From: Ignavibacteriales bacterium
GTDB lineage: Bacteria > Bacteroidota > Ignavibacteria > Ignavibacteriales > Melioribacteraceae
Length of the DNA: 64,000 bases
Direction of reading: 5' to 3'
NCBI GenBank assembly: GCA_016177735.1
Contig: JACOUS010000021.1
Location: 1-64,000, forward strand
A program made the position numbers and the translations under genes. Each line of letters starts with the position of its first letter. Positions within the stretch are counted from its first letter, which is position 1. Below are positions 1-64,000 of the stretch, one piece after another. The notes under the pieces are model-generated. The model did not search any database, had not been told where the DNA came from, and was given only the letters and a program-made list of their open reading frames with translations.

Positions 1-90
1 ATGTTGTTGAAATCTTCTTTCTAAATTATCGGTTTGACCAATGTAATATTTTTTTGATGTGATACTTTGAAGTACGTAAACAAAATACAT
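1..90 (-). CDS. GIY-YIG nuclease-domain protein, 3' part beyond window
   Basis: Reading the minus strand from an ATG at 88-90 gives 30 codons, open to the window edge. They spell the start of a GIY-YIG domain: a YVLQS strand, then KKYYIGQTDNLERR, the Y-Y-I-G and following arginine pattern of small stand-alone UvrC-like GIY-YIG proteins of about 80-100 residues. Such proteins are predicted single-domain endonucleases of unclear cellular role. The catalytic glutamate and the C-terminus lie outside the window, so activity cannot be judged. The gene lies just downstream of tRNA-Ala in the same orientation. Confidence 0.75.
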   Translation of the reverse strand, partial: MYFVYVLQSITSKKYYIGQTDNLERRFQQH

Positions 91-111
91 TTATAAAGGT
101 AGGATTGTTTG

Positions 112-184
112 TGGAGCTAAGCGGGTTCGAACCGCTGACCTTCTGAATGCCATTCAGACGCTCTCCCAACTGAGCTATAGCCCC
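112..184 (-). tRNA. tRNA-Ala (anticodon GGC)
   Basis: The minus strand folds as a full cloverleaf: acceptor GGGGCTA pairing with TAGCTCC (one G-T), D stem GCTC/GAGC, anticodon stem TCTGA/TCAGA with loop ATGGCAT giving anticodon GGC (alanine), and a T loop with TTCGAAC. The discriminator base is A. The CCA end is not encoded and must be added after transcription. Confidence 0.96.
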
Positions 185-288
185 ATCCGCATCAATTCAA
201 AAAACTTTTTTTGTCTGCCGTAAAACTAATTATCTTGTCTTCGTTTGTCAATTCATTCATAAACTTTGTGCAATCATTTTAAATTTTG

Positions 289-1623
289 TTACTGCTTTTT
301 AGTCTTCAATTCATTTTCATTAACTGAATAAACCCACTTTTCATTTCCTCTGGAATCATATACTGTGCATTTGAGCACTCTCTCTTTTCGCTTTCCGCTA
401 AAACTAAAGACAGCAAAGTTGCGTTCGGTAACAAGTGTCGAATCGATGCGCCATGCATTCGGATATGCTTTTGAAGGACCGGATGTCAGCGGTGAAATTG
501 TAAAATCATACAACGGATAATTGTTCGAACGTTCCATCTTTGTAATTTCCGTGCGGTGAACGTCTCCGGTTAAAAATATTACACCCTCTATTCCGCTTGC
601 TTCAATTGCTTTTAATATTTTTTCTTTCTCTGCCATAAAATTTGTATGATTTTCATCCGCCCATTCGGGATTCAAAAACTGTCCGCCGGTAACAACAAAC
701 TTGAATGGTGCTTTGCTGTAAATTAGATTATCAATCAACCATTGAACTTGTTCATCGCCGAACATTGCTTTTGTTTCCGATTTGCCGTCATCGGGCGTGC
801 GGTAGTAGCGGTCATCCATTAAAAAGAAATCAACATCTGCCCATTGAAAATACGAAGTAGTGCCCGGCTTCCCGTTGATTCCATAGGTTGGGTTAAGCCA
901 GAATAATTTGAATGCCTCAAGAGTTTTTTCTTTTAGATAAAATCCTCTGTCGCTGTTGTTCGGACCAAAATCATGATCATCCCAAATTGCATAATGATGC
1001 ATCGAACCAAGCATGGGCTGAATTTCTTGAGTTGAGCGTGAGTGAGTATTTCTTTTAATAATTCCCGACCACGAATCCAAATCAACTTCTCTCAAATAAA
1101 CATTGTCGCCAAGCCACAACATGAAATCGGGTTTCTTATTATGGATGCTCAAATATGTTTCGTAGTTATCGCCGTATGGTTTGCCGGGACGATCGTAAAC
1201 GGTTTCATTAATATAAGCGCCGCTTCCGGTTGCAAACGAAAAAGCCGGCGGGTCTTCCCGCCATTGCCACAATTTCTGTGTCTGAAATTTCAGTTCGTAA
1301 TCGCGTTTAATTTTTTTACCGTTGATGTACAATTCGTAATTGTACTTTTGCCCGGGTTCGAGTTGATCGGCAATCAATTTTGTGGTGAAGCCGTTTTCTT
1401 TTACAGATGCAATTTCATTTGTATAAAATTTCTTTTTCGGATCTGTAACATTCCAGTAAGCAATTTTAACTTTGACTTCGGATTTTGTCTGCACCCATAA
1501 AGCTGTTTCCCTCATCGCCGAATAACCGACCATCGGACCGGCTTGAAGTAAATCTTGTGCGTTAATAATAGTATGTGAAAAAAGTGAGAACACAAATAAC
1601 AGAACTGCTGAAATTCTTTTCAT
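289..1623 (-). CDS. PhoD-like alkaline phosphatase / phosphodiesterase, secreted
   Basis: A protein of 444 residues. An N-terminal signal peptide (Lys-Arg then a hydrophobic run, cleavage near A22-Q23) implies export. A beta-sandwich-like N-terminal region (about 25-115) precedes a metallophosphatase core. The metal-binding motifs of the PhoD/PhoD-like family are visible: GDNVY near residue 171, WDDHDFGPNNSD near 214 and GDVHRTE near 353. Family members hydrolyse phosphate mono- or diesters outside the cytoplasm with Fe/Ca or similar metals; the substrate here is unknown. The gene is divergent from the cytochrome gene across about 140 bp and is not in an evident operon. Confidence 0.88.
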   Translation of the reverse strand: MKRISAVLLFVFSLFSHTIINAQDLLQAGPMVGYSAMRETALWVQTKSEVKVKIAYWNVTDPKKKFYTNEIASVKENGFTTKLIADQLEPGQKYNYELYINGKKIKRDYELKFQTQKLWQWREDPPAFSFATGSGAYINETVYDRPGKPYGDNYETYLSIHNKKPDFMLWLGDNVYLREVDLDSWSGIIKRNTHSRSTQEIQPMLGSMHHYAIWDDHDFGPNNSDRGFYLKEKTLEAFKLFWLNPTYGINGKPGTTSYFQWADVDFFLMDDRYYRTPDDGKSETKAMFGDEQVQWLIDNLIYSKAPFKFVVTGGQFLNPEWADENHTNFMAEKEKILKAIEASGIEGVIFLTGDVHRTEITKMERSNNYPLYDFTISPLTSGPSKAYPNAWRIDSTLVTERNFAVFSFSGKRKERVLKCTVYDSRGNEKWVYSVNENELKTKKQ

Positions 1624-1763
1624 TACTACTGCCCTTTTTGATTAGTTTTTGTTTGGAAATATAAATTAATTCTCCGGCTAAATAAATGAATTGAATTAGA
1701 GTTTACAGAAAAATAACTTTGTTACGAAAAAATTTCTCAACTACTTTTATAATAGGATAAAAA

Positions 1764-2180
1764 ATGAATTCAAGAATTTCTGCGGCTCTTTTTTTGATTT
1801 TGGTATTCTCGTTAATCGTAACCTCTGCGTGCGATGATACAATCAACCAAGACGATCAAGATGCACTCGATAATAAAGTGATTCCCTCTTCAAATGTAAG
1901 TTATGCGGAATATATCCAGCCGATATTTAATTTACGATGCAACAATGCCGGCTGCCATAATGATACCGATCATACCGGTAATCTAAGTTTAACAAGTCAC
2001 GCAAACGCAACACAAAGTTATTTGGTTGTAGCACCGGGCTCGCCGGATAACAGCAGTTTGGTTTGGTCTGTCGAAGGAAACTCGGCATACCCGATGCCGC
2101 CGGTTGGCTACAGACCCCTCACGAGTAATCAAATTAAAGGAATTAGAACGTGGGTGAAAGAAGGAGCGAAGAACAACTAA
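1764..2180 (+). CDS. Small c-type cytochrome lipoprotein
   Basis: A protein of 138 residues. A hydrophobic leader ends in TSAC (C23), a slightly non-canonical lipobox, so it is probably a lipid-anchored envelope protein. The sequence YIQPIFNLRC, then NNAGCH, places a haem-c motif at C59...C64-H65 with four residues between the cysteines instead of two. A later MPP (about residues 111-113) could supply the methionine ligand. The architecture resembles the planctomycete-type cytochrome c domain found at the N-terminus of many Bacteroidota/Planctomycetes proteins, here standing alone. An electron-transfer role is inferred. Confidence 0.72.
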   Translation: MNSRISAALFLILVFSLIVTSACDDTINQDDQDALDNKVIPSSNVSYAEYIQPIFNLRCNNAGCHNDTDHTGNLSLTSHANATQSYLVVAPGSPDNSSLVWSVEGNSAYPMPPVGYRPLTSNQIKGIRTWVKEGAKNN

Positions 2181-2181
2181 A

Positions 2182-2316
2182 GTGTAGAGTGACGAACGTA
2201 GAGTGATGAGTGTAGAATTTTATACAAGTCAGGTATTTTTTTACATACATCATTCTGAGTTCTGCACCCGTCTTCGCCGGGCAAGCTCTACGTTCTACAC
2301 TCGTCACTCTTCACTC
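2182..2316. repeat. Long imperfect inverted repeat between convergent genes
   Basis: The left arm (about 2182-2216) is made of GTAGAGTGA/GTGTAGAA-type units. The right arm (about 2286-2316) is its reverse complement with a few changes, and about 70 bp lie between. The arms also contain short internal repeats (TAGAGTGA twice). It fills the whole gap between the convergent cytochrome and SDR genes and could act as a two-way terminator, but no clean T-tract is seen. Confidence 0.6.
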
Positions 2317-2320
2317 GCTT

Positions 2321-3313
2321 TTAAAGCCACTTCATCTCGCGGTACCAATCGATAGTACTTTTAATTGATTCATCCAAACTAAATTGTTGTTTGAAACCGA
2401 GTTCATTCACGGCTTTGGAAACATCGCAAGTCCAATGCTGCTGTACAAAGTCTCTCGCCTTTTCGATATTAAAAGTGGCGGCTTTTTTGCCGAACATCGC
2501 AAAAAGTTGTGCAAAGGCGGCAACAGTATAAACGAGCCAGTGAGGAAATCTTATGTTCAACGCTTTCTTACCGATTGCTTTTGCAATTGCATCGCCTACT
2601 TGCGGCCAGCTATAATATTCTTGCGTGCCGATAAAATATATTTGCCCAATTGCTTTTTCGGAAACCGCAGCCAAATAAGTTCCGTTAATCAGATCATCAA
2701 CGTAAACGAGGTTTAAAAGTTTTTCATCGAAGCCGATTAAAGTCATTAATCCGTATTTGTAGGTTTTGAAGACAAGATAAATTTCCGTATCACGCGGACC
2801 ATAAACAGCCGGCGGACGAATAATAGTAATCGGCAGTTTATCCATATATTTTTTTGCAAGCTGCTCTTGCTGAAATTTACTTTTCCCGTAACGAGTAATC
2901 GGATGTTCCAAAGTTTCTTCAGTGCAAGGCTTTCCATTTAGCGAAGGACCGCAAGCAGTTTGACTGCTGAGTATCATTACTCTTTTAATTTTTGGATTAA
3001 CTTCCAGCACAACATCGAGAAGACTTTTTGTTGTTTCAACGTTTCCGTTATAATATTCTTCTTCTGTTTTTGCTTTTACTACTCCGGCAACATGGAATAA
3101 ATAATCAGCATCTTTTAAAACTTCTCTTAAAGAATTTTTATCGAACAAACCGCTGTTAATTATTTCAACCGGCTTTCCTTCAAGCCATTTTTTTGAACTG
3201 GTACTTCTCAATAAACATTTTACATGATGATCTTTCGACAGCAAAAAATCCACGAGATGACTTCCAACAAAACCGGAGGCTCCGGTAACTACAGAGATTA
3301 TTTTTGAGTTCAT
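2321..3313 (-). CDS. Extended SDR NAD(P)-dependent epimerase/dehydratase, candidate CerR-type ceramide reductase
   Basis: A protein of 330 residues with an extended short-chain dehydrogenase fold: the nucleotide-binding TGASGFVGSHL motif at residues 10-20, a downstream hydrophobic strand ending in HVAG, and the catalytic YGKSK (about Y141, K145). Sequence alone gives no substrate. The gene is divergent from serine palmitoyltransferase across 114 bp, and a GNAT-like acyltransferase follows that gene. In Caulobacter, Spt, an SDR (CerR) and a GNAT-like ceramide synthase (bCerS) together make dihydroceramide, so a CerR-like role is inferred from context. An unrelated sugar or steroid-type SDR remains possible. 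Confidence 0.82.
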   Translation of the reverse strand: MNSKIISVVTGASGFVGSHLVDFLLSKDHHVKCLLRSTSSKKWLEGKPVEIINSGLFDKNSLREVLKDADYLFHVAGVVKAKTEEEYYNGNVETTKSLLDVVLEVNPKIKRVMILSSQTACGPSLNGKPCTEETLEHPITRYGKSKFQQEQLAKKYMDKLPITIIRPPAVYGPRDTEIYLVFKTYKYGLMTLIGFDEKLLNLVYVDDLINGTYLAAVSEKAIGQIYFIGTQEYYSWPQVGDAIAKAIGKKALNIRFPHWLVYTVAAFAQLFAMFGKKAATFNIEKARDFVQQHWTCDVSKAVNELGFKQQFSLDESIKSTIDWYREMKWL

Positions 3314-3427
3314 GGTATTAAATAATTATCAAATTTATTTATATTGATTAAGTTAATTCAGAATTCTCTTTTATTTTTTTTGTAAACATATAAAAAAATA
3401 TCAACGATAAATAATTCCGGAGGAATA

Positions 3428-4618
3428 TTGGATTTATTTAAAAAGTGTATTGACTTCACCCGCGCAGATGAAGTAAAAGCTATGGGGGTCTATCCGTATT
3501 TTCGACCAATAGAAGAAAATGAGGGTCCGGTAGTACAAATTGAAGGTAGAAAAATTGTAATGGCCGGCTCAAACAATTACTTAGGATTAACGGCTCATCC
3601 CAAAGTAAAAGAAGCTGCCCTCAAAGCCGTAGAAAAATACGGCACCGGTTGTTCAGGCTCGCGTTATTTAACCGGCACGTTGGATTTACACATCGAATTA
3701 GAAAACCGTTTGGCAAAGTTTTTCAATTCAGAAGCCGTTCTGCTTTACAGCACCGGTTATCAAACTGCTCAAGGAATTATTCCTACATTAGTTCAACGCG
3801 GCGAGTATGTTGTTTCAGACAAAGATAATCATGCATGTATTGTAGCCGGACAAATGATGGCAAAAGGTGCAACTGCAGAACTTTTGCGTTACAAGCACAT
3901 GGATATGGATGATCTCGAAAGAGTTCTCCAAAAAATCCCGGGTGATGCCGGCAAGCTTATTGTAAGCGATGGTGTGTTCAGCACCGGCGGAGGAATAGTT
4001 GATCTTCCGCGTTTGGTAGAAATCGCAAAAAAATTCAACGCAAGAATTTTAATTGATGATGCACATTCGGTCGGCGTAATCGGAAAAGGCGGTAGAGGAA
4101 CTGCGAGTGAATTCAATCTTGAGAAAGAAGTCGATATGACAATGGGAACATTCAGCAAGACTTTTGCATCGCTTGGCGGTTTTGTTGCCGGTCCCGAAAG
4201 AGTTATCAATTATCTCAAACATCATTCATCAGCATTGATTTTCAGCGCATCTCCAACACCGGCGGCTGTTGCTGCGGCACTTGCGGCACTCGATCTTCTC
4301 GAACAAGAACCGTGGCGCGTTGATAAATTGATCAGCAACGCCAGTAAAGTTAGAACAGAATTAACCGCTGCCGGCTTTGATGTTCCCGATGGCAGAACAG
4401 CAATTGTTCCGGTAATTGTTGGCGATGATGCTCTCGCATTCAAAATGTGGAAGATGCTCTACGAAGCCGGAATTTTTGTGAATGTATTTATTTCGCCCGG
4501 CGTTCCGCAAGGAAGGCAAATGATGAGAACTTCGTATATGTCAACTCACGAAGACGAGCACCTGGATTACATCATCGATACATTCAAAAAAATCGGTAAA
4601 GAACTCGGTTTGATTTAA
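3428..4618 (+). CDS. spt: Serine palmitoyltransferase-type alpha-oxoamine synthase
   Basis: A PLP-dependent enzyme of 396 residues from the alpha-oxoamine synthase family (SPT, KBL, BioF). Visible motifs: [12 protein letters not shown] near residue 72, DDAH at 210-213 (Asp binding the PLP ring nitrogen) and the lysine that forms the PLP aldimine, K244, in [12 protein letters not shown]. The SLGGF context after the lysine is typical of serine palmitoyltransferase rather than KBL or BioF. SPT condenses L-serine with a fatty acyl thioester to 3-ketosphinganine, the first step of sphingolipid synthesis. I start at TTG 3428, which has GGAGG four bases upstream; the first ATG (3482) would cut into the conserved N-terminus. 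Confidence 0.85.
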
Positions 4619-4638
4619 TTCTATTTTTCAGAAAAGAT

Positions 4639-4688
4639 AAAAAGCATGGGGGTTTTTCTCAAAAGTAAAATTCAACCCCATGCTTTTT
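4639..4688 (+). terminator. Hairpin with T-tract after spt
   Basis: AAAAAGCATGGGG (4639-4651) is perfectly complementary to CCCCATGCTTTTT (4676-4688) with a 24-base loop, and ends in a run of six T. It lies between the spt stop and the Shine-Dalgarno sequence of the next gene, so it may terminate or attenuate read-through within the putative sphingolipid operon. Confidence 0.7.
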
Positions 4689-4705
4689 TATTGTTAGGAG
4701 ATAAA

Positions 4706-5830
4706 ATGAGCGGTATAAAAATCAGTACCGTTGCTACAAAAAAAGATTTAATTACTTTCATAAAATTTCCTTGGAAAATTTATAAAAATGATCCTCATTG
4801 GGTTCCGCCGCTGATCTACGACAAGAAAAAAATCCTTGATAAAGAAAAAAATCCGTTCTTCGAACATGCGGAAATGGAAATGTTTCTTGCCGAAAGAAAC
4901 GGTGAGATAGTAGGCAGAATTGCCGCAATAAAAAATGATCTCCACAATAAATATCACAATGATAATGTCGGCTTCTTCGGATTCTTTGAATGCATCAATG
5001 ATCAGTCGGTTGCTAACACTCTCTTTGATGCTGCAAATAAATGGCTGAAGTCAAAAGGATTGAGCGCAATGCGCGGCCCGGCAAATCCTTCTTCAAACGA
5101 TGAATACGGAATGCTTTTGGAAGGCTTTGATGACGAACCTCGAATTCTTATGCCCTACAATCCCAAATATTATTTGGACCTTTGTGAAAATTACGGAATG
5201 AAAAAAGCAAAGGACTTGAACGCTTTCAAACTGGAGTCTGACAAAGTTCTTTCCGCAGACAAAATAGGAAGAGTCGCAGAGCTTGCAAAGAAAAGATACG
5301 GTTTGAAAATCTCCGAACTCGATATGAAAAATTTTAATTCCGAGTTGGATAAAATTAAATTCGTCTATAACAAAGCTTGGGCGCCTAATTGGGGATTTGT
5401 TCCTCTCACAGAAGCAGAGATAGATGCGATGGCAAAAGATTTGAAACCGCTGGCTGAACCGTCTTTGGTTTTGTTCGGCGAGATCGATAATCAACTAGTT
5501 GGCTTTGCATTGGTGATGCTGGACTACAATCAAATTTTCAAATCAATGAATGGAAAAATCTTCCCGTTCAACTTCATAAAATTGTACACACAGAAGAAAA
5601 AAATTGAGTGGAGCAGAATTATAACTCTCGGAATAATTCCCGAACATCAAAAGAAGGGGCTTGACGCTGTCTTCTACTGGGAAATTGTTAACCGCGCGCG
5701 CAGACTTGGAATTTTACTCGGCGAGGCAAGCTGGGTTCTTGAAGATAACGACATGATGAACCGCGGCGCTGCTGCAATGAACGGTGAGGTTTATAAAAAG
5801 TACCGCCTCTTCCAGCTTGATATCAAATAA
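4706..5830 (+). CDS. GNAT-fold acyltransferase-like protein, candidate bacterial ceramide synthase
   Basis: A protein of 374 residues from the ATG at 4706, which has AGGAG (4696-4700) five bases upstream. An earlier in-frame ATG at 4646 lies inside the terminator-like stem and is rejected. The N-terminus (KIYKNDPHWVPPL, then an acidic/basic stretch and FLAERNGEIVGRIAAI) and a C-terminal ITLGIIPEHQKKGLDAVFY segment fit a large GNAT-like N-acyltransferase family usually left unnamed. In Caulobacter the enzyme that N-acylates the sphingoid base (bCerS) belongs to this fold and is encoded near spt and cerR. The same role is inferred here from gene order; no catalytic proof is visible. It converges with the next gene, their stop codons abutting with no gap. 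Confidence 0.75.
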   Translation: MSGIKISTVATKKDLITFIKFPWKIYKNDPHWVPPLIYDKKKILDKEKNPFFEHAEMEMFLAERNGEIVGRIAAIKNDLHNKYHNDNVGFFGFFECINDQSVANTLFDAANKWLKSKGLSAMRGPANPSSNDEYGMLLEGFDDEPRILMPYNPKYYLDLCENYGMKKAKDLNAFKLESDKVLSADKIGRVAELAKKRYGLKISELDMKNFNSELDKIKFVYNKAWAPNWGFVPLTEAEIDAMAKDLKPLAEPSLVLFGEIDNQLVGFALVMLDYNQIFKSMNGKIFPFNFIKLYTQKKKIEWSRIITLGIIPEHQKKGLDAVFYWEIVNRARRLGILLGEASWVLEDNDMMNRGAAAMNGEVYKKYRLFQLDIK

Positions 5831-6724
5831 TTATTCTGATTCAACTGCCGCATCATACTTGGCGGTGTGCGGCGGATCGATTTTCTTTAGTATGTTAAAA
5901 ATATTTTGATCGGGATATTCTTTCAGGTATTCGGCAAACTCGCCGGCTTTTGCATCAAAAAATACTTTCATTAAAACGCTTCGCGGATCGATCTGGTCTT
6001 TTACCTTTTCAATATTATAAACAAGTTTTGCTATATTCTTCATCGCATACTCTTTATCATCCGAATAAAAAAGATCAATGCCATTGTAATGATAATCAAA
6101 ATAATCACTGCGGAATTGCTGATACTTTGCATTGAGGAGATTATCTACAAGCACTCTTCTGTTGTATGTTGCACTTTCTGACTGCCACCCTTTTGCAAAT
6201 TTACCGGTTCCGCCCTTCACGGCAATTTCAAGTGCCTTCGAAAAAAGATCCGAGCCGCCGACTCTGTAATAAGAATCCAGATCGAAGCCGATAATTATAT
6301 ATGCGTAAAAATCGAGAAAGCTTGTGAGCGGATCGAAATCGCTCTGGTTGAAAGTCATTGATTGATTCTTTTCATAATTGAACTGCCAGCTGTTATCGAG
6401 AATTTGCAGCATCAAAGAATTGCGCGGCGTGCCTTCAATTTCACGCTGACTTGTAATAACCAACTGAGCCGTGTAACCGATATCCGAACTTGCGCCGCTG
6501 AAAAGTATGTTGAACGAGCACTTGATTTTATCGCCTTCCCACGGCTGCTGTCTAAACTTTGCATTGTTCAAATAATCCCGTATCTGGTTTTTGAAATTGC
6601 CCAGCCGTTCTTTTGCGGCTACCGGAAGTTGTTCGTAGTTAACTTCAACAGTTGCGTCGAGTTCTTGTGCGAAGATTGTTTGACCGATAAATAAAAAGAT
6701 TACAAGTGCGAGAAAATTTTTCAT
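5831..6724 (-). CDS. porD: PorD-like DUF4835 protein, type IX secretion accessory
   Basis: A protein of 297 residues with a signal peptide (cleavage near FAQ-E). The start of the mature part (LDATVEVNYEQL..., then a long helix-rich region with NNAKFRQQPWEGDKIKCSFNI) and the FDPLTSFLDFYAYIIIGFDLDSY segment match DUF4835, the family of Porphyromonas PorD. PorD is periplasmic or membrane-associated and is needed for type IX secretion in Bacteroidota, with an unclear mechanism. The start (6724) is almost back-to-back with the PorV/PorQ-like gene on the other strand, implying a shared divergent promoter region. The stop abuts the stop of the acyltransferase gene. Confidence 0.82.
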   Translation of the reverse strand: MKNFLALVIFLFIGQTIFAQELDATVEVNYEQLPVAAKERLGNFKNQIRDYLNNAKFRQQPWEGDKIKCSFNILFSGASSDIGYTAQLVITSQREIEGTPRNSLMLQILDNSWQFNYEKNQSMTFNQSDFDPLTSFLDFYAYIIIGFDLDSYYRVGGSDLFSKALEIAVKGGTGKFAKGWQSESATYNRRVLVDNLLNAKYQQFRSDYFDYHYNGIDLFYSDDKEYAMKNIAKLVYNIEKVKDQIDPRSVLMKVFFDAKAGEFAEYLKEYPDQNIFNILKKIDPPHTAKYDAAVESE

Positions 6725-6794
6725 TATGGGCTCATTTCTTTTTTATCAAAATAGACATTTGAAAAATTTAATACAATCCTTTATGTTGTACTTC

Positions 6795-7607
6795 ATGAGG
6801 GCGGCAAAAATTTTTTTTACCTTTTTACTCTCACTCTATTCTGTTTGTTTCGCACAAGTTAATCCGGGTGCAAGAAGTGTTGCACTGGCTCATTCGGATA
6901 TTTCTTTTGCGGAGGACCCTTTTACCCTTTTCAACAATCCGGCTTGTCTCTCAAATATTAACGAGCGTGCGATTGGCATTTATTATTCACCGGCTCCGTT
7001 CGGCGTGAAAGAACTTTCAAATGCGTTTGGAGTTTACGCCGAACCGACGGAAATTGGTTCATTCGGCGGCGGCTTCATGATTTACGGATTCGAACTTTAC
7101 AAAGAAACTAAAATTGCTCTCGGCTTCGGAAGAAAAATCAATAATAAATTCAGCGCCGGTGTCACTGCTGTTTATAAAAATCTATCGATCAAAAATTACG
7201 GAAGCCGCGGTTATTTTCTTTTCAATATCGGTGCGGCTTATTCGCTGCAAAAAAATTTGCAGATCGGTTTCGCTGCTGAAAACATTACGCGAACTTCCAC
7301 TTCGGATGACGATAACCAATTCCCGGTTATCCTTTCTGCCGGAATCGGTTACAAAGTTATTGATGAATTAACTGCATTCATTTCCGCAAGTAAAGAGCTC
7401 GATTACAATGCATCGGTAAGATTTGGCGCGGAATATAAACCGGTTGATTTCCTTCATCTTCGATTCGGCACTACAACGGAACCCGACATTTTTTCCGGCG
7501 GAGTCGGAGTCATTTACAATTTTGTTGAAGCTGATTATGCAGTTACTTCTCATCCCGATCTCGGATTAACTCATCAATTCGGCATCACGTTGCGATTTCA
7601 AAAATAA
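6795..7607 (+). CDS. PorV/PorQ-like outer-membrane beta-barrel protein
   Basis: About 270 residues from the ATG at 6795, chosen because MRAAKIFFTFLLSLYSVCFA is a good signal peptide. Earlier in-frame ATGs (6783, 6726) lie in or near the divergent promoter region; 6783 remains possible. After cleavage, NPGARSVALAHSDISFAEDPF, then FNNPA, is the start typical of PorV/PorQ/UPF0164-type barrels, followed by alternating strands rich in glycine and aromatic residues up to a C-terminal LRFQK. Such barrels act as type IX secretion shuttles or have unknown envelope roles. The gene precedes the HhH/barrel gene by 12 bp, so the two are probably co-transcribed. Confidence 0.72.
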   Translation: MRAAKIFFTFLLSLYSVCFAQVNPGARSVALAHSDISFAEDPFTLFNNPACLSNINERAIGIYYSPAPFGVKELSNAFGVYAEPTEIGSFGGGFMIYGFELYKETKIALGFGRKINNKFSAGVTAVYKNLSIKNYGSRGYFLFNIGAAYSLQKNLQIGFAAENITRTSTSDDDNQFPVILSAGIGYKVIDELTAFISASKELDYNASVRFGAEYKPVDFLHLRFGTTTEPDIFSGGVGVIYNFVEADYAVTSHPDLGLTHQFGITLRFQK

Positions 7608-7619
7608 TCTATTCGGCAA

Positions 7620-9590
7620 ATGAAATTAATTTTTACGGCACTAATATTTTTTTCACTTCTAACTTTTGCATTTGCACAAACAGATTCGACCGATTCTATG
7701 ATTGAAGAACTTCTCGAAGATTCTTCGCAAGATTTGGAAGAGGCACAGAATCTCGATCTGCTCGAATACCTGATGAAAAATCCGATCAGAATAAATTCGG
7801 CATCAATCAACGATTTGGAAAGTATTCCGTACTTAACGCACGCTTCGGCTGCAGCAATAATCAGATACCGCAATTTGCGCGGCGGAATTTATTCTGCAGA
7901 CGAACTTAAAAGTATTGAAAGCGTCAGCGGCAAAGTAATCGAAAAAATTCTGCCGTTTATCTTTTTCGAAAAAGAGGAAAAAATTTTAGTAACTAATCAC
8001 TTATCAATCGATAACATAAAATTTTCTTATCGCTTCCGTGTGATGAACGATCTTCAAGAAAGAAAAGCTTTTGAAGAGAACAAATATCCCGGAAGCCCGC
8101 AAAAGTATTACAACAGATTTTTGTTCGGCATATCAAATAAAATCGGCGCCGGTGTTCTCATCGAAAAAGATGCCGGCGAAAAATCATTAAGCGATTTCTA
8201 CGCTTTCCACCTCAACATAAAAGAAATTGGTTTTGCGGAAAATTTTATCGCCGGAGATTTTGTTTATGAATTCGGACAAGGACTTGCAATGTGGGGACCG
8301 TATTCCTTTTCGAAAGGTTCGGATGCAATCGGCACCGTAACTAAAAACGGGAGACACTCCGTTCCCTATTTGAGCGCGGATGAAAATCAATTCTTCCGCG
8401 GCTCGGCGGTAAAAATCAATTTCAATAATTTATCATTCTCCCCTTTTTATTCGTACCGTTTCCTCGATGCCTCGATTGACACAAACACAAACATGATCAA
8501 CTCACTTTCACTCGATGGTTATCACCGCACAAATTCCGAAATCCTGAAGAAAGATGCGGTAACTGAAAAAGTTTTCGGAATTTCCGCACAATATTTTTTC
8601 AGCGGTGATTCAAAAATTGGTCTGCTCTATTACAATTCACGATTTAATAAAAAATTTGAAGAGACATACATCGGCGGCAAACCGGTTTCCAATTTCGAAT
8701 TGCTGTCTGCTGCCTATTCCGTCTCATTCAACAAATTATTTTTGAGCGGAGAATTTTCTTACGATAAAAAATCCGTCTCATCAATCAACAATGCAGAATT
8801 TTTCATCGAAAAAAATTTATCGTTCGCTTTTTCATTCAGGAATTTTCCTCGGAATTATTTCTCGCTGCACGGAAGATCATTCGGGGAAAAAGGAACCGCT
8901 CAAAACGAAACCGGGTTTTATGCCGGGTGCCGCTTCGCAACAGAATACGGAACAATCAATGTTTATTATGATCAATTCAAATTTCCGGTCACAAGCGATT
9001 CGTATTTGTTCCCCACGAAAGGAAGAGAATTTTTGTTCTACTACACGTACAAAATTTTTAGGGAAGCCGAACTTCGCATCCGTTACAAAAACAAGAAAAA
9101 AGAATTGGTGGAAACAATTAATTCGGAATTGGGAACTGCAAACAGAACTTCCCAAAATTTTCGTGCAGAGATTTCGTACAAAGCCGATAAAAACATAAAC
9201 ATGAAAAGCAGAATTGAATATGTAACATTGACCCCGACACCAAACTTGCACGCTGAAAACGGCTATCTAATTTTTCAGGAAATAAAATACACACCGGCAG
9301 CAAAACTAAATATTTATGCACGTCTCACTTTTTTCAGCACGGATAGTTACAACTCGCGTCTGTATGTTTTTGAAAATGATTTGACTGGAGTGATGTCGAA
9401 TCCGGCTCTTTACGGAGAAGGACTGCGCTGGTACTTGCTCGCAAGCTACGAAACAAAAATCGGTATGAAAATCTCTTTCAAGTATTCCGAATTGTACAAA
9501 CCGGATGAGATTACACTTGGCAGCGGTGATTCCGAAATTGACGGGAATGTTGATAACAAAATCAGTCTGCAATTGGATTTTAATTTTTGA
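7620..9590 (+). CDS. Secreted helix-hairpin-helix protein with C-terminal beta-barrel
   Basis: A protein of 656 residues. A signal peptide (1-19) is followed by an acidic stretch and a ComEA-like helix-hairpin-helix segment: INSASINDLESIPYLTHASA at about 60-79, then a second motif with YSADELKSI. Residues from about 120 to the end look like a long outer-membrane beta-barrel, with aromatic alternating strands and a final LQLDFNF. This mix of a DNA-binding-type HhH module with a barrel is widespread but uncharacterised in Bacteroidota/Ignavibacteria. A role in DNA uptake or envelope assembly is speculation. It probably forms an operon with the preceding barrel gene. Confidence 0.75.
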   Translation: MKLIFTALIFFSLLTFAFAQTDSTDSMIEELLEDSSQDLEEAQNLDLLEYLMKNPIRINSASINDLESIPYLTHASAAAIIRYRNLRGGIYSADELKSIESVSGKVIEKILPFIFFEKEEKILVTNHLSIDNIKFSYRFRVMNDLQERKAFEENKYPGSPQKYYNRFLFGISNKIGAGVLIEKDAGEKSLSDFYAFHLNIKEIGFAENFIAGDFVYEFGQGLAMWGPYSFSKGSDAIGTVTKNGRHSVPYLSADENQFFRGSAVKINFNNLSFSPFYSYRFLDASIDTNTNMINSLSLDGYHRTNSEILKKDAVTEKVFGISAQYFFSGDSKIGLLYYNSRFNKKFEETYIGGKPVSNFELLSAAYSVSFNKLFLSGEFSYDKKSVSSINNAEFFIEKNLSFAFSFRNFPRNYFSLHGRSFGEKGTAQNETGFYAGCRFATEYGTINVYYDQFKFPVTSDSYLFPTKGREFLFYYTYKIFREAELRIRYKNKKKELVETINSELGTANRTSQNFRAEISYKADKNINMKSRIEYVTLTPTPNLHAENGYLIFQEIKYTPAAKLNIYARLTFFSTDSYNSRLYVFENDLTGVMSNPALYGEGLRWYLLASYETKIGMKISFKYSELYKPDEITLGSGDSEIDGNVDNKISLQLDFNF

Positions 9591-9620
9591 AAAACTGCTT
9601 TGTAAAAGACGAAGATTCCC

Positions 9621-9650
9621 GGAAGCTTTGAAGATCGGAAGCTTCGAAGG
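9621..9650. repeat. Tandem 15-bp near-repeat
   Basis: GGAAGCTTTGAAGAT (9621-9635) is followed by CGGAAGCTTCGAAGG (9636-9650), two near-identical units sharing the GGAAGCTT core just after the HhH gene stop. No further units are seen and the function is unknown. Confidence 0.5.
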
Positions 9651-9729
9651 TTGGAAAATTTGTTGACAAAAAACCAAACTTGAATTAATTTGCTGCCAGG
9701 TTTTTTCCGGCTGCCATGAAGAGGGCTTC

Positions 9730-9969
9730 ATGACAAAAGAAAAATTGATGAGGGCATTAATGATTTCTTCTTCCGCTAATCTGAACTACACAAAACTTCT
9801 TTTCGCTTTTCCAGCTTATCATTTTCATTCCGTTGAAACACAAAACCAAAACACGAAAAAAAATTTTTGGAATAGATTTAACAACTTGCTGCACACATGT
9901 TTTGAAGACTGTAATGGGTGTAAAAAGTCCGCTGGATTAGAGCCGGAAGTAGAGAAAAAATGGCTGTAA
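9730..9969 (+). CDS. Possible small ORF of unknown function
   Basis: An open frame of 79 codons starting at an ATG that lies inside a short hairpin (CATGAAG 9715-9721, CTTCATG 9726-9732). The product is mixed in composition, with two pairs of nearby cysteines (HTCFEDCNGCKK) and no recognisable domain. No good ribosome-binding site is seen. It lies in the roughly 550-bp stretch between the HhH gene and the first integron-type core site, so it may be a decayed gene or a chance ORF. Confidence 0.25.
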   Translation: MTKEKLMRALMISSSANLNYTKLLFAFPAYHFHSVETQNQNTKKNFWNRFNNLLHTCFEDCNGCKKSAGLEPEVEKKWL

Positions 9970-10071
9970 TAATAACCAGCATTTGAAAGCGAAGTGGAGT
10001 AAATTATATAAAAGGAAGTAGTTACAGAGATATCAATAAATAGAAGCAGTCAATAGATGAGAAATAATTTC

Positions 10072-10124
10072 TTAAATAACAGCCGAGTTGAAGACTGCTA
10101 ATTCGGCTCAAGTAATAGTTAGGC
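10072..10124 (+). repeat. Left boundary of cassette array: GTTAGGC core site
   Basis: GTTAGGC at 10118-10124 fits the integron core-site consensus GTTRRRY. The 10 bases from 10118 are the exact reverse complement of the R''-type sequence AAAGCCTAAC (10660-10669) at the end of the following cassette, as expected for the two ends of one cassette. Upstream, AGCCGA/TCGGCT forms a small hairpin. It could be a degenerate attC or an attI remnant; no integrase gene is visible in the window. Confidence 0.5.
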
Positions 10125-10138
10125 TTTTCTAAAATACT

Positions 10139-10645
10139 ATGAAAAATATTCAGCAAAAGAATCCTGAGCTTATAGATGCTCTCTTTCGTATTAAACGTGG
10201 TCTCTGTTCTTATGTTAGTTATTTAGCTGCATGCAAAATGAATTCAGCTTTTAGCGAATACATTCTTTACGAACCAGTTTTAAGAATTCTTAATGCTTGT
10301 GGTTATAAAGTTGAGTGTGAATATGAGTGTCCCGGTATTGATCAACAAGGTAGAGGTGATAAGAAAAGACTAGATTTTTATGCAAATGGGCATTCACAAA
10401 AATTTGCAATGGAAGTTAAATGGGCCAAATCCAATAGATTAGATGTCACTCGGGATTTAGAAAAACTCAGTGCTTTTATCGAGGCGGAACAAAACGCATT
10501 AGGTTTACTTTGTGTGTTTGGTCGTAAATCTCTTATAGAAACAATTGATCTTGGCAGCAATCTTAAAGAACGAGGCAAAGCTGTATATGCTGATTTAAGA
10601 AAAACTAAGTATGGGTGTAGAATTTTTCAATTGAAAAGCTCTTGA
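10139..10645 (+). CDS. PD-(D/E)XK nuclease-like cassette protein
   Basis: A protein of 168 residues forming the only gene of the first cassette. A helix ends in E45, a strand carries D79 (KRLDFYA) and the next strand carries E92-V-K94 (AMEVKWAK). This E...D...ExK spacing is the signature of the PD-(D/E)XK restriction-like fold. The rest is helical with no further domain. Possible roles are a restriction-like endonuclease or a DNA-repair/defence effector; no methyltransferase is nearby. The gene starts 14 bp after the GTTAGGC core site and ends 17 bp before the attC-like site, the compact layout of an integron cassette. Confidence 0.65.
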   Translation: MKNIQQKNPELIDALFRIKRGLCSYVSYLAACKMNSAFSEYILYEPVLRILNACGYKVECEYECPGIDQQGRGDKKRLDFYANGHSQKFAMEVKWAKSNRLDVTRDLEKLSAFIEAEQNALGLLCVFGRKSLIETIDLGSNLKERGKAVYADLRKTKYGCRIFQLKSS

Positions 10646-10662
10646 TAAAAAAAATATTTAAA

Positions 10663-10850
10663 GCCTAACCCGCTTTTCCACCCGACCGCGTTTTCATTGT
10701 GGCATCGTTCAAGTTTTCGGGTTTGGAGAAAAAGTGGGCATTGCAAGTAAGGTTGTTCTATTAAATAAATTAGTTAAAAATTATTGGCTGTAGTTTTTCA
10801 TTTCGTCATTGCTGTTTTGGGCGGACGGGTGAAAAGCCACACCGTTAGGC
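10663..10850 (+). repeat. attC-like site 1
   Basis: This 188-bp element starts with GCCTAAC (10663-10669, RYYYAAC) and ends with GTTAGGC (10844-10850, GTTRRRY). Just inside the ends, GCTTTTC plus ACCCG plus CCGC on the left pairs with GCGG plus CGGGT plus GAAAAGC on the right with small bulges, as in folded bottom-strand attC recombination sites. The middle is a variable roughly 120-bp region. Confidence 0.8.
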
Positions 10851-10876
10851 TGCAATAAAATTATATAGAGGTATAT

Positions 10877-12133
10877 ATGGCTATCAAGAATATCTATTTT
10901 GAAAATTTCAAATGTTTTGAAAAAGTTGATGTAGAGTTAGGGAAATTCAATATAATAATTGGACCAAATGCATCTGGTAAATCAAGTTTTATTCAAATAC
11001 TAAAATTTTTAAAAGACTTCAATGATTATGGATTGGATAATGCAATTTCACTACAAGGCAGCGTTGAATTCTTTAGGAATATTAATATTGGAGCGAAGAA
11101 AAATTTTGTTTTTAAAATAATAATAGAAGGTAGTGGTGCTTTAGGTGGGGTTGGGAAAGATGATTCTATCTTAATCGAACGAAAAGGAATAGAGTATGAG
11201 TTAGAGATTAATTTTCCATCCAATACAAAAAAATATGAAGTAATGCACGAACAAGTCATTCAAAATGTCGTCTTCCACAAATTCAATAAAGCTGCTAGAA
11301 AAATTGAATCTTCGAAAATATTAGGAAGCGGTAAAATTGTTTGTAAAAGAGATGGAGCTAAATTTAAGAGGGACTGTGATTTTCCTGAAGGAATAGGAAT
11401 TTCAAATGACGATATAAATCCTCCTTTTTTTCATAAACTTAATGTTCGTTCAAACGAATCATTTTTTTCTTTTCCATTCATTATGTATCCGTTTCCTTTT
11501 GATTTATTTGATGATTTTAAAATTTATGATTTTGACCCTAGACTGTCCAAGAAAGCTATTCCTTTCACTGGTAGAAATGACTTGCTTGAAGATGGGGGCA
11601 ACCTAACAATTATATTGAATAATCTTTTGAAAAATCGTGAGAAAAAGAAGAGATTACTAAACTTGATTAGAGATGTTTTACCATTTTTTAATGATACAAA
11701 GACTGAAAAACTAACTGACAAATCTTTCATTTTTACTCTTAGAGAAGGTTATTACAAAAAATCCAATAAATATTTACCTTCATCTTTTTTATCGGATGGG
11801 ACTATTAATGTTATTGCATTAATAATATCTCTATTCTTTCAACGAAATGATATTATAGCGATAATTGAAGAACCTGAACGTAATCTTCATCCATCTTTGA
11901 TTTCCAAGATTGTTTCTTTAATGAAAGAAGCTTCTAAGAGAAAACAGATTATCATTACAACTCACAATCCGGAAATTTTACGTCATTGTGAACTGAGCGA
12001 TATGCTTTTTGTGAAAAGAGATAAAAATGGACTTGCCTCAATTATAAAACCTTCTGAAAGAGAACACATAAAAGAATTTTTAAAAAATGATGTCGGCATT
12101 GACGAATTATTCATCCAAAATCTGATACACTAA
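10877..12133 (+). CDS. AAA (OLD/SMC-like) ATPase in integron cassette, candidate defence protein
   Basis: A protein of 418 residues with an ABC/SMC-type ATPase domain split around a central insert. Walker A GPNASGKSS is at 29-37 after a YFENFKCFEKVDVELG start typical of RecF/OLD-like proteins. Near the C-terminus come the signature-like FLSDGTINVIAL, Walker B IIAIIEEPERNLHP and the switch-histidine strand IIITTHNPEIL. The gene is followed by a small TOPRIM-like gene after 4 bases, so they are translationally close. ATPase plus TOPRIM pairs are the core of OLD, Gabija and PARIS-type anti-phage systems; assignment to a named system cannot be made by eye. It is AT-richer than the flanking chromosome, as cassettes often are. 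Confidence 0.78.
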   Translation: MAIKNIYFENFKCFEKVDVELGKFNIIIGPNASGKSSFIQILKFLKDFNDYGLDNAISLQGSVEFFRNINIGAKKNFVFKIIIEGSGALGGVGKDDSILIERKGIEYELEINFPSNTKKYEVMHEQVIQNVVFHKFNKAARKIESSKILGSGKIVCKRDGAKFKRDCDFPEGIGISNDDINPPFFHKLNVRSNESFFSFPFIMYPFPFDLFDDFKIYDFDPRLSKKAIPFTGRNDLLEDGGNLTIILNNLLKNREKKKRLLNLIRDVLPFFNDTKTEKLTDKSFIFTLREGYYKKSNKYLPSSFLSDGTINVIALIISLFFQRNDIIAIIEEPERNLHPSLISKIVSLMKEASKRKQIIITTHNPEILRHCELSDMLFVKRDKNGLASIIKPSEREHIKEFLKNDVGIDELFIQNLIH

Positions 12134-12137
12134 GCCT

Positions 12138-12665
12138 ATGAAAAATCTAATAATATTTATTGAAGGGCCAAACGATAAACGATTTTTTGAATCAATCGTT
12201 AGACCTAAAATAGAAACTCAATTTGATTGTATTCAATTTTATGAATATGCTACAAAAACTGTTAAACAAACCAAAAATTTTATTAAAGCTATTCATAAGC
12301 TTTCTTATAAATATATTTTCGTAAAAGATTTAGATAGTTCTGTATGTATTACTCAAAGAAAACAGCAAGTCCTTGATAAATACTGTGATTGCGATAAGTC
12401 ATTGATACAAGTAGTTAAAATAGAGATAGAATCATGGTATGCTGCCGGCATAAATAAACGAAGTTATAAGAAACTAAGAATAAAGGAATTCAAGGACTGT
12501 AACAATGTATGTAAAAATGTTTTTGAACAGCATTTACCACCAAAATCTATTGTCCAAGATAAAATGATAGATATTCTTGAAAATTATGATTTAACATTTG
12601 CTAGAAAAAATAATAATTCATTGGATTACTTTTTTCAAAAACTCTTAACCAGAATAGCAGCCTAA
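12138..12665 (+). CDS. Small TOPRIM-like protein, partner of the ATPase
   Basis: A protein of 175 residues. The start IIFIEGPNDKRFFESI places a glutamate (E9) after a hydrophobic strand, and YIFVKDLDSS gives a DxD (D64, D66): the two conserved elements of a TOPRIM catalytic site as in OLD nucleases and DUF4435-like proteins. The rest, with QVVKIEIESWYAAG and KSIVQDKMIDILENYD, is typical of such stand-alone TOPRIM effectors. It probably acts with the upstream ATPase, either as a nuclease or as a toxic effector. Its TAA stop (12663-12665) lies within the R''-like end of the following attC, so the recombination site supplies the stop. Confidence 0.65.
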   Translation: MKNLIIFIEGPNDKRFFESIVRPKIETQFDCIQFYEYATKTVKQTKNFIKAIHKLSYKYIFVKDLDSSVCITQRKQQVLDKYCDCDKSLIQVVKIEIESWYAAGINKRSYKKLRIKEFKDCNNVCKNVFEQHLPPKSIVQDKMIDILENYDLTFARKNNNSLDYFFQKLLTRIAA

Positions 12666-12846
12666 CCAGTTATTTCGATTAAAGTCAACGTCAAATTGAT
12701 GATAATAAATTTTATAAAAGAGGCATAAGGAGAGTCTGTCAAATAATTTGTGTAAATGGATTTTTGAGTTAAAGTACATACTGTAATTGCCCTTCAAAAA
12801 CAACAGATAAATTCCGGGCTGCGGCTTATGCGTAACGGCGTTATAT
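12660..12846 (+). repeat. attC-like site 2
   Basis: This 187-bp element runs from GCCTAAC (12660-12666) to GTTATAT (12840-12846). The ten bases GCAGCCTAAC (12657-12666) are exactly complementary to GTTAGGCTGC at the start of this cassette (10844-10853), the expected R''/R' relation. The right end, GGCTGCGGCTTA...AACGGCGTT, matches the right ends of attC sites 3 and 4. The left inner pairing is weak. Confidence 0.7.
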
Positions 12847-12910
12847 GGCTAATAATAATTTGAAAATATGATTGCGATAGACTATATTTGGTCTAAAAAA
12901 GGACTATGGT

Positions 12911-13183
12911 ATGAGAATGAGTGAAGCAGTAAAATCGATTAGTTACCTTAAAGCAAATGCTGCTACTATGATTGAAGAAATCAATAAGGATCAGAAAACC
13001 TTTGTTATTACTCAAAACGGTGAAGCGAAAGTTATAGTTCAAGACATAAAAGTTTATGAAAAGACACAAGAAACTATGGCAATGTTAAAATTATTAGCAA
13101 TGACCCGTGATAAAAGTAAAGATGCTAAAGGAATTCAAGAAACATTTTCTGATCTTCGTAACGAATTGAAATCTAATCAATGA
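12911..13183 (+). CDS. Phd/YefM-family antitoxin
   Basis: A protein of 90 residues. The N-terminal VKSISYLKANAATMIEEI, then FVITQNGEAKVIVQD and a VYEKTQET helix, is the Phd/YefM fold that binds DNA as a dimer; the charged C-terminal tail would wrap and neutralise the toxin. The toxin start codon overlaps its stop (ATGA), so expression is coupled. Both genes sit between attC-like sites 2 and 3 as a single cassette. Toxin-antitoxin cassettes are common in chromosomal integrons and are thought to stabilise arrays. The start may be 12911 or the in-frame ATG six bases later. Confidence 0.88.
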   Translation: MRMSEAVKSISYLKANAATMIEEINKDQKTFVITQNGEAKVIVQDIKVYEKTQETMAMLKLLAMTRDKSKDAKGIQETFSDLRNELKSNQ

Positions 13184-13497
13184 GTATGAAATATAAAGTA
13201 ATTATCGATCCTCAAGCTAAACTAGATCTCAAAGAGATATTCATTTACGTTGCTGTGAACGATAGTATTCGGTCTGCGAATAAACTTATAGATGCTTTGG
13301 AAGAAACTCGTTCAAAATTAGAGCGGGGACATATTCCTCCTGAACTGAGACCCACTGGAATTAAAAAGTATTTGGAAATCCATTACAAACCTTACCGAAT
13401 AATCTACGAAATCGAAAAAAATATAATATACATTCATTGCGTAATTGACGGCAGAAGAAATATCCAAGAAATCTTGAGCAATAGATTTTTAAGATAA
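13180..13497 (+). CDS. RelE/ParE-family toxin
   Basis: A protein of 105 residues with the ParE/RelE fold: YKVIIDPQAKLDLKEIFIYV helix start, a middle ELRPTGIKKYLEIHYKPYRIIYEI beta region and a final HCVIDGRRNIQEIL. Family members are mRNA interferases or gyrase poisons; the residues seen (RP, R of YRIIYE, DGRR) do not decide which. It overlaps the upstream antitoxin by four bases and ends 5 bp before the attC-like R'' sequence. The expected role is a cassette-borne type II toxin-antitoxin pair. Confidence 0.87.
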   Translation: MSMKYKVIIDPQAKLDLKEIFIYVAVNDSIRSANKLIDALEETRSKLERGHIPPELRPTGIKKYLEIHYKPYRIIYEIEKNIIYIHCVIDGRRNIQEILSNRFLR

Positions 13498-13502
13498 AGG
13501 TC

Positions 13503-13735
13503 ATATAACCCGCCAATCAAGCGGACGCCGTTTTTCAGCGCGGTATAGTTTTAATTTTTGTGTTGGTTAATAAAACCAAGTTGCTATTTAAGTTAGGTTG
13601 TTCTAAGAAACATTTTTATCCCGCAAAAAAACACGGGACAGGTAAATAAAAGTTGTTTCTGTTAGTCGGCATTGCGCCCCGTCAACAAACGGCGGGTAAA
13701 TTCCAGGCTGCGGCTTAACAGCAACGGCGTTATGC
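13503..13735 (+). repeat. attC-like site 3
   Basis: This 233-bp element runs from ATATAAC (13503-13509) to GTTATGC (13729-13735). CATATAAC is complementary to GTTATATG at the start of the same cassette (12840). The inner boxes TCAAGCGGACGCCG on the left and GGCTGCGGCTTAAC on the right closely resemble the L'' and L' boxes of classic attC sites such as aadA-type. The body is nearly identical to attC-like site 4. Confidence 0.82.
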
Positions 13736-13751
13736 GCGTCAAGAGAATTTA

Positions 13752-14618
13752 ATGGATTCGGCATTACAATTAAGGATAGCATACGATTCAAATCAATCAG
13801 TATCTACAAAAGATGCTATTGGTTTATTGTCGCAATCAAAATTAGTCAATAAACTCACATCAGAGTTTGTTCCTCATAATACATATTCAGTTTGGAGATT
13901 ATTAGCACTAGCTGAAATACCATTTGCTCATAATTTAGATTATACACAAAAAGTTATTGACTACGTAACAAAAAATATGGGGACAGTCTATGGCTTCTCT
14001 CTATTTGGTAGCGTTGAGGATTTATTGCCTTGTTATAATTCGATGTTAATTGAGGCATATAGCAAGCTTGGGCACTCCAATCATATTCTCGTCAAAAATG
14101 GGATAGAGTGGATTCTGAGATATCAACCTATCAATCGAACATCAAAATCTAATTGGAACCAAAGAGGCGTTAAAAAATACGGCGGGTGTTTCAATGACAT
14201 TCCTTGTTATATTGGAGTAGCAAAATCAGTGAAAGCTCTTCAATCATATATAAAATATTCTAATAATCCGAAGGATTTAAGGATAACTGATTTTATTGAG
14301 GAAGGAACTAAATATATACTCTCACATAAATTGTATATGCGACAGAGGGATAATAAACCAATATTCAAGGATATTCTTAGTTTATCTTTCCCATATAATT
14401 ACAAACTAAATATTCTTGAGTTGCTGGAAATAGTTAAAGAAGCAAATAAACTAAAAAGTAGTAATTGTAAAGCTGCAAAAGAATATCTGAATAGCAGAAA
14501 ACTGGAAAATGGTTTTTGGAAAATAGATTATAATTATAAGGCGAAAGGATATATCTCTTTTGATAGAAAAAGAAGCAACGGCGAATGGCTTACTCATTTA
14601 ATAAAACAAATTATTTGA
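13752..14618 (+). CDS. Alpha/alpha-toroid-like (prenyltransferase-repeat) cassette protein
   Basis: A protein of 288 residues with helical repeats: VWRLLALAEIPF, YTQKVIDYV, LPCYNSMLIEAYSKLG, VKNGIEWILRYQ, then NW...KKYGGCF...PCYIGVAKSVKAL and EEGTKYILSHKLY. Alternating helix pairs with conserved Trp, Gly and Cys between them resemble the terpenoid-cyclase/protein-prenyltransferase toroid repeat seen in many unannotated bacterial proteins. No clear catalytic Asp-rich motif is seen, so a cyclase activity is not claimed. It is the single gene of its cassette, between attC-like sites 3 and 4, all in the same orientation. Confidence 0.6.
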   Translation: MDSALQLRIAYDSNQSVSTKDAIGLLSQSKLVNKLTSEFVPHNTYSVWRLLALAEIPFAHNLDYTQKVIDYVTKNMGTVYGFSLFGSVEDLLPCYNSMLIEAYSKLGHSNHILVKNGIEWILRYQPINRTSKSNWNQRGVKKYGGCFNDIPCYIGVAKSVKALQSYIKYSNNPKDLRITDFIEEGTKYILSHKLYMRQRDNKPIFKDILSLSFPYNYKLNILELLEIVKEANKLKSSNCKAAKEYLNSRKLENGFWKIDYNYKAKGYISFDRKRSNGEWLTHLIKQII

Positions 14619-14624
14619 GTAAAC

Positions 14625-14858
14625 GCATAACCTGCCAATCAAGACGGACGCCGTTTTTCAGCGCGGTATAGTTTTAATTTTTGTGTTCGTTAGTAAAACC
14701 AAGTTGCTCTTTAAGTTAGGTTGTTCTAAGAAATATTTTTATCCCGCCAAAGAGCGCGGGACAAGTAAATAAAAAGTTGTTGCATCTATTCGGCATTGCT
14801 GCCCGCCAGCAGACGGCGGATAAATTCTGGGCTGCGGCTTAACAGTATGGTGTTATAT
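14625..14858 (+). repeat. attC-like site 4
   Basis: This 234-bp element runs from GCATAAC (14625-14631) to GTTATAT (14852-14858). CGCATAAC is complementary to GTTATGCG at the start of this cassette (13729). The inner boxes TCAAGACGGACGCCG and GGCTGCGGCTTAAC match site 3, and the internal sequence is nearly the same throughout. Confidence 0.82.
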
Positions 14859-14877
14859 TACTGAGTGAGTAAATGAA

Positions 14878-15210
14878 ATGAGTTTCCAAGATTTTAAATG
14901 GTCCCCTACCGAAAAGAAAATTTCTCGAGCGGCTTTCGATAAGGCTTTTGATAACGAGATGGCAGAATTAAAAAAAATTTTACAAGAAAAAATTTCTCAA
15001 ATAAGCAGTAACGAAGATGTTTGGGCATTGCATGACTATTTAACAGAAAGACGAAGATGGATTGTTGAGAAATATGATTACAGATATTCCCAATTGATTA
15101 GAGTATTTGGAATTCTACTAAGTGAAGGTTATTTGCCGGAGGATGATATTAAAGGACTGGCTGAGGATAAAGTCGAACTAATTAAAAGGTTTGCGAAGGA
15201 ATTCAAATGA
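14878..15210 (+). CDS. Fluorescence recovery protein (FRP)-like protein
   Basis: A protein of 110 residues, all helical. It aligns over its full length, as far as I can recall the sequences, with the cyanobacterial fluorescence recovery protein that recouples the orange carotenoid protein: W8-S near the start, an F20-KA-E helix, VWALHDYLTERR, KYDYRYSQLIRVF and LLSEGYL with a final LAEDK. W49, H52, D53 and R59 sit where Synechocystis FRP has W50, H53, D54 and R60, residues tied to its dimer and OCP contact. No OCP gene is in the window. It starts 20 bp after the core site of attC-like site 4, so it is probably another cassette gene. Confidence 0.7.
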   Translation: MSFQDFKWSPTEKKISRAAFDKAFDNEMAELKKILQEKISQISSNEDVWALHDYLTERRRWIVEKYDYRYSQLIRVFGILLSEGYLPEDDIKGLAEDKVELIKRFAKEFK

Positions 15211-15254
15211 GACCGGGTGAATCACAGATTTCTTTTCCAATGCGCACAAAAAAA

Positions 15255-15286
15255 TTGCCCGGTCATTGACCTAAAGGTTCGGGCAA
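15255..15286. repeat. Hairpin downstream of FRP-like gene
   Basis: TTGCCCG (15255-15261) and CGGGCAA (15280-15286) form a 7-bp stem, with an inner ACCT/AGGT pairing. There is no T-tract after it, so terminator function is uncertain. Confidence 0.5.
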
Positions 15287-15327
15287 TGGAAGGTGTCCAA
15301 ACATGAATTTTGTGTAACTTCAGTTAT

Positions 15328-15404
15328 ATAAGGAAAAATTGTTCAAAGAAATATTCGGCTGATTTTCAGGCACAAAAAAAGTCCGGCAACTTCGCCGGAC
15401 TTTT
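15328..15404 (+). repeat. 77-bp direct repeat, copy 1 (relic of a 3' gene end plus terminator)
   Basis: Bases 15328-15404 match 16169-16245 with about three differences. Read in the frame of the second copy, it encodes KEKLFKEIFG and a stop, followed by the same AAAAGTCCGGC/GCCGGACTTTT terminator (15377-15404). The 5' part of the gene is missing, so this is a truncated relic of a second copy of the 65-residue gene. Confidence 0.8.
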
Positions 15405-15479
15405 GTTAACACTATAATGTATCTGATGTATATTTCATATATCGTTCTGTCCGCAACAATGTTGCTCTTAAGCCATATA

Positions 15480-15542
15480 ATCACTAGTGGACAATAGTGA
15501 TATAATTCCTATATTACTGATGCACATAATTGCACAATGCAA
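15480..15542 (+). promoter_or_regulatory. Candidate operator/promoter of the PIN module
   Basis: ATCACTA (15480-15486) and TAGTGAT (15495-15501) form a perfect inverted repeat, overlapped by a TATAAT-like sequence just downstream. A second palindrome, TTGCA/TGCAA, lies at 15530-15542. Such repeats in front of a toxin-antitoxin pair are typical autoregulatory operators; this is inference. Confidence 0.45.
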
Positions 15543-15565
15543 CAATCATATTAGCCAAAAGTTAA

Positions 15566-16009
15566 ATGAAGAAATTATATCTTGATGTTTGTACAATTTG
15601 CCGCCCATTTGATAATCAAAATAATATGCGCATAAGATTAGAAACAGATGCCTATTATCTAATCTTGAACGGGATTCAAAATAATGTATATGGGTTGATA
15701 ATTTCTCCAATGCATTTTAAGGAACTTGAAAGCATTGAAGATATTCGTGAAAGAAATCAGATTTTTAATCTTCTGGATGTATATGGGAAAGAACCAAAGT
15801 ACGATTACAAAAAAGCCAGAGAAAGGGCTGACAAATTAATTTCCCAAAATTTCGGAATAGCAGATTCCGTTCATTTAGCTTTTGCAGAACAGTCATCAAA
15901 TTTTTTAATTACTTGTGATGATAAATTTTTAAAAAGAAGTAGTAGGATAAAAACAAAAATTGAAGTAATAAATCCGATAGGATTTTGTATCAAAGAGGAG
16001 TTAAAATGA
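15566..16009 (+). CDS. PIN-domain (VapC-like) ribonuclease toxin candidate
   Basis: A protein of 147 residues. Acidic residues expected for the PIN catalytic site are present: D7 after the first strand (KKLYLDVCTI), E53, D100 in GIADSVHLAFAE and D118-D119 in FLITCDDKFLKR. PIN toxins cleave tRNA, rRNA or mRNA with Mg or Mn. The downstream 65-residue gene overlaps by four bases (ATGA), with toxin first and small partner second, the reverse of vapBC. It could be a true toxin-antitoxin module or a two-gene RNase unit. Confidence 0.75.
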   Translation: MKKLYLDVCTICRPFDNQNNMRIRLETDAYYLILNGIQNNVYGLIISPMHFKELESIEDIRERNQIFNLLDVYGKEPKYDYKKARERADKLISQNFGIADSVHLAFAEQSSNFLITCDDKFLKRSSRIKTKIEVINPIGFCIKEELK

Positions 16010-16203
16010 AGCCGAGCGAATACATTGACGAAGAAGAATTATTCCGTAAAGCGATAAGATTGCTGACTGAAAAATTGGGACCACTTGAAACCAGCAGATT
16101 CCTTTCTATCGTTAACCAAAAAAGGACAGAATCTGTTAAACGGCATCAATTGTGGCAATCTAAATTAGATAAGGAAAAATTGTTCAAAGAAATATTCGGT
16201 TGA
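16006..16203 (+). CDS. Small partner of the PIN protein, probable antitoxin
   Basis: A protein of 65 residues from the ATG at 16006, with AGAGGAG just upstream inside the PIN gene; the earlier in-frame start at 15985 would overlap more and is rejected. The sequence is charged and helical (EEELFRKAIRLLTEKLGPLETSRFLSI in two runs, then a basic end and KEKLFKEIFG). No DNA-binding fold is obvious by eye. Translation is coupled to the PIN gene by the 4-bp overlap, which supports an antitoxin role. Its last ten codons and terminator are duplicated at 15328-15404. Confidence 0.6.
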   Translation: MKPSEYIDEEELFRKAIRLLTEKLGPLETSRFLSIVNQKRTESVKRHQLWQSKLDKEKLFKEIFG

Positions 16204-16245
16204 TTTTCAGGCACAACAAAAGTCCGGCAACTTCGCCGGACTTTT
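16169..16245 (+). repeat. 77-bp direct repeat, copy 2
   Basis: The intact copy, covering the last codons of the 65-residue gene and its terminator. See the copy at 15328-15404. Confidence 0.8.
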
Positions 16246-16246
16246 T
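16218..16246. terminator. Bidirectional intrinsic terminator
   Basis: AAAAGTCCGGC (16218-16228) pairs perfectly with GCCGGACTTTT (16235-16245) around a six-base loop, with T-tracts on both strands. It separates the PIN module (+) from the chemoreceptor gene (-). Confidence 0.85.
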
Positions 16247-16266
16247 CATTAAGGAGTAATTAGGCA

Positions 16267-18345
16267 TTATGAATGGATATGAACTTCTTTTTTGGCAGAA
16301 AGGGTTTTACTTTGTTGTGCGCTCTCGAATTTGAAGTGCGTGATGATTGATTTTAAATTGGTTGTCATTTTATTCAATTCATCAGCGGCGCCCGCAATCT
16401 GCTGAATGCCGCTTGCGCTTTCGTTTGTAACTTTGCTGATCGATTCAACATTGCGGCTGATCTGCTCGCTTGTAGCACTTTGCTGTTCGCTTGCGCTTGC
16501 AACTTGCGCAACAACATCGAGCACCTGATCCGAAGCGCTTATAATTTCTTTTAACGATAAGCCGGCTTTCTGTGCAAGTTCTTTCCCGGTTTGTACGTCG
16601 GAACTTCCCTCGTTCATCGAGTGGACAACATTTTCGGTAACGTTTTGTATTCTCTTAATCATATCGGAAATTTCTTTTGTTGCTTTGGTTGTTCTCTCTG
16701 CAAGTTTGCGGACTTCATCGGCAACAACAGCAAAACCTCTTCCTTGCTCGCCGGCGCGTGCGGCTTCAATTGCGGCATTCAATGCGAGCAGATTAGTTTG
16801 GTTTGCAATGTCGTCAATTACCTGAACAATCTCGCCGATCTGTTCGCTGTTTTTGCCGAGTGCCTGAATATTTGTGGATGCTTTTTCTACAAACTGAGCA
16901 ATGCGGTTCATGCCGTTGACAGTTTTTTCAACAACGGTTCCACCTTCGCGTGCAACTTCGCCGGCTTTTTTGGATGCTTCCGCCGCTTGCGATGCATTCT
17001 TTGAAGCACTTACAATTGTTTTCGTCATTTCTTCAACCGATGAAACAACATCAAAAGTTTGTACGCTCTGTTCTTGTGCGCCGGCTGCCATCTCTTCGGT
17101 TGACGATGAAATCTGTTCGCTGATTGATGCCGTCAAGTTGACCATTTCAGATATGTTACTGAGAATCGAAACGAGCGAATCGCCAAGTGTATTGATGCTG
17201 TCTGCAATTAAACGATGATCACCTTTGTATTCGCCTTTAACGCGCGCAGTAAAGTTTCCTTTCGACATATCCGAAAGAACTTCGACTCCTTCCTGAATCG
17301 GCATGAAGAGTGCATCGAGTGTTGCATTAACGCCGATAACAATTTCTTTATACGCGCCGTAAAATTTTTCCGGGTTGCCGCGCGTTGAAGCTTTTCCGTT
17401 TATAATTTCATCGGTAACAAGCTTCAGTTCAAAAATAAGGTTGTTCAAATTTTCCACTACAACTTCGAAACTCTTCGAGAGCATATCTTTTTCGGAAAGA
17501 ACATTTATCTTGAGATCGAGATTGCCTTTCGAAATTTCATTTGCGGCTTCGATCTTTTGATACTGTGCGACTCTCAACTTCTCAAGATTTTCCGCAAGTT
17601 CGCCGAATTCATCTTTCGAACGTATTTCAATTTTTTCTTCGAAGTCTCCGATTGCAAATTTCGAGATATCGCTCTTCAACTGTTCTATCGGTTTTATTAA
17701 TTGCGAAGTCATCTTTACGAATGCGAAAATGAAAATCAACGAACCGATTGACATGCCGATAATACTTGCGATCCTCGAATTTGTAACAATGCTCGTAAGT
17801 TCGGCATTCAATGTTTCCCCTTTTACGGTTAAATAATTTTGGACGGATTTAAAATCATTGGCAAGTTTTTCTCCGATTTCTTCCCCTGAAGTTGTTGCCA
17901 CTTCGGCGGCAATATCAAAATCTTTGATGGCGGCGGCACTCAACGTTCCGTCAATCACAAGAATTTTATATTCCTCCCAATTGGCATTTACGGTTTTCAA
18001 ATAGTTTTGAATCTCCGTCCCTTCATAAGTTTTATTTAAGTCGGCGAGCGCACTGTCAACCACTGCTTTTTTATCGGTCAAGAGTTTCAAATTCTTTTCG
18101 AATAAACTCTCGAAGCTCGGAATGGAAAATTTCAAAAGAGTGTTGTTCAGAGTTTCGAACTCACTGATTATTTCATCCACTCTGTTTGAAGGGGCAATAT
18201 ATTCCGCATAAATATCTTCTTTGATTTGATTTATCCTGAACATCTGAATCAAATCGTTTGCGAGAACAATTGTGCACACGGCGCCCAGCAGAATATAGGA
18301 TAACCGTAATTTCGTTTTGAACTTTATGTCCTTTAGTGATTTCAT
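16267..18345 (-). CDS. Methyl-accepting chemotaxis protein, HAMP type
   Basis: A protein of 692 residues. TM1 (about 10-30) is followed by a helical extracytoplasmic domain to about 185, TM2 ([14 protein letters not shown]), HAMP (about 213-266), a second linker region with HAMP-like repeats and the cytoplasmic signalling hairpin. The tip region near residues 510-545 carries the universal [20 protein letters not shown] and RKLAERT motifs that bind CheA and CheW. Ligand unknown. It lies 20 bp downstream of the TonB-domain gene on the same strand, so the two may be co-transcribed. It ends with no CheR-tethering pentapeptide. Confidence 0.95.
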
Positions 18346-18365
18346 GGCATTAATCTTTTTATTTG

Positions 18366-18761
18366 TTATGATAATTTGAATACGAAAGACAAAGTTAATT
18401 TTACTTTAACCGGTTTCCCTTCTTTCATGCCGGGCTTGAACTTGCTGATTTTAACAACGCGTTCAACTTCTTCGTTGCAGCCGCCGCCGAGACCTTTGAT
18501 GATTTTTACATCATCAACACCGCCGTTTTCATTAACATAAGCAAGCGCAATAACTTTCCCTTCTAAGCCGGCGCTGCGAGCAATCCTTGGATACTCAACT
18601 TTTTTTATTATTCCGGGCATCCCATCGACCGGTTCGGGCATAACTTCGGCAAATGCCAGATATTCTTCTTCACCGGGCAGAACTGCCGCATCTTTTTTTA
18701 TTGTGGAGGCTGAAGCCATGCCGCTTACCGCAAGCATAAATAGTAATAAAAATAATCTCAT
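18366..18761 (-). CDS. Exported TonB C-terminal domain protein
   Basis: A protein of 131 residues: signal peptide (1-19), short linker, then a TonB_C-type domain (about 55-131) with [37 protein letters not shown] and a final [10 protein letters not shown], the YP...G.V...V..G pattern of the family. Classical TonB has an N-terminal anchor and a proline-rich linker; both are missing, so this is a stand-alone periplasmic version. It may bind an envelope partner rather than energise transport. It sits directly upstream of a chemoreceptor gene. Confidence 0.8.
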
Positions 18762-18862
18762 AGCGGTTCTCCGATTAACTTGAAATTTATTTTCTCAGTT
18801 TTCCGATTAATTGTTTAACACAGTTATAATAAAAGAACTGTGTGTTTCTTTCGTACATTCTT

Positions 18863-19087
18863 TCAATTATTGTTGTAGAAACATTTTGTGAAAAACAAAT
18901 TTTCTGCTTCGATCTGTTCGTCAGAGTAACTAATAATGTTTTTGAGGATGCCGGCAAAACTGTGGTTTGATTCCCCCGTACTAATAATTTCAGGAATTTC
19001 TTTCTGCACTTCAACCGGCATTTGATTCACAGCAGTAACGCCTTTCGTGCCGGAATTAACTTCACGATGCTCATTAATTAGCCACAT
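18863..19087 (-). CDS. Possible small protein of unknown function
   Basis: A 74-codon frame with ATG at 19087 preceded by AGGGG. A TTCGATAA sequence (19119-19126, minus strand), matching the sigma-28 -10 element, lies about 30 bp upstream, but the -35 side is poor. The product (EVQKEIPEIISTGE..., then a helical end with two aromatic residues) has no recognised domain. The other frame is also open over its 3' part, so a frameshifted gene is possible. It lies just upstream of the TonB-domain gene. Confidence 0.3.
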   Translation of the reverse strand: MWLINEHREVNSGTKGVTAVNQMPVEVQKEIPEIISTGESNHSFAGILKNIISYSDEQIEAENLFFTKCFYNNN

Positions 19088-19665
19088 ACCCCTAATACAC
19101 TATTAATCTTCATCTCTATTATCGAACAAAAAATTATTTTGTTAAATAATTTCTTGATGATTTTTAGGAAAAAAGCATGTTTTAAAAGCGATTAGTAAAG
19201 GTTTGCAAAGCTTGCTTTTTAAAAAGCCGGTGCCCGGTACAGGTATTTTGAGAAGGTAAAAGTATTCTTGAGTTTTGAATGAAATGTGATAATCAATCTC
19301 AAAGTACAGCCGAAGCCTTGATGATTTACACTTGGTTCGTTTTTTATGATTTTTGGGCAGTCTTAACACACCCCTTTCCGTTTCCCCTCTCAAGAGGCAG
19401 CTTACGTTTTTAATATTTATGTGTAGGAAAATGATTACACACTTTATAAAGTAAATCCTACTACAAAAAAAAATAAAAAGCGAAAGAGTTTCCCCTCTAA
19501 CAGAGGGAAACCAAAGGGGTATGTCACTTACTCTGTGCTATGTTACAAAGTTGATGTGTTAATGGAATATATAGCGAAATTAGCTCTTGATAAAAAAAAT
19601 GGCTTAATAACTTTTATAATAAGCCGGTATTACCCGGCTTATTATTGAAAAGAATTTAGGTCTTG
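19088..19665. other. Gene-free stretch with two hairpin elements
   Basis: No convincing gene. Two related sequences lie in opposite orientations: ACACCCCTTTCCGTTTCCC from about 19368, and its inverted relative GTTTCCCCTCT/AGAGGGAAAC at 19488-19511 followed by CAAAGGGG. The second is itself a hairpin. They look like a dispersed intergenic repeat. The terminator at 19618-19643 closes the stretch. Confidence 0.5.
19618..19643 (-). terminator. Terminator of the CZB chemoreceptor gene
   Basis: AATAAGCCGG (19618-19627) and CCGGCTTATT (19634-19643) form a perfect 10-bp stem just after the stop of the minus-strand chemoreceptor gene, followed on that strand by an AT-rich tail. Confidence 0.8.
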
Positions 19666-21741
19666 TTAAAAGTTTACAGCCATTTTTTCTTGATGAAAAC
19701 TTATGTTCTCGTTCTGCAAAGATGCAATCTTAAACTTTGAGATAACATTTTGAAGATTGAGCGTAAGCTTATTTAAATCTTCGGCAGAGTTTGCAATTTG
19801 CTGAATGCCGGCGGCTGCTTCGTGAGTAACGTTACTAATAGCTTCGATGTTTTTACTTATTTGCTCGCTCGCAGCACTTTGCTGTTCGCTTGCGGCGGCT
19901 ACCATATCGATTTGTTCGACAACACTCTGTACACTTTCATTGATGCTTTGCAAAACTTTTTCCACTTCGGTTGTTAATACAATTCCGGAATTGACCGCAT
20001 CGTTAGCTTCAATCATCGATCTATCCGCTTCCACAACTTCTTTCTGAATCGCTTTTATTGTTTGGGCAATTTCTTTTGTGGCTTTTGTTGTGCGTTCTGC
20101 AAGTTTGCGGACTTCATCGGCAACAACAGCAAATCCTCTTCCTTGTTCACCGGCACGCGCGGCTTCGATTGCGGCATTCAATGCAAGCAGATTTGTTTGA
20201 TCTGCAATTTCACCAATCACTTCCGTGATGCCGCCGATTTGGTCCGTCTTATTTGCCAGCGATCCGATAATAACTGAAGTATTTTTAGCGGAATTTGTAA
20301 TTCTATCGATTCCCTTTTTTGTCTCGTTAATTTTCTCAACGCCAAGTTTAACTTGCTTGCTCGAGAGCTTCGCATTTTTGGAAGCCTCGCCGGCATTCTT
20401 CGAAGTTTCGAAAATTGTCTTTGCAATTTCTTCTACCGAGCTTGAAATCTCAGTTGTCTGCGCACTTTGTTCTTGTGCGCCGGTTGCCATCTGTTCGGTT
20501 GATGACGATATTTGATCTGCAGCGTTGACGGTTGCTTTTACAGTCTGATTGACTTCCCCGATTACATGCGAAAGAGAATTGCCGAGTTTGTTGATGCTGT
20601 TCTTTATTAATTGATGGTCGCCTTTGTAATCTCCGTCAACACGTACGGTCATGTCTCCCGTCGATATAATTTCCAAAATTGAAATGCCTTCGTTGATCGG
20701 AAGAAGAATTTCATCGAGCGTATTATTTATGCCGTGAACAATTTCTTTGTAACCGCCGCTGTATTTGGAGGTGTCTGCTCGTTTGTGCAATTCTCCGTTT
20801 GCCGCAGATACGGTTAATGATTTTAAATCATCAACAAGATTTTTAAGCGTTGCTGCAACTTTGTTCAAACTGATCGATAGAATATCATTTTGGGATCTCT
20901 GCTTTACTTCAATATCTAATTTACCTGATGCAATATTATCAGCAGCTGCTGATTGTTCTTTTATATTGTTAAGCATCAGGCCAAAAGCATTTTCAAGATC
21001 ACCAAATTCATCTTTTGAACCGCCGCTTAATTCAATATCCAGTTGACCTGCAGCGATACTTTCTGCCGCTGCAGTTACTTTTCTAATTGGGTTTACAATG
21101 CTTCTCGTTAACATAAATGCTAGGAAAACACCTAATGCTAATACAACCGAGCTAATTACAATTACAGCAGTGAATGTTCCGGAAGCATTTGCCTGCATAG
21201 CATTTTGATTATGATTTATCTCGGTATTTGATATTGTTCTTGCTTTCTCCAATATCTCTTGCACTTTGCCTAACGCAACAAGTGTTTTTTCGGTATATAC
21301 TTTTTTTGCTTCGGGGAGATACATTCTGTCGGCATTCAATAATTTACCTATTTCGGCAGCAGATTCATGCAAATGATTATGATGTTCTTCCAATGAAGCC
21401 AGTACATGTTTCAACTCTGGCAGCAATTCTTCGGCTTTCGCTCTTTCTTCACCGTAATACCATTTCCCTAATTTACACTTTGTTGGATCAGTCTGAATTT
21501 TCAATTCCTCGTTATTACCCAGCAAAAACATACTAAGCTGATGCGTCCATATAAAATGATCGATAGTTCTTTCAAATATTTTTGCGTTAAAATTATTGCC
21601 TTCAATGACCAACTCTGAGTCTCCTTTCATCCCTCCAATTCCGAATATTGCCCAGCTTGAAATAATTATTGTAAGGAACAGTATTAAACCGAAACCCAGC
21701 ATAAATTTTTTCGATAGTTTTAAATCATGCCATTTCATCAT
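19666..21741 (-). CDS. Methyl-accepting chemotaxis protein with N-terminal CZB-like zinc domain
   Basis: A protein of 691 residues. TM1 (about 13-36), extracytoplasmic domain (about 40-185), TM2 (about 189-211), HAMP (about 212-265), then the signalling hairpin with [20 protein letters not shown] near residue 517. The N-terminal domain has the chemoreceptor zinc-binding pattern: H62 F-I-W, then C89-x-L-G-x-W, then H121 and H125 (EEHHNHLH). CZB domains bind zinc through three His and one Cys and sense zinc or hypochlorite; most are cytoplasmic, but here the domain lies between the two membrane helices. The signalling half is close to that of the other receptor in the window. Confidence 0.93.
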
Positions 21742-21902
21742 TCACTTCCTTATTTTATTTATTATGACAAAACCTGAAATCTTGGAAAAGAAACTCCAGT
21801 CTTTTATTTTTTTGATTTTCATGGTTACCTCGCATCATATCAATTTTATAAAAAGAAAAACGTACCAAACAGAATCCTCACATTGTTTACATTTGTTCCG
21901 GA

Positions 21903-23063
21903 TTAAACTTTTCCCCAAAGATTTGGTTTCCCGTATAATGCTTGTGTGTATTCCAGCTCGGCACCAATTTTCAATTTGTTTATTGTTAATAAAATTCTTG
22001 GCGATATTCTGAATATTTCCGAGATGTTTTCCGCACGCGAATATATTTTCACAGCAATCGGTTCTGCTGAGCCGAGATTTTTTGTGTATCCGATAAATAA
22101 TCCGCTCTGCAAATCCGTGCCGCACGAAAAATCCGTCCACACAGAATAAACTCTCAAATTAGTATAGCCCTCGTATCCAAATAAAGAATCAGTTTTACTA
22201 ACTGCGTACCCTCCAAGCATTAATAGGTCTGTCATGTTTTGACCGTACACCCCCTCTGTTATTATGTTTAGTTTAGAAATCGACAGCTTTAAATATGCTG
22301 CCCCCGAAATACTTTTTATGTTTTCTTCTGTTTTAATTTTTTGCGAAGTCTCCAAACGAGGAGTTAAAATTTTATAATTGCCCCCGGCGCCAAACAAAAG
22401 GTTATTTGTCTTGAGTTGAATTTGCAAATGTGTTTCCGGGAATGCGGAATTTCTAAGATATGTAGAACTGAATCCGGCGGGTCCATTGCTTGTAAAATCT
22501 CTTTGAGTCAGCAGAGCGGCAAACAAAGTTATATTACCAAACGAATGAGTAAACCTGATTTGCGGATTTCTTGAGAACGGCTGGAACGGTACGCCGGTAT
22601 TAAAAGATAAAACTTGCGGAAATGCATAAGCAGCAAACATCGGATGCCATGTCTGTCCGATGAGCAGAGAACTTTTTCCCCAATTAAAATTAATGTAAGC
22701 GAGTCGAAGCCTGAATCCGTTAACATCCCCTTCGGATGTTCCGAAAAATTCCGCTTCTATCATGCCGGAAGTTTTTGCACCAAATGCGGATGGTCCTTCG
22801 ATCTTTCCGTTTAATCTTGTTTGAATAGATAGGATATTGAAATTGGCTTTTTCATTTATGTCGTTGCCGTATTTATCGAGCTGCTGAGCTGAAGGATAAA
22901 GTAAGAAATGCCCTTCGCGCAAATTAACGGTTTGACGTGAATCGTAAGTTGCCGTCCAATTTACATAGCCGCCAATTTTTATTTTTACATTCTCTTCGCT
23001 TTCTGTTTGTGCACATAGTACTCCCCCGAATAATATGTACAATATTATTTTAAACGCTTTCAT
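21903..23063 (-). CDS. Porin-like outer-membrane beta-barrel protein
   Basis: A protein of 386 residues from the ATG at 23063 (GAGAGGG eight bases upstream); an earlier in-frame start at 23084 is rejected because the signal peptide begins at MKAFKIILYILF. The mature part starts near QTESEENVKIKIGGYVNW, then runs as alternating strands with many aromatic and glycine residues (LLIGQTWHPMFAAYAFPQVLSF, then FSRNPQIRFTHSF), like the DcaP/trimeric porin type of Bacteroidota. Substrate unknown. It lies between cheW and a chemoreceptor gene in the same direction, which may reflect co-regulation. Confidence 0.7.
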   Translation of the reverse strand: MKAFKIILYILFGGVLCAQTESEENVKIKIGGYVNWTATYDSRQTVNLREGHFLLYPSAQQLDKYGNDINEKANFNILSIQTRLNGKIEGPSAFGAKTSGMIEAEFFGTSEGDVNGFRLRLAYINFNWGKSSLLIGQTWHPMFAAYAFPQVLSFNTGVPFQPFSRNPQIRFTHSFGNITLFAALLTQRDFTSNGPAGFSSTYLRNSAFPETHLQIQLKTNNLLFGAGGNYKILTPRLETSQKIKTEENIKSISGAAYLKLSISKLNIITEGVYGQNMTDLLMLGGYAVSKTDSLFGYEGYTNLRVYSVWTDFSCGTDLQSGLFIGYTKNLGSAEPIAVKIYSRAENISEIFRISPRILLTINKLKIGAELEYTQALYGKPNLWGKV

Positions 23064-23133
23064 GTTTGCACCCTCTCGAAACAAAACCCCTAATTTTCCC
23101 CTTTAAAATTTTGTTCGAGGTAATTAAAATATG

Positions 23134-23622
23134 TTATGCTTCTACTTCTTGCAGCTCCATTTTCTCAGAGGTAGTGAGCACTTTTTCAATGTCGATTAAT
23201 ATCAACAGCCGGTCCTCTAATTTCCCGACTGCATTAATAAATTCAGAATTAATGCCGGTTACAATTTCCGGCGGAGCTTCTGTTATGCTCGATGGAATAC
23301 GCAGAACCTCTGTTACCGCATCAACAATAAATCCAATTGTTTTACCGGAAACTTCGACAACAATTATTCTCGTATTCTTATCGTGTTCCTTCCGCGGAAT
23401 TCCGAGTTTGCAGCGTAAATCAATTACGGGAATAATTCTTCCGCGCAGATTGATAACGCCGTCAACAAAATCCGGTGCATTAGGAACTTTGGTAACTTGC
23501 AGCATCCGGATTATCTCTTGAACCAAAAGAATATCAACTCCGAATTCTTCGTCGCCAATCATAAAACTGACGAGCTGAAGCAGTGAGTTTGAATCCTTCT
23601 TGTTCGATTCGATGTTTGTCAT
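23134..23622 (-). CDS. cheW: Chemotaxis coupling protein CheW
   Basis: A protein of 162 residues with the CheW/SH3-like fold: LQLVSFMIGDEEFGVDILLVQEI, then NAPDFVDGVINLRGRIIPVIDLR as two runs, and a later GFIVDAVTEVLRIP. These are the standard receptor- and CheA-contact segments. CheW links chemoreceptors to CheA in the polar array. cheA and cheY are not in the window, so this is an orphan copy. A sigma-28-type promoter lies about 50 bp upstream (23673-23699), consistent with late flagellar/chemotaxis class expression. Confidence 0.95.
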   Translation of the reverse strand: MTNIESNKKDSNSLLQLVSFMIGDEEFGVDILLVQEIIRMLQVTKVPNAPDFVDGVINLRGRIIPVIDLRCKLGIPRKEHDKNTRIIVVEVSGKTIGFIVDAVTEVLRIPSSITEAPPEIVTGINSEFINAVGKLEDRLLILIDIEKVLTTSEKMELQEVEA

Positions 23623-23672
23623 ATTTACCTCGCTTTCTATTGCGTGTAATGTTGATCTTTATTTTTACTTTA

Positions 23673-23699
23673 TTATCGTAATTACTTATGAGAAGTTTA
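23673..23699 (-). promoter_or_regulatory. Sigma-28-type promoter of cheW
   Basis: On the minus strand, TAAACTTC, 11 bases, TACGATAA, against the FliA consensus TAAAGTTT-N11-GCCGATAA. The spacing is exact and the -10 ends about 50 bp before the cheW start. Confidence 0.7.
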
Positions 23700-23802
23700 T
23701 TTCTTTAGAAAAAAAATTTTACAATAAATAAAACCGGGGAAGACGAGCCGTAACGATAGAAATGATTTCAGAAAAAAAAATTTCAAGGCACTTTGCCGAT
23801 AT

Positions 23803-23843
23803 AAAAAAAATTAGGGTAGATAAAGACTGTTTACCTACCCTAA
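23803..23843 (-). terminator. Terminator of the fliS-fliD-flgM operon
   Basis: TTAGGGTAG (23811-23819) pairs with CTACCCTAA (23835-23843), with further inner pairing ATAAA/TTTA. On the minus strand it is followed by eight T, just downstream of the flgM stop. Confidence 0.82.
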
Positions 23844-23866
23844 AAGATCATGTCGGTATGAGATTG

Positions 23867-24121
23867 TTATTTTTGAATTTCTTTGAGAATCGCATCAGCA
23901 ACCTTGCTGATAACTGCATCCGATTCGTAGAACTTGTTTTGAATTTTTTGACTTATTTCTTCAAGCCGCTGCGAGCTTGGGTCGGTTTTTGCCAGACCTT
24001 TAGCTTCAGCAGAAATCTCGATGCTGTCTTTTGCAGACGGAGCGTTTTTGGACTCCTCTTTGCGCATCTGATTTAGGTTTTGTGTAAACCCGCTATTACT
24101 TGAAACTCCTTTTATGTCCAA
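23867..24121 (-). CDS. flgM: FlgM-like anti-sigma-28 factor
   Basis: A protein of 84 residues with the FlgM pattern: a flexible basic N-terminus, then DSIEISAEAKGLAK at about 32-45 and a C-terminal helical half with RLEEISQKIQNKFY and VISKVADAILKEIQ. FlgM binds FliA (encoded at 61309) until the hook is complete and is then exported, releasing late-gene expression. It is the last gene of the fliS-fliD operon, 4 bp after a chaperone-like gene. The sequence is short and divergent, as usual for FlgM. Confidence 0.78.
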   Translation of the reverse strand: MDIKGVSSNSGFTQNLNQMRKEESKNAPSAKDSIEISAEAKGLAKTDPSSQRLEEISQKIQNKFYESDAVISKVADAILKEIQK

Positions 24122-24125
24122 TTTA

Positions 24126-24458
24126 TCACCTTATGTAATTCGCAATTTTTTTCTTGCCGTTTAACCTGGAAATCTCTTTCGCAAGGTAATTCATTTCGGC
24201 TCTAAAGTTCTCAATAATATTATCGTAACTTTTTTCAATTTGTTTAGCTTTCAAAAGCAGTTCCGGTGAATATTTAATAATATTTTCCACGCCGTACTTC
24301 TCTTCAAGGTCCTTTCTGAGGCGCTGAATTACCATCATCGTTTCTAATATAAACTGGAAATTATCATCAAAGTTATTCGTATTTAACAAATTAAGCTGCA
24401 GCTGCACATTATCGAGCAGTTCACTGATGGCGGCGGCTTTATTTTTTAACTCGTTCAT
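24126..24458 (-). CDS. FliT-like flagellar chaperone candidate
   Basis: A protein of 110 residues, almost wholly helical with coiled-coil character: LKNKAAAISELLDNVQLQLN, VIQRLRKDLEEKYG and YDNIIENFRAEMNYLAKEI. Its place between fliD and flgM and its size match FliT, the chaperone that holds FliD before export. No diagnostic motif exists for FliT, so the call rests on position and shape. It could also be a generic flagellar helper protein. Confidence 0.5.
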   Translation of the reverse strand: MNELKNKAAAISELLDNVQLQLNLLNTNNFDDNFQFILETMMVIQRLRKDLEEKYGVENIIKYSPELLLKAKQIEKSYDNIIENFRAEMNYLAKEISRLNGKKKIANYIR

Positions 24459-24477
24459 AATATTACCGGCTTAATTT

Positions 24478-26250
24478 TTAGGATGACGACGTAAACGAGA
24501 AATAACTCTGACTGGAATACAACTGTGCTAATTGCGTTTGTAACTGAATATACCGGCTTCTCAATACTCCAGCACTTTTATCGATTCTTTTCTGTGCAGA
24601 TGTGATGCTGTCCGTTAATGTTGTTATAGTATTGTTATAAGTCTGCTGGGATTTAATTAGATAACCGGAAGAACCGAGATACGGATTCACTTTATCATAA
24701 AGCGAAGCTGCAATACCGTTTGTTGATGTTGTAAATAAAGAAACTACTTCATCAGATTTTGTTTTAACAGCATCTTCAAATGTGGTGGAATTAGATAAAG
24801 TCAGCCCGGAATCAATGTTAAAAGTTATTCCGATTTTGGAAAGACTGTTTAACTGGCTGGATGGGATTCCGCTGACAGTTTTATAAGCGGCATCGTTTAA
24901 TGTAGTTATTAATGAGGATGCCGTCGCATCCCCAAGAAATACGCCGCGAGTTTCGCCGCTGGTTTTGGAATTGCTTTTTATATATGAATAAACATCGTTG
25001 AACTTTGTGATGAAATCTTCAATCTTCTTTTTGATTGTTGCAACATCTTTGGTAACCGATACGTTAACAGTTGTATCGGTAGCTTGCATTATTGAATTTA
25101 ATGTTACGGTTGTGCCGGTAATTAGGTCCGTTATTGTATTCGAATTTCTTTCGATGTTGATGCCGTTAAATTCAAACTTGGAATTAAGAGCGGTTGTTGC
25201 ATAAACGTAACCCGGTGTATCGGCGCCGGATGTATTTTGTACATAACTTGTCCGGCTTGCGCCAAGATTTAATCCGATCGAATTGAGTGCGTTGTTTGAA
25301 GCGGTGTCCGTGAGTGAAGTAATACGGTAATCGTTCCCCGAAGTTTTAGCAGTAAGCGAAAACTGGGATAAACCGGTTGACGGTGTAAAAACGGAAGCCG
25401 TCACAACTCCGGATGCGCCTTTCTCTTTTGTAACTGCATTCAGCCCGAGTTCGGTCAACAATGTTCCGGTATCGCTTTTCAGCGTAACATATTTCGATGT
25501 ATCGTTCACGGTAAAATTCAATTGATAGTTTGAACCGTCAACAACTTTCTGAACTGTTAAACCACCGATATTATTAAGCTGCGTAACGATGCTGTCGATA
25601 ACATCACTGTACGTTCCGGCTGAATAATTAATTGTGGTTTCGGTTCCGCCGATATCAATAACAAACGAACCTGAAGAAGCGGTACTACCGGTAACAGATG
25701 ATGAAGTTATTGCTGCCGTATCGGAATTAACGGCGCTCTGAATTTTCTGCATCACTTTACTGTTCGAGATAACACCCGCCGTAAAATCGGATGCATCAAA
25801 AGTTACCGAAACTTTGCTTGTGTATTCTCCTCCGCTTCCGTCGCCGGTTTTAATTGTAAACTCGTGAGTGCCGGCGGAAGTAATAACCGTAGAAGCATCG
25901 TTTGTATTGAGATCGGATGATAAAACAAGATCATTTTTTGCAAGTTGATTAACGCGCAGAGAGTACGATCCGTCAACTGCACCCGTTGATGATGCAACAG
26001 AAACAAAATTTGTGTTGGATGACGTTCCGGTTTTTGAATAGTAAATTGAACTCGATGCGGAGCTTTTCAGATCTGTTAAAAGTGTCTTTAAAGAATCAAG
26101 CTTGCTGCTGAGTGCAGAATACGACGATACAAGATTTTGATATTTTGTTTTTTTGTTGGTAAGCGGAGTAATCCGTTTACTTTGTTCGGAAGTAATATAA
26201 TCACTAACAAGGCTGTTGATGCTCGATGTTGTTAAGGCATTTGTTGCCAT
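24478..26250 (-). CDS. fliD: Flagellar filament cap protein FliD (HAP2)
   Basis: A protein of 590 residues from the ATG at 26250; the in-frame TTG six bases earlier is rejected. The N-terminal SSINSLVSDYITSEQSKRITPL, then a coiled-coil-like LVSSYSALSSKLDSLKTLL, is the HAP2 N-terminal domain. The middle holds Ser/Thr-rich domains, and the C-terminus (LYDKVNPYLGSSGYLI..., then QKRIDKSAGVLRSRYIQLQTQL) is the HAP2 C-terminal domain that contacts the filament tip. FliD caps the filament so exported flagellin can polymerise. It starts 2 bp after the fliS stop. Confidence 0.93.
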   Translation of the reverse strand: MATNALTTSSINSLVSDYITSEQSKRITPLTNKKTKYQNLVSSYSALSSKLDSLKTLLTDLKSSASSSIYYSKTGTSSNTNFVSVASSTGAVDGSYSLRVNQLAKNDLVLSSDLNTNDASTVITSAGTHEFTIKTGDGSGGEYTSKVSVTFDASDFTAGVISNSKVMQKIQSAVNSDTAAITSSSVTGSTASSGSFVIDIGGTETTINYSAGTYSDVIDSIVTQLNNIGGLTVQKVVDGSNYQLNFTVNDTSKYVTLKSDTGTLLTELGLNAVTKEKGASGVVTASVFTPSTGLSQFSLTAKTSGNDYRITSLTDTASNNALNSIGLNLGASRTSYVQNTSGADTPGYVYATTALNSKFEFNGINIERNSNTITDLITGTTVTLNSIMQATDTTVNVSVTKDVATIKKKIEDFITKFNDVYSYIKSNSKTSGETRGVFLGDATASSLITTLNDAAYKTVSGIPSSQLNSLSKIGITFNIDSGLTLSNSTTFEDAVKTKSDEVVSLFTTSTNGIAASLYDKVNPYLGSSGYLIKSQQTYNNTITTLTDSITSAQKRIDKSAGVLRSRYIQLQTQLAQLYSSQSYFSFTSSS

Positions 26251-26252
26251 TA

Positions 26253-26585
26253 TCAACCCGTATTTTTCATCGAGTTATTCCATGTATCGCGCAGCTCTTT
26301 AAGAATTTTTAAAACAACTCCCGTATTCTGTTTACGCATTTGATCCTGGCAATATTGATAAAGTCTCAAAAGTCCGTTCGAAATTTCTCTTGCCGAAGGA
26401 TCGTCAAAATTGAGGGCGTTAATAAGAACTTGCAATGCCTCGTTCGTTTTTATCATTTCATTTTTTTGACAATTGATAATTGCAAAATCATACACCTTCA
26501 TTATCAACTGCTGGGGCGATGCGTTATTTATCTGATTAACGAGATACGAATTTGTTTTATTCGAATAAGCATTAGCAGTGTACAT
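26253..26585 (-). CDS. fliS: Flagellin export chaperone FliS
   Basis: A protein of 110 residues with the FliS core: an N-terminal YSNKTNSYLVNQINNASPQQ, then LIMKVYDFAIINCQ, LQVLINALNFDD and LLRLYQYCQDQMRK. The four-helix FliS binds the flagellin C-terminus and prevents early polymerisation. FliS also sequesters or releases flagellin in the FliW-CsrA circuit, encoded at 47992-48621. It follows the flagellin terminator and precedes fliD by 2 bp. Confidence 0.92.
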   Translation of the reverse strand: MYTANAYSNKTNSYLVNQINNASPQQLIMKVYDFAIINCQKNEMIKTNEALQVLINALNFDDPSAREISNGLLRLYQYCQDQMRKQNTGVVLKILKELRDTWNNSMKNTG

Positions 26586-26607
26586 ATTTCACAATAATTT
26601 AGTTTAT

Positions 26608-26637
26608 AAAAAAAGCCCCCCGATTAAAACCGGGGGG
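26608..26637 (-). terminator. Flagellin terminator
   Basis: CCCCCCG (26616-26622) pairs with CGGGGGG (26631-26637). On the minus strand the stem is followed by seven T. It separates flagellin from fliS, so filament mRNA would end here. Confidence 0.9.
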
Positions 26638-26653
26638 ATGGATCAACTCTCAA

Positions 26654-27484
26654 TTAACGGAAAAGACTGAGTATCTGTTGAGGTGCTGAATTCATTTGAG
26701 AAAGCATTGCAGTAGCAATCTGGTTCATGATTGAGCCTTTGGTTGCATTCAATTGCTCCTCTGCGGCATCGGCATCAAATATGTTGCTGATTGTTGCAGT
26801 GTTGTTGGCAATTGCAGCGGTCAGGTATTCTTCTCTTGAATCGAGTGTCTGTGAAAGGTTACCGATTCTTCCGAGAGCAGAACGAACGTTTGTAGCAACA
26901 GTTGTTGTATCATAATCATTAACTGTTGCGTCTGCTGTACATTGCAAGTTGCTTGTACCGATTGCAGTCGCTAATGTTGATGTAGAGAGATATGAAGAGC
27001 TACCAAAATCTACAGAGAATGCTGCACCGCTAACATCAAATGATGCAGAACTTAATGCTGTTGAACCGTCGGTGCTTGCCAATAATTGTGTACCGTTGAT
27101 GTTTGTGTTCTTCAAGATAGAATCGATTTCTGCTGCAAGAACTCTAATATCTTTTGCAATAGCGGCAGAATCTTTCAACGGGTCGTCGGCGTCAACTTGT
27201 TTTGCTTTGATCTGGTTCAATTTATCGTTAACCTGCTGAAGAGCTGATTCTGCTGTTGACAGATAGTTCTTTGCAGAAGAAATATTGGTAAGCTGTGACT
27301 TTTGTGTTAAGGTCTGAGCTTCCAATTTTTTACCAACGCTGTATCCCGATGTATCATCGGCTGCGCTGTTGATTCTTTTACCGGTTGCTAAACGAAGTTG
27401 TGCCTTTTCTGTTTGTGCATTAACTTTTGCCAATGCGTTATAAGCTTGTAAAGCACCAATATTTGTGTTAACTGAGAATGACAT
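26654..27484 (-). CDS. fliC: Flagellin
   Basis: A protein of 276 residues from the ATG at 27484 (GGAGG at 27490-27494); the in-frame ATG at 27496 precedes the Shine-Dalgarno sequence and is rejected. The N-terminal SFSVNTNIGALQAYNAL and LRLATGKRINSAADDTSGYS, and the C-terminal MNQIATAMLSQMNSAPQQIL, then SLFR, are the conserved D0/D1 helices. The variable centre (about 140-200) is short and Ser/Thr-rich, a plausible site for glycans made by the adjacent island. Flagellin is the filament subunit. It has its own sigma-28 promoter and a leader hairpin suited to CsrA control. Confidence 0.95.
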   Translation of the reverse strand: MSFSVNTNIGALQAYNALAKVNAQTEKAQLRLATGKRINSAADDTSGYSVGKKLEAQTLTQKSQLTNISSAKNYLSTAESALQQVNDKLNQIKAKQVDADDPLKDSAAIAKDIRVLAAEIDSILKNTNINGTQLLASTDGSTALSSASFDVSGAAFSVDFGSSSYLSTSTLATAIGTSNLQCTADATVNDYDTTTVATNVRSALGRIGNLSQTLDSREEYLTAAIANNTATISNIFDADAAEEQLNATKGSIMNQIATAMLSQMNSAPQQILSLFR

Positions 27485-27489
27485 AACTA

Positions 27490-27530
27490 CCTCCATGTGT
27501 TTTTATTTTTCCCCAAGCTTCCTTGCTTGG
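27490..27530 (-). promoter_or_regulatory. Predicted CsrA-binding leader of flagellin mRNA
   Basis: On the minus strand CCAAGC-AAGGAA-GCTTGG (27530-27513) forms a 6-bp hairpin with GGA in the loop, the preferred CsrA site. A second GGA lies in the Shine-Dalgarno sequence GGAGG (27494-27490), 17-20 bases downstream. Two such sites in this arrangement repress hag translation in Bacillus subtilis until FliW removes CsrA. Confidence 0.75.
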
Positions 27531-27561
27531 CGTTGTTTATGAGATTTATTTCTCAATTATA

Positions 27562-27588
27562 TTATCGGTGAGAGGCTAATAAAGTTTA
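27562..27588 (-). promoter_or_regulatory. Sigma-28 promoter of flagellin
   Basis: On the minus strand TAAACTTT, 11 bases, ACCGATAA, differing from the FliA consensus at one base in each box and with exact spacing. It starts about 20 bp after the stop of the upstream glycosyltransferase gene and gives a leader of about 70 bases that includes the CsrA-type hairpin. Confidence 0.88.
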
Positions 27589-27607
27589 GTGGATTTTGAA
27601 TTTGATT

Positions 27608-29113
27608 TTACAGCCCGAGCAGTTTTTTTATAGATGTGATCTTGTGCAATACTGATTCCGGTACGTTTGAAATTGCTTCAAGCTTTTGAAGGTAGTAAAT
27701 AATTTTTCCTGAGTCGCCAAGTTGAACCGCGCAAGAAATTAAGAAGAGGTAACCACCGGCGTCCAACAATTCAATATTGTTTTCCAGCAAAAGCATTGCG
27801 TCTTTGGCACGGTTTTCTTCCGCAAGAATGTTTGCTCTAAGTTTCAGCACATCAATCATCTGCGGATATTTTTCCAACAGAAATTTTGAAAGCTCTTCCC
27901 TCTGATGATTATCTTTTGATGCCGCAACAAGAGATGTAAAAAGAGAAATATTTTTGTCGTTCGTTGTTTCTCTAAACAATTTGACTTCCATCGGATCGAG
28001 AGATAATCCGCCCAAAAGTTTTTGTATGATTTTTATTCTTAACTCTGAATCAGCCGGATATTCTTTTTGATAAAACGATAACAACTTTTCTACAAAGTGC
28101 TTAACACCGTCAATCGATTTGGAAAGTAAACCGAGTGAAATGCCGTAAAAAATTATTTCTTCCTCATCAACAAGGCATGAAAGTTCGCTCTCTATCTGGA
28201 GATTGCTTTGTTTTGAGTTGAGCGCAAGAGAATTTTTACATTCGGTTAACGAGGCAGCTAAACTTCCCTTTTGCAGTTTAATCTTCGAACTTAGGTACGA
28301 GGCGTAAGGATTATTGGAATTTATCAACCGCGACTGCTCAATACTTTTTTCTGCCTCTGTCCCCTTTCCTATCGAATGATAGATGAATGCCATCGAAGTA
28401 TAACTATCGGCGCGCAATGTTTTATTCAATCTTTTGTCATCAGAAGAAATTTTGAAATAGTGAAGAGCTTGTTCGTATTCATCGATAATAGTATAAGTGT
28501 TTCCAAGTTGGTAAGCGTCATACGGATGTTTATCCCGTTCAAATTGATTTAGCAGTATCGCCAAATTTCTTTCGGCTTTTTTCTTTTTCCCATCGGTAGG
28601 TATATTATAACCAACATGATCAATTACAATCGAGCAATTAATCAACTTGTACTTATTTTCAATTAATGACGGAACAATCTGTTCATGCACTTTACCGGTA
28701 AATTTTATTTCGGGCTGATTTCTAAACAAGCGTGTATTGCGCATTACATTTGTTCGTCCGGTATAAGTATCAATGTTGTTAACCACACAGTAGTAACCAA
28801 GTTTCTGATCTCCAGAAATTATTTTTTTTAATTCATCATGCGAAGATTTTACCAACCGCTCATCCGCATCAAGGTATAAAATCCAATCACCGGTAGATTG
28901 TTCGAGTGCAAAATTGCGCGCTGCGGAAAAATCATTAATCCAATCAAAGTGAAAAATTTTTGCATTATATACTTGCGCGATCTCAATAGTTGAATCAGTC
29001 GAGCCGGTATCTACAATCACAATTTCATCAACAACATCTTTAACGGATTCAAGGCAATCGCGAAGATATTTTTCTTCGTTCTTAACAATCATTGAAAGCG
29101 TAATGGCTGGCAT
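27608..29113 (-). CDS. GT2 glycosyltransferase with TPR repeats
   Basis: A protein of 501 residues. The N-terminal GT-A domain has TLSMIVKNEEKYLRDCLES, VVDEIVIVDTGSTDST and the LYLDADERL metal-binding DxD. From about 185 to the end, helix pairs with TPR-like spacing (YDAYQLGNTYTIIDEYEQAL and repeats) form a protein-binding platform. The layout resembles O-GlcNAc-type and other protein glycosyltransferases that recognise a protein acceptor. It follows the giant transferase gene by 2 bp and precedes the flagellin promoter, so flagellin is the likely acceptor; that is inference from position. Confidence 0.88.
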   Translation of the reverse strand: MPAITLSMIVKNEEKYLRDCLESVKDVVDEIVIVDTGSTDSTIEIAQVYNAKIFHFDWINDFSAARNFALEQSTGDWILYLDADERLVKSSHDELKKIISGDQKLGYYCVVNNIDTYTGRTNVMRNTRLFRNQPEIKFTGKVHEQIVPSLIENKYKLINCSIVIDHVGYNIPTDGKKKKAERNLAILLNQFERDKHPYDAYQLGNTYTIIDEYEQALHYFKISSDDKRLNKTLRADSYTSMAFIYHSIGKGTEAEKSIEQSRLINSNNPYASYLSSKIKLQKGSLAASLTECKNSLALNSKQSNLQIESELSCLVDEEEIIFYGISLGLLSKSIDGVKHFVEKLLSFYQKEYPADSELRIKIIQKLLGGLSLDPMEVKLFRETTNDKNISLFTSLVAASKDNHQREELSKFLLEKYPQMIDVLKLRANILAEENRAKDAMLLLENNIELLDAGGYLFLISCAVQLGDSGKIIYYLQKLEAISNVPESVLHKITSIKKLLGL

Positions 29114-29115
29114 AA

Positions 29116-32100
29116 TTACTCGACAAGCGATGTATGATTGATTTCGTAACCGAGCAGTTCGTTTACGCTGGATAGTTTTTGCTGTGCTTCCAAATTTTGC
29201 GGATCATTTTTCAATGCCCACTCGTACATCGCTTTGGCATTTTCAAATTGATTTTCAGCAAGCAATACATCCCCTAATCCCAAACATGCCGAGCTGGAAT
29301 CAGGCGAGTAATTCAATTGTTGTTCAAAATAATTTTTTGCTTTCTGAATGTCATTCAATGCGAAACTTAATTTGCCGGCAAGCCCCAGTAATTCCGAAAT
29401 ATCGATGTCGGCAGTGTCTGCTTCAAACATCTCGATTGCATTTTCTATACTGATTAAAGCAAGCTCTAAATTATTCCCTTCGAGATAAAATTTTGCTTCC
29501 TCTATAAAATCGTTCAAACTGCCGGCAGACTTATCAATTTGAATGTTGTTTAAGTGAAGATCCAAATCCGCCCGTGTAAAATTTTGGTATTTGTTCAAAA
29601 GTTTTTGAACATTCTTGGAATCAAATTCAATAGTGAGCAGTTTTTGATATGCTTCGATATAGCGGCTGACTGAATTATATTCCGAATATTCAATTGAAGT
29701 GAGCAGACCTTTTTCCAAAACATCATTCAAAGGAATTTTTTTATAGAATATTTCAGCAATACGCCTCGAGAGTTCTGTTACATTGCCGTAATCGATAAGA
29801 AATGAATTATACCCGTCGAAGCAGAAACTTTCGGCGCCCATATTTTTTGTTGTAATTGTTGGAGTGCCGCAAGCCATCGCTTCCAAAAGCGGCAATGAAA
29901 ATCCTTCATACCACGAAGTGCATGCAACAAGGCTTACCTTCCGTATAAGTTCCGCTATTTCGGTGCTGGTTTGTTTTGTTTTCAATTCGATCACACAATT
30001 AAGCTCTTTCTGTAGCTGCTCTACCATCTCTTCCGAATCTTCTATTTCGGAGCCAAAGATTAAATAAAGTTTTAACCCGCTGATGTTCAATTGCGAATTC
30101 TGCAAAGTTCTAATCGCTTGTGATAAAAAGAGCAAACCCTTCAGCAGATATTTCGGATTACCAATAAACACGATTGATTTCTCGCGTTTCATGTAGTCAA
30201 AATTTGGATAAAATATTTTATGATCAACTCCGTTCGGAACGTATTCGGTTTCTCTATCAAATTTTTCTTTGAACAACTCCGAGAGATGTTTGGAGACAAC
30301 AATATTTTTGACCGGAACTGCATGAAGTTTTGTGAGGAGATGCTTATCGCTTCTAAGTTCTTCGTAAGTAACTCCGTAATGATATCCTTCGTACCCCTGA
30401 CAAATATGAACAATCTTTTCAAGCGGCGCATGATTTAACATCATCGGTAAATCAAAAATGCTGAACACAATGAATAAATCATACTTGTTGTTTTCGATCA
30501 GCTGTCCATCCTTCAGCTGAATATACTTAACATCCACATGAGTCCAAGCCGGTTTTACAGCGTAAGAGTAAACGACTACACCAATACCAAAATTCTTAAG
30601 CCATTCAATATGTTTAAATAACACTTTGGTGCCGCCGCCGATTACGGAAGCGTCCGCAATAAAAAACGCAACACATCTCGATGAAACTGCCGCGCTTGAT
30701 TTTGCAGCAGTCTGGTTAAACGCTATCAGGTCTTTATCCAAATCGATATCATCATATTTGTAGCCGGTTTTACAAGAAGGGCAGATAAAATTACTTTCGG
30801 AATTAGATTTCTCCATCTTGCTTATAAAATTTATTCGAACATGTCCGCCGCATTCAGAGCATTTGAATTTCATTTTATGCAAGACGGAGCTTGAATATAC
30901 TTTGCTCGGCTTGATATCCCATGAAATAATATCCTTCGGATCCAACTGTTTATAAATTTGATTTTCCGGGAAGCCAATCAAACGCGGCACAAACTTGCTG
31001 TAATTTTTTAGATCATCTGCATTGGTTTTCAAAATCTTATCAAAATAAATTTCGACTGCCATTGCATTTTTTTGATCCCCTTCTTTTATCAGTTTTTCAA
31101 CGTAAGTCATACCTTCTTTTACCAAATCATAACCGCTATCATCATGAGCTTTCTTCGAGAGAAATTTTTTGAGCAGCGGCTTTACATCAGGATGTATCAG
31201 CTCCTTTAAGTAGAAATTTACAATCTCCTCAATCTTGCGCATGATAGCATTGCGAAGCGAAGGCTGCTGCTTACCAACCCATGCTAACATTTTCTCAATC
31301 AGTACCGATGTAAAACCGCACTTGTACAAAAATGCATTATCCTTTGTTGTTACATAGATAACTTCATTTATGGCAAGAAGAATATGCTGATCAATCGTCA
31401 GGTCCAACAAAGGGAAAAGTTTTTCAAAAGAATTCTGATTCAAAAACTTGTACAGTGCACGTGTTGAATCGAGTACACCGCCTTCTATAAATGAGTTGGT
31501 TGTTTGCCCCGGATGAATTCTTGTTGTGCATGTTCTATTATCAATAAACACCGATTCGTACTGTGCAGATATTCTAAGCCACATATCAAAATCTTGCCCT
31601 TGCCGCAGATTTTCATTAAACAAACCAACATTGTCAAATACGGATTTATGAATTGCGATAGAATTACCATGAACATAATTTGCCCAGAAAAAACGCGTTA
31701 CTTGAAATTCTCTTTCAAAAGGTTCAAGCCATGTTCCGGTTTTTATTTTTTGTCCGGTTTGCTGTAAATAAATAAACCAATGACTCGTAAAGAATTTTAT
31801 TTCAGGAAACTGAGCAATGGCTTTGTAATGGATTTCAAGTTTATTCGGCTCGAACCAATCATCGGATGAGAGCCAGCAGAACCATTCTCCTTTTGCGTTT
31901 TTTATTCCGGCATTTAATGCCGATGAAACACCACCGTTTTCTTTGTGAATCGCTTTAAATCTTTTATCAAGCGATAAATATTTTGCAATTACCTCTTTTG
32001 TATTATCGGTGCTTCCGTCATTTACGATTATCGCTTCCCAATTCGTAAAAGTCTGCGCAAGCAGTGTGTCCAATGCCTCGCCGAGATATTGGTCGTGATT

Positions 32101-35100
32101 ATAAACCGGAACAATAACAGAAAAGAACGGAGGTCTTTCAACTGCCGGTTTAAGCTTTTTCTGTTCGGCAAAAAATCTTGCCATAGAAATCAAAGTTTTC
32201 CACTTTTCAACCATTCCGTTAATTGTTAATTTTTTCTCGAACATCATTTCGCGCGGAGAATATTTTTTTTCTAGAACTTCCGATAAACCCTTTTCGAAAT
32301 CATCCCCAAAATATCCTACACACGCGCGTTCTTCTTCCATAAAATCTGCAAAGATGCCGGTGTTATGCATTATAACCGGAAGATTACAAAAACATGCTTC
32401 AATTGCCGCGAGGCATTGTGTTTCTACCGGTGAACCGAGTATAAAGAAATCGGCACAGTTCAACAACTTTGCAAGTTTAGTTTGATCAATTCTGTTAAAA
32501 GTTCTGCAATTCTTTTTTTCATATTGTTTGTTATCCTTCGATACGATAATCCAGAATATTTCATCGTGATTATCAATTACCTTTTTAACATTCTCCCATC
32601 CTTTTACTTCACTCAAATCACCGACAAATATTCCGACCTTTGAATTCGGAATATTGAACTCACTCCGCACAATTTTTTTATCGAGAGGGCGAAACAAATC
32701 ATCGTCAACGCCAATCGGAATTATTTCAAAATTATATTCAGGATACGACGCGGCGGTAATCTTCGAATTTGTAACTAAGAGATCTGCATGTTTAATATTA
32801 ACTTCTTGCTGAAATGATTTTCTGCCCATCGCTCTCAAATTATCTTGCAAGTAAAGAATCGTAAAATGATCATTATCGATTAAATCAATAAACGTAGCAT
32901 TCTGAACTACCACAGCATTTTCGGGACAATTTTCTTTTAAGTGCTTTCTGGCTTCCACCTCAAAATTTTTTGTAACATGAAGCGAATCCATATCAACGCC
33001 AACCGCATTCGGCAGATTAGAAAGTAGGAAGCCCCACATTGTTTTTTCGCCCATTCTGCCAAGCAAATAATCATTACAGATTATGGTGCGTACTTCATTA
33101 TGCTGCGATTCAACCGTTCCGGCAGAGTCCATCTCTCCGCATTGGAAATGATAGACAACAGAATCGTAAGTTGTTGTATGTTGTATGCCGATACTTGTTA
33201 ACTTTTGCATTAACACAACATCACCGCTAACGCAAGCCTCTCCTTTTTTCGCAATCGCCGGATTAAAAATTTCTGTCCCGGGAATAACGTTCCCTTCAGG
33301 GTAACCGCCGGCTTTTACAAAATCATCTTTTCTAATTAAGAGAGGCATGAAGAGTCCGCCGTTTACAAGATTTTCTTCGCTGATAGTTTTAGCAAATTCT
33401 TGAAATGCAATTTCATCGTAATCATTAACAGTTCTGCCGAAATTTTTACTTACGGCATGATCACCAGAAAGTAATTTACCCGATTCAACTAGCCGCGAAG
33501 CGACACAGTTATTGCCGCTAATTTTACCGAAAAGATTTTCGACCCAATTTTCTGAAAACGCCATGTCGCTGTTAATGAACAACAAGTAATCGCCTTTTGC
33601 TTTTTCGGCGGCATAATTCCACGCACGGTAAACATTATTGATATACCATTCTTTTCTTTGTTCGGACGAATTATTCCAAACATAATTAGGAATGTAATTT
33701 TCATTGAGATAACGGAGAACTTCTTCGTTTGCATCGTTCGCCACAAAGTAAAATTCTTTATCGCGAAGGTCGGTGTATTTTAAAACTTGTTCATAAACAA
33801 ACTTGAGCCAGTCAGTACTTTTATAAATTAAACATACAATCGAAATTCTCGGCTTGAAGACTTCGTCTTTATAATCATCAAGACTCGCCAAAGCTTCATT
33901 AAAGCCGCGTTGAAAAGGTTTATCATCATCAATGTACAATCCAGCCGGGAACAGTTTTTCATCTACTTTTTCAAGAGTGAGCGTTTTTTCGTCAAGCAGT
34001 CTTTCCAATGCCCAGCCGGTTTGACCGTGTGAACGGTAAACAAGATATTTGAATGCAAGCGAACGGTCGGATGCAAATCCGTAATGAATCACCCCAACAT
34101 TGTTTGTTCTTTCAATTTTCGAGATTGAATGCGGATACTGCTGCTGATGCAAACCGGGTCCAGAATCTTTGAATCCAAGTTCGGGAGTAACCCGCCACAG
34201 ACGAACGAACCATCCGAGATCATAAGAATTGTCAATTCGTTTCCACGAATGACTTCTCCACAAATTTATTTCATGGAGGCTGATCCCATCGATATTATTT
34301 TCATCTGCATACTTGCAGAGTTTGTGCAATTCGATATTTGCATTCGCAGTTAAAACTTCATCTGCATCGAGCCACAAAATAAAATCCGGCTCAAGTTTAA
34401 GCGCGTATTCAAGGAGAATTTTTTTATGGTTCACTTCATTCTTAAAATCATTTTCTCCGGCACGTAAAGTAAATATCGCTTTGTCGAGCATGTACTCGTA
34501 GCTTCCATCCGTACTCCCGTCATCGTAAACAACAAGCCCGTCGCAAACCGGTTCAATAAATTTCCAGAAGCGTTCTAAATTTTCTTTTCTGATTTCATTA
34601 TAAACTTGAGTAATGCAGACAATTTTATATCGGCTCGCTTGGTTTTTTCCTTCGTCAACAACGGCAATTTCATTTGTATTACTGTTGTTGAGATAAACAT
34701 CGTTAATCCATAATGAATCGTATTGTAAACGACCGGGTTGAATTGGAAAGCTTGTTAATTCAAGCAAAGAAAATCCTTTTTCTTCCAGATACTTTACAAC
34801 TTCGTTGTGAAGTTTTTGTCCCTCGAAGAATGGATATGATTCGGATTCAAGATGCATAATTTTTACGGTAGAGAGTAAACCGCCCATTCCTTCTAAAACT
34901 TCTATTGCTGCACCTTCAACATCAATCTTCATCATATCAACTTTTTCGATATTGTATTTTTTAGCAAGCGTCTCAAAGCGGTATGAAGGCAATTTAATTA
35001 CTTCGTTACCGTATTCATTGCCTCGATTAAAAATGCTGTGGATGCCGTTAATTTTTTTCTTATAGAAATCGACTTCACCATCTCTATCGGAAATAACTGC

Positions 35101-35910
35101 ATTAATACAAACAATATCGTTTAACCCATTCAGGTATTTATTGTAGTTATCTGGCAAAGCTTCGATTGCATAAACCTCGGCAGACGGAAATACTTTTTTG
35201 AAATACTGAGAGTCGTTGGCATCCAGCGCACCAATTTCGACAACGGTTTTAATTTCGTTTCCGCCGGCAAACATTTGTTTTGCCTTGCTTACAAAGGCAG
35301 GCATTGTAATTGACTTATTAACATTTCTATCAAAATAATCTTTCGCAAATGCAATATTTTTTTCTTCGCTGCTTTCCCATGAAAGTTGAGTTTTCCTTTT
35401 TCGTATTAGAGTCAATCCGGGATGAATCGGAATCGTCATCATCTCAAATTCATCGTTATGTTTTTTCAATTCCTCAATTACCAAATACGCATCACCGCAA
35501 TAACCTTTATCGGTGTACTGTAAATTTTTCGGATGAGTATCATGCAATAAAATCAAACCGTGATCTTTCACATACGGAAAAAAATTCCAAAAATCTTTCA
35601 GCACTGATTCTTTTGAATGATCGGCATCAATAAAAAGCATATCTATTGAGATTGGATTCTCTTTCAAAGCGTCTGCAAACTGGTCTGTAGTTGAATTCAC
35701 AAAAACTGTTTTCTCCGAAACAGTCATATGTTTTCCGGCAGACGGAGAAACATCAACTCCAATAAGAATATCGGCATACGGAACAATTTTGTTGAACAAC
35801 CCGCATTGATACAATCCCAACTCAACATAAATTTTTGGTCTGTATTGAGAAGCGAGATATACTATAAAATCTTCATGCCAATTTTCTTTTCTCTCAATAG
35901 GTTGATTCAT
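29116..35910 (-). CDS. Giant multidomain glycosyltransferase/methyltransferase (about 2,264 residues)
   Basis: A very long single frame from the ATG at 35910; the earlier in-frame start (35931) would overlap the upstream gene by 20 bp. Domains in order, residue numbers approximate: class I methyltransferase (15-190; ELGLYQCG near 30, FIDADHSKES near 100); FkbM-type methyltransferase (220-395; VVEIGALDAN); GT2 (427-600; VVYDDGSTDG near 463, LWLDADEVL); second GT2 (688-860; NSDMAF); GT-B/GT4-like (1040-1240; PIGVDDDLF, GDLSEVKGW); third GT2 (1263-1500; VIVPVYNHDQYLGEAL, VNDGSTDNT); four-cysteine zinc ribbon (1680-1715); GT4 (1750-2080; GGGTKVLFKHIEW, EGFSLPLLEAMACGTPT); TPR-like end (2110-2264). 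It would build and methylate a glycan, most likely on flagellin given its place upstream of the gene. Confidence 0.9.
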   Translation of the reverse strand: MNQPIERKENWHEDFIVYLASQYRPKIYVELGLYQCGLFNKIVPYADILIGVDVSPSAGKHMTVSEKTVFVNSTTDQFADALKENPISIDMLFIDADHSKESVLKDFWNFFPYVKDHGLILLHDTHPKNLQYTDKGYCGDAYLVIEELKKHNDEFEMMTIPIHPGLTLIRKRKTQLSWESSEEKNIAFAKDYFDRNVNKSITMPAFVSKAKQMFAGGNEIKTVVEIGALDANDSQYFKKVFPSAEVYAIEALPDNYNKYLNGLNDIVCINAVISDRDGEVDFYKKKINGIHSIFNRGNEYGNEVIKLPSYRFETLAKKYNIEKVDMMKIDVEGAAIEVLEGMGGLLSTVKIMHLESESYPFFEGQKLHNEVVKYLEEKGFSLLELTSFPIQPGRLQYDSLWINDVYLNNSNTNEIAVVDEGKNQASRYKIVCITQVYNEIRKENLERFWKFIEPVCDGLVVYDDGSTDGSYEYMLDKAIFTLRAGENDFKNEVNHKKILLEYALKLEPDFILWLDADEVLTANANIELHKLCKYADENNIDGISLHEINLWRSHSWKRIDNSYDLGWFVRLWRVTPELGFKDSGPGLHQQQYPHSISKIERTNNVGVIHYGFASDRSLAFKYLVYRSHGQTGWALERLLDEKTLTLEKVDEKLFPAGLYIDDDKPFQRGFNEALASLDDYKDEVFKPRISIVCLIYKSTDWLKFVYEQVLKYTDLRDKEFYFVANDANEEVLRYLNENYIPNYVWNNSSEQRKEWYINNVYRAWNYAAEKAKGDYLLFINSDMAFSENWVENLFGKISGNNCVASRLVESGKLLSGDHAVSKNFGRTVNDYDEIAFQEFAKTISEENLVNGGLFMPLLIRKDDFVKAGGYPEGNVIPGTEIFNPAIAKKGEACVSGDVVLMQKLTSIGIQHTTTYDSVVYHFQCGEMDSAGTVESQHNEVRTIICNDYLLGRMGEKTMWGFLLSNLPNAVGVDMDSLHVTKNFEVEARKHLKENCPENAVVVQNATFIDLIDNDHFTILYLQDNLRAMGRKSFQQEVNIKHADLLVTNSKITAASYPEYNFEIIPIGVDDDLFRPLDKKIVRSEFNIPNSKVGIFVGDLSEVKGWENVKKVIDNHDEIFWIIVSKDNKQYEKKNCRTFNRIDQTKLAKLLNCADFFILGSPVETQCLAAIEACFCNLPVIMHNTGIFADFMEEERACVGYFGDDFEKGLSEVLEKKYSPREMMFEKKLTINGMVEKWKTLISMARFFAEQKKLKPAVERPPFFSVIVPVYNHDQYLGEALDTLLAQTFTNWEAIIVNDGSTDNTKEVIAKYLSLDKRFKAIHKENGGVSSALNAGIKNAKGEWFCWLSSDDWFEPNKLEIHYKAIAQFPEIKFFTSHWFIYLQQTGQKIKTGTWLEPFEREFQVTRFFWANYVHGNSIAIHKSVFDNVGLFNENLRQGQDFDMWLRISAQYESVFIDNRTCTTRIHPGQTTNSFIEGGVLDSTRALYKFLNQNSFEKLFPLLDLTIDQHILLAINEVIYVTTKDNAFLYKCGFTSVLIEKMLAWVGKQQPSLRNAIMRKIEEIVNFYLKELIHPDVKPLLKKFLSKKAHDDSGYDLVKEGMTYVEKLIKEGDQKNAMAVEIYFDKILKTNADDLKNYSKFVPRLIGFPENQIYKQLDPKDIISWDIKPSKVYSSSVLHKMKFKCSECGGHVRINFISKMEKSNSESNFICPSCKTGYKYDDIDLDKDLIAFNQTAAKSSAAVSSRCVAFFIADASVIGGGTKVLFKHIEWLKNFGIGVVVYSYAVKPAWTHVDVKYIQLKDGQLIENNKYDLFIVFSIFDLPMMLNHAPLEKIVHICQGYEGYHYGVTYEELRSDKHLLTKLHAVPVKNIVVSKHLSELFKEKFDRETEYVPNGVDHKIFYPNFDYMKREKSIVFIGNPKYLLKGLLFLSQAIRTLQNSQLNISGLKLYLIFGSEIEDSEEMVEQLQKELNCVIELKTKQTSTEIAELIRKVSLVACTSWYEGFSLPLLEAMACGTPTITTKNMGAESFCFDGYNSFLIDYGNVTELSRRIAEIFYKKIPLNDVLEKGLLTSIEYSEYNSVSRYIEAYQKLLTIEFDSKNVQKLLNKYQNFTRADLDLHLNNIQIDKSAGSLNDFIEEAKFYLEGNNLELALISIENAIEMFEADTADIDISELLGLAGKLSFALNDIQKAKNYFEQQLNYSPDSSSACLGLGDVLLAENQFENAKAMYEWALKNDPQNLEAQQKLSSVNELLGYEINHTSLVE

Positions 35911-35911
35911 G

Positions 35912-36730
35912 TTATGCTTCCTTGTAAGCAAAAAATTCTTTCATTGCTTTAATTTGTTCTTCGAGATTTTTCTTTGCTGTTCGTGCCGAAAGCGGATAGA
36001 CACTGCCCAAGCTTCTATCAATTGCGTCTTTGGCTTCTGCCGGATTGATCTTCAAATTCAATTCGTAAACTCTGCTGAATATTTGCAAAAGTTCATGCTT
36101 GTTAACGGTGTTCGGAGAGTGGATGTGAAAGATTCCTTTTTGATAAAGATTGTTCTTCAAAATATTTTCGATAACTTCTGCGAGATACAAAGTTGTAACG
36201 CCATTCCACAAATGATTTGTAAATCCGTTCACTTCTTTTCCGGCTTGACTTTTTGCCCATTCGAGCAGAGAGCGGCTCTGCCCGTTCTCTTCGCCAATAA
36301 TTGAAGTGCGGAGAACCATGCAGTCTTTATTTTCGCCGGCATTTTTGCTCAAGCCGTAAAGATCATCTGCATCGAAATAATCTTCTTCGGTGTACTTCCC
36401 TTTTTTGCCGGTGTAAACGCAGTCGGTTGTAACGTGAAAACATTTTATTCCTCGCTTGTTACAAACCTTTGCAAGATTTCTTGGAAAGAGAGAATTTATT
36501 TTTAGAACATTTTCTATTGTGTTCTTTGCAATTGTTGGCTTAATCACTCCGGCGCAGTTGATTACAACGTCAACGCCATCGAGAAATGATTCGAACTTTT
36601 CTGTCGGATCGTTCGCAATATCAAATTCATTGCGCGAGATTTCCACGACATCGTACTCCTTCGATTTGAAATACGAGCTGACAGCGTAGCCGAGCATCCC
36701 GGTTGTACCGATTATCAAAATTTTTTCCAT
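35912..36730 (-). CDS. RmlD-like NAD(P)-dependent sugar reductase
   Basis: A protein of 272 residues from the ATG at 36730 (GAGAGGT upstream); an in-frame start at 36763 lies within the upstream gene and is rejected. It is an SDR fold of the dTDP-4-dehydrorhamnose reductase type: ILIIGTTGMLGYAVSSYF, NCAGVIKPTIA, HVTTDCVYTGKKG and YGLSKNAGE. It may reduce a 4-keto nucleotide sugar. With the cupin and 2-epimerase-like neighbours it resembles a split version of the CapF/FnlB reductase-epimerase that makes UDP-L-fucosamine-type sugars. Confidence 0.8.
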   Translation of the reverse strand: MEKILIIGTTGMLGYAVSSYFKSKEYDVVEISRNEFDIANDPTEKFESFLDGVDVVINCAGVIKPTIAKNTIENVLKINSLFPRNLAKVCNKRGIKCFHVTTDCVYTGKKGKYTEEDYFDADDLYGLSKNAGENKDCMVLRTSIIGEENGQSRSLLEWAKSQAGKEVNGFTNHLWNGVTTLYLAEVIENILKNNLYQKGIFHIHSPNTVNKHELLQIFSRVYELNLKINPAEAKDAIDRSLGSVYPLSARTAKKNLEEQIKAMKEFFAYKEA

Positions 36731-36732
36731 TG

Positions 36733-37197
36733 TTACCTCTCTTCCACTTTCCACGGGTCCCAATAATGTGCGTCGTAACGAACATCATCATTGAGACTGT
36801 CTTTTAGTTCAGACGTTGAAAAGAAAATTATTTTTGTGTCTTCGGTTAACGACAGAAATCCGTTTGCATATCCGGCTGGAATAAACAGAACGGAGGGATT
36901 TTTTTCGCTGAGTACAAACCGATGTATTTTCAAATTTCTGGATGGCATTTCCCAATTATCAATCTGCACAGCGCCGATAACCGCAGAACCTTTTACAACC
37001 ATTACATATTTTGATTCATTGCGGTGGGCGTGCCATGCGCGTACAAATCCTTGTTTATGATTTTCGACCGTGTAAAATCTTTTCACACCGTCGAAGTTGA
37101 AATCATTGACAAAACTTACAGTGCCGCGGTCATCAACAGCGAGACCGCCTTTTAATAACTGCGGAGCTGTTTCGATTTCTGCAATTTGTTCGAACAT
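36733..37197 (-). CDS. Cupin-fold sugar epimerase/isomerase-like protein (RmlC/WxcM type)
   Basis: A protein of 154 residues. A double-stranded beta-helix with VKRFYTVENHKQGFVRAWHA, then H-x-N and FIPAGYANGFLSL, plus a final DAHYWDPW. The RxWHxH region and the FIPAGYA strand are typical of RmlC/WxcM-like enzymes acting on 3- or 5-positions of keto sugars. It starts at the base shared with the stop of the preceding SDR gene and ends 2 bp before the reductase, so it is in one operon. Which position it epimerises is not decided. Confidence 0.78.
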   Translation of the reverse strand: MFEQIAEIETAPQLLKGGLAVDDRGTVSFVNDFNFDGVKRFYTVENHKQGFVRAWHAHRNESKYVMVVKGSAVIGAVQIDNWEMPSRNLKIHRFVLSEKNPSVLFIPAGYANGFLSLTEDTKIIFFSTSELKDSLNDDVRYDAHYWDPWKVEER

Positions 37198-38168
37198 TAC
37201 GCAGCCTCTACTTCTTTGAATTTATTGATCAGTTCTTCATAGTGTTCTTTCAAGTACGCCTGATTTGAATAGCGCGGACTCTTCAAATCTTTAATGCGTT
37301 TTGTTTCCACCAAAAATTTTAATTCCTCTATTCCTTCGTCAACGGAATGAATAGACTTGAACCCGAAAACTTCTTCGGCTTTTTTTGCCGAGACGCGGTA
37401 ATTGCGCGTATCCTGAAACGGCATATCGGTGTGTTCGATAACCATATCGGGAAAATGCATTCGAACTTGATAAGCCAAATCCATTATGCGCACATTCTGC
37501 CGCGCAAGATTGTAAACGCCTTTGTGTTCTGTTTCCAAATTCATCAACACAGCGCGTGCAACATCTTTAACATGAAGCAGCGGACGGAATTGATCGCCGC
37601 CGAATACACTGATTTGTCCTTCAACGAATGCTCGCACGGTTAAAATGTTCACAACCAAATCCAGACGGATGCGCGAATAAAGATCACCGACACCGAACAA
37701 CGTTCCGAGCCGGAAGATGATTGCATTTTTATGTTTCAAAAATTTCTCTGCGTTCAATTTTGTTTCTGCGTAAATGGATAACGGATTTGTCGAAGAAGTT
37801 TCGTTCAACTCGCTGTTTTGCGCGCCGTACACCGAACATGTTGACATAAAAACAATTCTGCCGTCGTAATTATCAGCAAGCCAAGCAACAGAATCCTGAT
37901 TGATTGATTTTGTCAGTTCGGGATTCAACTGGCAAGCGCCGTCTCCAACAATAGCTGCAAGCCAAACAACGGCATCCGCCCATTTGAGATGCGGAATTAA
38001 TTTTTCATGATCGCGCACATCTCCGTAAATAAAATCGACCGGCTTCCGGAAAGAATCTTCGTAAAGAAGCGCATCATAAACACGAACGTTGTAATTAGAT
38101 TGTTGTATTAAATCCGTGATTGCACCGCCTACATAACCGGCGCCGCCAACTATCAATACATTTTTCAT
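37197..38168 (-). CDS. NAD-dependent nucleotide-sugar epimerase/dehydratase
   Basis: A protein of 323 residues with an extended SDR fold: VLIVGGAGYVGGAITDLI, FIYGDVRDHEKLIPHL, VFMSTCSVYG and the catalytic YAETKLNAEKFL. The AAIVGDGACQLNPE segment (loop after the GxxxGxG strand) and a C-terminal DTRNYRVSAKKAEEVFGF are typical of sugar-modifying members. It would convert a UDP- or dTDP-sugar for the glycosylation island. It is one base from the upstream 2-epimerase-like gene. Confidence 0.83.
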   Translation of the reverse strand: MKNVLIVGGAGYVGGAITDLIQQSNYNVRVYDALLYEDSFRKPVDFIYGDVRDHEKLIPHLKWADAVVWLAAIVGDGACQLNPELTKSINQDSVAWLADNYDGRIVFMSTCSVYGAQNSELNETSSTNPLSIYAETKLNAEKFLKHKNAIIFRLGTLFGVGDLYSRIRLDLVVNILTVRAFVEGQISVFGGDQFRPLLHVKDVARAVLMNLETEHKGVYNLARQNVRIMDLAYQVRMHFPDMVIEHTDMPFQDTRNYRVSAKKAEEVFGFKSIHSVDEGIEELKFLVETKRIKDLKSPRYSNQAYLKEHYEELINKFKEVEAA

Positions 38169-38169
38169 G

Positions 38170-39240
38170 TTAGAGTTTCCTTTTAAGTATGTTTACAATT
38201 TTTTCGGATGTGGTTCCGTCGCCGAGCCACTTCAATTGTTTTTTTGAAACGGAATAATTTTCGAAAAACGAAATTGTTTCGGAAAGCATTTTGCTGATTG
38301 GTTTTGTCTCGCCGATTAAAATGCTGTTTCCGTTTTCGATTGATTCGGGTCGCTCGGTTTTTAAACGCGGTACTGCAACCGGCACACCGAGCAATGGGCA
38401 TTCTTCCTGACTTGTGCCCGAATCCGATACTATTCCGTATGCGTTGTATTGAAGATTCAAGTAATCCAGAAATCCGTACGGACCAACGAGTTTGATATTT
38501 TTTTTATCCGCGAGAAGATTATTCTGCTCAATCAATTTTACGGCGCGGTTGAATTTTACCAGCCGCACTTCCAAACCGGTTTTCTTTCCAAGCTGATCGA
38601 GAAATGTTAGAATATGATTGTATTGTTTTACGTCTTTCAAATTTTCACTGCGGTGAATATCGGCAACAATAAAATCGCACGAACGTTTCCCTTGCGGCAT
38701 ATATTGCTGAACTACTTCAACAATCGTATTGCCGACAACAAAAATTTTCTCCGCTTCCTTATTTTCCTGAATCAATCTTTCTTTGTAGATGGGCGTGTAA
38801 ACAAAAACGAGATCGGATACATAATCGCAGATAACACGGTTAACTTCTTCGGGCATTCTTCTATCGTATGAACGCATTCCGCCTTCGATGTGACCGATTT
38901 TGTAACCTTCCTTAAAAAGCGGCGCACTTACCATTGCAGAGTTTGAATCACCCAAAAAAAGAATTATTGCCGGCTCAATTTTTTTCCGCTTCAATAAATG
39001 GATTACTTCTTTGGACAGATACGATAACTGCTCGTAATGATTAGTACTGTTCTGCCCGGTCGCAAGCGTGAAATCGGGTTTGCGGATTTTGAGTTCGCTG
39101 AAAAAAATTTTGCTCAACTCGTCATCGTAATGCTGACCGGTGTGAATCATAATGTGTTCAAAATTTTGATCGAGTCGCTCAAAAACTTTGCTCATTCGTA
39201 TAAAGTCCGGGCGGATGCCCGTTATGGTAACTATTTTCAT
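38170..39240 (-). CDS. UDP-GlcNAc 2-epimerase family protein (WecB/Cap5G-like)
   Basis: A protein of 356 residues from the ATG at 39240; an in-frame start at 39288 has no support. A GT-B-like epimerase fold: VTITGIRPDFIRMSKVFERL, HIMIHTGQHYDDELSKIFF, GHIEGGMRSYDRRMPEE and SDSGTSQEECPLLGVP. The HTGQ.YD.EL..IFF and RKPD features recall Cap5G/FnlC, which makes UDP-L-FucNAc. The usual GTRPE start reads GIRPD, a common variation in this group. It is probably the first gene of the nucleotide-sugar/glycosylation operon. Confidence 0.85.
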   Translation of the reverse strand: MKIVTITGIRPDFIRMSKVFERLDQNFEHIMIHTGQHYDDELSKIFFSELKIRKPDFTLATGQNSTNHYEQLSYLSKEVIHLLKRKKIEPAIILFLGDSNSAMVSAPLFKEGYKIGHIEGGMRSYDRRMPEEVNRVICDYVSDLVFVYTPIYKERLIQENKEAEKIFVVGNTIVEVVQQYMPQGKRSCDFIVADIHRSENLKDVKQYNHILTFLDQLGKKTGLEVRLVKFNRAVKLIEQNNLLADKKNIKLVGPYGFLDYLNLQYNAYGIVSDSGTSQEECPLLGVPVAVPRLKTERPESIENGNSILIGETKPISKMLSETISFFENYSVSKKQLKWLGDGTTSEKIVNILKRKL

Positions 39241-39345
39241 TAAATCCGGATTTCGTTTGCATCCTCTGAGACAAAATTTATACCACAAGTATTGTGGATT
39301 TTTTAAAGATATCGAGGCGCAGTCTGTTTGATTTTATCAGGTTGG

Positions 39346-39413
39346 CTAATATTGTGCAACAAAATTTATAATGATATTAACACCAATATTTTGTATAATA
39401 ATTTATAATCATT
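39346..39413 (+). promoter_or_regulatory. Candidate operator of the MazF module (direct repeats)
   Basis: CTAATATTGTG...TTTATAAT (39346-39376) and CCAATATTTTG...TTTATAAT (39383-39413) are about 75 percent identical 31-bp copies with centres 37 bp apart, just upstream of the antitoxin gene. Direct repeats in this place suit self-repression by the antitoxin. Confidence 0.45.
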
Positions 39414-39435
39414 CAACAGACAGATTAAAAATGAT

Positions 39436-39678
39436 ATGAAACCATTAATTACACTGCCGGCTCATTTTGACGGCAAAGCAATAATTCTTGATGCCCCATT
39501 CAAATTAAAATCTGATGCTAAATTATTAGTAACAGTATTGCAGTCCGGCGAGTATGCCGAAGAAAAGGAAGAGTGGGATGTTTCATCATTACTTCAGTTG
39601 AACAAAGCTTACTCAAAAGATGAGCCTGAGTATTCTCTTTCCTTAGTTAAGGAACCTAATCCGGAATATAAAAAATGA
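39436..39678 (+). CDS. Antitoxin partner of MazF-type toxin
   Basis: A protein of 80 residues. The N-terminal half (ITLPAHFDGKAIILDAPFKL) is short beta-like sequence of the kind seen in many antitoxins of unnamed families; the C-terminal half is charged and disordered-looking, ending in NPEYKK. The toxin gene start overlaps the stop (ATGA). No known DNA-binding fold is evident, so the name rests on the toxin partner. Confidence 0.72.
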   Translation: MKPLITLPAHFDGKAIILDAPFKLKSDAKLLVTVLQSGEYAEEKEEWDVSSLLQLNKAYSKDEPEYSLSLVKEPNPEYKK

Positions 39679-40016
39679 AAGAGGGTGATACTGCACTCGT
39701 TGCGCTTCCACAGATGGACGGCGGAAATAAAATCAGACCGGTATTGCTTCTTCGTCAACTACCGGCTCCATATTATGATTTTCTTGTCTGCGGTATTAGT
39801 TCTCAAACTCACCAAATGATTAAGAATTTCGATGATATTATCGCTGAACGAGATGACGATTTTAAGAAAAGTGGAATCGTTAAAGAATCAATAATCCGCC
39901 TAAGTTTCCTTGCGGTTATTCCAAGAAATTTTATTGCCGGCACAATCGGAAGTATCTCCGAAGAGCGTCATCAAAGAGTTTTACATAGATTAAGCGATTA
40001 TCTTGTGAAGAGATAA
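39675..40016 (+). CDS. MazF/PemK-family toxin
   Basis: A protein of 113 residues with the PemK/MazF fold: GDTALVALPQMDGGNKIRPV, LLLRQLPAPYYDFLVCGIS and a final IAGTIGSISEERHQRVLHRL. MazF-family toxins are ribosome-independent mRNA interferases. It overlaps the antitoxin by four bases. The module sits between the glycosylation island and the unknown flagellar-linked operon and is not part of the cassette array. Confidence 0.83.
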   Translation: MKEGDTALVALPQMDGGNKIRPVLLLRQLPAPYYDFLVCGISSQTHQMIKNFDDIIAERDDDFKKSGIVKESIIRLSFLAVIPRNFIAGTIGSISEERHQRVLHRLSDYLVKR

Positions 40017-40140
40017 TGACTGGGTTAGTTTTTCAGATACGCTATCTCACCAAAGTCTTTTCGAGACAGCAACTTTTTTTTGCTCTTGCTCATTTTTGAT
40101 AACCAGGTAGGCTACTCTGCTAAGTTTATGCAGATAAAAA

Positions 40141-41973
40141 TTATTCTATGTTTTCCAAACTCTCCTCAAATGATTTGATTTTTGCCTCGGCAAGTTCAGT
40201 CAATTCTTTCCGATTCGAGTCTCTTAGTGAGCTTAAATCTCCAACGTTCTTTCTATGATTCGTCAGACTGTTATTAATGTTTTCAATCATCACTTTTTCT
40301 TTATGCTCTGCGTATTCCTTAGTTTCTTGAATAGAACGGTTCTTTTGTACCTTCAGCAAATTAAGTTTTCTTAATAGCCGCTGTTTTTCTTCGGAGCGGT
40401 CTATAAGAACGAGCGCGGCAATAATAAGCGTCAGAAGCCCGCCGACAAGAAAACTAATTACTCCCCATTTGAGTCCTCCGAAAATCATATTCATCAACGC
40501 GGCGTTGGAATCGGAAAAGTCATTGGCTACGGCATTAGAATGACTTGCAACACCGCCGATGATTGCAACCATCAAAGCAAGTATCGTATTGTATGCCATG
40601 TTTGAAGAAAACGACCGCTGTGTGTTGTAACGATCCGTGTTGGGCAGATTTATAATTCTATCTTCAATCCCTCTAGCATTATTTTCATATTCATCATTAA
40701 TATTCTGAATTGCTTTGTTAAGTTTCTCGCGCGACTTTGCTTTGAAATTTTCCAATTCAAAGTGGAGATGTTTTTCTGCTTCCTGATTGCTTCTAATTTG
40801 TTCGTCTAAAACTGCGAGCTGGGATTCAATTTCTTTCTGCTCTTGTCTCTTAAATTCCTTTACAAGATTGTGAACAATGCCGTTATATTTTTTCTCTAAC
40901 TCAGGATAAAGTCCTATTATCATTGTATTCTGAGAGCCGGAATAATTTTGAGCAACTTTCTCAAGGAACGAAACACCACGGGATATTTCCTCGGTCAAAT
41001 ATTTATTTATCTCTTTGGCTTTAAGAGCCGCAATATTTTTTTGTAAGGTGATTAAAGCGTTGTGATCGTTTGCCCGGTAAACCTGAAGTATTTGTTCAAT
41101 AAGGTTGGTAGCCTTCCAAAAATTCTTTTCATAAAAAACGTTGTAAAAAAAACAATTCTTAAAAAAGTAATTAAACATGCCCGGATTATTGGCGTCCATT
41201 GCAATGGTTAACCGGTGAAAATCATAAGTAATTACTTCTTTCAAATAGAACGAGGCAAGATCATCATGTTCAAGATTTATTTCAGTCAATGCACAGTAAA
41301 TCTTTGCTGTAATTCCATTGGCTTTTATGTCCAATGCTTCTTTAAAAACAGCATTTGCAATTTCATATTGTTTCTCTTTGAAATGAACAAAGCCGATGTA
41401 AAGGCTAAGTATATATTCCAATTCTTGTTTAACATTGGCGGCAAGTCTGGAGTTGTTTACTAATTCTTTTGCGTGAGTAAATAATTCCAAAGCCTTAACC
41501 GGATTATAAAATGAATTATGATGCAAATAGATAACAGCTTGTATAATCAGCTTAAAGAAATTATGCTTGTGTACATCTCTTTCAATAAAACTAATAGCGA
41601 GGTTAGCATAATACTCTTTTTCATTTTTTAGTTTGGAAGTTACCCATTTGATATAATTTTCTTTAATCGATTTGTGGAGATCAAAATAGCGCGCCCTTGC
41701 AAAATTAAGCCGCATGTATTCTTCAATTTGGTTTAACAGCCATGATTCGTAAGTCCAGTAAACCGGCGCATTTGAATACGGTATGTAAATTTCTTTGAGA
41801 TCATTCGGAAGTTCGAGAGATAATATCCTGATACTTTCTTTAATGCTGTTTATGTAATCGAACTCACCTTTCAAATCGATTTGGAAATGTTCTTTGCCCA
41901 ATTTATAGAAAAGCGACTGAACGGAATCATTATTAGAGCCGACACTGCTATATTTTTCCATCATTTCAAACAT
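40141..41973 (-). CDS. Large TPR-like/coiled-coil protein with two membrane helices, unknown function
   Basis: A protein of 610 residues with no recognised enzyme motif. The N-terminal half is helical with TPR-like pairs (ALELFTHAKELVNNSRLAAN, HFKEKQYEIANAVFKEALDI). A coiled-coil stretch (EIESQLAVLDEQIRSNQEAE and beyond) comes near residues 365-445, then two membrane helices (about 460-480 and 500-530) and a final charged helix. The start overlaps the end of the PAS-kinase gene by eight bases, so translation is coupled. It is the last gene of an operon behind a sigma-28 promoter. Function unknown; a link to motility or chemotaxis signalling is inferred. Confidence 0.7.
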   Translation of the reverse strand: MFEMMEKYSSVGSNNDSVQSLFYKLGKEHFQIDLKGEFDYINSIKESIRILSLELPNDLKEIYIPYSNAPVYWTYESWLLNQIEEYMRLNFARARYFDLHKSIKENYIKWVTSKLKNEKEYYANLAISFIERDVHKHNFFKLIIQAVIYLHHNSFYNPVKALELFTHAKELVNNSRLAANVKQELEYILSLYIGFVHFKEKQYEIANAVFKEALDIKANGITAKIYCALTEINLEHDDLASFYLKEVITYDFHRLTIAMDANNPGMFNYFFKNCFFYNVFYEKNFWKATNLIEQILQVYRANDHNALITLQKNIAALKAKEINKYLTEEISRGVSFLEKVAQNYSGSQNTMIIGLYPELEKKYNGIVHNLVKEFKRQEQKEIESQLAVLDEQIRSNQEAEKHLHFELENFKAKSREKLNKAIQNINDEYENNARGIEDRIINLPNTDRYNTQRSFSSNMAYNTILALMVAIIGGVASHSNAVANDFSDSNAALMNMIFGGLKWGVISFLVGGLLTLIIAALVLIDRSEEKQRLLRKLNLLKVQKNRSIQETKEYAEHKEKVMIENINNSLTNHRKNVGDLSSLRDSNRKELTELAEAKIKSFEESLENIE

Positions 41974-43849
41974 AGCTTGTCGGCTCCCTTTTCTTTGCGG
42001 GATTGCTTCTTGGAAATGAAATTTTTATTTCGGTGCCGCAGTTTTTTTCGCTTATAATTTCAAATTCGCCGCCAAGCAGTTTGGTTAATTTGTACGCAAC
42101 AGTCAGACCAAGCCCAACTCCTTCATACGGTCTCGTATATCCTTCCACCTCCTGGGTAAAAGGTGCGAGAAGTCTTTCAATCTGATTTTTTGCAATTCCA
42201 ATTCCGGAATCGGAAATAATTATGATTACTTTATCATCATTTAATTTCGAGCCGATATATACAAAACCGTCTTTGGTATATTTAATCGCGTTGTCGATCA
42301 GAACATCAACAATCCTTTCGAGTTTCACCCAATCGATTTCGACAACACATTCTTCATCGCAGAATTCGATTTTGAAATTTAGATTTTTAGCGGCGGCATC
42401 GTTCTGCCTTTTTTCATAAACCTTTTTTAATACTTGATTACAATTAAGATCGACTTTCTCTATTTCAACTTCGCCGGCTTCCAATTGAGAAACTTCAACA
42501 AGATTGGTAAACAGATTTAATGCACGCCCAAGCACTTCTTTCATCGAATGCATAATTTCTTTAATGGTAACATAATCTTGTGCCGCAAGACAGTCGTCCA
42601 GTATTTCCGAATAACCGATGATGCCGTTAAACGGCGTACGGATTTCGTGGGAAATATTTGCGAGGAAATCCGATTTCATTTTGTTCAACTGCATTTCTTT
42701 CAAATACCCTTTCTCAAGCTGTTCGCGGTAGCGCATTTCTTCGGTAACATCTTTCATCGTTATAATAAATATTTTGTTCGCCGCATCGTTTTCGGTAGTG
42801 CATGTTAATTTGCATAAATACTGCTGTTCAACAGTGTGCTTGTATGTGAATTCAATAAACTGCGGCTGATTTTTTATAAAATTTTCCGCTGCTTCTTGAA
42901 ACGCAGAAACAAGCCGGGGTGGAAGAAGTTTGTCTATCTGCAGAAGATGCAGTTTGGATTTATCGAGATTGAATATTTTACAGAAATTATCGTTGGCATT
43001 TTCAAACAAGAAGTACGATTGTGAATGTCTTAATATCAGCAGAAGATCGGAAATATTTTCTATGATTAGTTTTTGCTTTTTATCGGAACTCTCGATCAGA
43101 TTTTTTTGATAAATGTGCTCTGTTAAATTTGTTGCGCTTAATATCATGCACGGTTCAAGTTTATCATCTACAGAGAAAGGATTAAGCGTCAATTCCCAGT
43201 ACTCTGCCGATCCGCGTCTGTTAATTTGAGTTAATTTTTTCCATGGCATTTTCTTTTCGACGGCAAACACTAATTGTTCGTGCTCGTTGAAATCAAGATG
43301 TTCTCTCAGCAAATCTGCCAAACCGAGATTATATATGCTGTCTATTTCCTTCGAAAAAACTTCCTCGAACGAAGGTGTTGTGTACACAATTTTACTTTCA
43401 ATATCGGTAACAATTATCGGAACATTCCCGTGATCGAGTGCGCTGTGCAGAATATTTATTTTACGTTCAATTTTCTTTCTTTGATCTAAAGACTCGATAT
43501 TAATAAGCAGATATTGAACGGCATTGATAAAAATGCGTTCAACACTTATCTGATATAAAACATTTTCGGTGAAGCCGGGCATCGATAATATAATATCGGA
43601 AGTAAGATTGCGGTATTTTTTTTCGATAAATCCTTTTAATAAAAATAAAAGCTCGGAATTCGGGTTGAGTCTGTGAAGACTATCTTTTACGTAGAGGTTG
43701 AATAATTTGCCAAACGAATCATTGCAGTAAACAATATCAAATTCCAAATTAGCAACTACGAGCGCTTTATTATGGGGCAGTTCTTTATAACCGCGGAACT
43801 CTACAGATGAGTCACTCAAATAGTTCTGGTAATCGTATCTTCTATTCAT
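41966..43849 (-). CDS. PAS-domain sensor histidine kinase
   Basis: A protein of 627 residues with no membrane helix seen, so probably cytoplasmic. Three PAS-like segments (about 25-110, 130-235 and 260-370; VVANLEFDIVYCNDSF, VIVTDIESKIVYTTPSF) precede the histidine kinase core: FLANISHEIRTPFNGIIGYS with the phospho-acceptor His near 395, then VLIDNAIKYTKDGF (N box), ISDSGIGI (G1) and GVGLGLTVAYKL (G2). All catalytic boxes look intact. It lies 9 bp after a small unknown gene and overlaps the next gene by eight bases. No response regulator is in this operon, though several lie just upstream. Confidence 0.9.
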   Translation of the reverse strand: MNRRYDYQNYLSDSSVEFRGYKELPHNKALVVANLEFDIVYCNDSFGKLFNLYVKDSLHRLNPNSELLFLLKGFIEKKYRNLTSDIILSMPGFTENVLYQISVERIFINAVQYLLINIESLDQRKKIERKINILHSALDHGNVPIIVTDIESKIVYTTPSFEEVFSKEIDSIYNLGLADLLREHLDFNEHEQLVFAVEKKMPWKKLTQINRRGSAEYWELTLNPFSVDDKLEPCMILSATNLTEHIYQKNLIESSDKKQKLIIENISDLLLILRHSQSYFLFENANDNFCKIFNLDKSKLHLLQIDKLLPPRLVSAFQEAAENFIKNQPQFIEFTYKHTVEQQYLCKLTCTTENDAANKIFIITMKDVTEEMRYREQLEKGYLKEMQLNKMKSDFLANISHEIRTPFNGIIGYSEILDDCLAAQDYVTIKEIMHSMKEVLGRALNLFTNLVEVSQLEAGEVEIEKVDLNCNQVLKKVYEKRQNDAAAKNLNFKIEFCDEECVVEIDWVKLERIVDVLIDNAIKYTKDGFVYIGSKLNDDKVIIIISDSGIGIAKNQIERLLAPFTQEVEGYTRPYEGVGLGLTVAYKLTKLLGGEFEIISEKNCGTEIKISFPRSNPAKKREPTSYV

Positions 43850-43858
43850 AAGTTTAGA

Positions 43859-44494
43859 TTATCGGATTTCGATACTTTTGACTACAACTTCGCCCTCTTC
43901 TCGCCCGGTATTGTAAAAATTAACTTCTACAGAAAAATATTTTTCTATAAATTGAATTAGGCATGCATTGATGTATTCAAATTCTTCCTTAAGTAATTTT
44001 TTGTAATCCGATAAAAAAGAATCTATAGTTAATTTGTTAGTAATGGTATTTGGTTTTGTTATACCGGGTGCATTAAACTGTTCAAAAAAGTTAAATAGAG
44101 TTTCTAATTTTTTTTTACTGCCCGGTACAAATTTATTTCCGATGGGTGCCTTCAATGAAACCGAGACAAAAATTTCAGTTAAGTGCCCGTGAAAATTTTT
44201 TTCTACTTTGTAATCTACTGCCGGGTTATGATTTAATTCGTTTGGAAGAACTGCAGTTTCAAACTCAAAGCCGTCAATTTCAAAAACAAGATGAAGTTTT
44301 TCAGAATGCTTGTTTAACTTTTTTAATTTCCATCCAAGACTTGCAAGAAGAGAAGTTGCCGGCGATATACTGAGGTAATCATTGGAATGAATTTTCTGGT
44401 AACCGTGCGGTCCAAGTTTTTTATAATACTTCGGATTACCGCTTGATTTTCGATAATCTGTACCGGGGCTGATATTTACAACTTTTTCTAACAT
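43859..44494 (-). CDS. Protein of unknown function, first gene of a sigma-28 operon
   Basis: A protein of 211 residues, not recognised. Mixed alpha/beta: KLHLVFEIDGFEFETAVLP, GHLTEIFVSVSLKAP and a C-terminal VEVNFYNTGREEGEVVVKSI. No signal peptide or membrane segment is seen. It starts about 18 bp after the -10 of a near-consensus sigma-28 promoter (44512-44538) and is followed by a PAS kinase gene after 9 bp, so it is likely expressed with late flagellar genes. Confidence 0.7.
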   Translation of the reverse strand: MLEKVVNISPGTDYRKSSGNPKYYKKLGPHGYQKIHSNDYLSISPATSLLASLGWKLKKLNKHSEKLHLVFEIDGFEFETAVLPNELNHNPAVDYKVEKNFHGHLTEIFVSVSLKAPIGNKFVPGSKKKLETLFNFFEQFNAPGITKPNTITNKLTIDSFLSDYKKLLKEEFEYINACLIQFIEKYFSVEVNFYNTGREEGEVVVKSIEIR

Positions 44495-44511
44495 TCCTTC
44501 TCCTCTCCCTA

Positions 44512-44538
44512 TTATCGAAAGAAAAAAAGGAAACTTTA
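44512..44538 (-). promoter_or_regulatory. Near-perfect sigma-28 promoter
   Basis: On the minus strand TAAAGTTT, 11 bases, TTCGATAA: an exact FliA -35 box, exact spacing and a -10 differing at two of eight positions (TTCGATAA versus GCCGATAA). It lies between the end of the main flagellar operon and the unknown-function operon. Confidence 0.85.
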
Positions 44539-44541
44539 ATC

Positions 44542-45204
44542 CTAATCAATTTTCAGCATCCGGTTTTCATCTACATAATCTACCAATTGCGGATTCTGAA
44601 GATGAATCAACTCCTGAACAAATTTATGAATCCGGTCGGTTGATTCTTTCATAATCTTAATATCTTCGGATAACTTTTGTAAATCTTCACGGCTCAGTTC
44701 ATTTTCAATACTTTTTATTGAAAGTACGAGACTGCTCAACGGGTTATTAATTTTGTGCCCGATTGTACAAGCCATTTCTACAACTGCTCTGCTGTGCTCA
44801 ATACTTCTCAATTCATATTGCAAATTGTAAATGCGAACACCCGAACGGATACGGGCAAGCAATTCCTGATTTTCAATCGGCTTAACCAAAAAATCGTCCG
44901 CACCGATATCGAGCCCCATAATCCTATCTTTAAGTGAAGATCTTGCCGTTAAAATGATGTAATAAATTGTTTTGTACTTTTCGTCTCCTTTGAGAATATT
45001 GCACAAAGCTATGCCGTCCAAAACGGGCATAGTCCAATCAGCTAATATTACTTTCGGGCTAAAAGTTTTTAGGACCTCGAGTGCTTCTTCGCCGTTAACT
45101 GCAGTGGCAACTTCGTAGTTGCTTCTCGTCAAAAGTTTTTCCAGAATAAACCGGGTATCCTTTTCGTCTTCAACAACTAGCACTCTATCTTTTGCTGTCT
45201 GCAT
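44542..45204 (-). CDS. Response regulator receiver fused to a DHp-like helix domain
   Basis: A protein of 220 residues. The receiver domain (1-125) has VLVVEDEKDTRFIL, the phospho-acceptor Asp in VILADWTMPVLDG, T of LTARSS and K of DFLVKPIEN. The second part (about 140-205) looks like the dimerisation helices of a histidine kinase, VEMACTIGHKINNPLSSLVL with a His, but there is no ATPase domain after it. It could be a phosphotransfer protein or be phosphorylated by a partner kinase. The start overlaps the end of the upstream receiver gene by 28 bp. It is the last gene of the flagellar operon. Confidence 0.83.
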   Translation of the reverse strand: MQTAKDRVLVVEDEKDTRFILEKLLTRSNYEVATAVNGEEALEVLKTFSPKVILADWTMPVLDGIALCNILKGDEKYKTIYYIILTARSSLKDRIMGLDIGADDFLVKPIENQELLARIRSGVRIYNLQYELRSIEHSRAVVEMACTIGHKINNPLSSLVLSIKSIENELSREDLQKLSEDIKIMKESTDRIHKFVQELIHLQNPQLVDYVDENRMLKID

Positions 45205-45596
45205 AATAATCTATTCACCTTTCCGATTAATGTATCAAAACTAATAATTGGCTTTACCATCATATCATCAGCCATGCTTTCTTCAAGAATTTTAGCATTA
45301 CCAAAATTCGGTGTGTATGCTGTGATCAATAATATGGGTATGTTTAAGTTATAAAAATTCTTTTTAATATACTTTGATAAAGATAATCCGTCAATCTTCT
45401 GCGAATTAAAGTATGTGTTTTTTAGATTTATGTCCATTATTATAAGACTTACTTCGCCGTCAATAACACTTCTAATAATCTCATCGCCGTCTTCGGTAAC
45501 AAAAACATTATAACCAAGTTTACGGAATAATATTTTATAAAATTCTTGCAATAAGTGATCATCTTCAACAACCAATATTTTTTTTTCTTGAATCAT
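45177..45596 (-). CDS. Stand-alone receiver-domain response regulator
   Basis: A protein of 139 residues, a single receiver domain: KKILVVEDDHLLQEFYKILF, the acidic pair, the phospho-acceptor in LIIMDINLKN, LLITAYTPN and MMVKPIISFD. No output domain follows, so it works as a CheY-like or phosphorelay protein. It overlaps motB by four bases upstream and the REC-DHp gene by 28 bp downstream, which fixes it within one transcription unit. Partner kinase not known. Confidence 0.88.
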   Translation of the reverse strand: MIQEKKILVVEDDHLLQEFYKILFRKLGYNVFVTEDGDEIIRSVIDGEVSLIIMDINLKNTYFNSQKIDGLSLSKYIKKNFYNLNIPILLITAYTPNFGNAKILEESMADDMMVKPIISFDTLIGKVNRLLCRQQKIEC

Positions 45597-46393
45597 AGTG
45601 TGGAGTACCTCACTGTTATGCTGATTCTTCTGTTAAGAAAACTAAACGGATCTTTGGGGTCACGCAATCTTGTATCTGCAAACCCCCTTACTTCGTCAAT
45701 CTGTTTTTCGGAAACACCGCCGGTAACGAGTGCACGCTTGGCGGAATTAGCTCTGTCTGCACTCAATTCAAAATTCGAGTATCCGCTTCCATCGTTACCG
45801 TACTGTCTGGAATCAGTGTGACCTTCTACTATTATTTTATTTTTCATTTTTGCGAGCTCAAAACCAATCTTTTGAATCAGCCGCCGTGCTTCATGTTTTA
45901 GTTCGGATGTGCCTACCTCAAAAAATATATCGTTGGCAGAATCAATAAGCTCGATGCGCAAACCTTCTTTCACAATTTCAATTTTCACCTGATCCGATAA
46001 ATTCATAATCCCGGTATCATCGGAAAGTTCTTCCATCAACTTTTCCCCCATTTTTTCGAGTTCTTGTTTTTCCATCTCCATTTGCTGCATTTCTTCTTGC
46101 ATTTTTAGGTCAATCAGTTGTGGAGAAGTTCCTTCGAGAATATTTTTCCCTTTTGTTGAAAAGCCAACCGGGTCTTTAAAGTAACCGGCAACAGATTCTT
46201 TAACTTCTTCGTTTTGTGCAAGTACCCAAAGTACAATAAAGAGCGCCATCATCGCTGTAACGAAATCTGCATACGCAACTTTCCAAGCGCCGCCGTGATG
46301 ACCGCCGTGACCTTTTACAATTTTTTTTACAATCGGCAGTTGATCGTAATGCAGTTCGCCGGGCAGAGAATCTTGATTTTTTTGTTCGTCCAT
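45593..46393 (-). CDS. motB: Flagellar motor stator protein MotB (pair 1)
   Basis: A protein of 266 residues. A histidine-rich N-terminus (GHGGHHGGAW) leads into one membrane helix, WKVAYADFVTAMMALFIVLW, holding the ion-binding Asp of YAD. A plug-like segment and then an OmpA-like peptidoglycan-binding domain (about 145-266; VEGHTDSRQY, NFELSADRANSAKRALV) follow. MotB anchors the stator. It is co-transcribed with the motA 17 bp upstream. The start is fixed by the conserved N-terminus. Confidence 0.93.
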   Translation of the reverse strand: MDEQKNQDSLPGELHYDQLPIVKKIVKGHGGHHGGAWKVAYADFVTAMMALFIVLWVLAQNEEVKESVAGYFKDPVGFSTKGKNILEGTSPQLIDLKMQEEMQQMEMEKQELEKMGEKLMEELSDDTGIMNLSDQVKIEIVKEGLRIELIDSANDIFFEVGTSELKHEARRLIQKIGFELAKMKNKIIVEGHTDSRQYGNDGSGYSNFELSADRANSAKRALVTGGVSEKQIDEVRGFADTRLRDPKDPFSFLNRRISITVRYSTL

Positions 46394-46410
46394 TTTATTG
46401 CCCCGCTCCT

Positions 46411-47265
46411 TTATTTTTTACCACGAAGCGAATTTTCCAATTCCTGAAATGTAGGGCGTTCATCCGAAAAAATTGTACGTCTTGCCATTTCAGCGGCAAC
46501 AAATGGAGGATTCCCTTTTGCGTATGCAAGAATAAATGTTTTGATGATTTGTAAATCCTGAACTTTTTCTTCAATACCGTGTGCCATGTTCGCAGCAATG
46601 GGGTTAACAAATCCATAACTCAGCAACACTCCCAGGAATGTTCCAACAAGTGCAGCCGCCACGTGATGCCCTACAGCTTCAGCACCGTCGTTGATGGAGC
46701 CCATTGTTACGATAATACCGAGTACTGCCGCAACAATTCCGAGACCGGGAAGAGCATCACCGACACGTCCTATTGATTCGTGAATCGGTTTATTTTCCGT
46801 CTCAAATGTTTCTATTTCGGCATCCATCAAATTTTCAAGTTCGTGCGGAGGAACAGAACCGGCAAGCATTACTTTCATTGTATCGCAGAAAAAACTTTTT
46901 TTGTACGGGTCGCTCATTAAACTTTTTGCTTTAGAGAGTATGTCGCTTTTATCCGGGTCTTCAATATGCTTTTCAATTGCAAGCAAACCTTCTCTTTGTG
47001 CAGTCAAGAAAAGCGTACTGAATGCTCTAAGCATTTCTACATAATCTTCTTTAGTGATTTTGTGTGAACTGAATAGTTTCGGCAAAGCACCTACAATCTT
47101 TTTGATTAACGGAAGAGGGGCTGAAATTAATAAACTTCCTATAGTTGCGCCTCCTATTGTTACAAATTCGGAAATTTGTATCAATAGAACAAGATTGCCG
47201 CCTGCCATTGTAAATCCAGCAACAACCGAGATTAAGACTACCGCAATTCCAATAATTACAAACAT
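46411..47265 (-). CDS. motA: Flagellar motor stator protein MotA (pair 1)
   Basis: A protein of 284 residues with four membrane helices, starting MFVIIGIAVVLISVVAGFTM. The cytoplasmic loop (about 70-170) has the charged region that meets FliG, and the last two helices have VGDALPGLGIVAAVLGIIV and ALVGTFLGVLLSYGFV, as in the proton-type MotA (LafT) branch. It forms the ion channel with the downstream MotB. It follows the REC-Hpt gene with the same direction after 7 bp. Confidence 0.94.
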   Translation of the reverse strand: MFVIIGIAVVLISVVAGFTMAGGNLVLLIQISEFVTIGGATIGSLLISAPLPLIKKIVGALPKLFSSHKITKEDYVEMLRAFSTLFLTAQREGLLAIEKHIEDPDKSDILSKAKSLMSDPYKKSFFCDTMKVMLAGSVPPHELENLMDAEIETFETENKPIHESIGRVGDALPGLGIVAAVLGIIVTMGSINDGAEAVGHHVAAALVGTFLGVLLSYGFVNPIAANMAHGIEEKVQDLQIIKTFILAYAKGNPPFVAAEMARRTIFSDERPTFQELENSLRGKK

Positions 47266-47272
47266 GATTGAC

Positions 47273-47995
47273 CTATTTAGAGTTGAGAATTTCCAGCACT
47301 TCGAACTCGTTGATTAATAACTCACATTTATTTTCGATATCACTCCAATTAAGGTTAATATCGGATAGAATATATTCGCTCTCCGCACACATGTTCGATA
47401 TATTCGAATAACCGATCATACCGCTCGTACCTTTAATTTCATGAAGAACGGTTTTCAGCAAATCAGCATTACGGTTTTTAAGAGCAAATTTTATTGTTTC
47501 TTTCCGTTGGGGAAGACTCATTAAAAAATATTTTTTTAGTTGATTGTCGATCTCTTCCTTTTCGAGTTCCGTTAAGTAACGTGTCTTTCTTGCTTTCTCT
47601 AAAAAATCTTTGCCCATTACTTCATTGATACATTTATAGAGAACATCCTTGCTGAGCGGTTTTGAAAGAACTTTTACAGCACCGGCGTGCATAGCCGCAA
47701 GCACGTTATTTTTATCTGTGTGACCGCTTATTACAATCACGGGCAAATTTTTCAGGTCATCCAATATTTTAATAACCTTCAACATGCGGAGACCGTCAAG
47801 ATTCGGCATCATCAAATCAAGAAAAATCAGTTTGGGTTTATACTCAATTGCTTTTTGAATTCCTTCAAGTCCGTCGTTGCAAGTGATAACTTCAAGTTCA
47901 TATTCAGATAAAAAATTGCGGAGCGAGTTCCGTATAATATCGGAATCGTCTATTATAAGAATAGTAATTCTATCGCCGTAATAATCAGACATCAC
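47273..47995 (-). CDS. Response regulator with Hpt domain
   Basis: A protein of 240 residues. Receiver domain (8-130): TILIIDDSDIIRNSLRNFL, the phospho-acceptor in LIFLDLMMPNLDG, VIVISGHTD and VKVLSKPLSKD. A helical C-terminal part (150-240) holds HEIKGTSGMIGYSNI, the H-E-x-K-G pattern of a histidine phosphotransfer domain. Receiver plus Hpt suggests an intermediate in a phosphorelay. It lies between csrA (overlapping by four bases) and motA, so it may affect flagellar function. Confidence 0.88.
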   Translation of the reverse strand: MMSDYYGDRITILIIDDSDIIRNSLRNFLSEYELEVITCNDGLEGIQKAIEYKPKLIFLDLMMPNLDGLRMLKVIKILDDLKNLPVIVISGHTDKNNVLAAMHAGAVKVLSKPLSKDVLYKCINEVMGKDFLEKARKTRYLTELEKEEIDNQLKKYFLMSLPQRKETIKFALKNRNADLLKTVLHEIKGTSGMIGYSNISNMCAESEYILSDINLNWSDIENKCELLINEFEVLEILNSK

Positions 47996-48228
47996 TTTAC
48001 CTTCTTAATCTTATAGCCGGTGAGATCAATTTTATCATTTATACTTGCAAGCGATGCATCTACAGTATTTTGCTTAACTTTATGATAAACCTCACCGCGG
48101 TAAATTTGAATATCGCCGGGCGCAGAAATGCCGACCTTTACTTGATTATCGGACAAAGTCAAAATTTTTATAGTGATTTCGGTGCCGATTTTAATTTCTT
48201 CGTCTATTTTTCTTGTGAGTATTAACAT
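47992..48228 (-). CDS. csrA: Carbon storage/translation regulator CsrA
   Basis: A protein of 78 residues with the full CsrA sequence pattern: MLILTRKIDEEIKIGTEITI, KVGISAPGDIQIYRGEVYHK. The conserved L4, R6 and the GxxAPxxIxIxR strand are all present; the C-terminal tail is longer than usual, which is the form seen in FliW-bearing bacteria. CsrA binds GGA motifs and blocks translation; the flagellin leader here has two such motifs. It is 3 bp after fliW. Confidence 0.96.
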   Translation of the reverse strand: MLILTRKIDEEIKIGTEITIKILTLSDNQVKVGISAPGDIQIYRGEVYHKVKQNTVDASLASINDKIDLTGYKIKKVK

Positions 48229-48231
48229 GAT

Positions 48232-48621
48232 TCACTCTACGAATAAATTATAATAAAGAGAATATTTCTCGTTATCTAAAATTTTTTGATAACCGCTTTT
48301 TGCATCCTGATTGATATAAACCGGCGCTTTTAAGTTTATTGTTATTTTCAACGGGTCCGGGTTTAAAGTAACTATTCCGAATGCTTCGTGCTCTTCAACT
48401 TGCGGAAATGTGTCATCGAGCGCCCGCAAACCAAAGACCGGGAATGCAATTTCAGGCTTCTCGATCGAGTTGAGCCAATAGAAATAACTGTTCTCCGGTT
48501 TTATGAATACGAATTTTTTCAATTCTTCAAAACCGAAAGGTCCGTCGTCAAAAGTGAGAATGAGATCATCCTCAAATTCGATTTCACCGAATTGTTGTGT
48601 TTTTATTTTCATGTTGTTCAC
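48232..48621 (-). CDS. fliW: Flagellar assembly factor FliW
   Basis: A protein of 129 residues: KTQQFGEIEFEDDLILTFDD, GPFGFEELKKFVFI, FPVFGLRALDD and VTLNPDPLKITINLKAPVYI, all typical of FliW. FliW binds either flagellin or CsrA; free FliW removes CsrA from flagellin mRNA allosterically. It overlaps the upstream motB by four bases and precedes csrA by 3 bp, the common fliW-csrA pair. Confidence 0.95.
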   Translation of the reverse strand: MNNMKIKTQQFGEIEFEDDLILTFDDGPFGFEELKKFVFIKPENSYFYWLNSIEKPEIAFPVFGLRALDDTFPQVEEHEAFGIVTLNPDPLKITINLKAPVYINQDAKSGYQKILDNEKYSLYYNLFVE

Positions 48622-49427
48622 TTTAATATTACTATGTCCACTCTTCTATTTAATGCTCTTGTTTCAGATGTTTCGTTAGAAGCGATCGGGCGGTATTCTG
48701 CATAACCGACCACGGAAATTTTATCGGCAGACATTCCTTCGTACTGAATTAAATAATACGCAGTACCAAGTGCTCTATCAACCGATAAATGCCAGTTGGA
48801 AGGATACTGCTGTGTATTAATCGGGATATTATCCGTGTGCCCTTCTATTCTTATATCATTAGGAATATTTTTTATAACAACCGCCAAACGTTTTAAAACA
48901 AGTTTTGAAACTTCATTTAAACCGGCTCTGCCCGAATGAAACAAAATATCTTCAAGTATGTGAATGGTTACACCGCGTTCGTTTTCCTCCAAACGGATCG
49001 AGTTGGAGTAATTGTAATTAACGATAAGCTTATTCAGTTCGTCCGTTAATTTATGGCTCGGTTTGGGAATCACAACATTCTGTTGATTCAATGTTTTCAA
49101 TTCGGATTCACTTCCGAAAACATTTCCCAAAGCGGTAACTACACCTTTGTATTTTGTAACATCAATATTAGACATTGTATATAAGATAATAAACAACCCG
49201 AGCAGAAGCGTAATCAAATCTGCATAAGTAATCAGATAGCGGTCTTTATCGCCATCCTCATGAAATTGGGAATCTTCGGAGCCGGTTACCTGAGTTTGCC
49301 TAACTGGTCTTTTTGCGGAAGCATTCCTATTAATCGTGCCTTCATTATCGAAGGAATCTCTCCGCTCTGGAGTGTTAACACTCCCTCCAAAGATATCTCC
49401 ATCATATTCTTTTCCTCTGTATGACAT
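48618..49427 (-). CDS. motB: MotB-type stator protein (pair 2)
   Basis: A protein of 269 residues. A long charged N-terminus (about 60 residues) precedes one membrane helix DRYLITYADLITLLLGLFII with the ion-binding Asp, then an OmpA/MotB domain (about 160-269; IRIEGHTDNIPI, NWHLSVDRALGTAYYLI). The start at 49427 overlaps the end of the upstream motA by 142 bp in another frame. No later start codon lies before the conserved helix, so the overlap seems real. Confidence 0.9.
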   Translation of the reverse strand: MSYRGKEYDGDIFGGSVNTPERRDSFDNEGTINRNASAKRPVRQTQVTGSEDSQFHEDGDKDRYLITYADLITLLLGLFIILYTMSNIDVTKYKGVVTALGNVFGSESELKTLNQQNVVIPKPSHKLTDELNKLIVNYNYSNSIRLEENERGVTIHILEDILFHSGRAGLNEVSKLVLKRLAVVIKNIPNDIRIEGHTDNIPINTQQYPSNWHLSVDRALGTAYYLIQYEGMSADKISVVGYAEYRPIASNETSETRALNRRVDIVILK

Positions 49428-50062
49428 TGTTTTAATCTATCTGCTATTGGCAGCCAAATAATATTTGCACTGAATACACCCCAAAGGGTTGCTATAAAAG
49501 CTGTTGCTATATTTTTAATTAGTGAATTCGGGTCTGCGCCGGCATTTGCCAGCGTCATTATAAGTCCCATTACCGTTCCGATAATTCCCATCGTTGGTGC
49601 GTATCCCCCCATCTTTGCGAAAATAAAGATGTTGGAAAAATGTCTTTCTTGTGTTGCTTTCATTTCAAGTTGGGCAAGATTGTATAACAAATCCGGGTCG
49701 GTTCCGTCAATTGCGTACTTAGTCATTTTTTTTGTGAACATGTGCTGGAACTTTCCCAAATCTTTTTCGAGCGATAACAATCCTTCTTTTCTGGATTTGA
49801 TTGAAAGCTCGATAAAAGTGTCGATCACTTTTTTAATGTTGTAATCGCGTGGAAAATAAGCCAGCTTAATAAACGTGATAATCTTTGCTACTTTATCCAA
49901 TCCGAATCCGATTATAACTGCTGCAAAAGTTCCGCCGAAAACAATAATCAATGATGAAATTAAGAATAGAGCTTTTACCGAGCCGCCTTCCAAAAAGAAG
50001 GCGCCAAAAATGGAAAAGACACCGATAGTTAATCCCAGCAAAGTTCCGCTTTTCCGGATCAT
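49286..50062 (-). CDS. motA: MotA-type stator protein (pair 2)
   Basis: A protein of 258 residues, four membrane helices: GLTIGVFSIFGAFFLEGGSV, then a loop with SRKEGLLSLEKDL, and MGIIGTVMGLIMTLANAGAD plus ATLWGVFSANIIWLPI. The YAPTMGIIGTVMGLI helix resembles the MotP/PomA branch. The C-terminus keeps the conserved LEGVLTLQSGEIPS motif, which lies inside the overlap with motB. The start overlaps the flgL stop by four bases. Confidence 0.92.
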   Translation of the reverse strand: MIRKSGTLLGLTIGVFSIFGAFFLEGGSVKALFLISSLIIVFGGTFAAVIIGFGLDKVAKIITFIKLAYFPRDYNIKKVIDTFIELSIKSRKEGLLSLEKDLGKFQHMFTKKMTKYAIDGTDPDLLYNLAQLEMKATQERHFSNIFIFAKMGGYAPTMGIIGTVMGLIMTLANAGADPNSLIKNIATAFIATLWGVFSANIIWLPIADRLKQCHTEEKNMMEISLEGVLTLQSGEIPSIMKARLIGMLPQKDQLGKLR

Positions 50063-50937
50063 AAGTAATCAAGAATTGATTTTGGAAGAATTGACGAAGC
50101 AAGTTTATACGAAAGCTGAAGCAGATAATCCTGATACTCCAAATCAACAAGAAGTTCCGCTTGATCTACACCTTCTACTTTGCTTAAACTTTCTCTTGTA
50201 TCAACAAGCTGGTTTTCGAGCAGAGTGTTGATATCTTCGAGTTTATTAAGTTTTTCGCCGTTCACCGATTGAATTGCAATTATTTCATTGTATGCAGAAT
50301 TTAATCTGTCTTTCAATGTTTGATCGGGAGCGGTATTCGCATCGAGCGCATCAATTATATCGTTAACTGTATCGAGCAGATCGGCGTTCTCGATTTTAGT
50401 ACCGGTAACATTAATCGTGTCTTTAATATTTGGCGTCAACTGGACTTTAATTTCTCCGCCCATATCTGTAGAATTTGTTACAGCCTTTCCTGATGCATCA
50501 ATATCCCACGGTTTATTTGTAAAGTTGGTACCGCCGAAGATGTACATATCATTCTGTTTTTCGTTCAAGCTCTGCACAATTTCTTGCAAATAATTTCTAA
50601 CTGTTTCGGCAACCGTTGCAAAGTTGTTGGCATTTAACGCGTTATCAATATTCGTAATTTGGCTGATTATACCTTGGGTTTGCGACGCTACATTTTCCAA
50701 AGAATAATTAGTTGTATTCACAAAACTTTTGGCGCTGCTGATATTCTTTTGGTAATTCTCTTTTTTTACTATTTGAGAATTCAACTTAATAGCTTCGAGC
50801 GAACCGAAAAGATCATCGGTTAATTTTTCCAATTTGCTGTTGTTCGCCATCTGCGTTTGTATCTTTATTTTCCGCTCGTTGATACGGCTCTGGTTATAAA
50901 GATATTTGTCGGTCAACATGTTTTCGGTTATTCTCAT
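50059..50937 (-). CDS. flgL: Hook-filament junction protein FlgL (HAP3)
   Basis: A protein of 292 residues. N-terminal MRITENMLTDKYLYNQSRIN and a coiled-coil-like helix, then NDMYIFGGTNFTNKPWDIDA in the middle and a C-terminal VDQAELLVDLEYQDYLLQLS, the flagellin-like ends of FlgL. It joins the hook to the filament together with FlgK, encoded 2 bp upstream in transcription order. Its size is within the family range. Confidence 0.92.
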   Translation of the reverse strand: MRITENMLTDKYLYNQSRINERKIKIQTQMANNSKLEKLTDDLFGSLEAIKLNSQIVKKENYQKNISSAKSFVNTTNYSLENVASQTQGIISQITNIDNALNANNFATVAETVRNYLQEIVQSLNEKQNDMYIFGGTNFTNKPWDIDASGKAVTNSTDMGGEIKVQLTPNIKDTINVTGTKIENADLLDTVNDIIDALDANTAPDQTLKDRLNSAYNEIIAIQSVNGEKLNKLEDINTLLENQLVDTRESLSKVEGVDQAELLVDLEYQDYLLQLSYKLASSILPKSILDYL

Positions 50938-50939
50938 GA

Positions 50940-52331
50940 TTACATAATATCCATAATAGTTTGTAACATTTCATCAACCACCTGAATTAATTTGGCGGCG
51001 GCTTCATACGACCTCTGATATTTCATAATGTTTGTCATCTCTTCATCTATCGATACACCGGAATATGATGACTTCTGTGTATCCAGCTGCTGAAGAACAA
51101 GTTCGCTTGATTCAATTTTATTATCGCTGATCGTTTTCTCCATTCCGAAATTATTCAGAAAAGATGAGTACGATTCCAAAATTGTTTGTCCGTTCAGTTC
51201 GCTGAACTTTGTCCCTTCGAGAAGAGCAATTTTATTTGCAATATTTCCGTTGCCGTCGTTATTAAGCGTATCGGATGCCGCAATTTTTGAAGAATCACCG
51301 AGAACGGCACTGTTAATATTTAATTTACCGTTTGTAAAAGTATTGATAACATTTCCGCTTCCGTCCAGCTCCCCGAAAAACGGGATACCGGTTGTTGAAC
51401 CGCTCGAAGTTAAAGTGTAACCTGTCATGTGCAGTTCGTTTACTTTATCAGCAAAAGTAGCTGCCACTTTCTCAAGATCGGTTCGGTACTGCGAAATTTT
51501 ATTCGAGTAGAGATCGGTGATTGCAAAAAGTTCTCCGCTGTTTAAAACAGCTTTTGCATCCGGATCATTTTTAGAAACAAGCTGTAACTTTCCGTTAACA
51601 AGTTTCATTTCAAATTCGGTGTACACATTTTGGTCTGCACTGTGAATACCGCCGATGCTGATAACCGCCGCGCCTTTTTCATTAATCTGGACTGTTGCAT
51701 TGGCAAGTTCACTCACTTTATCAATTAACGCATCTCTATCGTCTTTCAATTCGCTTGCTTTTATTCCGGCGGCTTCCGATTCATAAATTTTTCTGTTCAG
51801 TTCGTTAATTTCTTTTAGATACGAGTTCAACTCCACTGTTTTTGAGGAAGCTTCTTGCATAAGCAATGATTCAACCGAATCAAAACCATCAAACACTTCG
51901 TCCATTCTTTCGCTTAACCGCGAAGCTTTTTCAATTATTTGTGTACGCAGCTGAGTAGAATTGGGATTTGAAGTAAGCTGGTCCCACGCGTTAAAAAATT
52001 CATTGAAGTAAGCTGAAAGCCCGCTGTCGGAAGGCTCTGCAATCACGGATTCAATCTGTGAAAGTAATTCGGATCGTTTGTTCGCATCGGAGTTCGATGA
52101 TTTGTATTTACGAATCTGCGAATCGAGAAGATCATTCCTGATGCGGAGAACATCCTGAATTTTAACACCGGTACCGATGCCGCCTTGAGTTTGCTCGGTG
52201 GCGATTACCACTCTTTGACGTGTGTAATCTGTATTCCCGGCATTGGAAATATTCTGCGAAGCAACATCAATTGCACGTTGATAAGTTGCCATCGCTCTTA
52301 CCGAAATATCAAACAGACGACCGATACCCAT
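50940..52331 (-). CDS. flgK: Hook-associated protein FlgK (HAP1)
   Basis: A protein of 463 residues. The N-terminus (LFDISVRAMATYQRAIDVAS, then NISNAGNTDYTRQRV) is the rod/hook protein signature; the C-terminus (SIDEEMTNIMKYQRSYEAAA, then KLIQVVDEMLQTIM) is the conserved terminal helix. FlgK is the first junction protein between hook and filament. flgN lies directly upstream and encodes its chaperone. Length is normal. Confidence 0.94.
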   Translation of the reverse strand: MGIGRLFDISVRAMATYQRAIDVASQNISNAGNTDYTRQRVVIATEQTQGGIGTGVKIQDVLRIRNDLLDSQIRKYKSSNSDANKRSELLSQIESVIAEPSDSGLSAYFNEFFNAWDQLTSNPNSTQLRTQIIEKASRLSERMDEVFDGFDSVESLLMQEASSKTVELNSYLKEINELNRKIYESEAAGIKASELKDDRDALIDKVSELANATVQINEKGAAVISIGGIHSADQNVYTEFEMKLVNGKLQLVSKNDPDAKAVLNSGELFAITDLYSNKISQYRTDLEKVAATFADKVNELHMTGYTLTSSGSTTGIPFFGELDGSGNVINTFTNGKLNINSAVLGDSSKIAASDTLNNDGNGNIANKIALLEGTKFSELNGQTILESYSSFLNNFGMEKTISDNKIESSELVLQQLDTQKSSYSGVSIDEEMTNIMKYQRSYEAAAKLIQVVDEMLQTIMDIM

Positions 52332-52332
52332 T

Positions 52333-52782
52333 TTACACCTTTCTATTTACGAGCTGTTTGCCTTGCCCGAATGCAATCAGTAAACTTTCTTTTATCAGAT
52401 TTCTCGATATCTCCGTCAAAAGGGCGAGATGAGAATTTAACTGTACTATTCTTGCCGCTTTTTCTCTTATCGATTTGCGTACACTTTTTATTTTTTCCAT
52501 CGGATCTTTCGGCAGATTATTCATCTTGTTGATAAATTCTTCGAGCGAAGAATCTTTGAGCGAAACGGAATTTTCAGCGGCAATTTCGCTTATAAAAGTT
52601 TTCCGTTTTTTCTCTTCATTCTGAATCACAGCCAATACGCGCTCTTCGTCTTTTAATAACTCATCGAGCTGCGCTGTGTTATTGGAAATAATCGCGTTTT
52701 TTTTGTTGTTCAGAATTTTTATCAGCTTATCAAAATTATTTTCTTGATTGCCCAAAGACAGAATTAGTTCGTTTGTTTTCAT
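52333..52782 (-). CDS. flgN: FlgN-like flagellar export chaperone
   Basis: A protein of 149 residues, all helical: ELILSLGNQENNFDKLIKIL, LDELLKDEERVLAVIQNEEK and LNSHLALLTEISRNLIKESL. Shape, size and position just before flgK match FlgN, which delivers FlgK and FlgL to the export gate. It overlaps the flgJ-like gene by four bases. The family is defined mainly by profile, so by eye the call relies on context. Confidence 0.75.
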   Translation of the reverse strand: MKTNELILSLGNQENNFDKLIKILNNKKNAIISNNTAQLDELLKDEERVLAVIQNEEKKRKTFISEIAAENSVSLKDSSLEEFINKMNNLPKDPMEKIKSVRKSIREKAARIVQLNSHLALLTEISRNLIKESLLIAFGQGKQLVNRKV

Positions 52783-53651
52783 AAATCGTTCTCACTGAAA
52801 TGATTTAAATAACCCAAAACTTTTGTTATATAATTTTTGGTTTCATTAAAAGGCGGAACACCGTTATATTTTTCGACATTTTGCGGACCGGCATTATAAG
52901 CAGCCAGAGCAAGCTTCAGGTCACCATTATATTGTCGAAGCATATTGGCAAAATATTTAGTACCGCCGTAGATATTTTGCGCCGGATCAAATGAGTTCCG
53001 CACGCCCATATCGGCTGCCGTAGAATCCAATAATTGCATCAAACCTTTCGCTTTTGCGCCCGAAACAGCTTTATGATTTGCCGCCGATTCTGCCATAATT
53101 ATTGATTTGATTACGTTCTTATCAATACCGAATTCTTGCGAAGCTTTTTCGATCAACTCGTCAAACTTTCCCAATCTCGATAACGATACGTTACTCGGCT
53201 GAAGAGCAGAAATATTTTTGCCGGCGGAATCATTTTTTATTTCAGCAGAAATATTTTTGCCGGCGGGATCATTTTTTATTTCAATGGTACTGCCGCTATT
53301 TTCTTTAACGGAAGTATCCACAGAATTAATCAAACCCGGTTCCATTTCTTCGCCGGTTACTTTTTTGTAGATCGCTTTTGCAATTCCCAAACTTTTACTC
53401 TTCGACATTTGCGAAGCAATCTTTTGTTCGAAAATTGTATCGAACATATCATTGCCGTAACCTTCTTCTCCCAGCATTCCGCCGGTAGTTTTATTCATTT
53501 CTTTTAACATCATCGCTGTTAAAAGACTTTCAAATTCTTTTGCGGCATTTGCAATTTTTGCTTTCTGCTTTGCATCGTATCTGCCGTTTGCAGAAGTAAT
53601 TCCTTGCAAATGTTTTTCTGTATTAATTGTTTTTAGTTTCAGCTCTTCCAT
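52779..53651 (-). CDS. flgJ: FlgJ-type rod-binding protein fused to a lytic transglycosylase domain
   Basis: A protein of 290 residues. N-terminal rod-binding domain (about 25-105; KEFESLLTAMMLKEMNKTTG, YGNDMFDTIFEQKIASQM), a linker with a 13-residue unit repeated in tandem (about 123-149), then an SLT domain (about 170-285; IKSIIMAESAANHKAVSGAK, KGLMQLLDSTAADMG, LALAAYNAGPQNVEKY) with catalytic E in AES. It would open the peptidoglycan for the rod. Classic enterobacterial FlgJ carries a glucosaminidase instead; the SLT fusion occurs in other phyla. The linker repeat reflects a 39-bp DNA duplication. Confidence 0.9.
   Translation of the reverse strand: MEELKLKTINTEKHLQGITSANGRYDAKQKAKIANAAKEFESLLTAMMLKEMNKTTGGMLGEEGYGNDMFDTIFEQKIASQMSKSKSLGIAKAIYKKVTGEEMEPGLINSVDTSVKENSGSTIEIKNDPAGKNISAEIKNDSAGKNISALQPSNVSLSRLGKFDELIEKASQEFGIDKNVIKSIIMAESAANHKAVSGAKAKGLMQLLDSTAADMGVRNSFDPAQNIYGGTKYFANMLRQYNGDLKLALAAYNAGPQNVEKYNGVPPFNETKNYITKVLGYLNHFSENDL
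53206..53283. repeat. 39-bp tandem duplication inside flgJ
   Basis: Copies at 53206-53244 and 53245-53283 differ at one base and encode EIKND(S/P)AGKNISA units in the inter-domain linker. The frame is kept. Confidence 0.9.
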
Positions 53652-53666
53652 TTTTCGACAAACTCG

Positions 53667-53747
53667 AAATGACTATTTCAATTTTTCGTTGAACAATAAA
53701 TGACCACAAATGACAATCAATGACCATTCATGACTATAAATGACTCT
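53667..53747. repeat. Decamer repeat around an ATGAC core
   Basis: From 53698, five consecutive 10-bp units share an ATGAC core (AAATGACCAC, AAATGACAAT, CAATGACCAT, TCATGACTAT, AAATGACTCT), with one more GAAATGAC about 30 bp upstream. They lie in the 116-bp gap between flgI and flgJ. Confidence 0.75.
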
Positions 53748-53767
53748 TCCCATTTCCCATTTTCATT

Positions 53768-54865
53768 CTACATGATAACCAATTCAGCAATCAACGCACC
53801 GGCTTCCTTCAAAGCTTGAAAGATTGCAATAATATCTCTCGGAGAAACTTTTAATGAATTGAGTGCTGCCGCAACTTCCTGAACATTACTTGCGCCTTGA
53901 ATTGCAACAGTATTTGTTGAATCTTGCGAAACAGACGGAACAAGATTATTAAACACAGTTGTGTTGCCGCGCGAAAATGGATTCGGTTGGGAAATAATCG
54001 GGTACGAACGGATTTGTATGTTCAATCCTCCGTGCGTAATGCTGACCGGCTGTATCTTCACATTGCTTCCGGCAACAACTGTCCCGGTTCTTTCATTCAA
54101 AACAACTTTTGCGATATCGTCAACTTGCACTTGTAAATTTTCGAGCACGGCAAGAAACGCAATCAAGTTATTTTGTTTATCGGATGGAACTGCAACTCTA
54201 ATTTCTGCGGCATCGACTGCTTTTGCCGCTTCGCTGCCAATCTGTGTGTTGATTGCATTAGTAATATTATTGGATGTTGTTATATCCGGCTCTCTCAAAT
54301 AAATAATTACCTCTTGCGATAAATTTGCCGGAATACCAATTGCTTCTCTAAGTGTTCCGCCGCGCGGAATTCTTCCGGCGAGCGAATGATTTTTTGAAAC
54401 TCTATTTCCGGTTAACGTATTTACATCATATCCGCCGACAGAAATTGCACCTTGTGCAAATCCGTAAACTTGTCCGTTAATTCCCGAAAGCGGAGACATC
54501 AACAAAGTTCCTCCTTGCAGACTTGCTGCATCCCCGAGCGAAGAAACTGTAACATCGAATTCTGCACCGGGTTTTAAATTCGTGCTTAATTCTGCAGTTA
54601 TAATTACGGCTGCAACGTTTCTCGTTTTTAAATCTTCTTGCGGCACTGTGATGCCGAATCTTTTGAGCATACTTGTAACAGATTGAATTGTGAATGCGGA
54701 ACGGTAGCTGTCTCCGCTTCCGGCAAGACCAACAACCAATCCGTAACCAATAATTTGTTCCGAACCGTAGCCGCTGATGTACGCAACGTCTTTAATCCGC
54801 TGTGCGTTAATTCCGCTGAATGAAACTGCTGCAAGTATCAAAAAAATTATGGATTTCTTTTTCAT
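53768..54865 (-). CDS. flgI: Flagellar P-ring protein FlgI
   Basis: A protein of 365 residues with signal peptide (1-21, cleavage after INA). The mature part has RIKDVAYISGYGSEQIIGYG, LVVGLAGSGDS, MSPLSGINGQVYGFAQGAIS and a C-terminal SPRDIIAIFQALKEAGALIA. FlgI forms the periplasmic ring around the rod in diderm bacteria, in line with an outer membrane. It is 7 bp after flgH. The next gene is separated by an unusually long gap with decamer repeats. Confidence 0.95.
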   Translation of the reverse strand: MKKKSIIFLILAAVSFSGINAQRIKDVAYISGYGSEQIIGYGLVVGLAGSGDSYRSAFTIQSVTSMLKRFGITVPQEDLKTRNVAAVIITAELSTNLKPGAEFDVTVSSLGDAASLQGGTLLMSPLSGINGQVYGFAQGAISVGGYDVNTLTGNRVSKNHSLAGRIPRGGTLREAIGIPANLSQEVIIYLREPDITTSNNITNAINTQIGSEAAKAVDAAEIRVAVPSDKQNNLIAFLAVLENLQVQVDDIAKVVLNERTGTVVAGSNVKIQPVSITHGGLNIQIRSYPIISQPNPFSRGNTTVFNNLVPSVSQDSTNTVAIQGASNVQEVAAALNSLKVSPRDIIAIFQALKEAGALIAELVIM

Positions 54866-54872
54866 CGCGAAC

Positions 54873-55442
54873 CTAAAATATCCAATGGAAAAATTTTGTT
54901 AACCATCCCGGTTTTTGCGAATCGTCAATCAATCCGCTTCCTTCAAAAGTTATTTCAGCATCGGAAATGTTGTAAGACAAAACAGAATTGTCCGCTGCAA
55001 TATCCGAAGGGCGGACTATCCCTTTAATATTTATCATCTGTTCTTCGCCATTGATTACAATTTTTCTATTACCTTTAATCAGCATATTTCCGTTTGCAAG
55101 TACGGAATCAACGGTAGCGCTGATTTTTGTTCTCACTATTCCGGTTGTTTTTGTTGAACCGGAACCCGTGAAAGAATTTGATGTACCCAAATCGGCATCA
55201 ACACTCGGAAGTTTTGTTTGGTCCATACTTCCGGAAAAATTCAAGCCAAGCTGACTGTTTCTTCCGGCACTTGTTTCTGCATTGTTGGATGCTTGCGAAG
55301 ATTCGATCACAATTATTGTAACTGCGTCTCCCCTTTGATTTGCTTTGTTATCCGAGAAAAGAGAGAACGCTGCATTCTTCCGCATGTCCTGAGCATACAG
55401 AGCGGAAGCAATTAAAAGTATTAGTGCAATTTTGGTTTTCAT
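54873..55442 (-). CDS. flgH: Flagellar L-ring protein FlgH
   Basis: A protein of 189 residues from the ATG at 55442; the in-frame TTG at 55454 is rejected because the signal peptide starts at MKTKIALILL. The mature part has FSLFSDNKANQRGDAVTIIV, GNMLIKGNRKIVINGEEQMI and NIKGIVRPSDIAADNSVLSY, the FlgH core. FlgH is normally a lipoprotein, but no lipobox cysteine is present (leader ends ALYAQD). It forms the outer-membrane bushing with FlgI. Confidence 0.94.
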   Translation of the reverse strand: MKTKIALILLIASALYAQDMRKNAAFSLFSDNKANQRGDAVTIIVIESSQASNNAETSAGRNSQLGLNFSGSMDQTKLPSVDADLGTSNSFTGSGSTKTTGIVRTKISATVDSVLANGNMLIKGNRKIVINGEEQMINIKGIVRPSDIAADNSVLSYNISDAEITFEGSGLIDDSQKPGWLTKFFHWIF

Positions 55443-55450
55443 ATTACTGC

Positions 55451-56095
55451 TCAATCAATTAGTACTGCGTTGTACTTATCAATTAGTTTTGCTTTGAATT
55501 TTTTTTTATCCGAAGAAACAACGCGAATGACTTCGCCGATTTTTCCTTTTTCGCGCGATGTTACTTCCAGCGAAACATCAACTCCGTTTTTGCCGGAATG
55601 GAGAATCAATCTTTCATTATGTTCAACATCCGGTGCAGCTTCAGTGTATTCTCTGATCAAAACCATTCCTACTTTTAGATTTGTTTTGCAAATCAGAGCC
55701 GCCCCCAATTCATCAAGTGGAGTTCCTTTAATATTTGCCGCGTCTTTTATTATTTCATCAAACTGAAATGACGACAACAATCCGCCTTTGCCAATCTGTT
55801 GATTTGCAACAAGCACTTTTTTGAATAACTTGACTTTCAACGTAATGAATGACAAATACGGTTTCGAATTACTATAAAAAAATTTCACCGGCACATAAGC
55901 ATAACTTTTGTTGATTCGAATTTCTCTGTTTTCGTCTATTTCAATTCCGGAAATATTTTTCGGCATCTCCGCAATTTCATATTCGTAGCTTTCGTAAGCG
56001 GCAAATTTGGAATCCAAAAACATTCTTAATTTGTTGTCAAAATCTCTGCCGCCGGCAAAAAGAATTTGAAACGCTATTAAAAGTATGCCGGGCAA
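55451..56095 (-). CDS. flgA: P-ring assembly chaperone FlgA
   Basis: A protein of 214 residues with a short signal peptide (PGILLIAFQILFAG) starting at TTG. The C-terminal SAF-like domain shows VLVANQQIGKGGLLSSFQFD, KTNLKVGMVLIREYTEAAPD and VSLEVTSREKGKIGEVIRVV, the FlgA pattern. FlgA helps FlgI ring assembly in the periplasm. It follows flgG by 4 bp and precedes flgH. The TTG start has no in-frame ATG alternative upstream. Confidence 0.85.
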   Translation of the reverse strand: MPGILLIAFQILFAGGRDFDNKLRMFLDSKFAAYESYEYEIAEMPKNISGIEIDENREIRINKSYAYVPVKFFYSNSKPYLSFITLKVKLFKKVLVANQQIGKGGLLSSFQFDEIIKDAANIKGTPLDELGAALICKTNLKVGMVLIREYTEAAPDVEHNERLILHSGKNGVDVSLEVTSREKGKIGEVIRVVSSDKKKFKAKLIDKYNAVLID

Positions 56096-56099
56096 CTCA

Positions 56100-56900
56100 C
56101 TATCCTCGTTTCAGATTGTTTGTCATAGTCATCATATCTTCTACTGTTTTCACAGTCTTAGAATTAATTTCGTAAGCGCGCTGCGCCGCAATCATTGCAA
56201 TCATTTCTTCAACAATATCAACGTTGGATGATTCGAGATAACCTTGATTAATTTCGCCGAAACCGTCACTGCCCGGCGTGCCTAGTATCGACTGCCCGGA
56301 AGCTTGTGTTTCGCCGTACAAATTATCTCCAAGCGCAAGCAGTCCGCCGTTATTCATAAAACGTGCAAGCTCAATATTGCCCAGTGTTACAGTACTGCCG
56401 TCAAGCTGCGATGCTTCAACCGTTCCGTCTTTGCTGACTACAAGTGCGGTTATGTCCGTTGTCAATGTAAATCCCGGTTCAAGAGTGTAGCCGCTTGCCG
56501 TTACGATTTTCCCTTCTGAATTTACTTTGAAAGAACCGTCGCGCGTGTATGCATAAGTTCCGTCATTCTTTCTTAATTGGAAAAATCCTTCCCCCTGAAT
56601 TGCAAGATCGAATTGGTTATTAGTCGGAGTTATATCGCCTTGCTTAAATATTTTTTGTGTTGATGACGGTTTAACGCCGTTACCAACTTGTATTTTGTTC
56701 GTCGCGTTATCCTGAAGACCGGGTGTGGAAGTAGATAACGGATTTATGTTGACTTCCTGGTACATCAAATCCTGAAAATCAGCTTTATTCTTTTTGAAAG
56801 CAGTTGTACTGATGTTAGCTATATTGTTCGAAATAACCTCAATGTTAATCTGCTGTGCGTACATACCGGAAGCCGCCGTTCGCAGTGCTCTTGTTGGCAT
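56100..56900 (-). CDS. flgG: Flagellar distal rod protein FlgG
   Basis: A protein of 266 residues: N-terminal RALRTAASGMYAQQINIEVI, then NNIANISTTAFKKNKADFQD, the central YTRDGSFKVNSEGKIVTASG and a C-terminal NVDIVEEMIAMIAAQRAYEI. These are the hallmarks of FlgG. It forms the distal rod through the P and L rings. It comes 12 bp after flgF. Length is standard. Confidence 0.95.
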   Translation of the reverse strand: MPTRALRTAASGMYAQQINIEVISNNIANISTTAFKKNKADFQDLMYQEVNINPLSTSTPGLQDNATNKIQVGNGVKPSSTQKIFKQGDITPTNNQFDLAIQGEGFFQLRKNDGTYAYTRDGSFKVNSEGKIVTASGYTLEPGFTLTTDITALVVSKDGTVEASQLDGSTVTLGNIELARFMNNGGLLALGDNLYGETQASGQSILGTPGSDGFGEINQGYLESSNVDIVEEMIAMIAAQRAYEINSKTVKTVEDMMTMTNNLKRG

Positions 56901-56912
56901 ATATTACCTCAG

Positions 56913-57623
56913 TTATATTCTTCCAATTTGGTTTGCATGGTCTAACGATTGATCCAATGCATTAATAATTTTTTGCGAAGTCTCGTAAGCCTTGTTCAAC
57001 TGTATCATCGATTCCATTTCGACAATCGGGTTCGTGTTCGATTGCTCAAGATATCCTTGCGATACTTTATATTCACTTTCGGGCGCGGCAGAAAATGGTT
57101 CGTCATTGATTACAAAATTTGACCCGCCGCTTCTTTCAAGTTCTTCGGGGTTATCAACTTTAACAACAAGCAAAGTATCGAGTGTTTGATCGCCGACCTT
57201 AATCTCACCGGTGCTCGATATCAGAATTATGGAATTTTTCTGCGAGAGTGTATCTTCCATATTAATTACGCCTTTTCTGCCGAGAACTTTTTTACCATTG
57301 GCATCTGTTAAAAATCCTTCATCGGAAATTTTGAAACGACCGTCACGGGTGATCTCAATTTTCCCATCTTCGTTCTTGAGTGCAAAAAACCCGTCGCCGT
57401 AAATTGCGGCATCAAGCGGATTGGATGTGAGAAAACTTTCGCCTTGCTGCTGGCTTGTAAACTTTTTTATTTCAGTCTGCCCGAATTCATCGATGTATTC
57501 CGAGAAAGGAATTTCTCGTTTGTAACCGGTGGTGTTGATGTTTGCCAGATTGTTCGCGATTACATCGATGTTTTTTGTTCTGTGTTCCAAACTTCGGGCA
57601 ACGGTATAAATTCCTTTAATCAT
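56913..57623 (-). CDS. flgF: Flagellar proximal rod protein FlgF
   Basis: A protein of 236 residues: MIKGIYTVARSLEHRTKNID, NNLANINTTGYKREIPFSEY, ITRDGRFKISDEGFLTDANG and MESMIQLNKAYETSQKIINA. It shares the rod-protein ends with FlgG but is shorter, as FlgF is. Rod proteins FlgB, FlgC and FliE are not in the window. It starts just downstream of a small membrane-protein gene. Confidence 0.92.
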   Translation of the reverse strand: MIKGIYTVARSLEHRTKNIDVIANNLANINTTGYKREIPFSEYIDEFGQTEIKKFTSQQQGESFLTSNPLDAAIYGDGFFALKNEDGKIEITRDGRFKISDEGFLTDANGKKVLGRKGVINMEDTLSQKNSIILISSTGEIKVGDQTLDTLLVVKVDNPEELERSGGSNFVINDEPFSAAPESEYKVSQGYLEQSNTNPIVEMESMIQLNKAYETSQKIINALDQSLDHANQIGRI

Positions 57624-57636
57624 ATCAGCCTCGCTT

Positions 57637-58245
57637 TTACATTTTTCCGTATTCGAGATATTTCAATCTTGCCGCAAGAATTAATTCGCCTTGAGTAACA
57701 TTCATATTTCGAGCGGTCTTCGATATACTTTTATCACTTATCTTATTGAGTACCGGATTTTGAGCAAGCGACTTTCTCGTTTTAGTTTGCTTCTTATTTT
57801 CTCTCGAGATTAATCTTTCTTCACGAATCATCGTTATCTTTTTTTTCAGTTCATCTTTAATTCTCTTCTTGAAGAATAATGCAATCCTTCTGTACGTAAG
57901 CGCCCCGATTATAATTGCCGATAAAACAAGAAAAACTATATACGAGGTCGGAAACCTTGACAAAAATTTCAGATATGGTCTGCCGTTCTCTTTTTGTACC
58001 GTTTTAATTTGCGAAGGAGTAACAGTTGTTTGTTTTTCTTTCAGAGTGGAATTAACCGGCGATGCCGGTTCTGCCGTTAAAGCTTTTTGTCTTGCACTTT
58101 TTATTTGCTGTTTAACAAGATCGCTAATGTTAATTGTATCAATGGGAATAAAATTACTTTTGCTGATAGCGCTGTCAACATTAACTTGAGCGCCCGTCAC
58201 CGAACAGAATATGGCAAGAAACATTATTGCAATTATTTTCTTCAT
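57637..58245 (-). CDS. Membrane protein of unknown function in flagellar operon
   Basis: A protein of 202 residues with a signal peptide (1-19), an unstructured Ser/Thr/Pro-rich stretch, one membrane helix (about 112-132) and a basic cytoplasmic tail. The end, SISKTARNMNVTQGELILAA, resembles the short helix-turn-helix-like motif at the end of Gram-positive flagellar DUF6115-type proteins, and the single helix with basic tail recalls FliO. Neither is certain. It overlaps the upstream kinase-like gene by four bases. Confidence 0.6.
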   Translation of the reverse strand: MKKIIAIMFLAIFCSVTGAQVNVDSAISKSNFIPIDTINISDLVKQQIKSARQKALTAEPASPVNSTLKEKQTTVTPSQIKTVQKENGRPYLKFLSRFPTSYIVFLVLSAIIIGALTYRRIALFFKKRIKDELKKKITMIREERLISRENKKQTKTRKSLAQNPVLNKISDKSISKTARNMNVTQGELILAARLKYLEYGKM

Positions 58246-59558
58246 TGTTTCAATTTCCTTTTTAACGGAAATAATAAATGAATGCTCGTGCCCTTCATCG
58301 GCATTGATTCAAATTCAGCCGTGCCTTCGTTCATCTTCATCAATTCTCTCACAATTTTAATGGTGAGGCTGGTTATATAATCCGGGCGTGTTTTAAAATC
58401 TTTCCAATAATCGGCAATGTAGAATGATACGAGTATCGCATCGTGAACATATCTCGTTTGAATAAAGATGCCGCTTCCTTTTATCGTTTTCTTCTTTATC
58501 AACGAAAAAATATTTGTGAGAATCTGCTTTATTTGTTTCGAGCTTGTTAAAATCGGCGGAATGTTTTCTTCGAGACCAAGTTCGCACTCAAGTTCAAGCG
58601 TTTTAAGTGTGGGTTTCAGAACTTCGTAGAATTCATGAATTGTACCGTTGATATCGCAAGGCAAGTTTTGTTTATCGGGTGCGGATTTCACTTCGTTAAA
58701 TTTGAGAAGACCTTGCGAGAGGTCTCTTAAAATTTTGATTCTGTTTTTAATGTCTTCAATTATTTTCTCATCAACGTCCGCGTAATCGTTTTCGATAAGA
58801 TCAACGTTGCTTAATATTACTTGCAGTGAGTTCATCATATCCTGAATTATACCTTCGGCATATTCGCCTACAGCATTAACTCTGAAATCGTTATTTATTT
58901 TTGATTGATAGAGCTGAACCTCATCGTAAAGTTTTGTTATCTGTTCTTTTTGTCTTATAGTCATTAATTGCGGGATGATAATACCCAGCAGAATCTGAAC
59001 AGTTTGGTTTTCGGCAGACTCTTCCGATATTTTCGATGTAGTCCCTAACAAAGAAAGAACACCGAGTTTATTATTATGATAGATCACCGGAAAGATTGTC
59101 TGCGCTAATTTTATTCCGTTTGATGTGTAAGAATTTAAATCCGGCACAAGCGTGGGTTTGCGTGTTTCAAAAATCCAATCGAGTATGCCGTTCTTGTACG
59201 CTTTGTTAACCAAATTATTTTGTGTTGAAGAAACATTCGTATTGATTGAAACCAGATTTCTTTTCGATGCATCGAACAAAAACAAATCAGCTTCTTTTGC
59301 CGCTATTATTCTTTTTACAAAAGAAGAAAAGAGAGCATTTATTTCCAGCGCAGATTTATGTTCAATAATTTTTTTCTGAAAACCGTAAATATTCTGTACA
59401 AAATAATTGAACTTCTCAAATTGGCTTTCTCTGCTCTGCTGTGTTTCAAAGTTGATAAGTTTTAGTTCGCCGCCGCGAGCTTCGGAAATTTTTGTGAAGT
59501 ATTGCAGAGACTTGGAGAACGATTCGTACTGGACGGTATTTTCTTTTATCAGTCTCAT
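58242..59558 (-). CDS. GAF-domain histidine kinase-like protein lacking the phospho-acceptor His
   Basis: A protein of 438 residues. A GAF-like domain (about 65-205; GILDWIFETRKPTLVPDLNS, TIFPVIYHNNKLGVLSLLG) is followed by a DHp-like helix pair, VGEYAEGIIQDMMNSLQVIL, where the usual H-E-x-N-N-P is Q-D-M-M-N-S (Q near 237), and then an ATPase-like domain with weak N and G boxes (ending AEFESMPMKGTSIHLLFPLK). It therefore seems to be a signalling pseudokinase. Position in the flagellar operon suggests a role in flagellar regulation or placement. Confidence 0.75.
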   Translation of the reverse strand: MRLIKENTVQYESFSKSLQYFTKISEARGGELKLINFETQQSRESQFEKFNYFVQNIYGFQKKIIEHKSALEINALFSSFVKRIIAAKEADLFLFDASKRNLVSINTNVSSTQNNLVNKAYKNGILDWIFETRKPTLVPDLNSYTSNGIKLAQTIFPVIYHNNKLGVLSLLGTTSKISEESAENQTVQILLGIIIPQLMTIRQKEQITKLYDEVQLYQSKINNDFRVNAVGEYAEGIIQDMMNSLQVILSNVDLIENDYADVDEKIIEDIKNRIKILRDLSQGLLKFNEVKSAPDKQNLPCDINGTIHEFYEVLKPTLKTLELECELGLEENIPPILTSSKQIKQILTNIFSLIKKKTIKGSGIFIQTRYVHDAILVSFYIADYWKDFKTRPDYITSLTIKIVRELMKMNEGTAEFESMPMKGTSIHLLFPLKRKLKQ

Positions 59559-59559
59559 T

Positions 59560-60441
59560 TCAAATTAAATGCTTTAGTGTTTCGAGCTGTGCTTGTACAA
59601 GTCCGTGATGCGATTCAATAAACTTATTTATTTCGTCAGGGTCTCTAAATTGTAAAATAGAAGCAGCTTCCGGATCTAATTCCATTCCGGTATCCCATGA
59701 AAAACTACCGAGTTCCATTTTCTGCGTCATGTAATCGGCAAAATGAATTATTGAGCTGACTATTTTTGTGTTGGATGAATGATTCGGTGTGTGATGGTAT
59801 TTTACAATTTCACAAAATTGTTCAGGTATATTCCAATACTTAAGTAATGTACTGCCGATATTTTGATGGTCCATTCCGAGATACATGTTTTCGGCTTCGT
59901 TGTAACTCATGCCGGTTTTCACAGCTTCGCAGACGGAAACAAAATCGGAATGCATATAACGATGGATTACCGAAATTCCGAGATCGTGCAGAAGCCCGCC
60001 GATGAATGCATCGCCGCTTTGCAGAACGCCGAGATCGTCTGCAATTTTTTTTGCAATTGTTGCGGTCACATAAGAGTGCGTCCACAATTCTTTTTGATTC
60101 ATGTACTGATCGCTTTTATTCTTTGTTGACTCCATCAACGATAGCGCAGTTACGATATTTCTTATCTCGTTGAAGCCGAGAATCATAATCGCATATTCGA
60201 TTGACGAAACTCTTTTCGAGAGACCGTAGAAAGGAGAATTGGCAATAGTTAATATCTTCACAACCATCCCCTGATCTTTGGCAATTGCTCTGCCGAGCTG
60301 CTGCGGACTTGTATTCATATCTCTCAGCAGTTCGAGAACTTCGGATAAAAGCCGCGGTATCGGAGATAAGGTTGTAACTTTTTTAAGAACCAACTGCGTT
60401 CTTTCTCTTTTCTGATTTTGGTCGATTTCAATTGTGTACAT
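59560..60441 (-). CDS. HDOD-domain protein 2
   Basis: A protein of 293 residues with an HDOD domain (about 25-225): LSPIPRLLSEVLELLRDMNT, IVKILTIANSPFYGLSKRVS, GGLLHDLGISVIHRYMHSDF and HQNIGSTLLKYWNIPEQFCE. HDOD proteins are degenerate HD phosphohydrolase relatives acting as signalling scaffolds. It follows the related gene after 5 bp; the two share the ANSP.YGL.RRV and GLLHDLG patterns, so they arose by duplication. No output domain is attached. Confidence 0.9.
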   Translation of the reverse strand: MYTIEIDQNQKRERTQLVLKKVTTLSPIPRLLSEVLELLRDMNTSPQQLGRAIAKDQGMVVKILTIANSPFYGLSKRVSSIEYAIMILGFNEIRNIVTALSLMESTKNKSDQYMNQKELWTHSYVTATIAKKIADDLGVLQSGDAFIGGLLHDLGISVIHRYMHSDFVSVCEAVKTGMSYNEAENMYLGMDHQNIGSTLLKYWNIPEQFCEIVKYHHTPNHSSNTKIVSSIIHFADYMTQKMELGSFSWDTGMELDPEAASILQFRDPDEINKFIESHHGLVQAQLETLKHLI

Positions 60442-60446
60442 GTTAT

Positions 60447-61316
60447 TTATCCCAATGATTCAAATTGCCATTTAAGTAACGGCTCATAATTCAGAATAAA
60501 ATGTTCAAGATATTCCGAATTGCCGAAACCGAGAATATCGATTATGTTTTCGTCGAATTCATATTTGTCATCCCAAATAAAATTTCCGACGTTTAGTTTT
60601 TGCGTCATAAAATCCACAAGATGAATAAGCGAAGGCAGAACACTGTTCTTTTCTGTTAATGAAGGCTGATGATGATGCAGAACTGCTTCGTTGATATAAG
60701 GCGGAAAATTCCATTTCTCCAAAAGATATTCGGCAATATCTTCGTGAGTATATCCGAGTACTAATTTTTCTGCACTCAAATATGAAATCCCCTCGTTGTT
60801 AACCAGTTCCACGATCCGCTTAAAATCGTAGTTCAAATATTTCTGCATTACAACCAAGCCGAGATCGTGCAGCAGACCTACCGTAAACACTTCGCCGGAT
60901 TTCGGGTAGTGCAAATCTTCGGCTATTCTTTTTGCGGCTGTTGCAACAAGAAGAGAGTGTTTCCAGTAATCGTTATGATTCCAATCCGATGAGTTTCTCA
61001 CTTTGAAAGCTTCGAGCATCGAAAGTGCAAGAAGAATATTTTTTATATGATCGAAACCAATAATCACAATAGCGAAATCAATTGTGGCAACTCTGCGCGG
61101 CAGCCCGTACAAAGGTGAATTTGCAACGGTTAAAATTTTTGTTGCCATTGCCTGGTCTCTCGAAATAACTTTGCACAAGTCCGATGCGCTTGTTCTTTCG
61201 TCTTCCAGCATTTCAGATACTTCCGTAATTATCTGCGGAACCGACGGCAGATTGCCGATGCCGGATAATTGTTTTCTGACTTTGTCTTTGATTTCTTTTA
61301 TTTCGGGCTCAATCAT
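60447..61316 (-). CDS. HDOD-domain protein 1
   Basis: A protein of 289 residues, related to the next gene: IGNLPSVPQIITEVSEMLED, MATKILTVANSPLYGLPRRV, VGLLHDLGLVVMQKYLNYDF and HEDIAEYLLEKWNFPPYINE. The retained H-D in LLHDLG may be structural; a full HD-GYP motif is absent. The start overlaps fliA by eight bases, so it is translationally coupled to the flagellar sigma factor. Role in motility signalling inferred. Confidence 0.9.
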   Translation of the reverse strand: MIEPEIKEIKDKVRKQLSGIGNLPSVPQIITEVSEMLEDERTSASDLCKVISRDQAMATKILTVANSPLYGLPRRVATIDFAIVIIGFDHIKNILLALSMLEAFKVRNSSDWNHNDYWKHSLLVATAAKRIAEDLHYPKSGEVFTVGLLHDLGLVVMQKYLNYDFKRIVELVNNEGISYLSAEKLVLGYTHEDIAEYLLEKWNFPPYINEAVLHHHQPSLTEKNSVLPSLIHLVDFMTQKLNVGNFIWDDKYEFDENIIDILGFGNSEYLEHFILNYEPLLKWQFESLG

Positions 61317-61941
61317 TATAGAACGCTAATCTCTGTTTCAAAGATTTAATTATTTTAGAATGTAACTGCGATATACGCGATACGGTTATATTCAAAAGCT
61401 TGGCAATATCCTGGTAGTTTAATTCTTCGTAATAGTAGAGATTCAAAATGGTTCTGTCTCTTTCGTTTAATCCTTTGATTAAGTCCACCAATTTGCTCTT
61501 CAGTTCATTTTTTTCGAGAAGGCTGTCGGGGATATCATACTCGCCGGGCACCATTTCGTAAAGCTGCATTCCTTCGTCTTCAATAACCGTATTGTTCAAA
61601 GAAAGATTCGTACTGCCGGAACTTGAAGTGCCGTCGTGCTCGCATGCCATTTCGAATTTAGGCGTATATTTTCGCAGCTCGTCGTAAATTTTTCCGCGTA
61701 TTCTCTGAATAGCATACGTCTCAAACTTTGTCCCGTAATCCGGATCGAATCTATCGATCGCTTCGCTCAAACCTTCGATACCGAATTGGAAATAATCTCT
61801 GCGGTCGAAGATTTCATTCTGATTAAAATTTGTTTTATGAATTACGTAGTGAACAAGATTGATGTAGTTTAACACAATCTGTTTTTTCAATTCCGTTGTG
61901 GGGTTCGATTTGAAAGACGCCCAAAGATTTTCGTTATTCAT
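61309..61941 (-). CDS. fliA: RNA polymerase sigma factor FliA (sigma-28)
   Basis: A protein of 210 residues: region 2 (YFQFGIEGLSEAIDRFDPDY, then GTKFETYAIQRIRGKIYDEL), a short region 3 and region 4 (LNERDRTILNLYYYEELNYQ, DIAKLLNITVSRISQLHSKI). This size and the order match the FliA/WhiG class. It recognises the TAAAGTTT-N11-GCCGATAA promoters seen at 27562, 44512 and 23673 and is held by FlgM. It overlaps the 77-residue gene upstream by eight bases. Confidence 0.94.
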   Translation of the reverse strand: MNNENLWASFKSNPTTELKKQIVLNYINLVHYVIHKTNFNQNEIFDRRDYFQFGIEGLSEAIDRFDPDYGTKFETYAIQRIRGKIYDELRKYTPKFEMACEHDGTSSSGSTNLSLNNTVIEDEGMQLYEMVPGEYDIPDSLLEKNELKSKLVDLIKGLNERDRTILNLYYYEELNYQDIAKLLNITVSRISQLHSKIIKSLKQRLAFYND

Positions 61942-62167
61942 TATTGTTCCCGGCTAATTCATCGGTATAATGATTATACTTTTCCGAAGTATTCTTATTA
62001 ATTGCTTTGATAAGACCTATCGTCATCAGACTAAGCATTACAGTAATAATTATGAAGACAGCGAACGAGTTGAGCAGTACCTTTTCCAGCTCGAAACCTT
62101 TTTGAGCGAAATAAATAATTGAAAAGAAGAACACTAAGAGCCCAAACTGCAGTATAATTTTGTTCAT
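61934..62167 (-). CDS. Small two-helix membrane protein, unknown
   Basis: A protein of 77 residues with two hydrophobic helices (about 5-22, FGLLVFFFSIIYFA; and 33-55, NSFAVFIIITVMLSLMTIGL) and a polar C-terminus. GGAGG lies just before the ATG. It sits between flhG and fliA, overlapping fliA by eight bases, so it belongs to the operon. No family is recognised. Confidence 0.7.
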   Translation of the reverse strand: MNKIILQFGLLVFFFSIIYFAQKGFELEKVLLNSFAVFIIITVMLSLMTIGLIKAINKNTSEKYNHYTDELAGNNNE

Positions 62168-62258
62168 GTTGTTCCTCCTTTTTTACGGATAATTAAACAA
62201 AGACTATACCACAAGTCATTTTATAAGAAACCCTTTTTATTTTGGATTTTTTTGGGAA

Positions 62259-63107
62259 TTAGAAAAGAGTAAAAATTAATGATTGGTTATTATTAGCCAT
62301 CTGAGTGATTTTCAAAAATCGTCTTGTCAGTTCACTTATTTCCAGCGCGGCAAGCGAGTTCGGATATGTTTTCATGAGTATGTCTTGTTCCAAAATAGAT
62401 TTATAAACATTCCTATCGCTTGCAATTGTGCCGAGCAAAGTAATTTCCGATTTCAAAAAATGTCTCACAGCCGTGCTTAAATTTTGGTACGCCGATTCGC
62501 CGTCGTCTTTGTTTTCTGTTTTATTGACAACAAGAAAATTTTTGTAATGATCCGAATTTTCAACGATCATTTTGAAAAGAACGTAAGCATCCATTACGGC
62601 AGTTGGTTCCGGCGAAGCAACTACTATGTTATAATCGGACCGGCTTAATTGCTGAAGAGTAGCTTCATCGCTTCCGGCGGCGCTGTCGAGAATGATAATA
62701 TCGTAACGCGGCGCAATTTTATCGAGCTGCATGAAAAAATAATCAACAAGGTCTTTGCCGATCTTCGGCTGCCCGCTTAATCCCGATTCCCCGAAAATAA
62801 AATGAAGGTTATCTGTGTACTTAAATATTATTTCGTGTAAAGTATATTTGTGCAGAAAGAAATTTGATAACGGTTTTTCGGTTGTATGATTCAACAACAA
62901 ATGCAGATTGGAGAAATTTAAATCGAGATCGACAATCAAAACTTTTTTGTTGTTGCGCGAAAGTTGATAAGCAAAGTTCAATGAAAAAAATGTTTTGCCG
63001 GTTCCTCCTTTGCCGGAACAAACAGAAACTACTTTGGAATATGAACCTGATTTCGTCCTATCCTCAAGCCGCCTGAATTCAAACAATCTCGATATCTGCT
63101 CGTTCAT
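62259..63107 (-). CDS. flhG: MinD/ParA-type ATPase FlhG
   Basis: A protein of 282 residues: deviant Walker A KGGTGKTFFSLN (about 32-43), switch I LIVDLDLNFSNLHLLLN, switch II DIIILDSAAGSD and MVIVASPEPTAVMDAY-like strand. This is the FlhG/YlxH branch of the MinD family that controls flagellar number and place with FlhF. Its first base is shared with the flhF stop (TGATG), and a 91-bp gap follows before the next gene. The N-terminal helix that stimulates FlhF (ISRLFEFRRLEDR) is present. Confidence 0.93.
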   Translation of the reverse strand: MNEQISRLFEFRRLEDRTKSGSYSKVVSVCSGKGGTGKTFFSLNFAYQLSRNNKKVLIVDLDLNFSNLHLLLNHTTEKPLSNFFLHKYTLHEIIFKYTDNLHFIFGESGLSGQPKIGKDLVDYFFMQLDKIAPRYDIIILDSAAGSDEATLQQLSRSDYNIVVASPEPTAVMDAYVLFKMIVENSDHYKNFLVVNKTENKDDGESAYQNLSTAVRHFLKSEITLLGTIASDRNVYKSILEQDILMKTYPNSLAALEISELTRRFLKITQMANNNQSLIFTLF

Positions 63108-64000
63108 CAGTACAATTTCCCCGTGTAAATTAAATTTGCCAGATAATCCGGGTTAACGGAAATAATATCATCCGGAATTACCTGTCCGTTCGTAAGGAAC
63201 ATTACCGGCACATTGTGATTGCAAGCCGTGTTCAAAATATTTCCATATGCCGCGGCTTCATCTGCTTTTGTGAAAATCACCGAAGTGTAATTCAGCTGTT
63301 TAAATTTCTGTGTGATGTCGTTCAATGTGCGGACGGAAGTTGTAGCACTTACAACAAGAACTGTTTCGTCTATTTCGGTTGAATCGAGATACTCTTTTAT
63401 CTTTGCAAGATTATCGGTGTTGCGCTGGCTTCTGCCGACAGTATCAATAAAAATTATGTCTTTGTTTTTAAATTTCTTGACGAGTTTCTGCACATCATCG
63501 GGATCGTATGCTACCGCCATATCAATATCGCTTATTTCAGAAAATATTTTTAATTGATCGATTGCGCCGAGCCGGTAAGTATCAATTGAAATTAATCCCA
63601 CATTCAGCTTGTGAATAATTTTTGAGATGACGGCGAGCTTTGCAATGCAAGTGGTTTTACCAACGCCGGTCGGTCCAACAAGTGCTATTGTTGTTGTCTT
63701 ATTCTTCTTTATTTTAAATTCTTTTGTTGGTACTAATGACGCCATGCCGGCAAGCAAATAGCTTTCGAGGTTAGTTCCGTCAACAAGTCCGTCATAATTT
63801 TCAAGCTGGTTAATCAAATTGTTGACAATATTTTTTTGCACTTCGGAGTTGATGAGTATTTCGGCAAATTCTTTTAGTTCCTTTTCATGTTTGATTGGAG
63901 CGGGAGCTTCTAAGGTTTGATTTGCAGCGCGATTGTTTTGATGAACCGGTTCTTCACTTCCAACATAGATTTTTTTTGTTAACCGTTCAATTTCCTTTTC
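63107..64000 (-). CDS. flhF: SRP-type GTPase FlhF, N-terminus beyond window
   Basis: The frame is open to the window edge, past an internal GTG at 63841, so the gene is 5'-truncated by the window (298 codons seen). The G domain has ALVGPTGVGKTTCIAKLAVI (G1), LISIDTYRLGAIDQLKIFSE (G2 region), FIDTVGRSQRNTD (G3) and FTKADEAAAYG (G4). FlhF is the SRP/FtsY-like GTPase that sets the site of new flagella. FlhG follows in overlap. The visible upstream part is the linker between the basic domain and the N domain. Confidence 0.93.
   Translation of the reverse strand, partial: EKEIERLTKKIYVGSEEPVHQNNRAANQTLEAPAPIKHEKELKEFAEILINSEVQKNIVNNLINQLENYDGLVDGTNLESYLLAGMASLVPTKEFKIKKNKTTTIALVGPTGVGKTTCIAKLAVISKIIHKLNVGLISIDTYRLGAIDQLKIFSEISDIDMAVAYDPDDVQKLVKKFKNKDIIFIDTVGRSQRNTDNLAKIKEYLDSTEIDETVLVVSATTSVRTLNDITQKFKQLNYTSVIFTKADEAAAYGNILNTACNHNVPVMFLTNGQVIPDDIISVNPDYLANLIYTGKLY

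Follow-up and report, generated by a model that had tools for sequence, protein, structure and literature searches.

Does the leader of the flagellin gene in this genome serve as a target for CsrA, and would FliW then relieve CsrA as it does in Bacillus subtilis? Two-site repression of the flagellin mRNA and its relief by FliW are established in B. subtilis (PMC6070490, PMC7652899). The question was raised here by an initial annotation of the 64,000-nucleotide stretch of DNA that we analysed (the window), which described a hairpin presenting GGA and a second GGA in the Shine-Dalgarno (SD) sequence ahead of a flagellin gene, and which took fliW, csrA and fliS to complete the set of parts known from B. 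subtilis.

The flagellin leader and its surroundings

The flagellin gene lies on the minus strand at 26654-27484, matches Pfam Flagellin_N and Flagellin_C, and is single in the genome (one match in a genome-wide search). The coding sequence was taken to start at the ATG at 27484 (MSFSVNTN); a longer reading frame, from 27496, starts within the SD. A genome of the same genus (G001) and 'Melioribacter roseus isolate FI88' (DYJK01000150.1, L205) share one flagellin start and leader.

Both GGA sites were found as annotated. The first putative CsrA site is the hairpin CCAAGC-AAGGAA-GCUUGG (27513-27530, minus strand), with a 6-bp stem and GGA in the AAGGAA loop at 27520-27522; it is present in both the MFE and the centroid fold of the predicted transcript (z -3.36, 1 of 200 shuffles being as stable). 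The second putative site, ACAUGGAGGU (27489-27498, minus strand), overlaps the SD, has its GGA at 27492-27494 and ends four bases ahead of the flagellin start codon. The leader thus carries the two features of the hag type, namely a conserved hairpin that lies before the SD and has GGA in its loop, and another GGA over the SD in a CsrA-type context. No family was matched in an Rfam search of the leader.

A sigma-28-like promoter, TAAACTTT-N11-ACCGATAA (27562-27588, minus strand), with two mismatches to the consensus, suggests that the flagellin transcript starts near 27555. There are three sigma-28-like matches in the window against 1.4 expected by chance, so the position of this promoter counts for more than its score. 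Given its location, the interval originally annotated, 27490-27588, consists of promoter plus leader. A pairing of the SD with GCCUCU, seen in the MFE structure of a longer stretch, was rejected because the GCCUCU bases fall within the promoter, and an ACAU...AUGU hairpin spanning the start codon was set aside since the second codon determines its 3' arm. A second small stem-loop, similar to UUGAGA-AAUAAA-UCUCAA, occurs at 27539-27556 (minus strand) near the predicted 5' end of the transcript, and similar letters recur in several Melioribacteraceae leaders.

Downstream, fliS, for the flagellin export chaperone, is found at 26253-26585 on the minus strand (Pfam FliS 39 bits, cut-off 26.7), and fliD was also confirmed by Pfam. 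Directly after the flagellin gene there is a strong stem resembling an intrinsic terminator (26616-26637, minus strand), 9 bp followed by a T run, which separates the flagellin gene from fliS and fliD. Directly upstream are two minus-strand open reading frames, 27608-29113 and 29116-35931. Judged by eye, one has a glycosyltransferase-like start and TPR-like repeats, and the other, of 2271 aa, resembles fused methyltransferase and glycosyltransferase domains; together they are possibly a flagellin glycosylation island.

The specificity of the leader within the 3.87-Mb genome was examined using a covariance model of the two-site leader (R1), built from 41 leaders including that of the window. 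The best score was 57.9 bits, at 27482-27534, and the next-best place in the genome scored 26.2 bits. A high score is expected for a leader that helped to build the model, and it is the gap to the remainder that matters. At E values up to 10 there were 24 places in the genome; those inspected match mainly at the SD, and none of them is a second flagellin-type leader. Weak R1 matches outside the class, at E about 1e-4, probably reflect the SD and were disregarded.

CsrA, FliW and residue 55

The gene fliW (48232-48612 from its ATG, minus strand) encodes 126 aa and matches Pfam FliW over profile positions 1-122 with 76.4 bits (cut-off 25). The Pfam domain takes up the whole protein, as is characteristic of the family, and the protein is similar to chain A of PDB 5dmb (E 7.5e-11). 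Three bases after the fliW stop begins csrA (47992-48228, minus strand, 78 aa; Pfam CsrA 76.1 bits, cut-off 27), which is single in the genome; all three accessory genes named in the initial annotation therefore score above their cut-offs. The CsrA has both the Pfam domain and the RNA-contact residue R44 of the CsrA/RsmA family. R44 is kept in 33/33 CsrAs of the order examined (Melioribacteraceae and relatives), and position 51, V here, is V or I in 30/33. A C-terminal extension is present, giving 78 aa here and 77-90 aa in relatives, compared with the 61 aa of E. coli.

The presence of the two proteins follows that of flagellin. Among 58 related genomes flagellin was found in 43, FliW in 42 and CsrA in 42, and in 57 of them csrA and fliW are present or absent together with flagellin. 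The sole exception (G043; L033, L092, L095, L097, L355) has four flagellin genes and FlhA, and gave no match for FliW, CsrA or the rod and hook proteins (no Flg_bbr_C match). It was considered as a natural negative control, having flagellins without csrA or fliW, and rejected: with FlhA present while rod and hook genes are missing, it is probably an assembly gap. No genome having flagellin and truly lacking CsrA was found among the 58.

Asn55 of CsrA is described as invariant in species with CsrA and FliW (PMC7829508). In B. subtilis, C. jejuni, C. difficile and G. sulfurreducens, FliW binds poorly or not at all once this residue is mutated (PMC7829508, PMC13407953). This mark of the FliW-antagonised CsrA class is absent here, the residue being Thr. 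Across 40 distinct CsrAs of the order, position 55 is Thr in 22, Ala in 5, Ile in 4, Ser in 4, Val in 2, Leu in 1 and Asn in 2, ie Asn is replaced in 38 of 40; the register is fixed by flanking residues, with no gap up to A58. Elsewhere in the class Asn55 was seen in 18/19, the exception having a divergent C-terminus, and in the remainder of the named set, largely from other phyla, in 35/36. The FliW proteins of the order lack about 14 aligned residues, corresponding roughly to 71-84 of Geobacillus FliW. A smaller deletion in that stretch is found in other members of the class, which keep N55. The regions of FliW reported to contact flagellin are 3-11, 22-28 and 95-115 (PMC6070490), and the deleted stretch falls outside them. 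Two CsrAs of the order (L007 of G017 and L327 of G463) have kept or regained N55 though their FliW has the same deletion. In a tree of FliW and CsrA with column 55 removed the order forms a single clade that encloses the two Asn cases, so that the loss of N55 is essentially one historical change and not by itself proof of co-adaptation. A single-sequence structure model of FliW was poor (pLDDT 48.6) and was discarded.

As to whether the Bacillus checkpoint is complete here, the claim consequently holds for the genes and fails in two details, the replacement of N55 in CsrA and a lineage-specific deletion in FliW; a Bacillus switch present unchanged does not stand. The CsrA-FliW pair of the order is a variant of which no description was found in the literature, and its antagonism is putative. 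As the CsrA residue needed by FliW in other bacteria has been replaced, the release step would either work differently or have been lost. FliW most likely continues to bind CsrA, with the contact remodelled, and we consider it probable that FliW relieves CsrA in this organism, although this is the weakest step, CsrA lacking N55 and FliW lacking the segment throughout the order. Evenly balanced, in our judgement, is a more specific proposal in which the CsrA-FliW contact was rewired in the order: N55 would have been lost where FliW was already losing its segment, the leader and fliW-csrA being kept, and FliW would antagonise CsrA through a different surface or have been replaced in that role.

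The strongest alternative, which we regard as unlikely, is that CsrA represses the leader but is no longer antagonised by FliW in the order, FliW being a flagellin-binding factor only and CsrA being titrated otherwise, eg by flagellin mRNA or by some RNA or protein. It would fit both the replacement, in 38/40 CsrAs, of a residue that, in four other species, is reported to be required for FliW to bind fully (PMC7829508, PMC13407953) and the position of the roughly 14 lost FliW residues outside the reported flagellin contacts. Against it, fliW and csrA remain adjacent and co-occur in the order, and conservation is good both in FliW and in the remainder of the CsrA C-terminal extension, as would be expected if the partners were still in contact.

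Covariation and distribution of the two-site leader

For comparison with related sequences, 62 distinct flagellin leaders were collected from the 58 related genomes. GGA-loop stems of at least 6 Watson-Crick pairs occur in 36 of them (58%), compared with 1.1% of shuffles and 3.8% of 78 leaders of other genes, an observation far beyond chance. When 52 leaders of the same order were aligned on A-N-GGA, all seven pairs covaried (113 double-change cells), with a covariation score of 0.761 compared with 0.243 for shuffled and at most 0.195 for slid controls. That set was required to contain A-N-GGA, which makes those letters constant by choice, and the best stem was taken where several candidates existed. 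An analysis made without either selection agrees with it: with the GGA nearest the SD chosen blind to pairing, the three positions closest to the loop are paired in 47-48 of 55 leaders.

The SD site accompanies the hairpin. An ACA-type SD was found in 46/50 leaders with a hairpin (at least 3 pairs in register) and 5/12 without (Fisher p = 0.0004); a small and partly biased control, in which ACAN precedes GGAGG in 7/17 other genes, was given no weight. The 41-leader alignment (A2) was likewise selected for leaders with hairpin and ACA-type SD, and the constancy of its SD therefore adds no independent evidence. The constant loop and SD letters of the relatives agree with the SELEX rule for CsrA, a six-base loop with ACA, GGA and GU (PMC7652899).

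Letters held in the loop and SD while the stem varies are the pattern expected from a protein reading both. They bear directly on a second alternative, that the hairpin serves structure or stability, for instance by protecting the abundant flagellin mRNA from decay, and is read by no protein. Abundant mRNAs can indeed be stabilised by a stem-loop close to the 5' end. Stability, however, needs neither a fixed A-N-GGA loop on a freely varying stem nor the matching CsrA-type context at the SD, and we consider this explanation very improbable. A chance GGA hairpin in an A-rich leader has in its favour that 4-bp GGA-loop stems occur in about 10% of shuffled leaders, but is already refuted by the comparative data, ie by the frequency of 6-bp stems in related leaders (58% against 1.1% of shuffles) and by the compensatory changes.

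In relatives with tandem flagellin genes one copy is often without the hairpin and the ACA-type SD, and such copies may escape CsrA control. Sigma-28-like boxes were present in 3/18 leaders without the hairpin and 22/44 with it (p = 0.02). In many tandem pairs (L096, L102, L103, L104, L112, L117, L127) it is the 5' copy that is without hairpin or ACA-type SD and the 3' copy that has both. The genome of the window has no hairpin-free flagellin copy.

The leader is not confined to this group. GTDB species genomes were scanned with a pattern that took in the loop, two bases from the stem's 3' arm and the SD and left out the 5' arm, and the two-site architecture was found to precede flagellin genes in at least six other phyla. 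Among the matches listed, 66/121 are flagellin leaders, and a stem of at least 4 bp is present in 57/66 of these compared with 5/55 of the others, two of those five being truncated flagellin starts. The matches listed span deltaproteobacteria (Desulfobulbaceae and relatives), Deferribacteres, Fibrobacter and Chitinivibrionales, Neomarinimicrobiota, Bacillota and an Actinomycetes MAG. In the Bacillota, Paenibacillus cellulosilyticus and Acetoanaerobium noterae each carry a comparable GGA hairpin ahead of a flagellin gene that lies near csrA or fliW. Of the 44 genomes of the named loci, 39 gave a FliW match. The description of the window's source as a very distant phylum was right, yet FliW-CsrA control had already been reported as widespread (PMC6070490, PMC7652899), and the spread of the leader over phyla fits those reports.

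The proposal that the leader contains CsrA sites is strongly supported: the stem covaries, the loop is conserved, a further site lies at the SD, the leader is unique in the genome, and csrA and fliW occur along with it. On this comparative evidence the leader is almost certainly a CsrA-type two-site element. Control of the flagellin leader by CsrA is very likely, and repression of flagellin through the leader is highly probable.

Proposed mechanism and comparison with known systems

The following scheme would account for the observations. The sigma-28-type promoter would give a flagellin mRNA with a leader of roughly 70 nt and two CsrA sites, the first being the upstream hairpin with GGA in its loop and the second lying over the SD, 28 nt further on. 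By analogy with established CsrA work, from which we infer binding, bridging and repression, a CsrA dimer on the hairpin would bridge to the SD site and block the ribosome. Export of flagellin would then leave FliW free to relieve CsrA, so that flagellin synthesis would follow export. For the model as a whole, two-site CsrA repression of the flagellin mRNA with FliW relief coupled to export, we are reasonably confident.

On the evidence of covarying base pairs, very probable CsrA control of flagellin translation now reaches a deep branch within the Bacteroidota group, and the two-site leader proves to be a widely shared element matching no Rfam family. The replacement of N55 across the order, with the other parts kept, offers a natural way to test which contacts between FliW and CsrA are indispensable, and how a protein switch can come to be rewired while keeping its RNA target.

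Compared with known systems, the putative recognition of GGA in a loop, and R44 as aligned to solved CsrA chains, are as in E. coli CsrA with its CsrB and CsrC RNAs. E. coli, in contrast, lacks FliW and relies on RNAs to antagonise its CsrA; an Rfam search of the 64-kb window gave no RNA of the CsrB/C type. The same two protein families form the Geobacillus thermodenitrificans FliW-CsrA complex, PDB 5dmb containing relatives of both window proteins, and the CsrA-FliW pair of Campylobacter jejuni. Unlike the window, both of those species have N55 in CsrA (PMC7829508), and Geobacillus FliW, unlike that of the order, retains the segment of about 14 residues. The closest resemblance is to the Hag-FliW-CsrA checkpoint of B. 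subtilis, which shares a two-site flagellin leader with one site over the SD (the B. subtilis leader was not aligned), fliW directly upstream of csrA, and fliS. It differs in having Asn rather than Thr at CsrA position 55, a FliW longer by about 14 residues, and flgK-flgL where a motB-like gene (48618-49427) precedes fliW-csrA here. The RNA brake itself belongs to an already known kind, as in Bacillus.

Follow-up and report, generated by a model that had tools for sequence, protein, structure and literature searches.

A giant glycosyltransferase/methyltransferase gene and a putative flagellin glycosylation cassette in Ignavibacteria

Gene content of the locus

The window (the whole stretch of 64,000 nucleotides analyzed here) carries on its reverse strand a run of genes transcribed in the order wecB, epimerase, rmlC, rmlD, giant glycosyltransferase/methyltransferase and GT2-TPR, followed by fliC, fliS and fliD (Table 1). 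The six genes from wecB to GT2-TPR are separated by only a few bases or overlap. Sugar biosynthesis and glycosyltransferase (GT) genes adjoin fliC, and their order is kept in relatives, as in a flagellin glycosylation island. The initial annotation had placed a GT2-TPR gene and then flagellin after the giant gene, which agrees with our results, although it mentioned neither the strand nor the four nucleotide-sugar genes located on the 5' side.

Table 1. Features of the flagellin-associated locus. Domain boundaries within the giant protein are given in residues.
Feature	Position	Strand	Evidence or remark
UDP-GlcNAc 2-epimerase (WecB/CapG-like), first cassette gene	38170..39288	(-)	TIGR00236 above cut-off
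NAD-dependent sugar-nucleotide epimerase/dehydratase	37197..38168	(-)	PF01370; best PDB match 6vo6
RmlC-like cupin epimerase	36733..37197	(-)	PF00908; under TIGR01221 cut-off
RmlD-like sugar-nucleotide reductase	35912..36763	(-)	PF04321; under TIGR01214 cut-off
Giant glycosyltransferase/methyltransferase	29116..35910	(-)	2264 aa; host, Ignavibacteria
Giant, N-terminal half			MT24 (1-195), FkbM (205-420), GT2a (432-740), GT2b (741-1000), GT4-like (about 936/1001-1245)
Giant, C-terminal half			GT2c (1250-1500), helical linker and Cys4 ribbon (1501-1780), GT4 (1781-2110), TPR (2115-2264)
Giant, linker and four-cysteine ribbon module	30664..31458	(-)	Residues 1485-1749; Cys conservation, predicted beta ribbon
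Giant, C-terminal TPR module, proposed docking module	29119..29568	(-)	Distribution among relatives
GT2-TPR protein, GmaR-like, proposed priming glycosyltransferase	27608..29113	(-)	501 aa; PDB matches, co-occurrence
Sigma-28-type promoter TAAACTTT-N11-ACCGATAA	27562..27588	(-)	In the ~110-base gap before fliC
Flagellin, fliC	26654..27496	(-)	Functional start probably an internal ATG (MSFSVNTN)
FliS, flagellin export chaperone	26253..26585	(-)	Pfam
FliD, filament cap	24478..26256	(-)	Pfam

The giant frame runs through 2264 codons without interruption, and its ATG at 35910 abuts the stop codon of rmlD (TAA-C-ATG); an alternative TTG start would give 2271 amino acids but would overlap rmlD. We rejected an assembly or frame artifact because homologues with the same architecture are found in many genomes, those of sister genomes having ~2000 to 2670 amino acids and equal domain order. 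The genome contains a single PF00669 match, i.e., one flagellin. The only zero-mismatch match in the window to the sigma-28 pattern TAAASTTT-N11-RCCGATAA is the site preceding fliC, a pattern that was composed after this site had been seen and whose looser matches elsewhere in the window come up about as often as by chance. A second sigma-28-like site with two mismatches (44512-44538, minus strand) is located before a 211-amino-acid gene without Pfam match (43859-44494).

None of the six cassette proteins contains a membrane segment by hydropathy, and Pfam detected no flippase, polymerase or phospho-sugar transferase in the cassette. The lack of membrane segments and lipid-carrier genes fits cytosolic glycosylation of flagellin, unlike the synthesis of LPS or capsule. 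Among the genes examined around fliC there were no Maf transferase or CMP-NulO genes either. With regard to a UDP-L-FucNAc pathway (CapE/F/G-like), the 2-epimerase matches CapG (PDB 7ya2) with an E value of 3e-51, but no CapE or CapF chains appeared among the PDB matches of the other cassette sugar genes. A dTDP-L-rhamnose pathway was discarded for the cassette, as its RmlC- and RmlD-like proteins score far below the equivalog cut-offs and the true genes are found elsewhere. The true RmlC equivalog is on contig C1, the true RmlB is on C11 and contig C20 is rich in epimerase-like genes, so that a separate surface-polysaccharide locus is likely.

Domains and motifs of the giant protein

According to the initial annotation, one frame encoded two methyltransferase (MT) domains, three GT2 domains, two GT4-like domains, a four-cysteine ribbon and TPR repeats. 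All of them were recovered, with Pfam matches above the cut-offs and invariant cysteines, and the catalytic motifs are conserved in relatives. Above the curated cut-offs, Pfam placed Methyltransf_24 at residues 49 to 125, FkbM at 226 to 381, Glyco_tranf_2_4 at 455 to 523, PF00535 in two stretches (best, 1264 to 1428), PF00534 also in two (best, 1910 to 2057) and TPR_19 at 2184 to 2245.

The FkbM assignment is backed by both TIGR01444 (71.4 bits, cut-off 37.7) and PF05050 (65 bits, cut-off 22.7). Its motifs VVEIGA and KIDVEG are kept with small substitutions in five homologues, and the SAM motifs are preserved in MT24 as well as in FkbM. The GT2 modules belong to that family by their matches to PF00535 (two stretches) and PF13704 together with DAD, NSD and SSDD motifs, and these acidic motifs (LDADE at 514, INSD at 779 and SSDD at about 1348) are kept in the homologue alignments. 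GT2a is similar to the GT2 domain of the neighboring GT2-TPR protein. Both GT4 modules combine a GT-B fold, matched to GT4 enzymes by Foldseek and VIA-align, with an EX7E motif (E1163/E1171 and E2002/E2010) that is invariant in the aligned homologues. Cysteines 1684, 1687, 1710 and 1713 of the ribbon are invariant in 15 homologues.

Structure prediction gave a confident model for residues 1250 to 2264 (pLDDT 84.5, pTM 0.72), consisting of a GT-A domain, a helical linker, the four-cysteine beta ribbon (predicted at high pLDDT), a GT-B domain and TPR helices. In structural comparisons, the GT-A domain (GT2c) matched GT2 enzymes of bacteria and the GT-B domain matched GT4-type enzymes including HepE, PimA and BshA (Z of about 25 to 28), the VIA-align rows spanning model residues 11 to 300 and 494 to 845, so that the ribbon and the TPR were hardly compared structurally. 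Residues 432 to 1245 were modeled poorly (pLDDT 56), with only the last third usable, where the GT-B fold resembles that of MshA and BshA; the GT-A fold is supported for GT2c alone, since GT2a and GT2b lie in this poor model. Distant Foldseek matches of the giant included the capsule multienzyme 8qoy and chondroitin polymerase.

A GmaR-like protein next to flagellin

The best PDB match of the GT2-TPR protein was Listeria GmaR (22ao), with a phmmer E value of 2.7e-36 over residues 2 to 192, followed by SunS (5e-29). It retains the DAD motif, and the alignment covers nearly all of the GmaR catalytic domain, which identifies it as a GmaR-like GT2. Membership in the SunS family (TIGR04195) was rejected, as the score of 106.9 bits against an equivalog cut-off of 350 bits makes it related only. 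The Pfam matches to TPR in this protein (TPR_1, 23.7 bits; TPR_12, 16.9 bits) were both under the cut-offs. The N-terminal domain of GmaR transfers GlcNAc to flagellin, and the protein is bifunctional, acting also as an antirepressor (PMC9638930). In Clostridium, a GT2 domain with TPR repeats has been taken as the mark of flagellin glycosyltransferases (PMC13317340). Because of the likeness to GmaR and this Clostridium mark, we assign the first sugar transfer to flagellin, by homology, probably to the GT2-TPR protein and not to the giant.

Co-occurrence with flagellin

Among 58 relatives, full-length homologues of the GT2-TPR protein (at least 200 bits) were present in 40 of the 43 flagellin-positive genomes (those with a PF00669 match) and in none of the 15 flagellin-negative ones (p=2.7e-11). 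The terminal TPR of the giant, at 40 bits or more, was found in 41 of 43 and 0 of 15, respectively (p=4.6e-12), its best score in nonflagellated relatives being about 35 bits. Both bit thresholds were chosen after the scores had been seen, and all co-occurrence tests take genomes, mostly one per genus, as independent, ignoring shared ancestry. The three flagellin-positive genomes without GT2-TPR have PF00669 hits of 300 to 428 amino acids, which may be FlgL and not filament flagellin. The whole giant was found in 10 of 43 versus 0 of 15 genomes (p=0.05), and GT2-TPR and the terminal TPR were therefore taken as far stronger markers.

Where GT2-TPR and flagellin were on one contig (n=32), the former was upstream, on the same strand and within 20 kb in 31 cases, 26 of them within 2 kb. 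An ORF of at least 1000 amino acids was found upstream of flagellin on the same strand in 28 of the 39 flagellin regions fetched. Flagellin regions held 41 ORFs of this size, 19 of which end in the terminal TPR, 13 of these 19 being within 300 bases of GT2-TPR. The Cys-ribbon core was confined to 16 of 294 genomes of the class. The module was strong in 11, 10 of them flagellin-positive (p=6e-4); in the exception (G310) the contig ends inside the giant, and fliC is possibly unassembled.

Variation of the architecture in relatives

All homologues of the giant for which names were found belong to Ignavibacteria or "Bacteroidetes" bins. The cassette order is kept, to the contig limits, in L023, L025, L026, L028, L037, L045, L103 and others, and also, with a differing set of modules, in L030, L047 and L052. 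FkbM is missing from the giants of L024, L025, L037 and L052. MT24 is encoded on its own in L026, and in G007/L045 MT24 and FkbM form a separate 416-amino-acid protein. In L030 and L047 the first five modules are absent and the GT2c-ribbon-GT4 core is present, L047 also having separate TPR-methyltransferase genes next to the core. An additional GT2 follows GT4 in L026, L028, L030, L032 and L047. We also found GT2-ribbon-GT4 giants away from flagellin, in L031 (a flagellated genome, with no flagellin within 10 kb) and L034/G043 (flagellins on other contigs), while in G004/L044 GT2-TPR adjoins fliC and the giant is absent there. The C-terminal TPR is the part most widely common to flagellin-linked giants.

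Other large proteins were seen in flagellin regions. Giants with radical-SAM, B12-binding-like, WbsX and pyruvyl-transferase modules (L048:9063-16787 and L063:11767-18639) hint at unusual sugar chemistry. Frames of 4712 and 3071 amino acids with GT2 and TPR modules are located upstream of flagellin in two genomes of one genus (G055:C121 and G056:C23). Proteins of 1500 to 1700 amino acids replace GT2-TPR directly upstream of fliC in L046:10092-15254, L050:2484-7415, L056:4808-9916, L059:3965-8881, L060:4881-9437 and L061:11248-15969; the one from L046, the only one scanned, is TPR-rich with a GT9-type match and is possibly analogous to the TPR-containing FlmG of Caulobacter.

Proposed pathway and alternatives

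Taken together, we consider it likely that the cassette serves to O-glycosylate flagellin in the cytosol without a lipid carrier, with the GmaR-like enzyme priming and the giant extending and methylating the glycan. The initial annotation had proposed that the giant glycosylates flagellin with a methylated multi-sugar glycan. Target and product are well supported on genomic grounds (the operon, the homology to GmaR, the co-occurrence with flagellin, the absence of membrane segments and lipid-carrier genes from the cassette and the location of other polysaccharide-type sugar genes away from it), but priming is probably carried out by GT2-TPR. The four cassette enzymes would supply a particular nucleotide sugar, which is probably a 2-acetamido-deoxyhexose. 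GT2-TPR would place the first sugar on serine or threonine residues of flagellin, the giant would add further ones through its GT2 and GT4 modules and its MT24 and FkbM domains would O-methylate the added sugars, the glycan presumably being completed before FliS-assisted export of flagellin. The C-terminal TPR might dock to flagellin, FliS or GT2-TPR. As the catalytic modules preceding it differ by lineage, the glycans should differ as well. The single-chain assembly line suggested in the initial annotation is plausible, with the five GT domains and the two MT domains perhaps all active. Speaking against the pathway, no glycan or methylation data turned up for members of the class, giants with the GT2-ribbon-GT4 core occur away from flagellin in L031 and L034/G043, the Cys-ribbon core is confined to a few genomes of the class, GT2-TPR falls well short of the SunS equivalog cut-off and the co-occurrence test leaves shared ancestry uncorrected.

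The number of modules at work might be smaller. In a variant of flagellin glycosylation, not exclusive with the pathway above, several GT or MT modules would be inactive, serving for acceptor binding or as a scaffold, and the glycan would have one to three sugars. GT2a and GT2b are divergent and poorly modeled, and the number of sugars may differ from that of modules; yet modules without activity should have drifted in sequence, whereas the motifs of every module are conserved (homologues have 69 to 89% identity for GT2a to GT4a) and FkbM has been lost cleanly, with no decay. We thus regard this variant as possible but rather doubtful. Less probable still is that the giant alone glycosylates flagellin, including the first sugar on serine or threonine, with GT2-TPR mainly regulating or adding a separate monosaccharide. 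This would be in keeping with the double role of GmaR (PMC9638930), the resemblance of GT2a to the GT2 of GT2-TPR and the presence of GT2-TPR without the giant beside fliC in G004/L044, but GT2-TPR keeps the DAD motif, aligns over almost the entire catalytic domain of GmaR and is the more constant of the two, retained while the module content of the giant varies. Finally, a surface polysaccharide enzyme (O-antigen, capsule or EPS) lying beside flagellin by chance or within a general surface-glycan region, as the nucleotide-sugar genes and GT2/GT4 domains typical of such loci, the distant matches to 8qoy and chondroitin polymerase and the L031 and L034 homologues away from flagellin could suggest, is very unlikely given a cassette that lacks membrane segments as well as a flippase, a polymerase and an initiating phospho-sugar transferase, a GmaR-like neighbor, the tight co-occurrence of GT2-TPR and terminal TPR with flagellin and the epimerase-rich cluster on contig C20.

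Extending the proposed cassette to the class, a more speculative idea, which we put forward tentatively, is that the flagella of Ignavibacteria are decorated by giant collinear glycan synthases, in which a constant C-terminal TPR docks to flagellin or the GmaR-like primer and exchangeable GT, MT and other modules (in relatives, radical-SAM/B12, WbsX and pyruvyl transferase) determine the sequence of the glycan much as in PKS/NRPS lines, giving species-specific methylated glycans without a lipid carrier. If true, a whole bacterial class would decorate its flagella by means of single giant proteins whose module order is perhaps readable from the genome. This would be a rare system in which the glycan sequence is predictable from the genome and the prediction testable by domain deletion. 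It would also be a source of soluble enzymes for multistep glycosylation and methylation of flagellin and other proteins.

Comparison with known systems

By analogy, the closest working system is that of Clostridioides difficile type B, in which GT1 primes with GlcNAc and GT2, carrying GT and methyltransferase domains, attaches two rhamnoses, which it is also proposed to methylate (PMC5207246). As at our locus, a chain with GT2 and methyltransferase (CDR20291_0242) is found beside flagellin, and a separate enzyme primes, as we propose for GT2-TPR. Going by its description, the C. difficile chain differs from the giant in having a single Pfam GT domain and a single MT domain, with GT4, Cys ribbon, second MT and terminal TPR unmentioned (PMC5207246). 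Listeria GmaR (PDB 22ao/22ap), a GT2 and TPR flagellin O-GlcNAc transferase, is the best PDB match of the GT2-TPR neighbor, but it is homologous to this protein and not to the whole giant, and it has in addition an antirepressor domain (PMC9638930). Enterobacterial flagellin glycosylation islands contain GT41/GT2-methyltransferase fusions next to flagellin and also include sugar genes, as here, although these are mostly of another GT family and have not been described as multi-GT giants (PMC4875605).

Outside flagella, the A064R protein of PBCV-1 has been demonstrated to carry out two sugar transfers and a methylation in a single chain at the end of a protein-linked glycan (PMC9614988). Unlike the giant, it is a viral protein of 638 amino acids acting on a capsid-protein N-glycan, without TPR or sugar cassette (PMC9614988). 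The chondroitin polymerase of Escherichia coli K4 and the Actinobacillus enzyme 8qoy are also multi-transferase chains, with a GT-A fold matching GT2c, but they make capsule polymers and lack such a pairing of methyltransferase and TPR.

Glycosylation of flagellin as such is known, as are fusions of GT and methyltransferase beside flagellin and priming enzymes of the GmaR type. The remark in the initial annotation that such a megaenzyme is not well described holds for the architecture of the giant, but not for the joining of GT and methyltransferase in one chain, which is known for flagellin (PMC5207246) and a viral glycoprotein (PMC9614988). Our search, with subscription literature mostly outside its reach, retrieved no papers dealing with the glycosylation of flagellin in Ignavibacteria or with giant GT/MT proteins encoded next to flagellin. 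The scale, the modularity and the shared terminal TPR of these class-wide giants of ~1000 to 4700 amino acids, many of them preceding a GmaR-like gene, look undescribed.

Other genes in the window

In the gap before the sugar cassette, on the opposite strand, there is a PemK/MazF-like toxin gene (39675-40016, plus strand; 27.2 bits, cut-off 23.1), and the small ORF preceding it may be the antitoxin. Farther along, a gene at 40141-41973 (minus strand) encodes a 610-amino-acid protein with no significant Pfam match and a hydrophobic stretch near residues 458 to 528. It adjoins a PAS histidine kinase gene (41966-43849, minus strand) and recurs beside the flagellin-glycan cassette in many relatives. 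At 10877-12665 (plus strand), a gene for an AAA_21 ATPase precedes one for a small protein whose match to an OLD-like TOPRIM is weak; the two are located in a low-GC island (0.31 to 0.34) and may be a defense pair.
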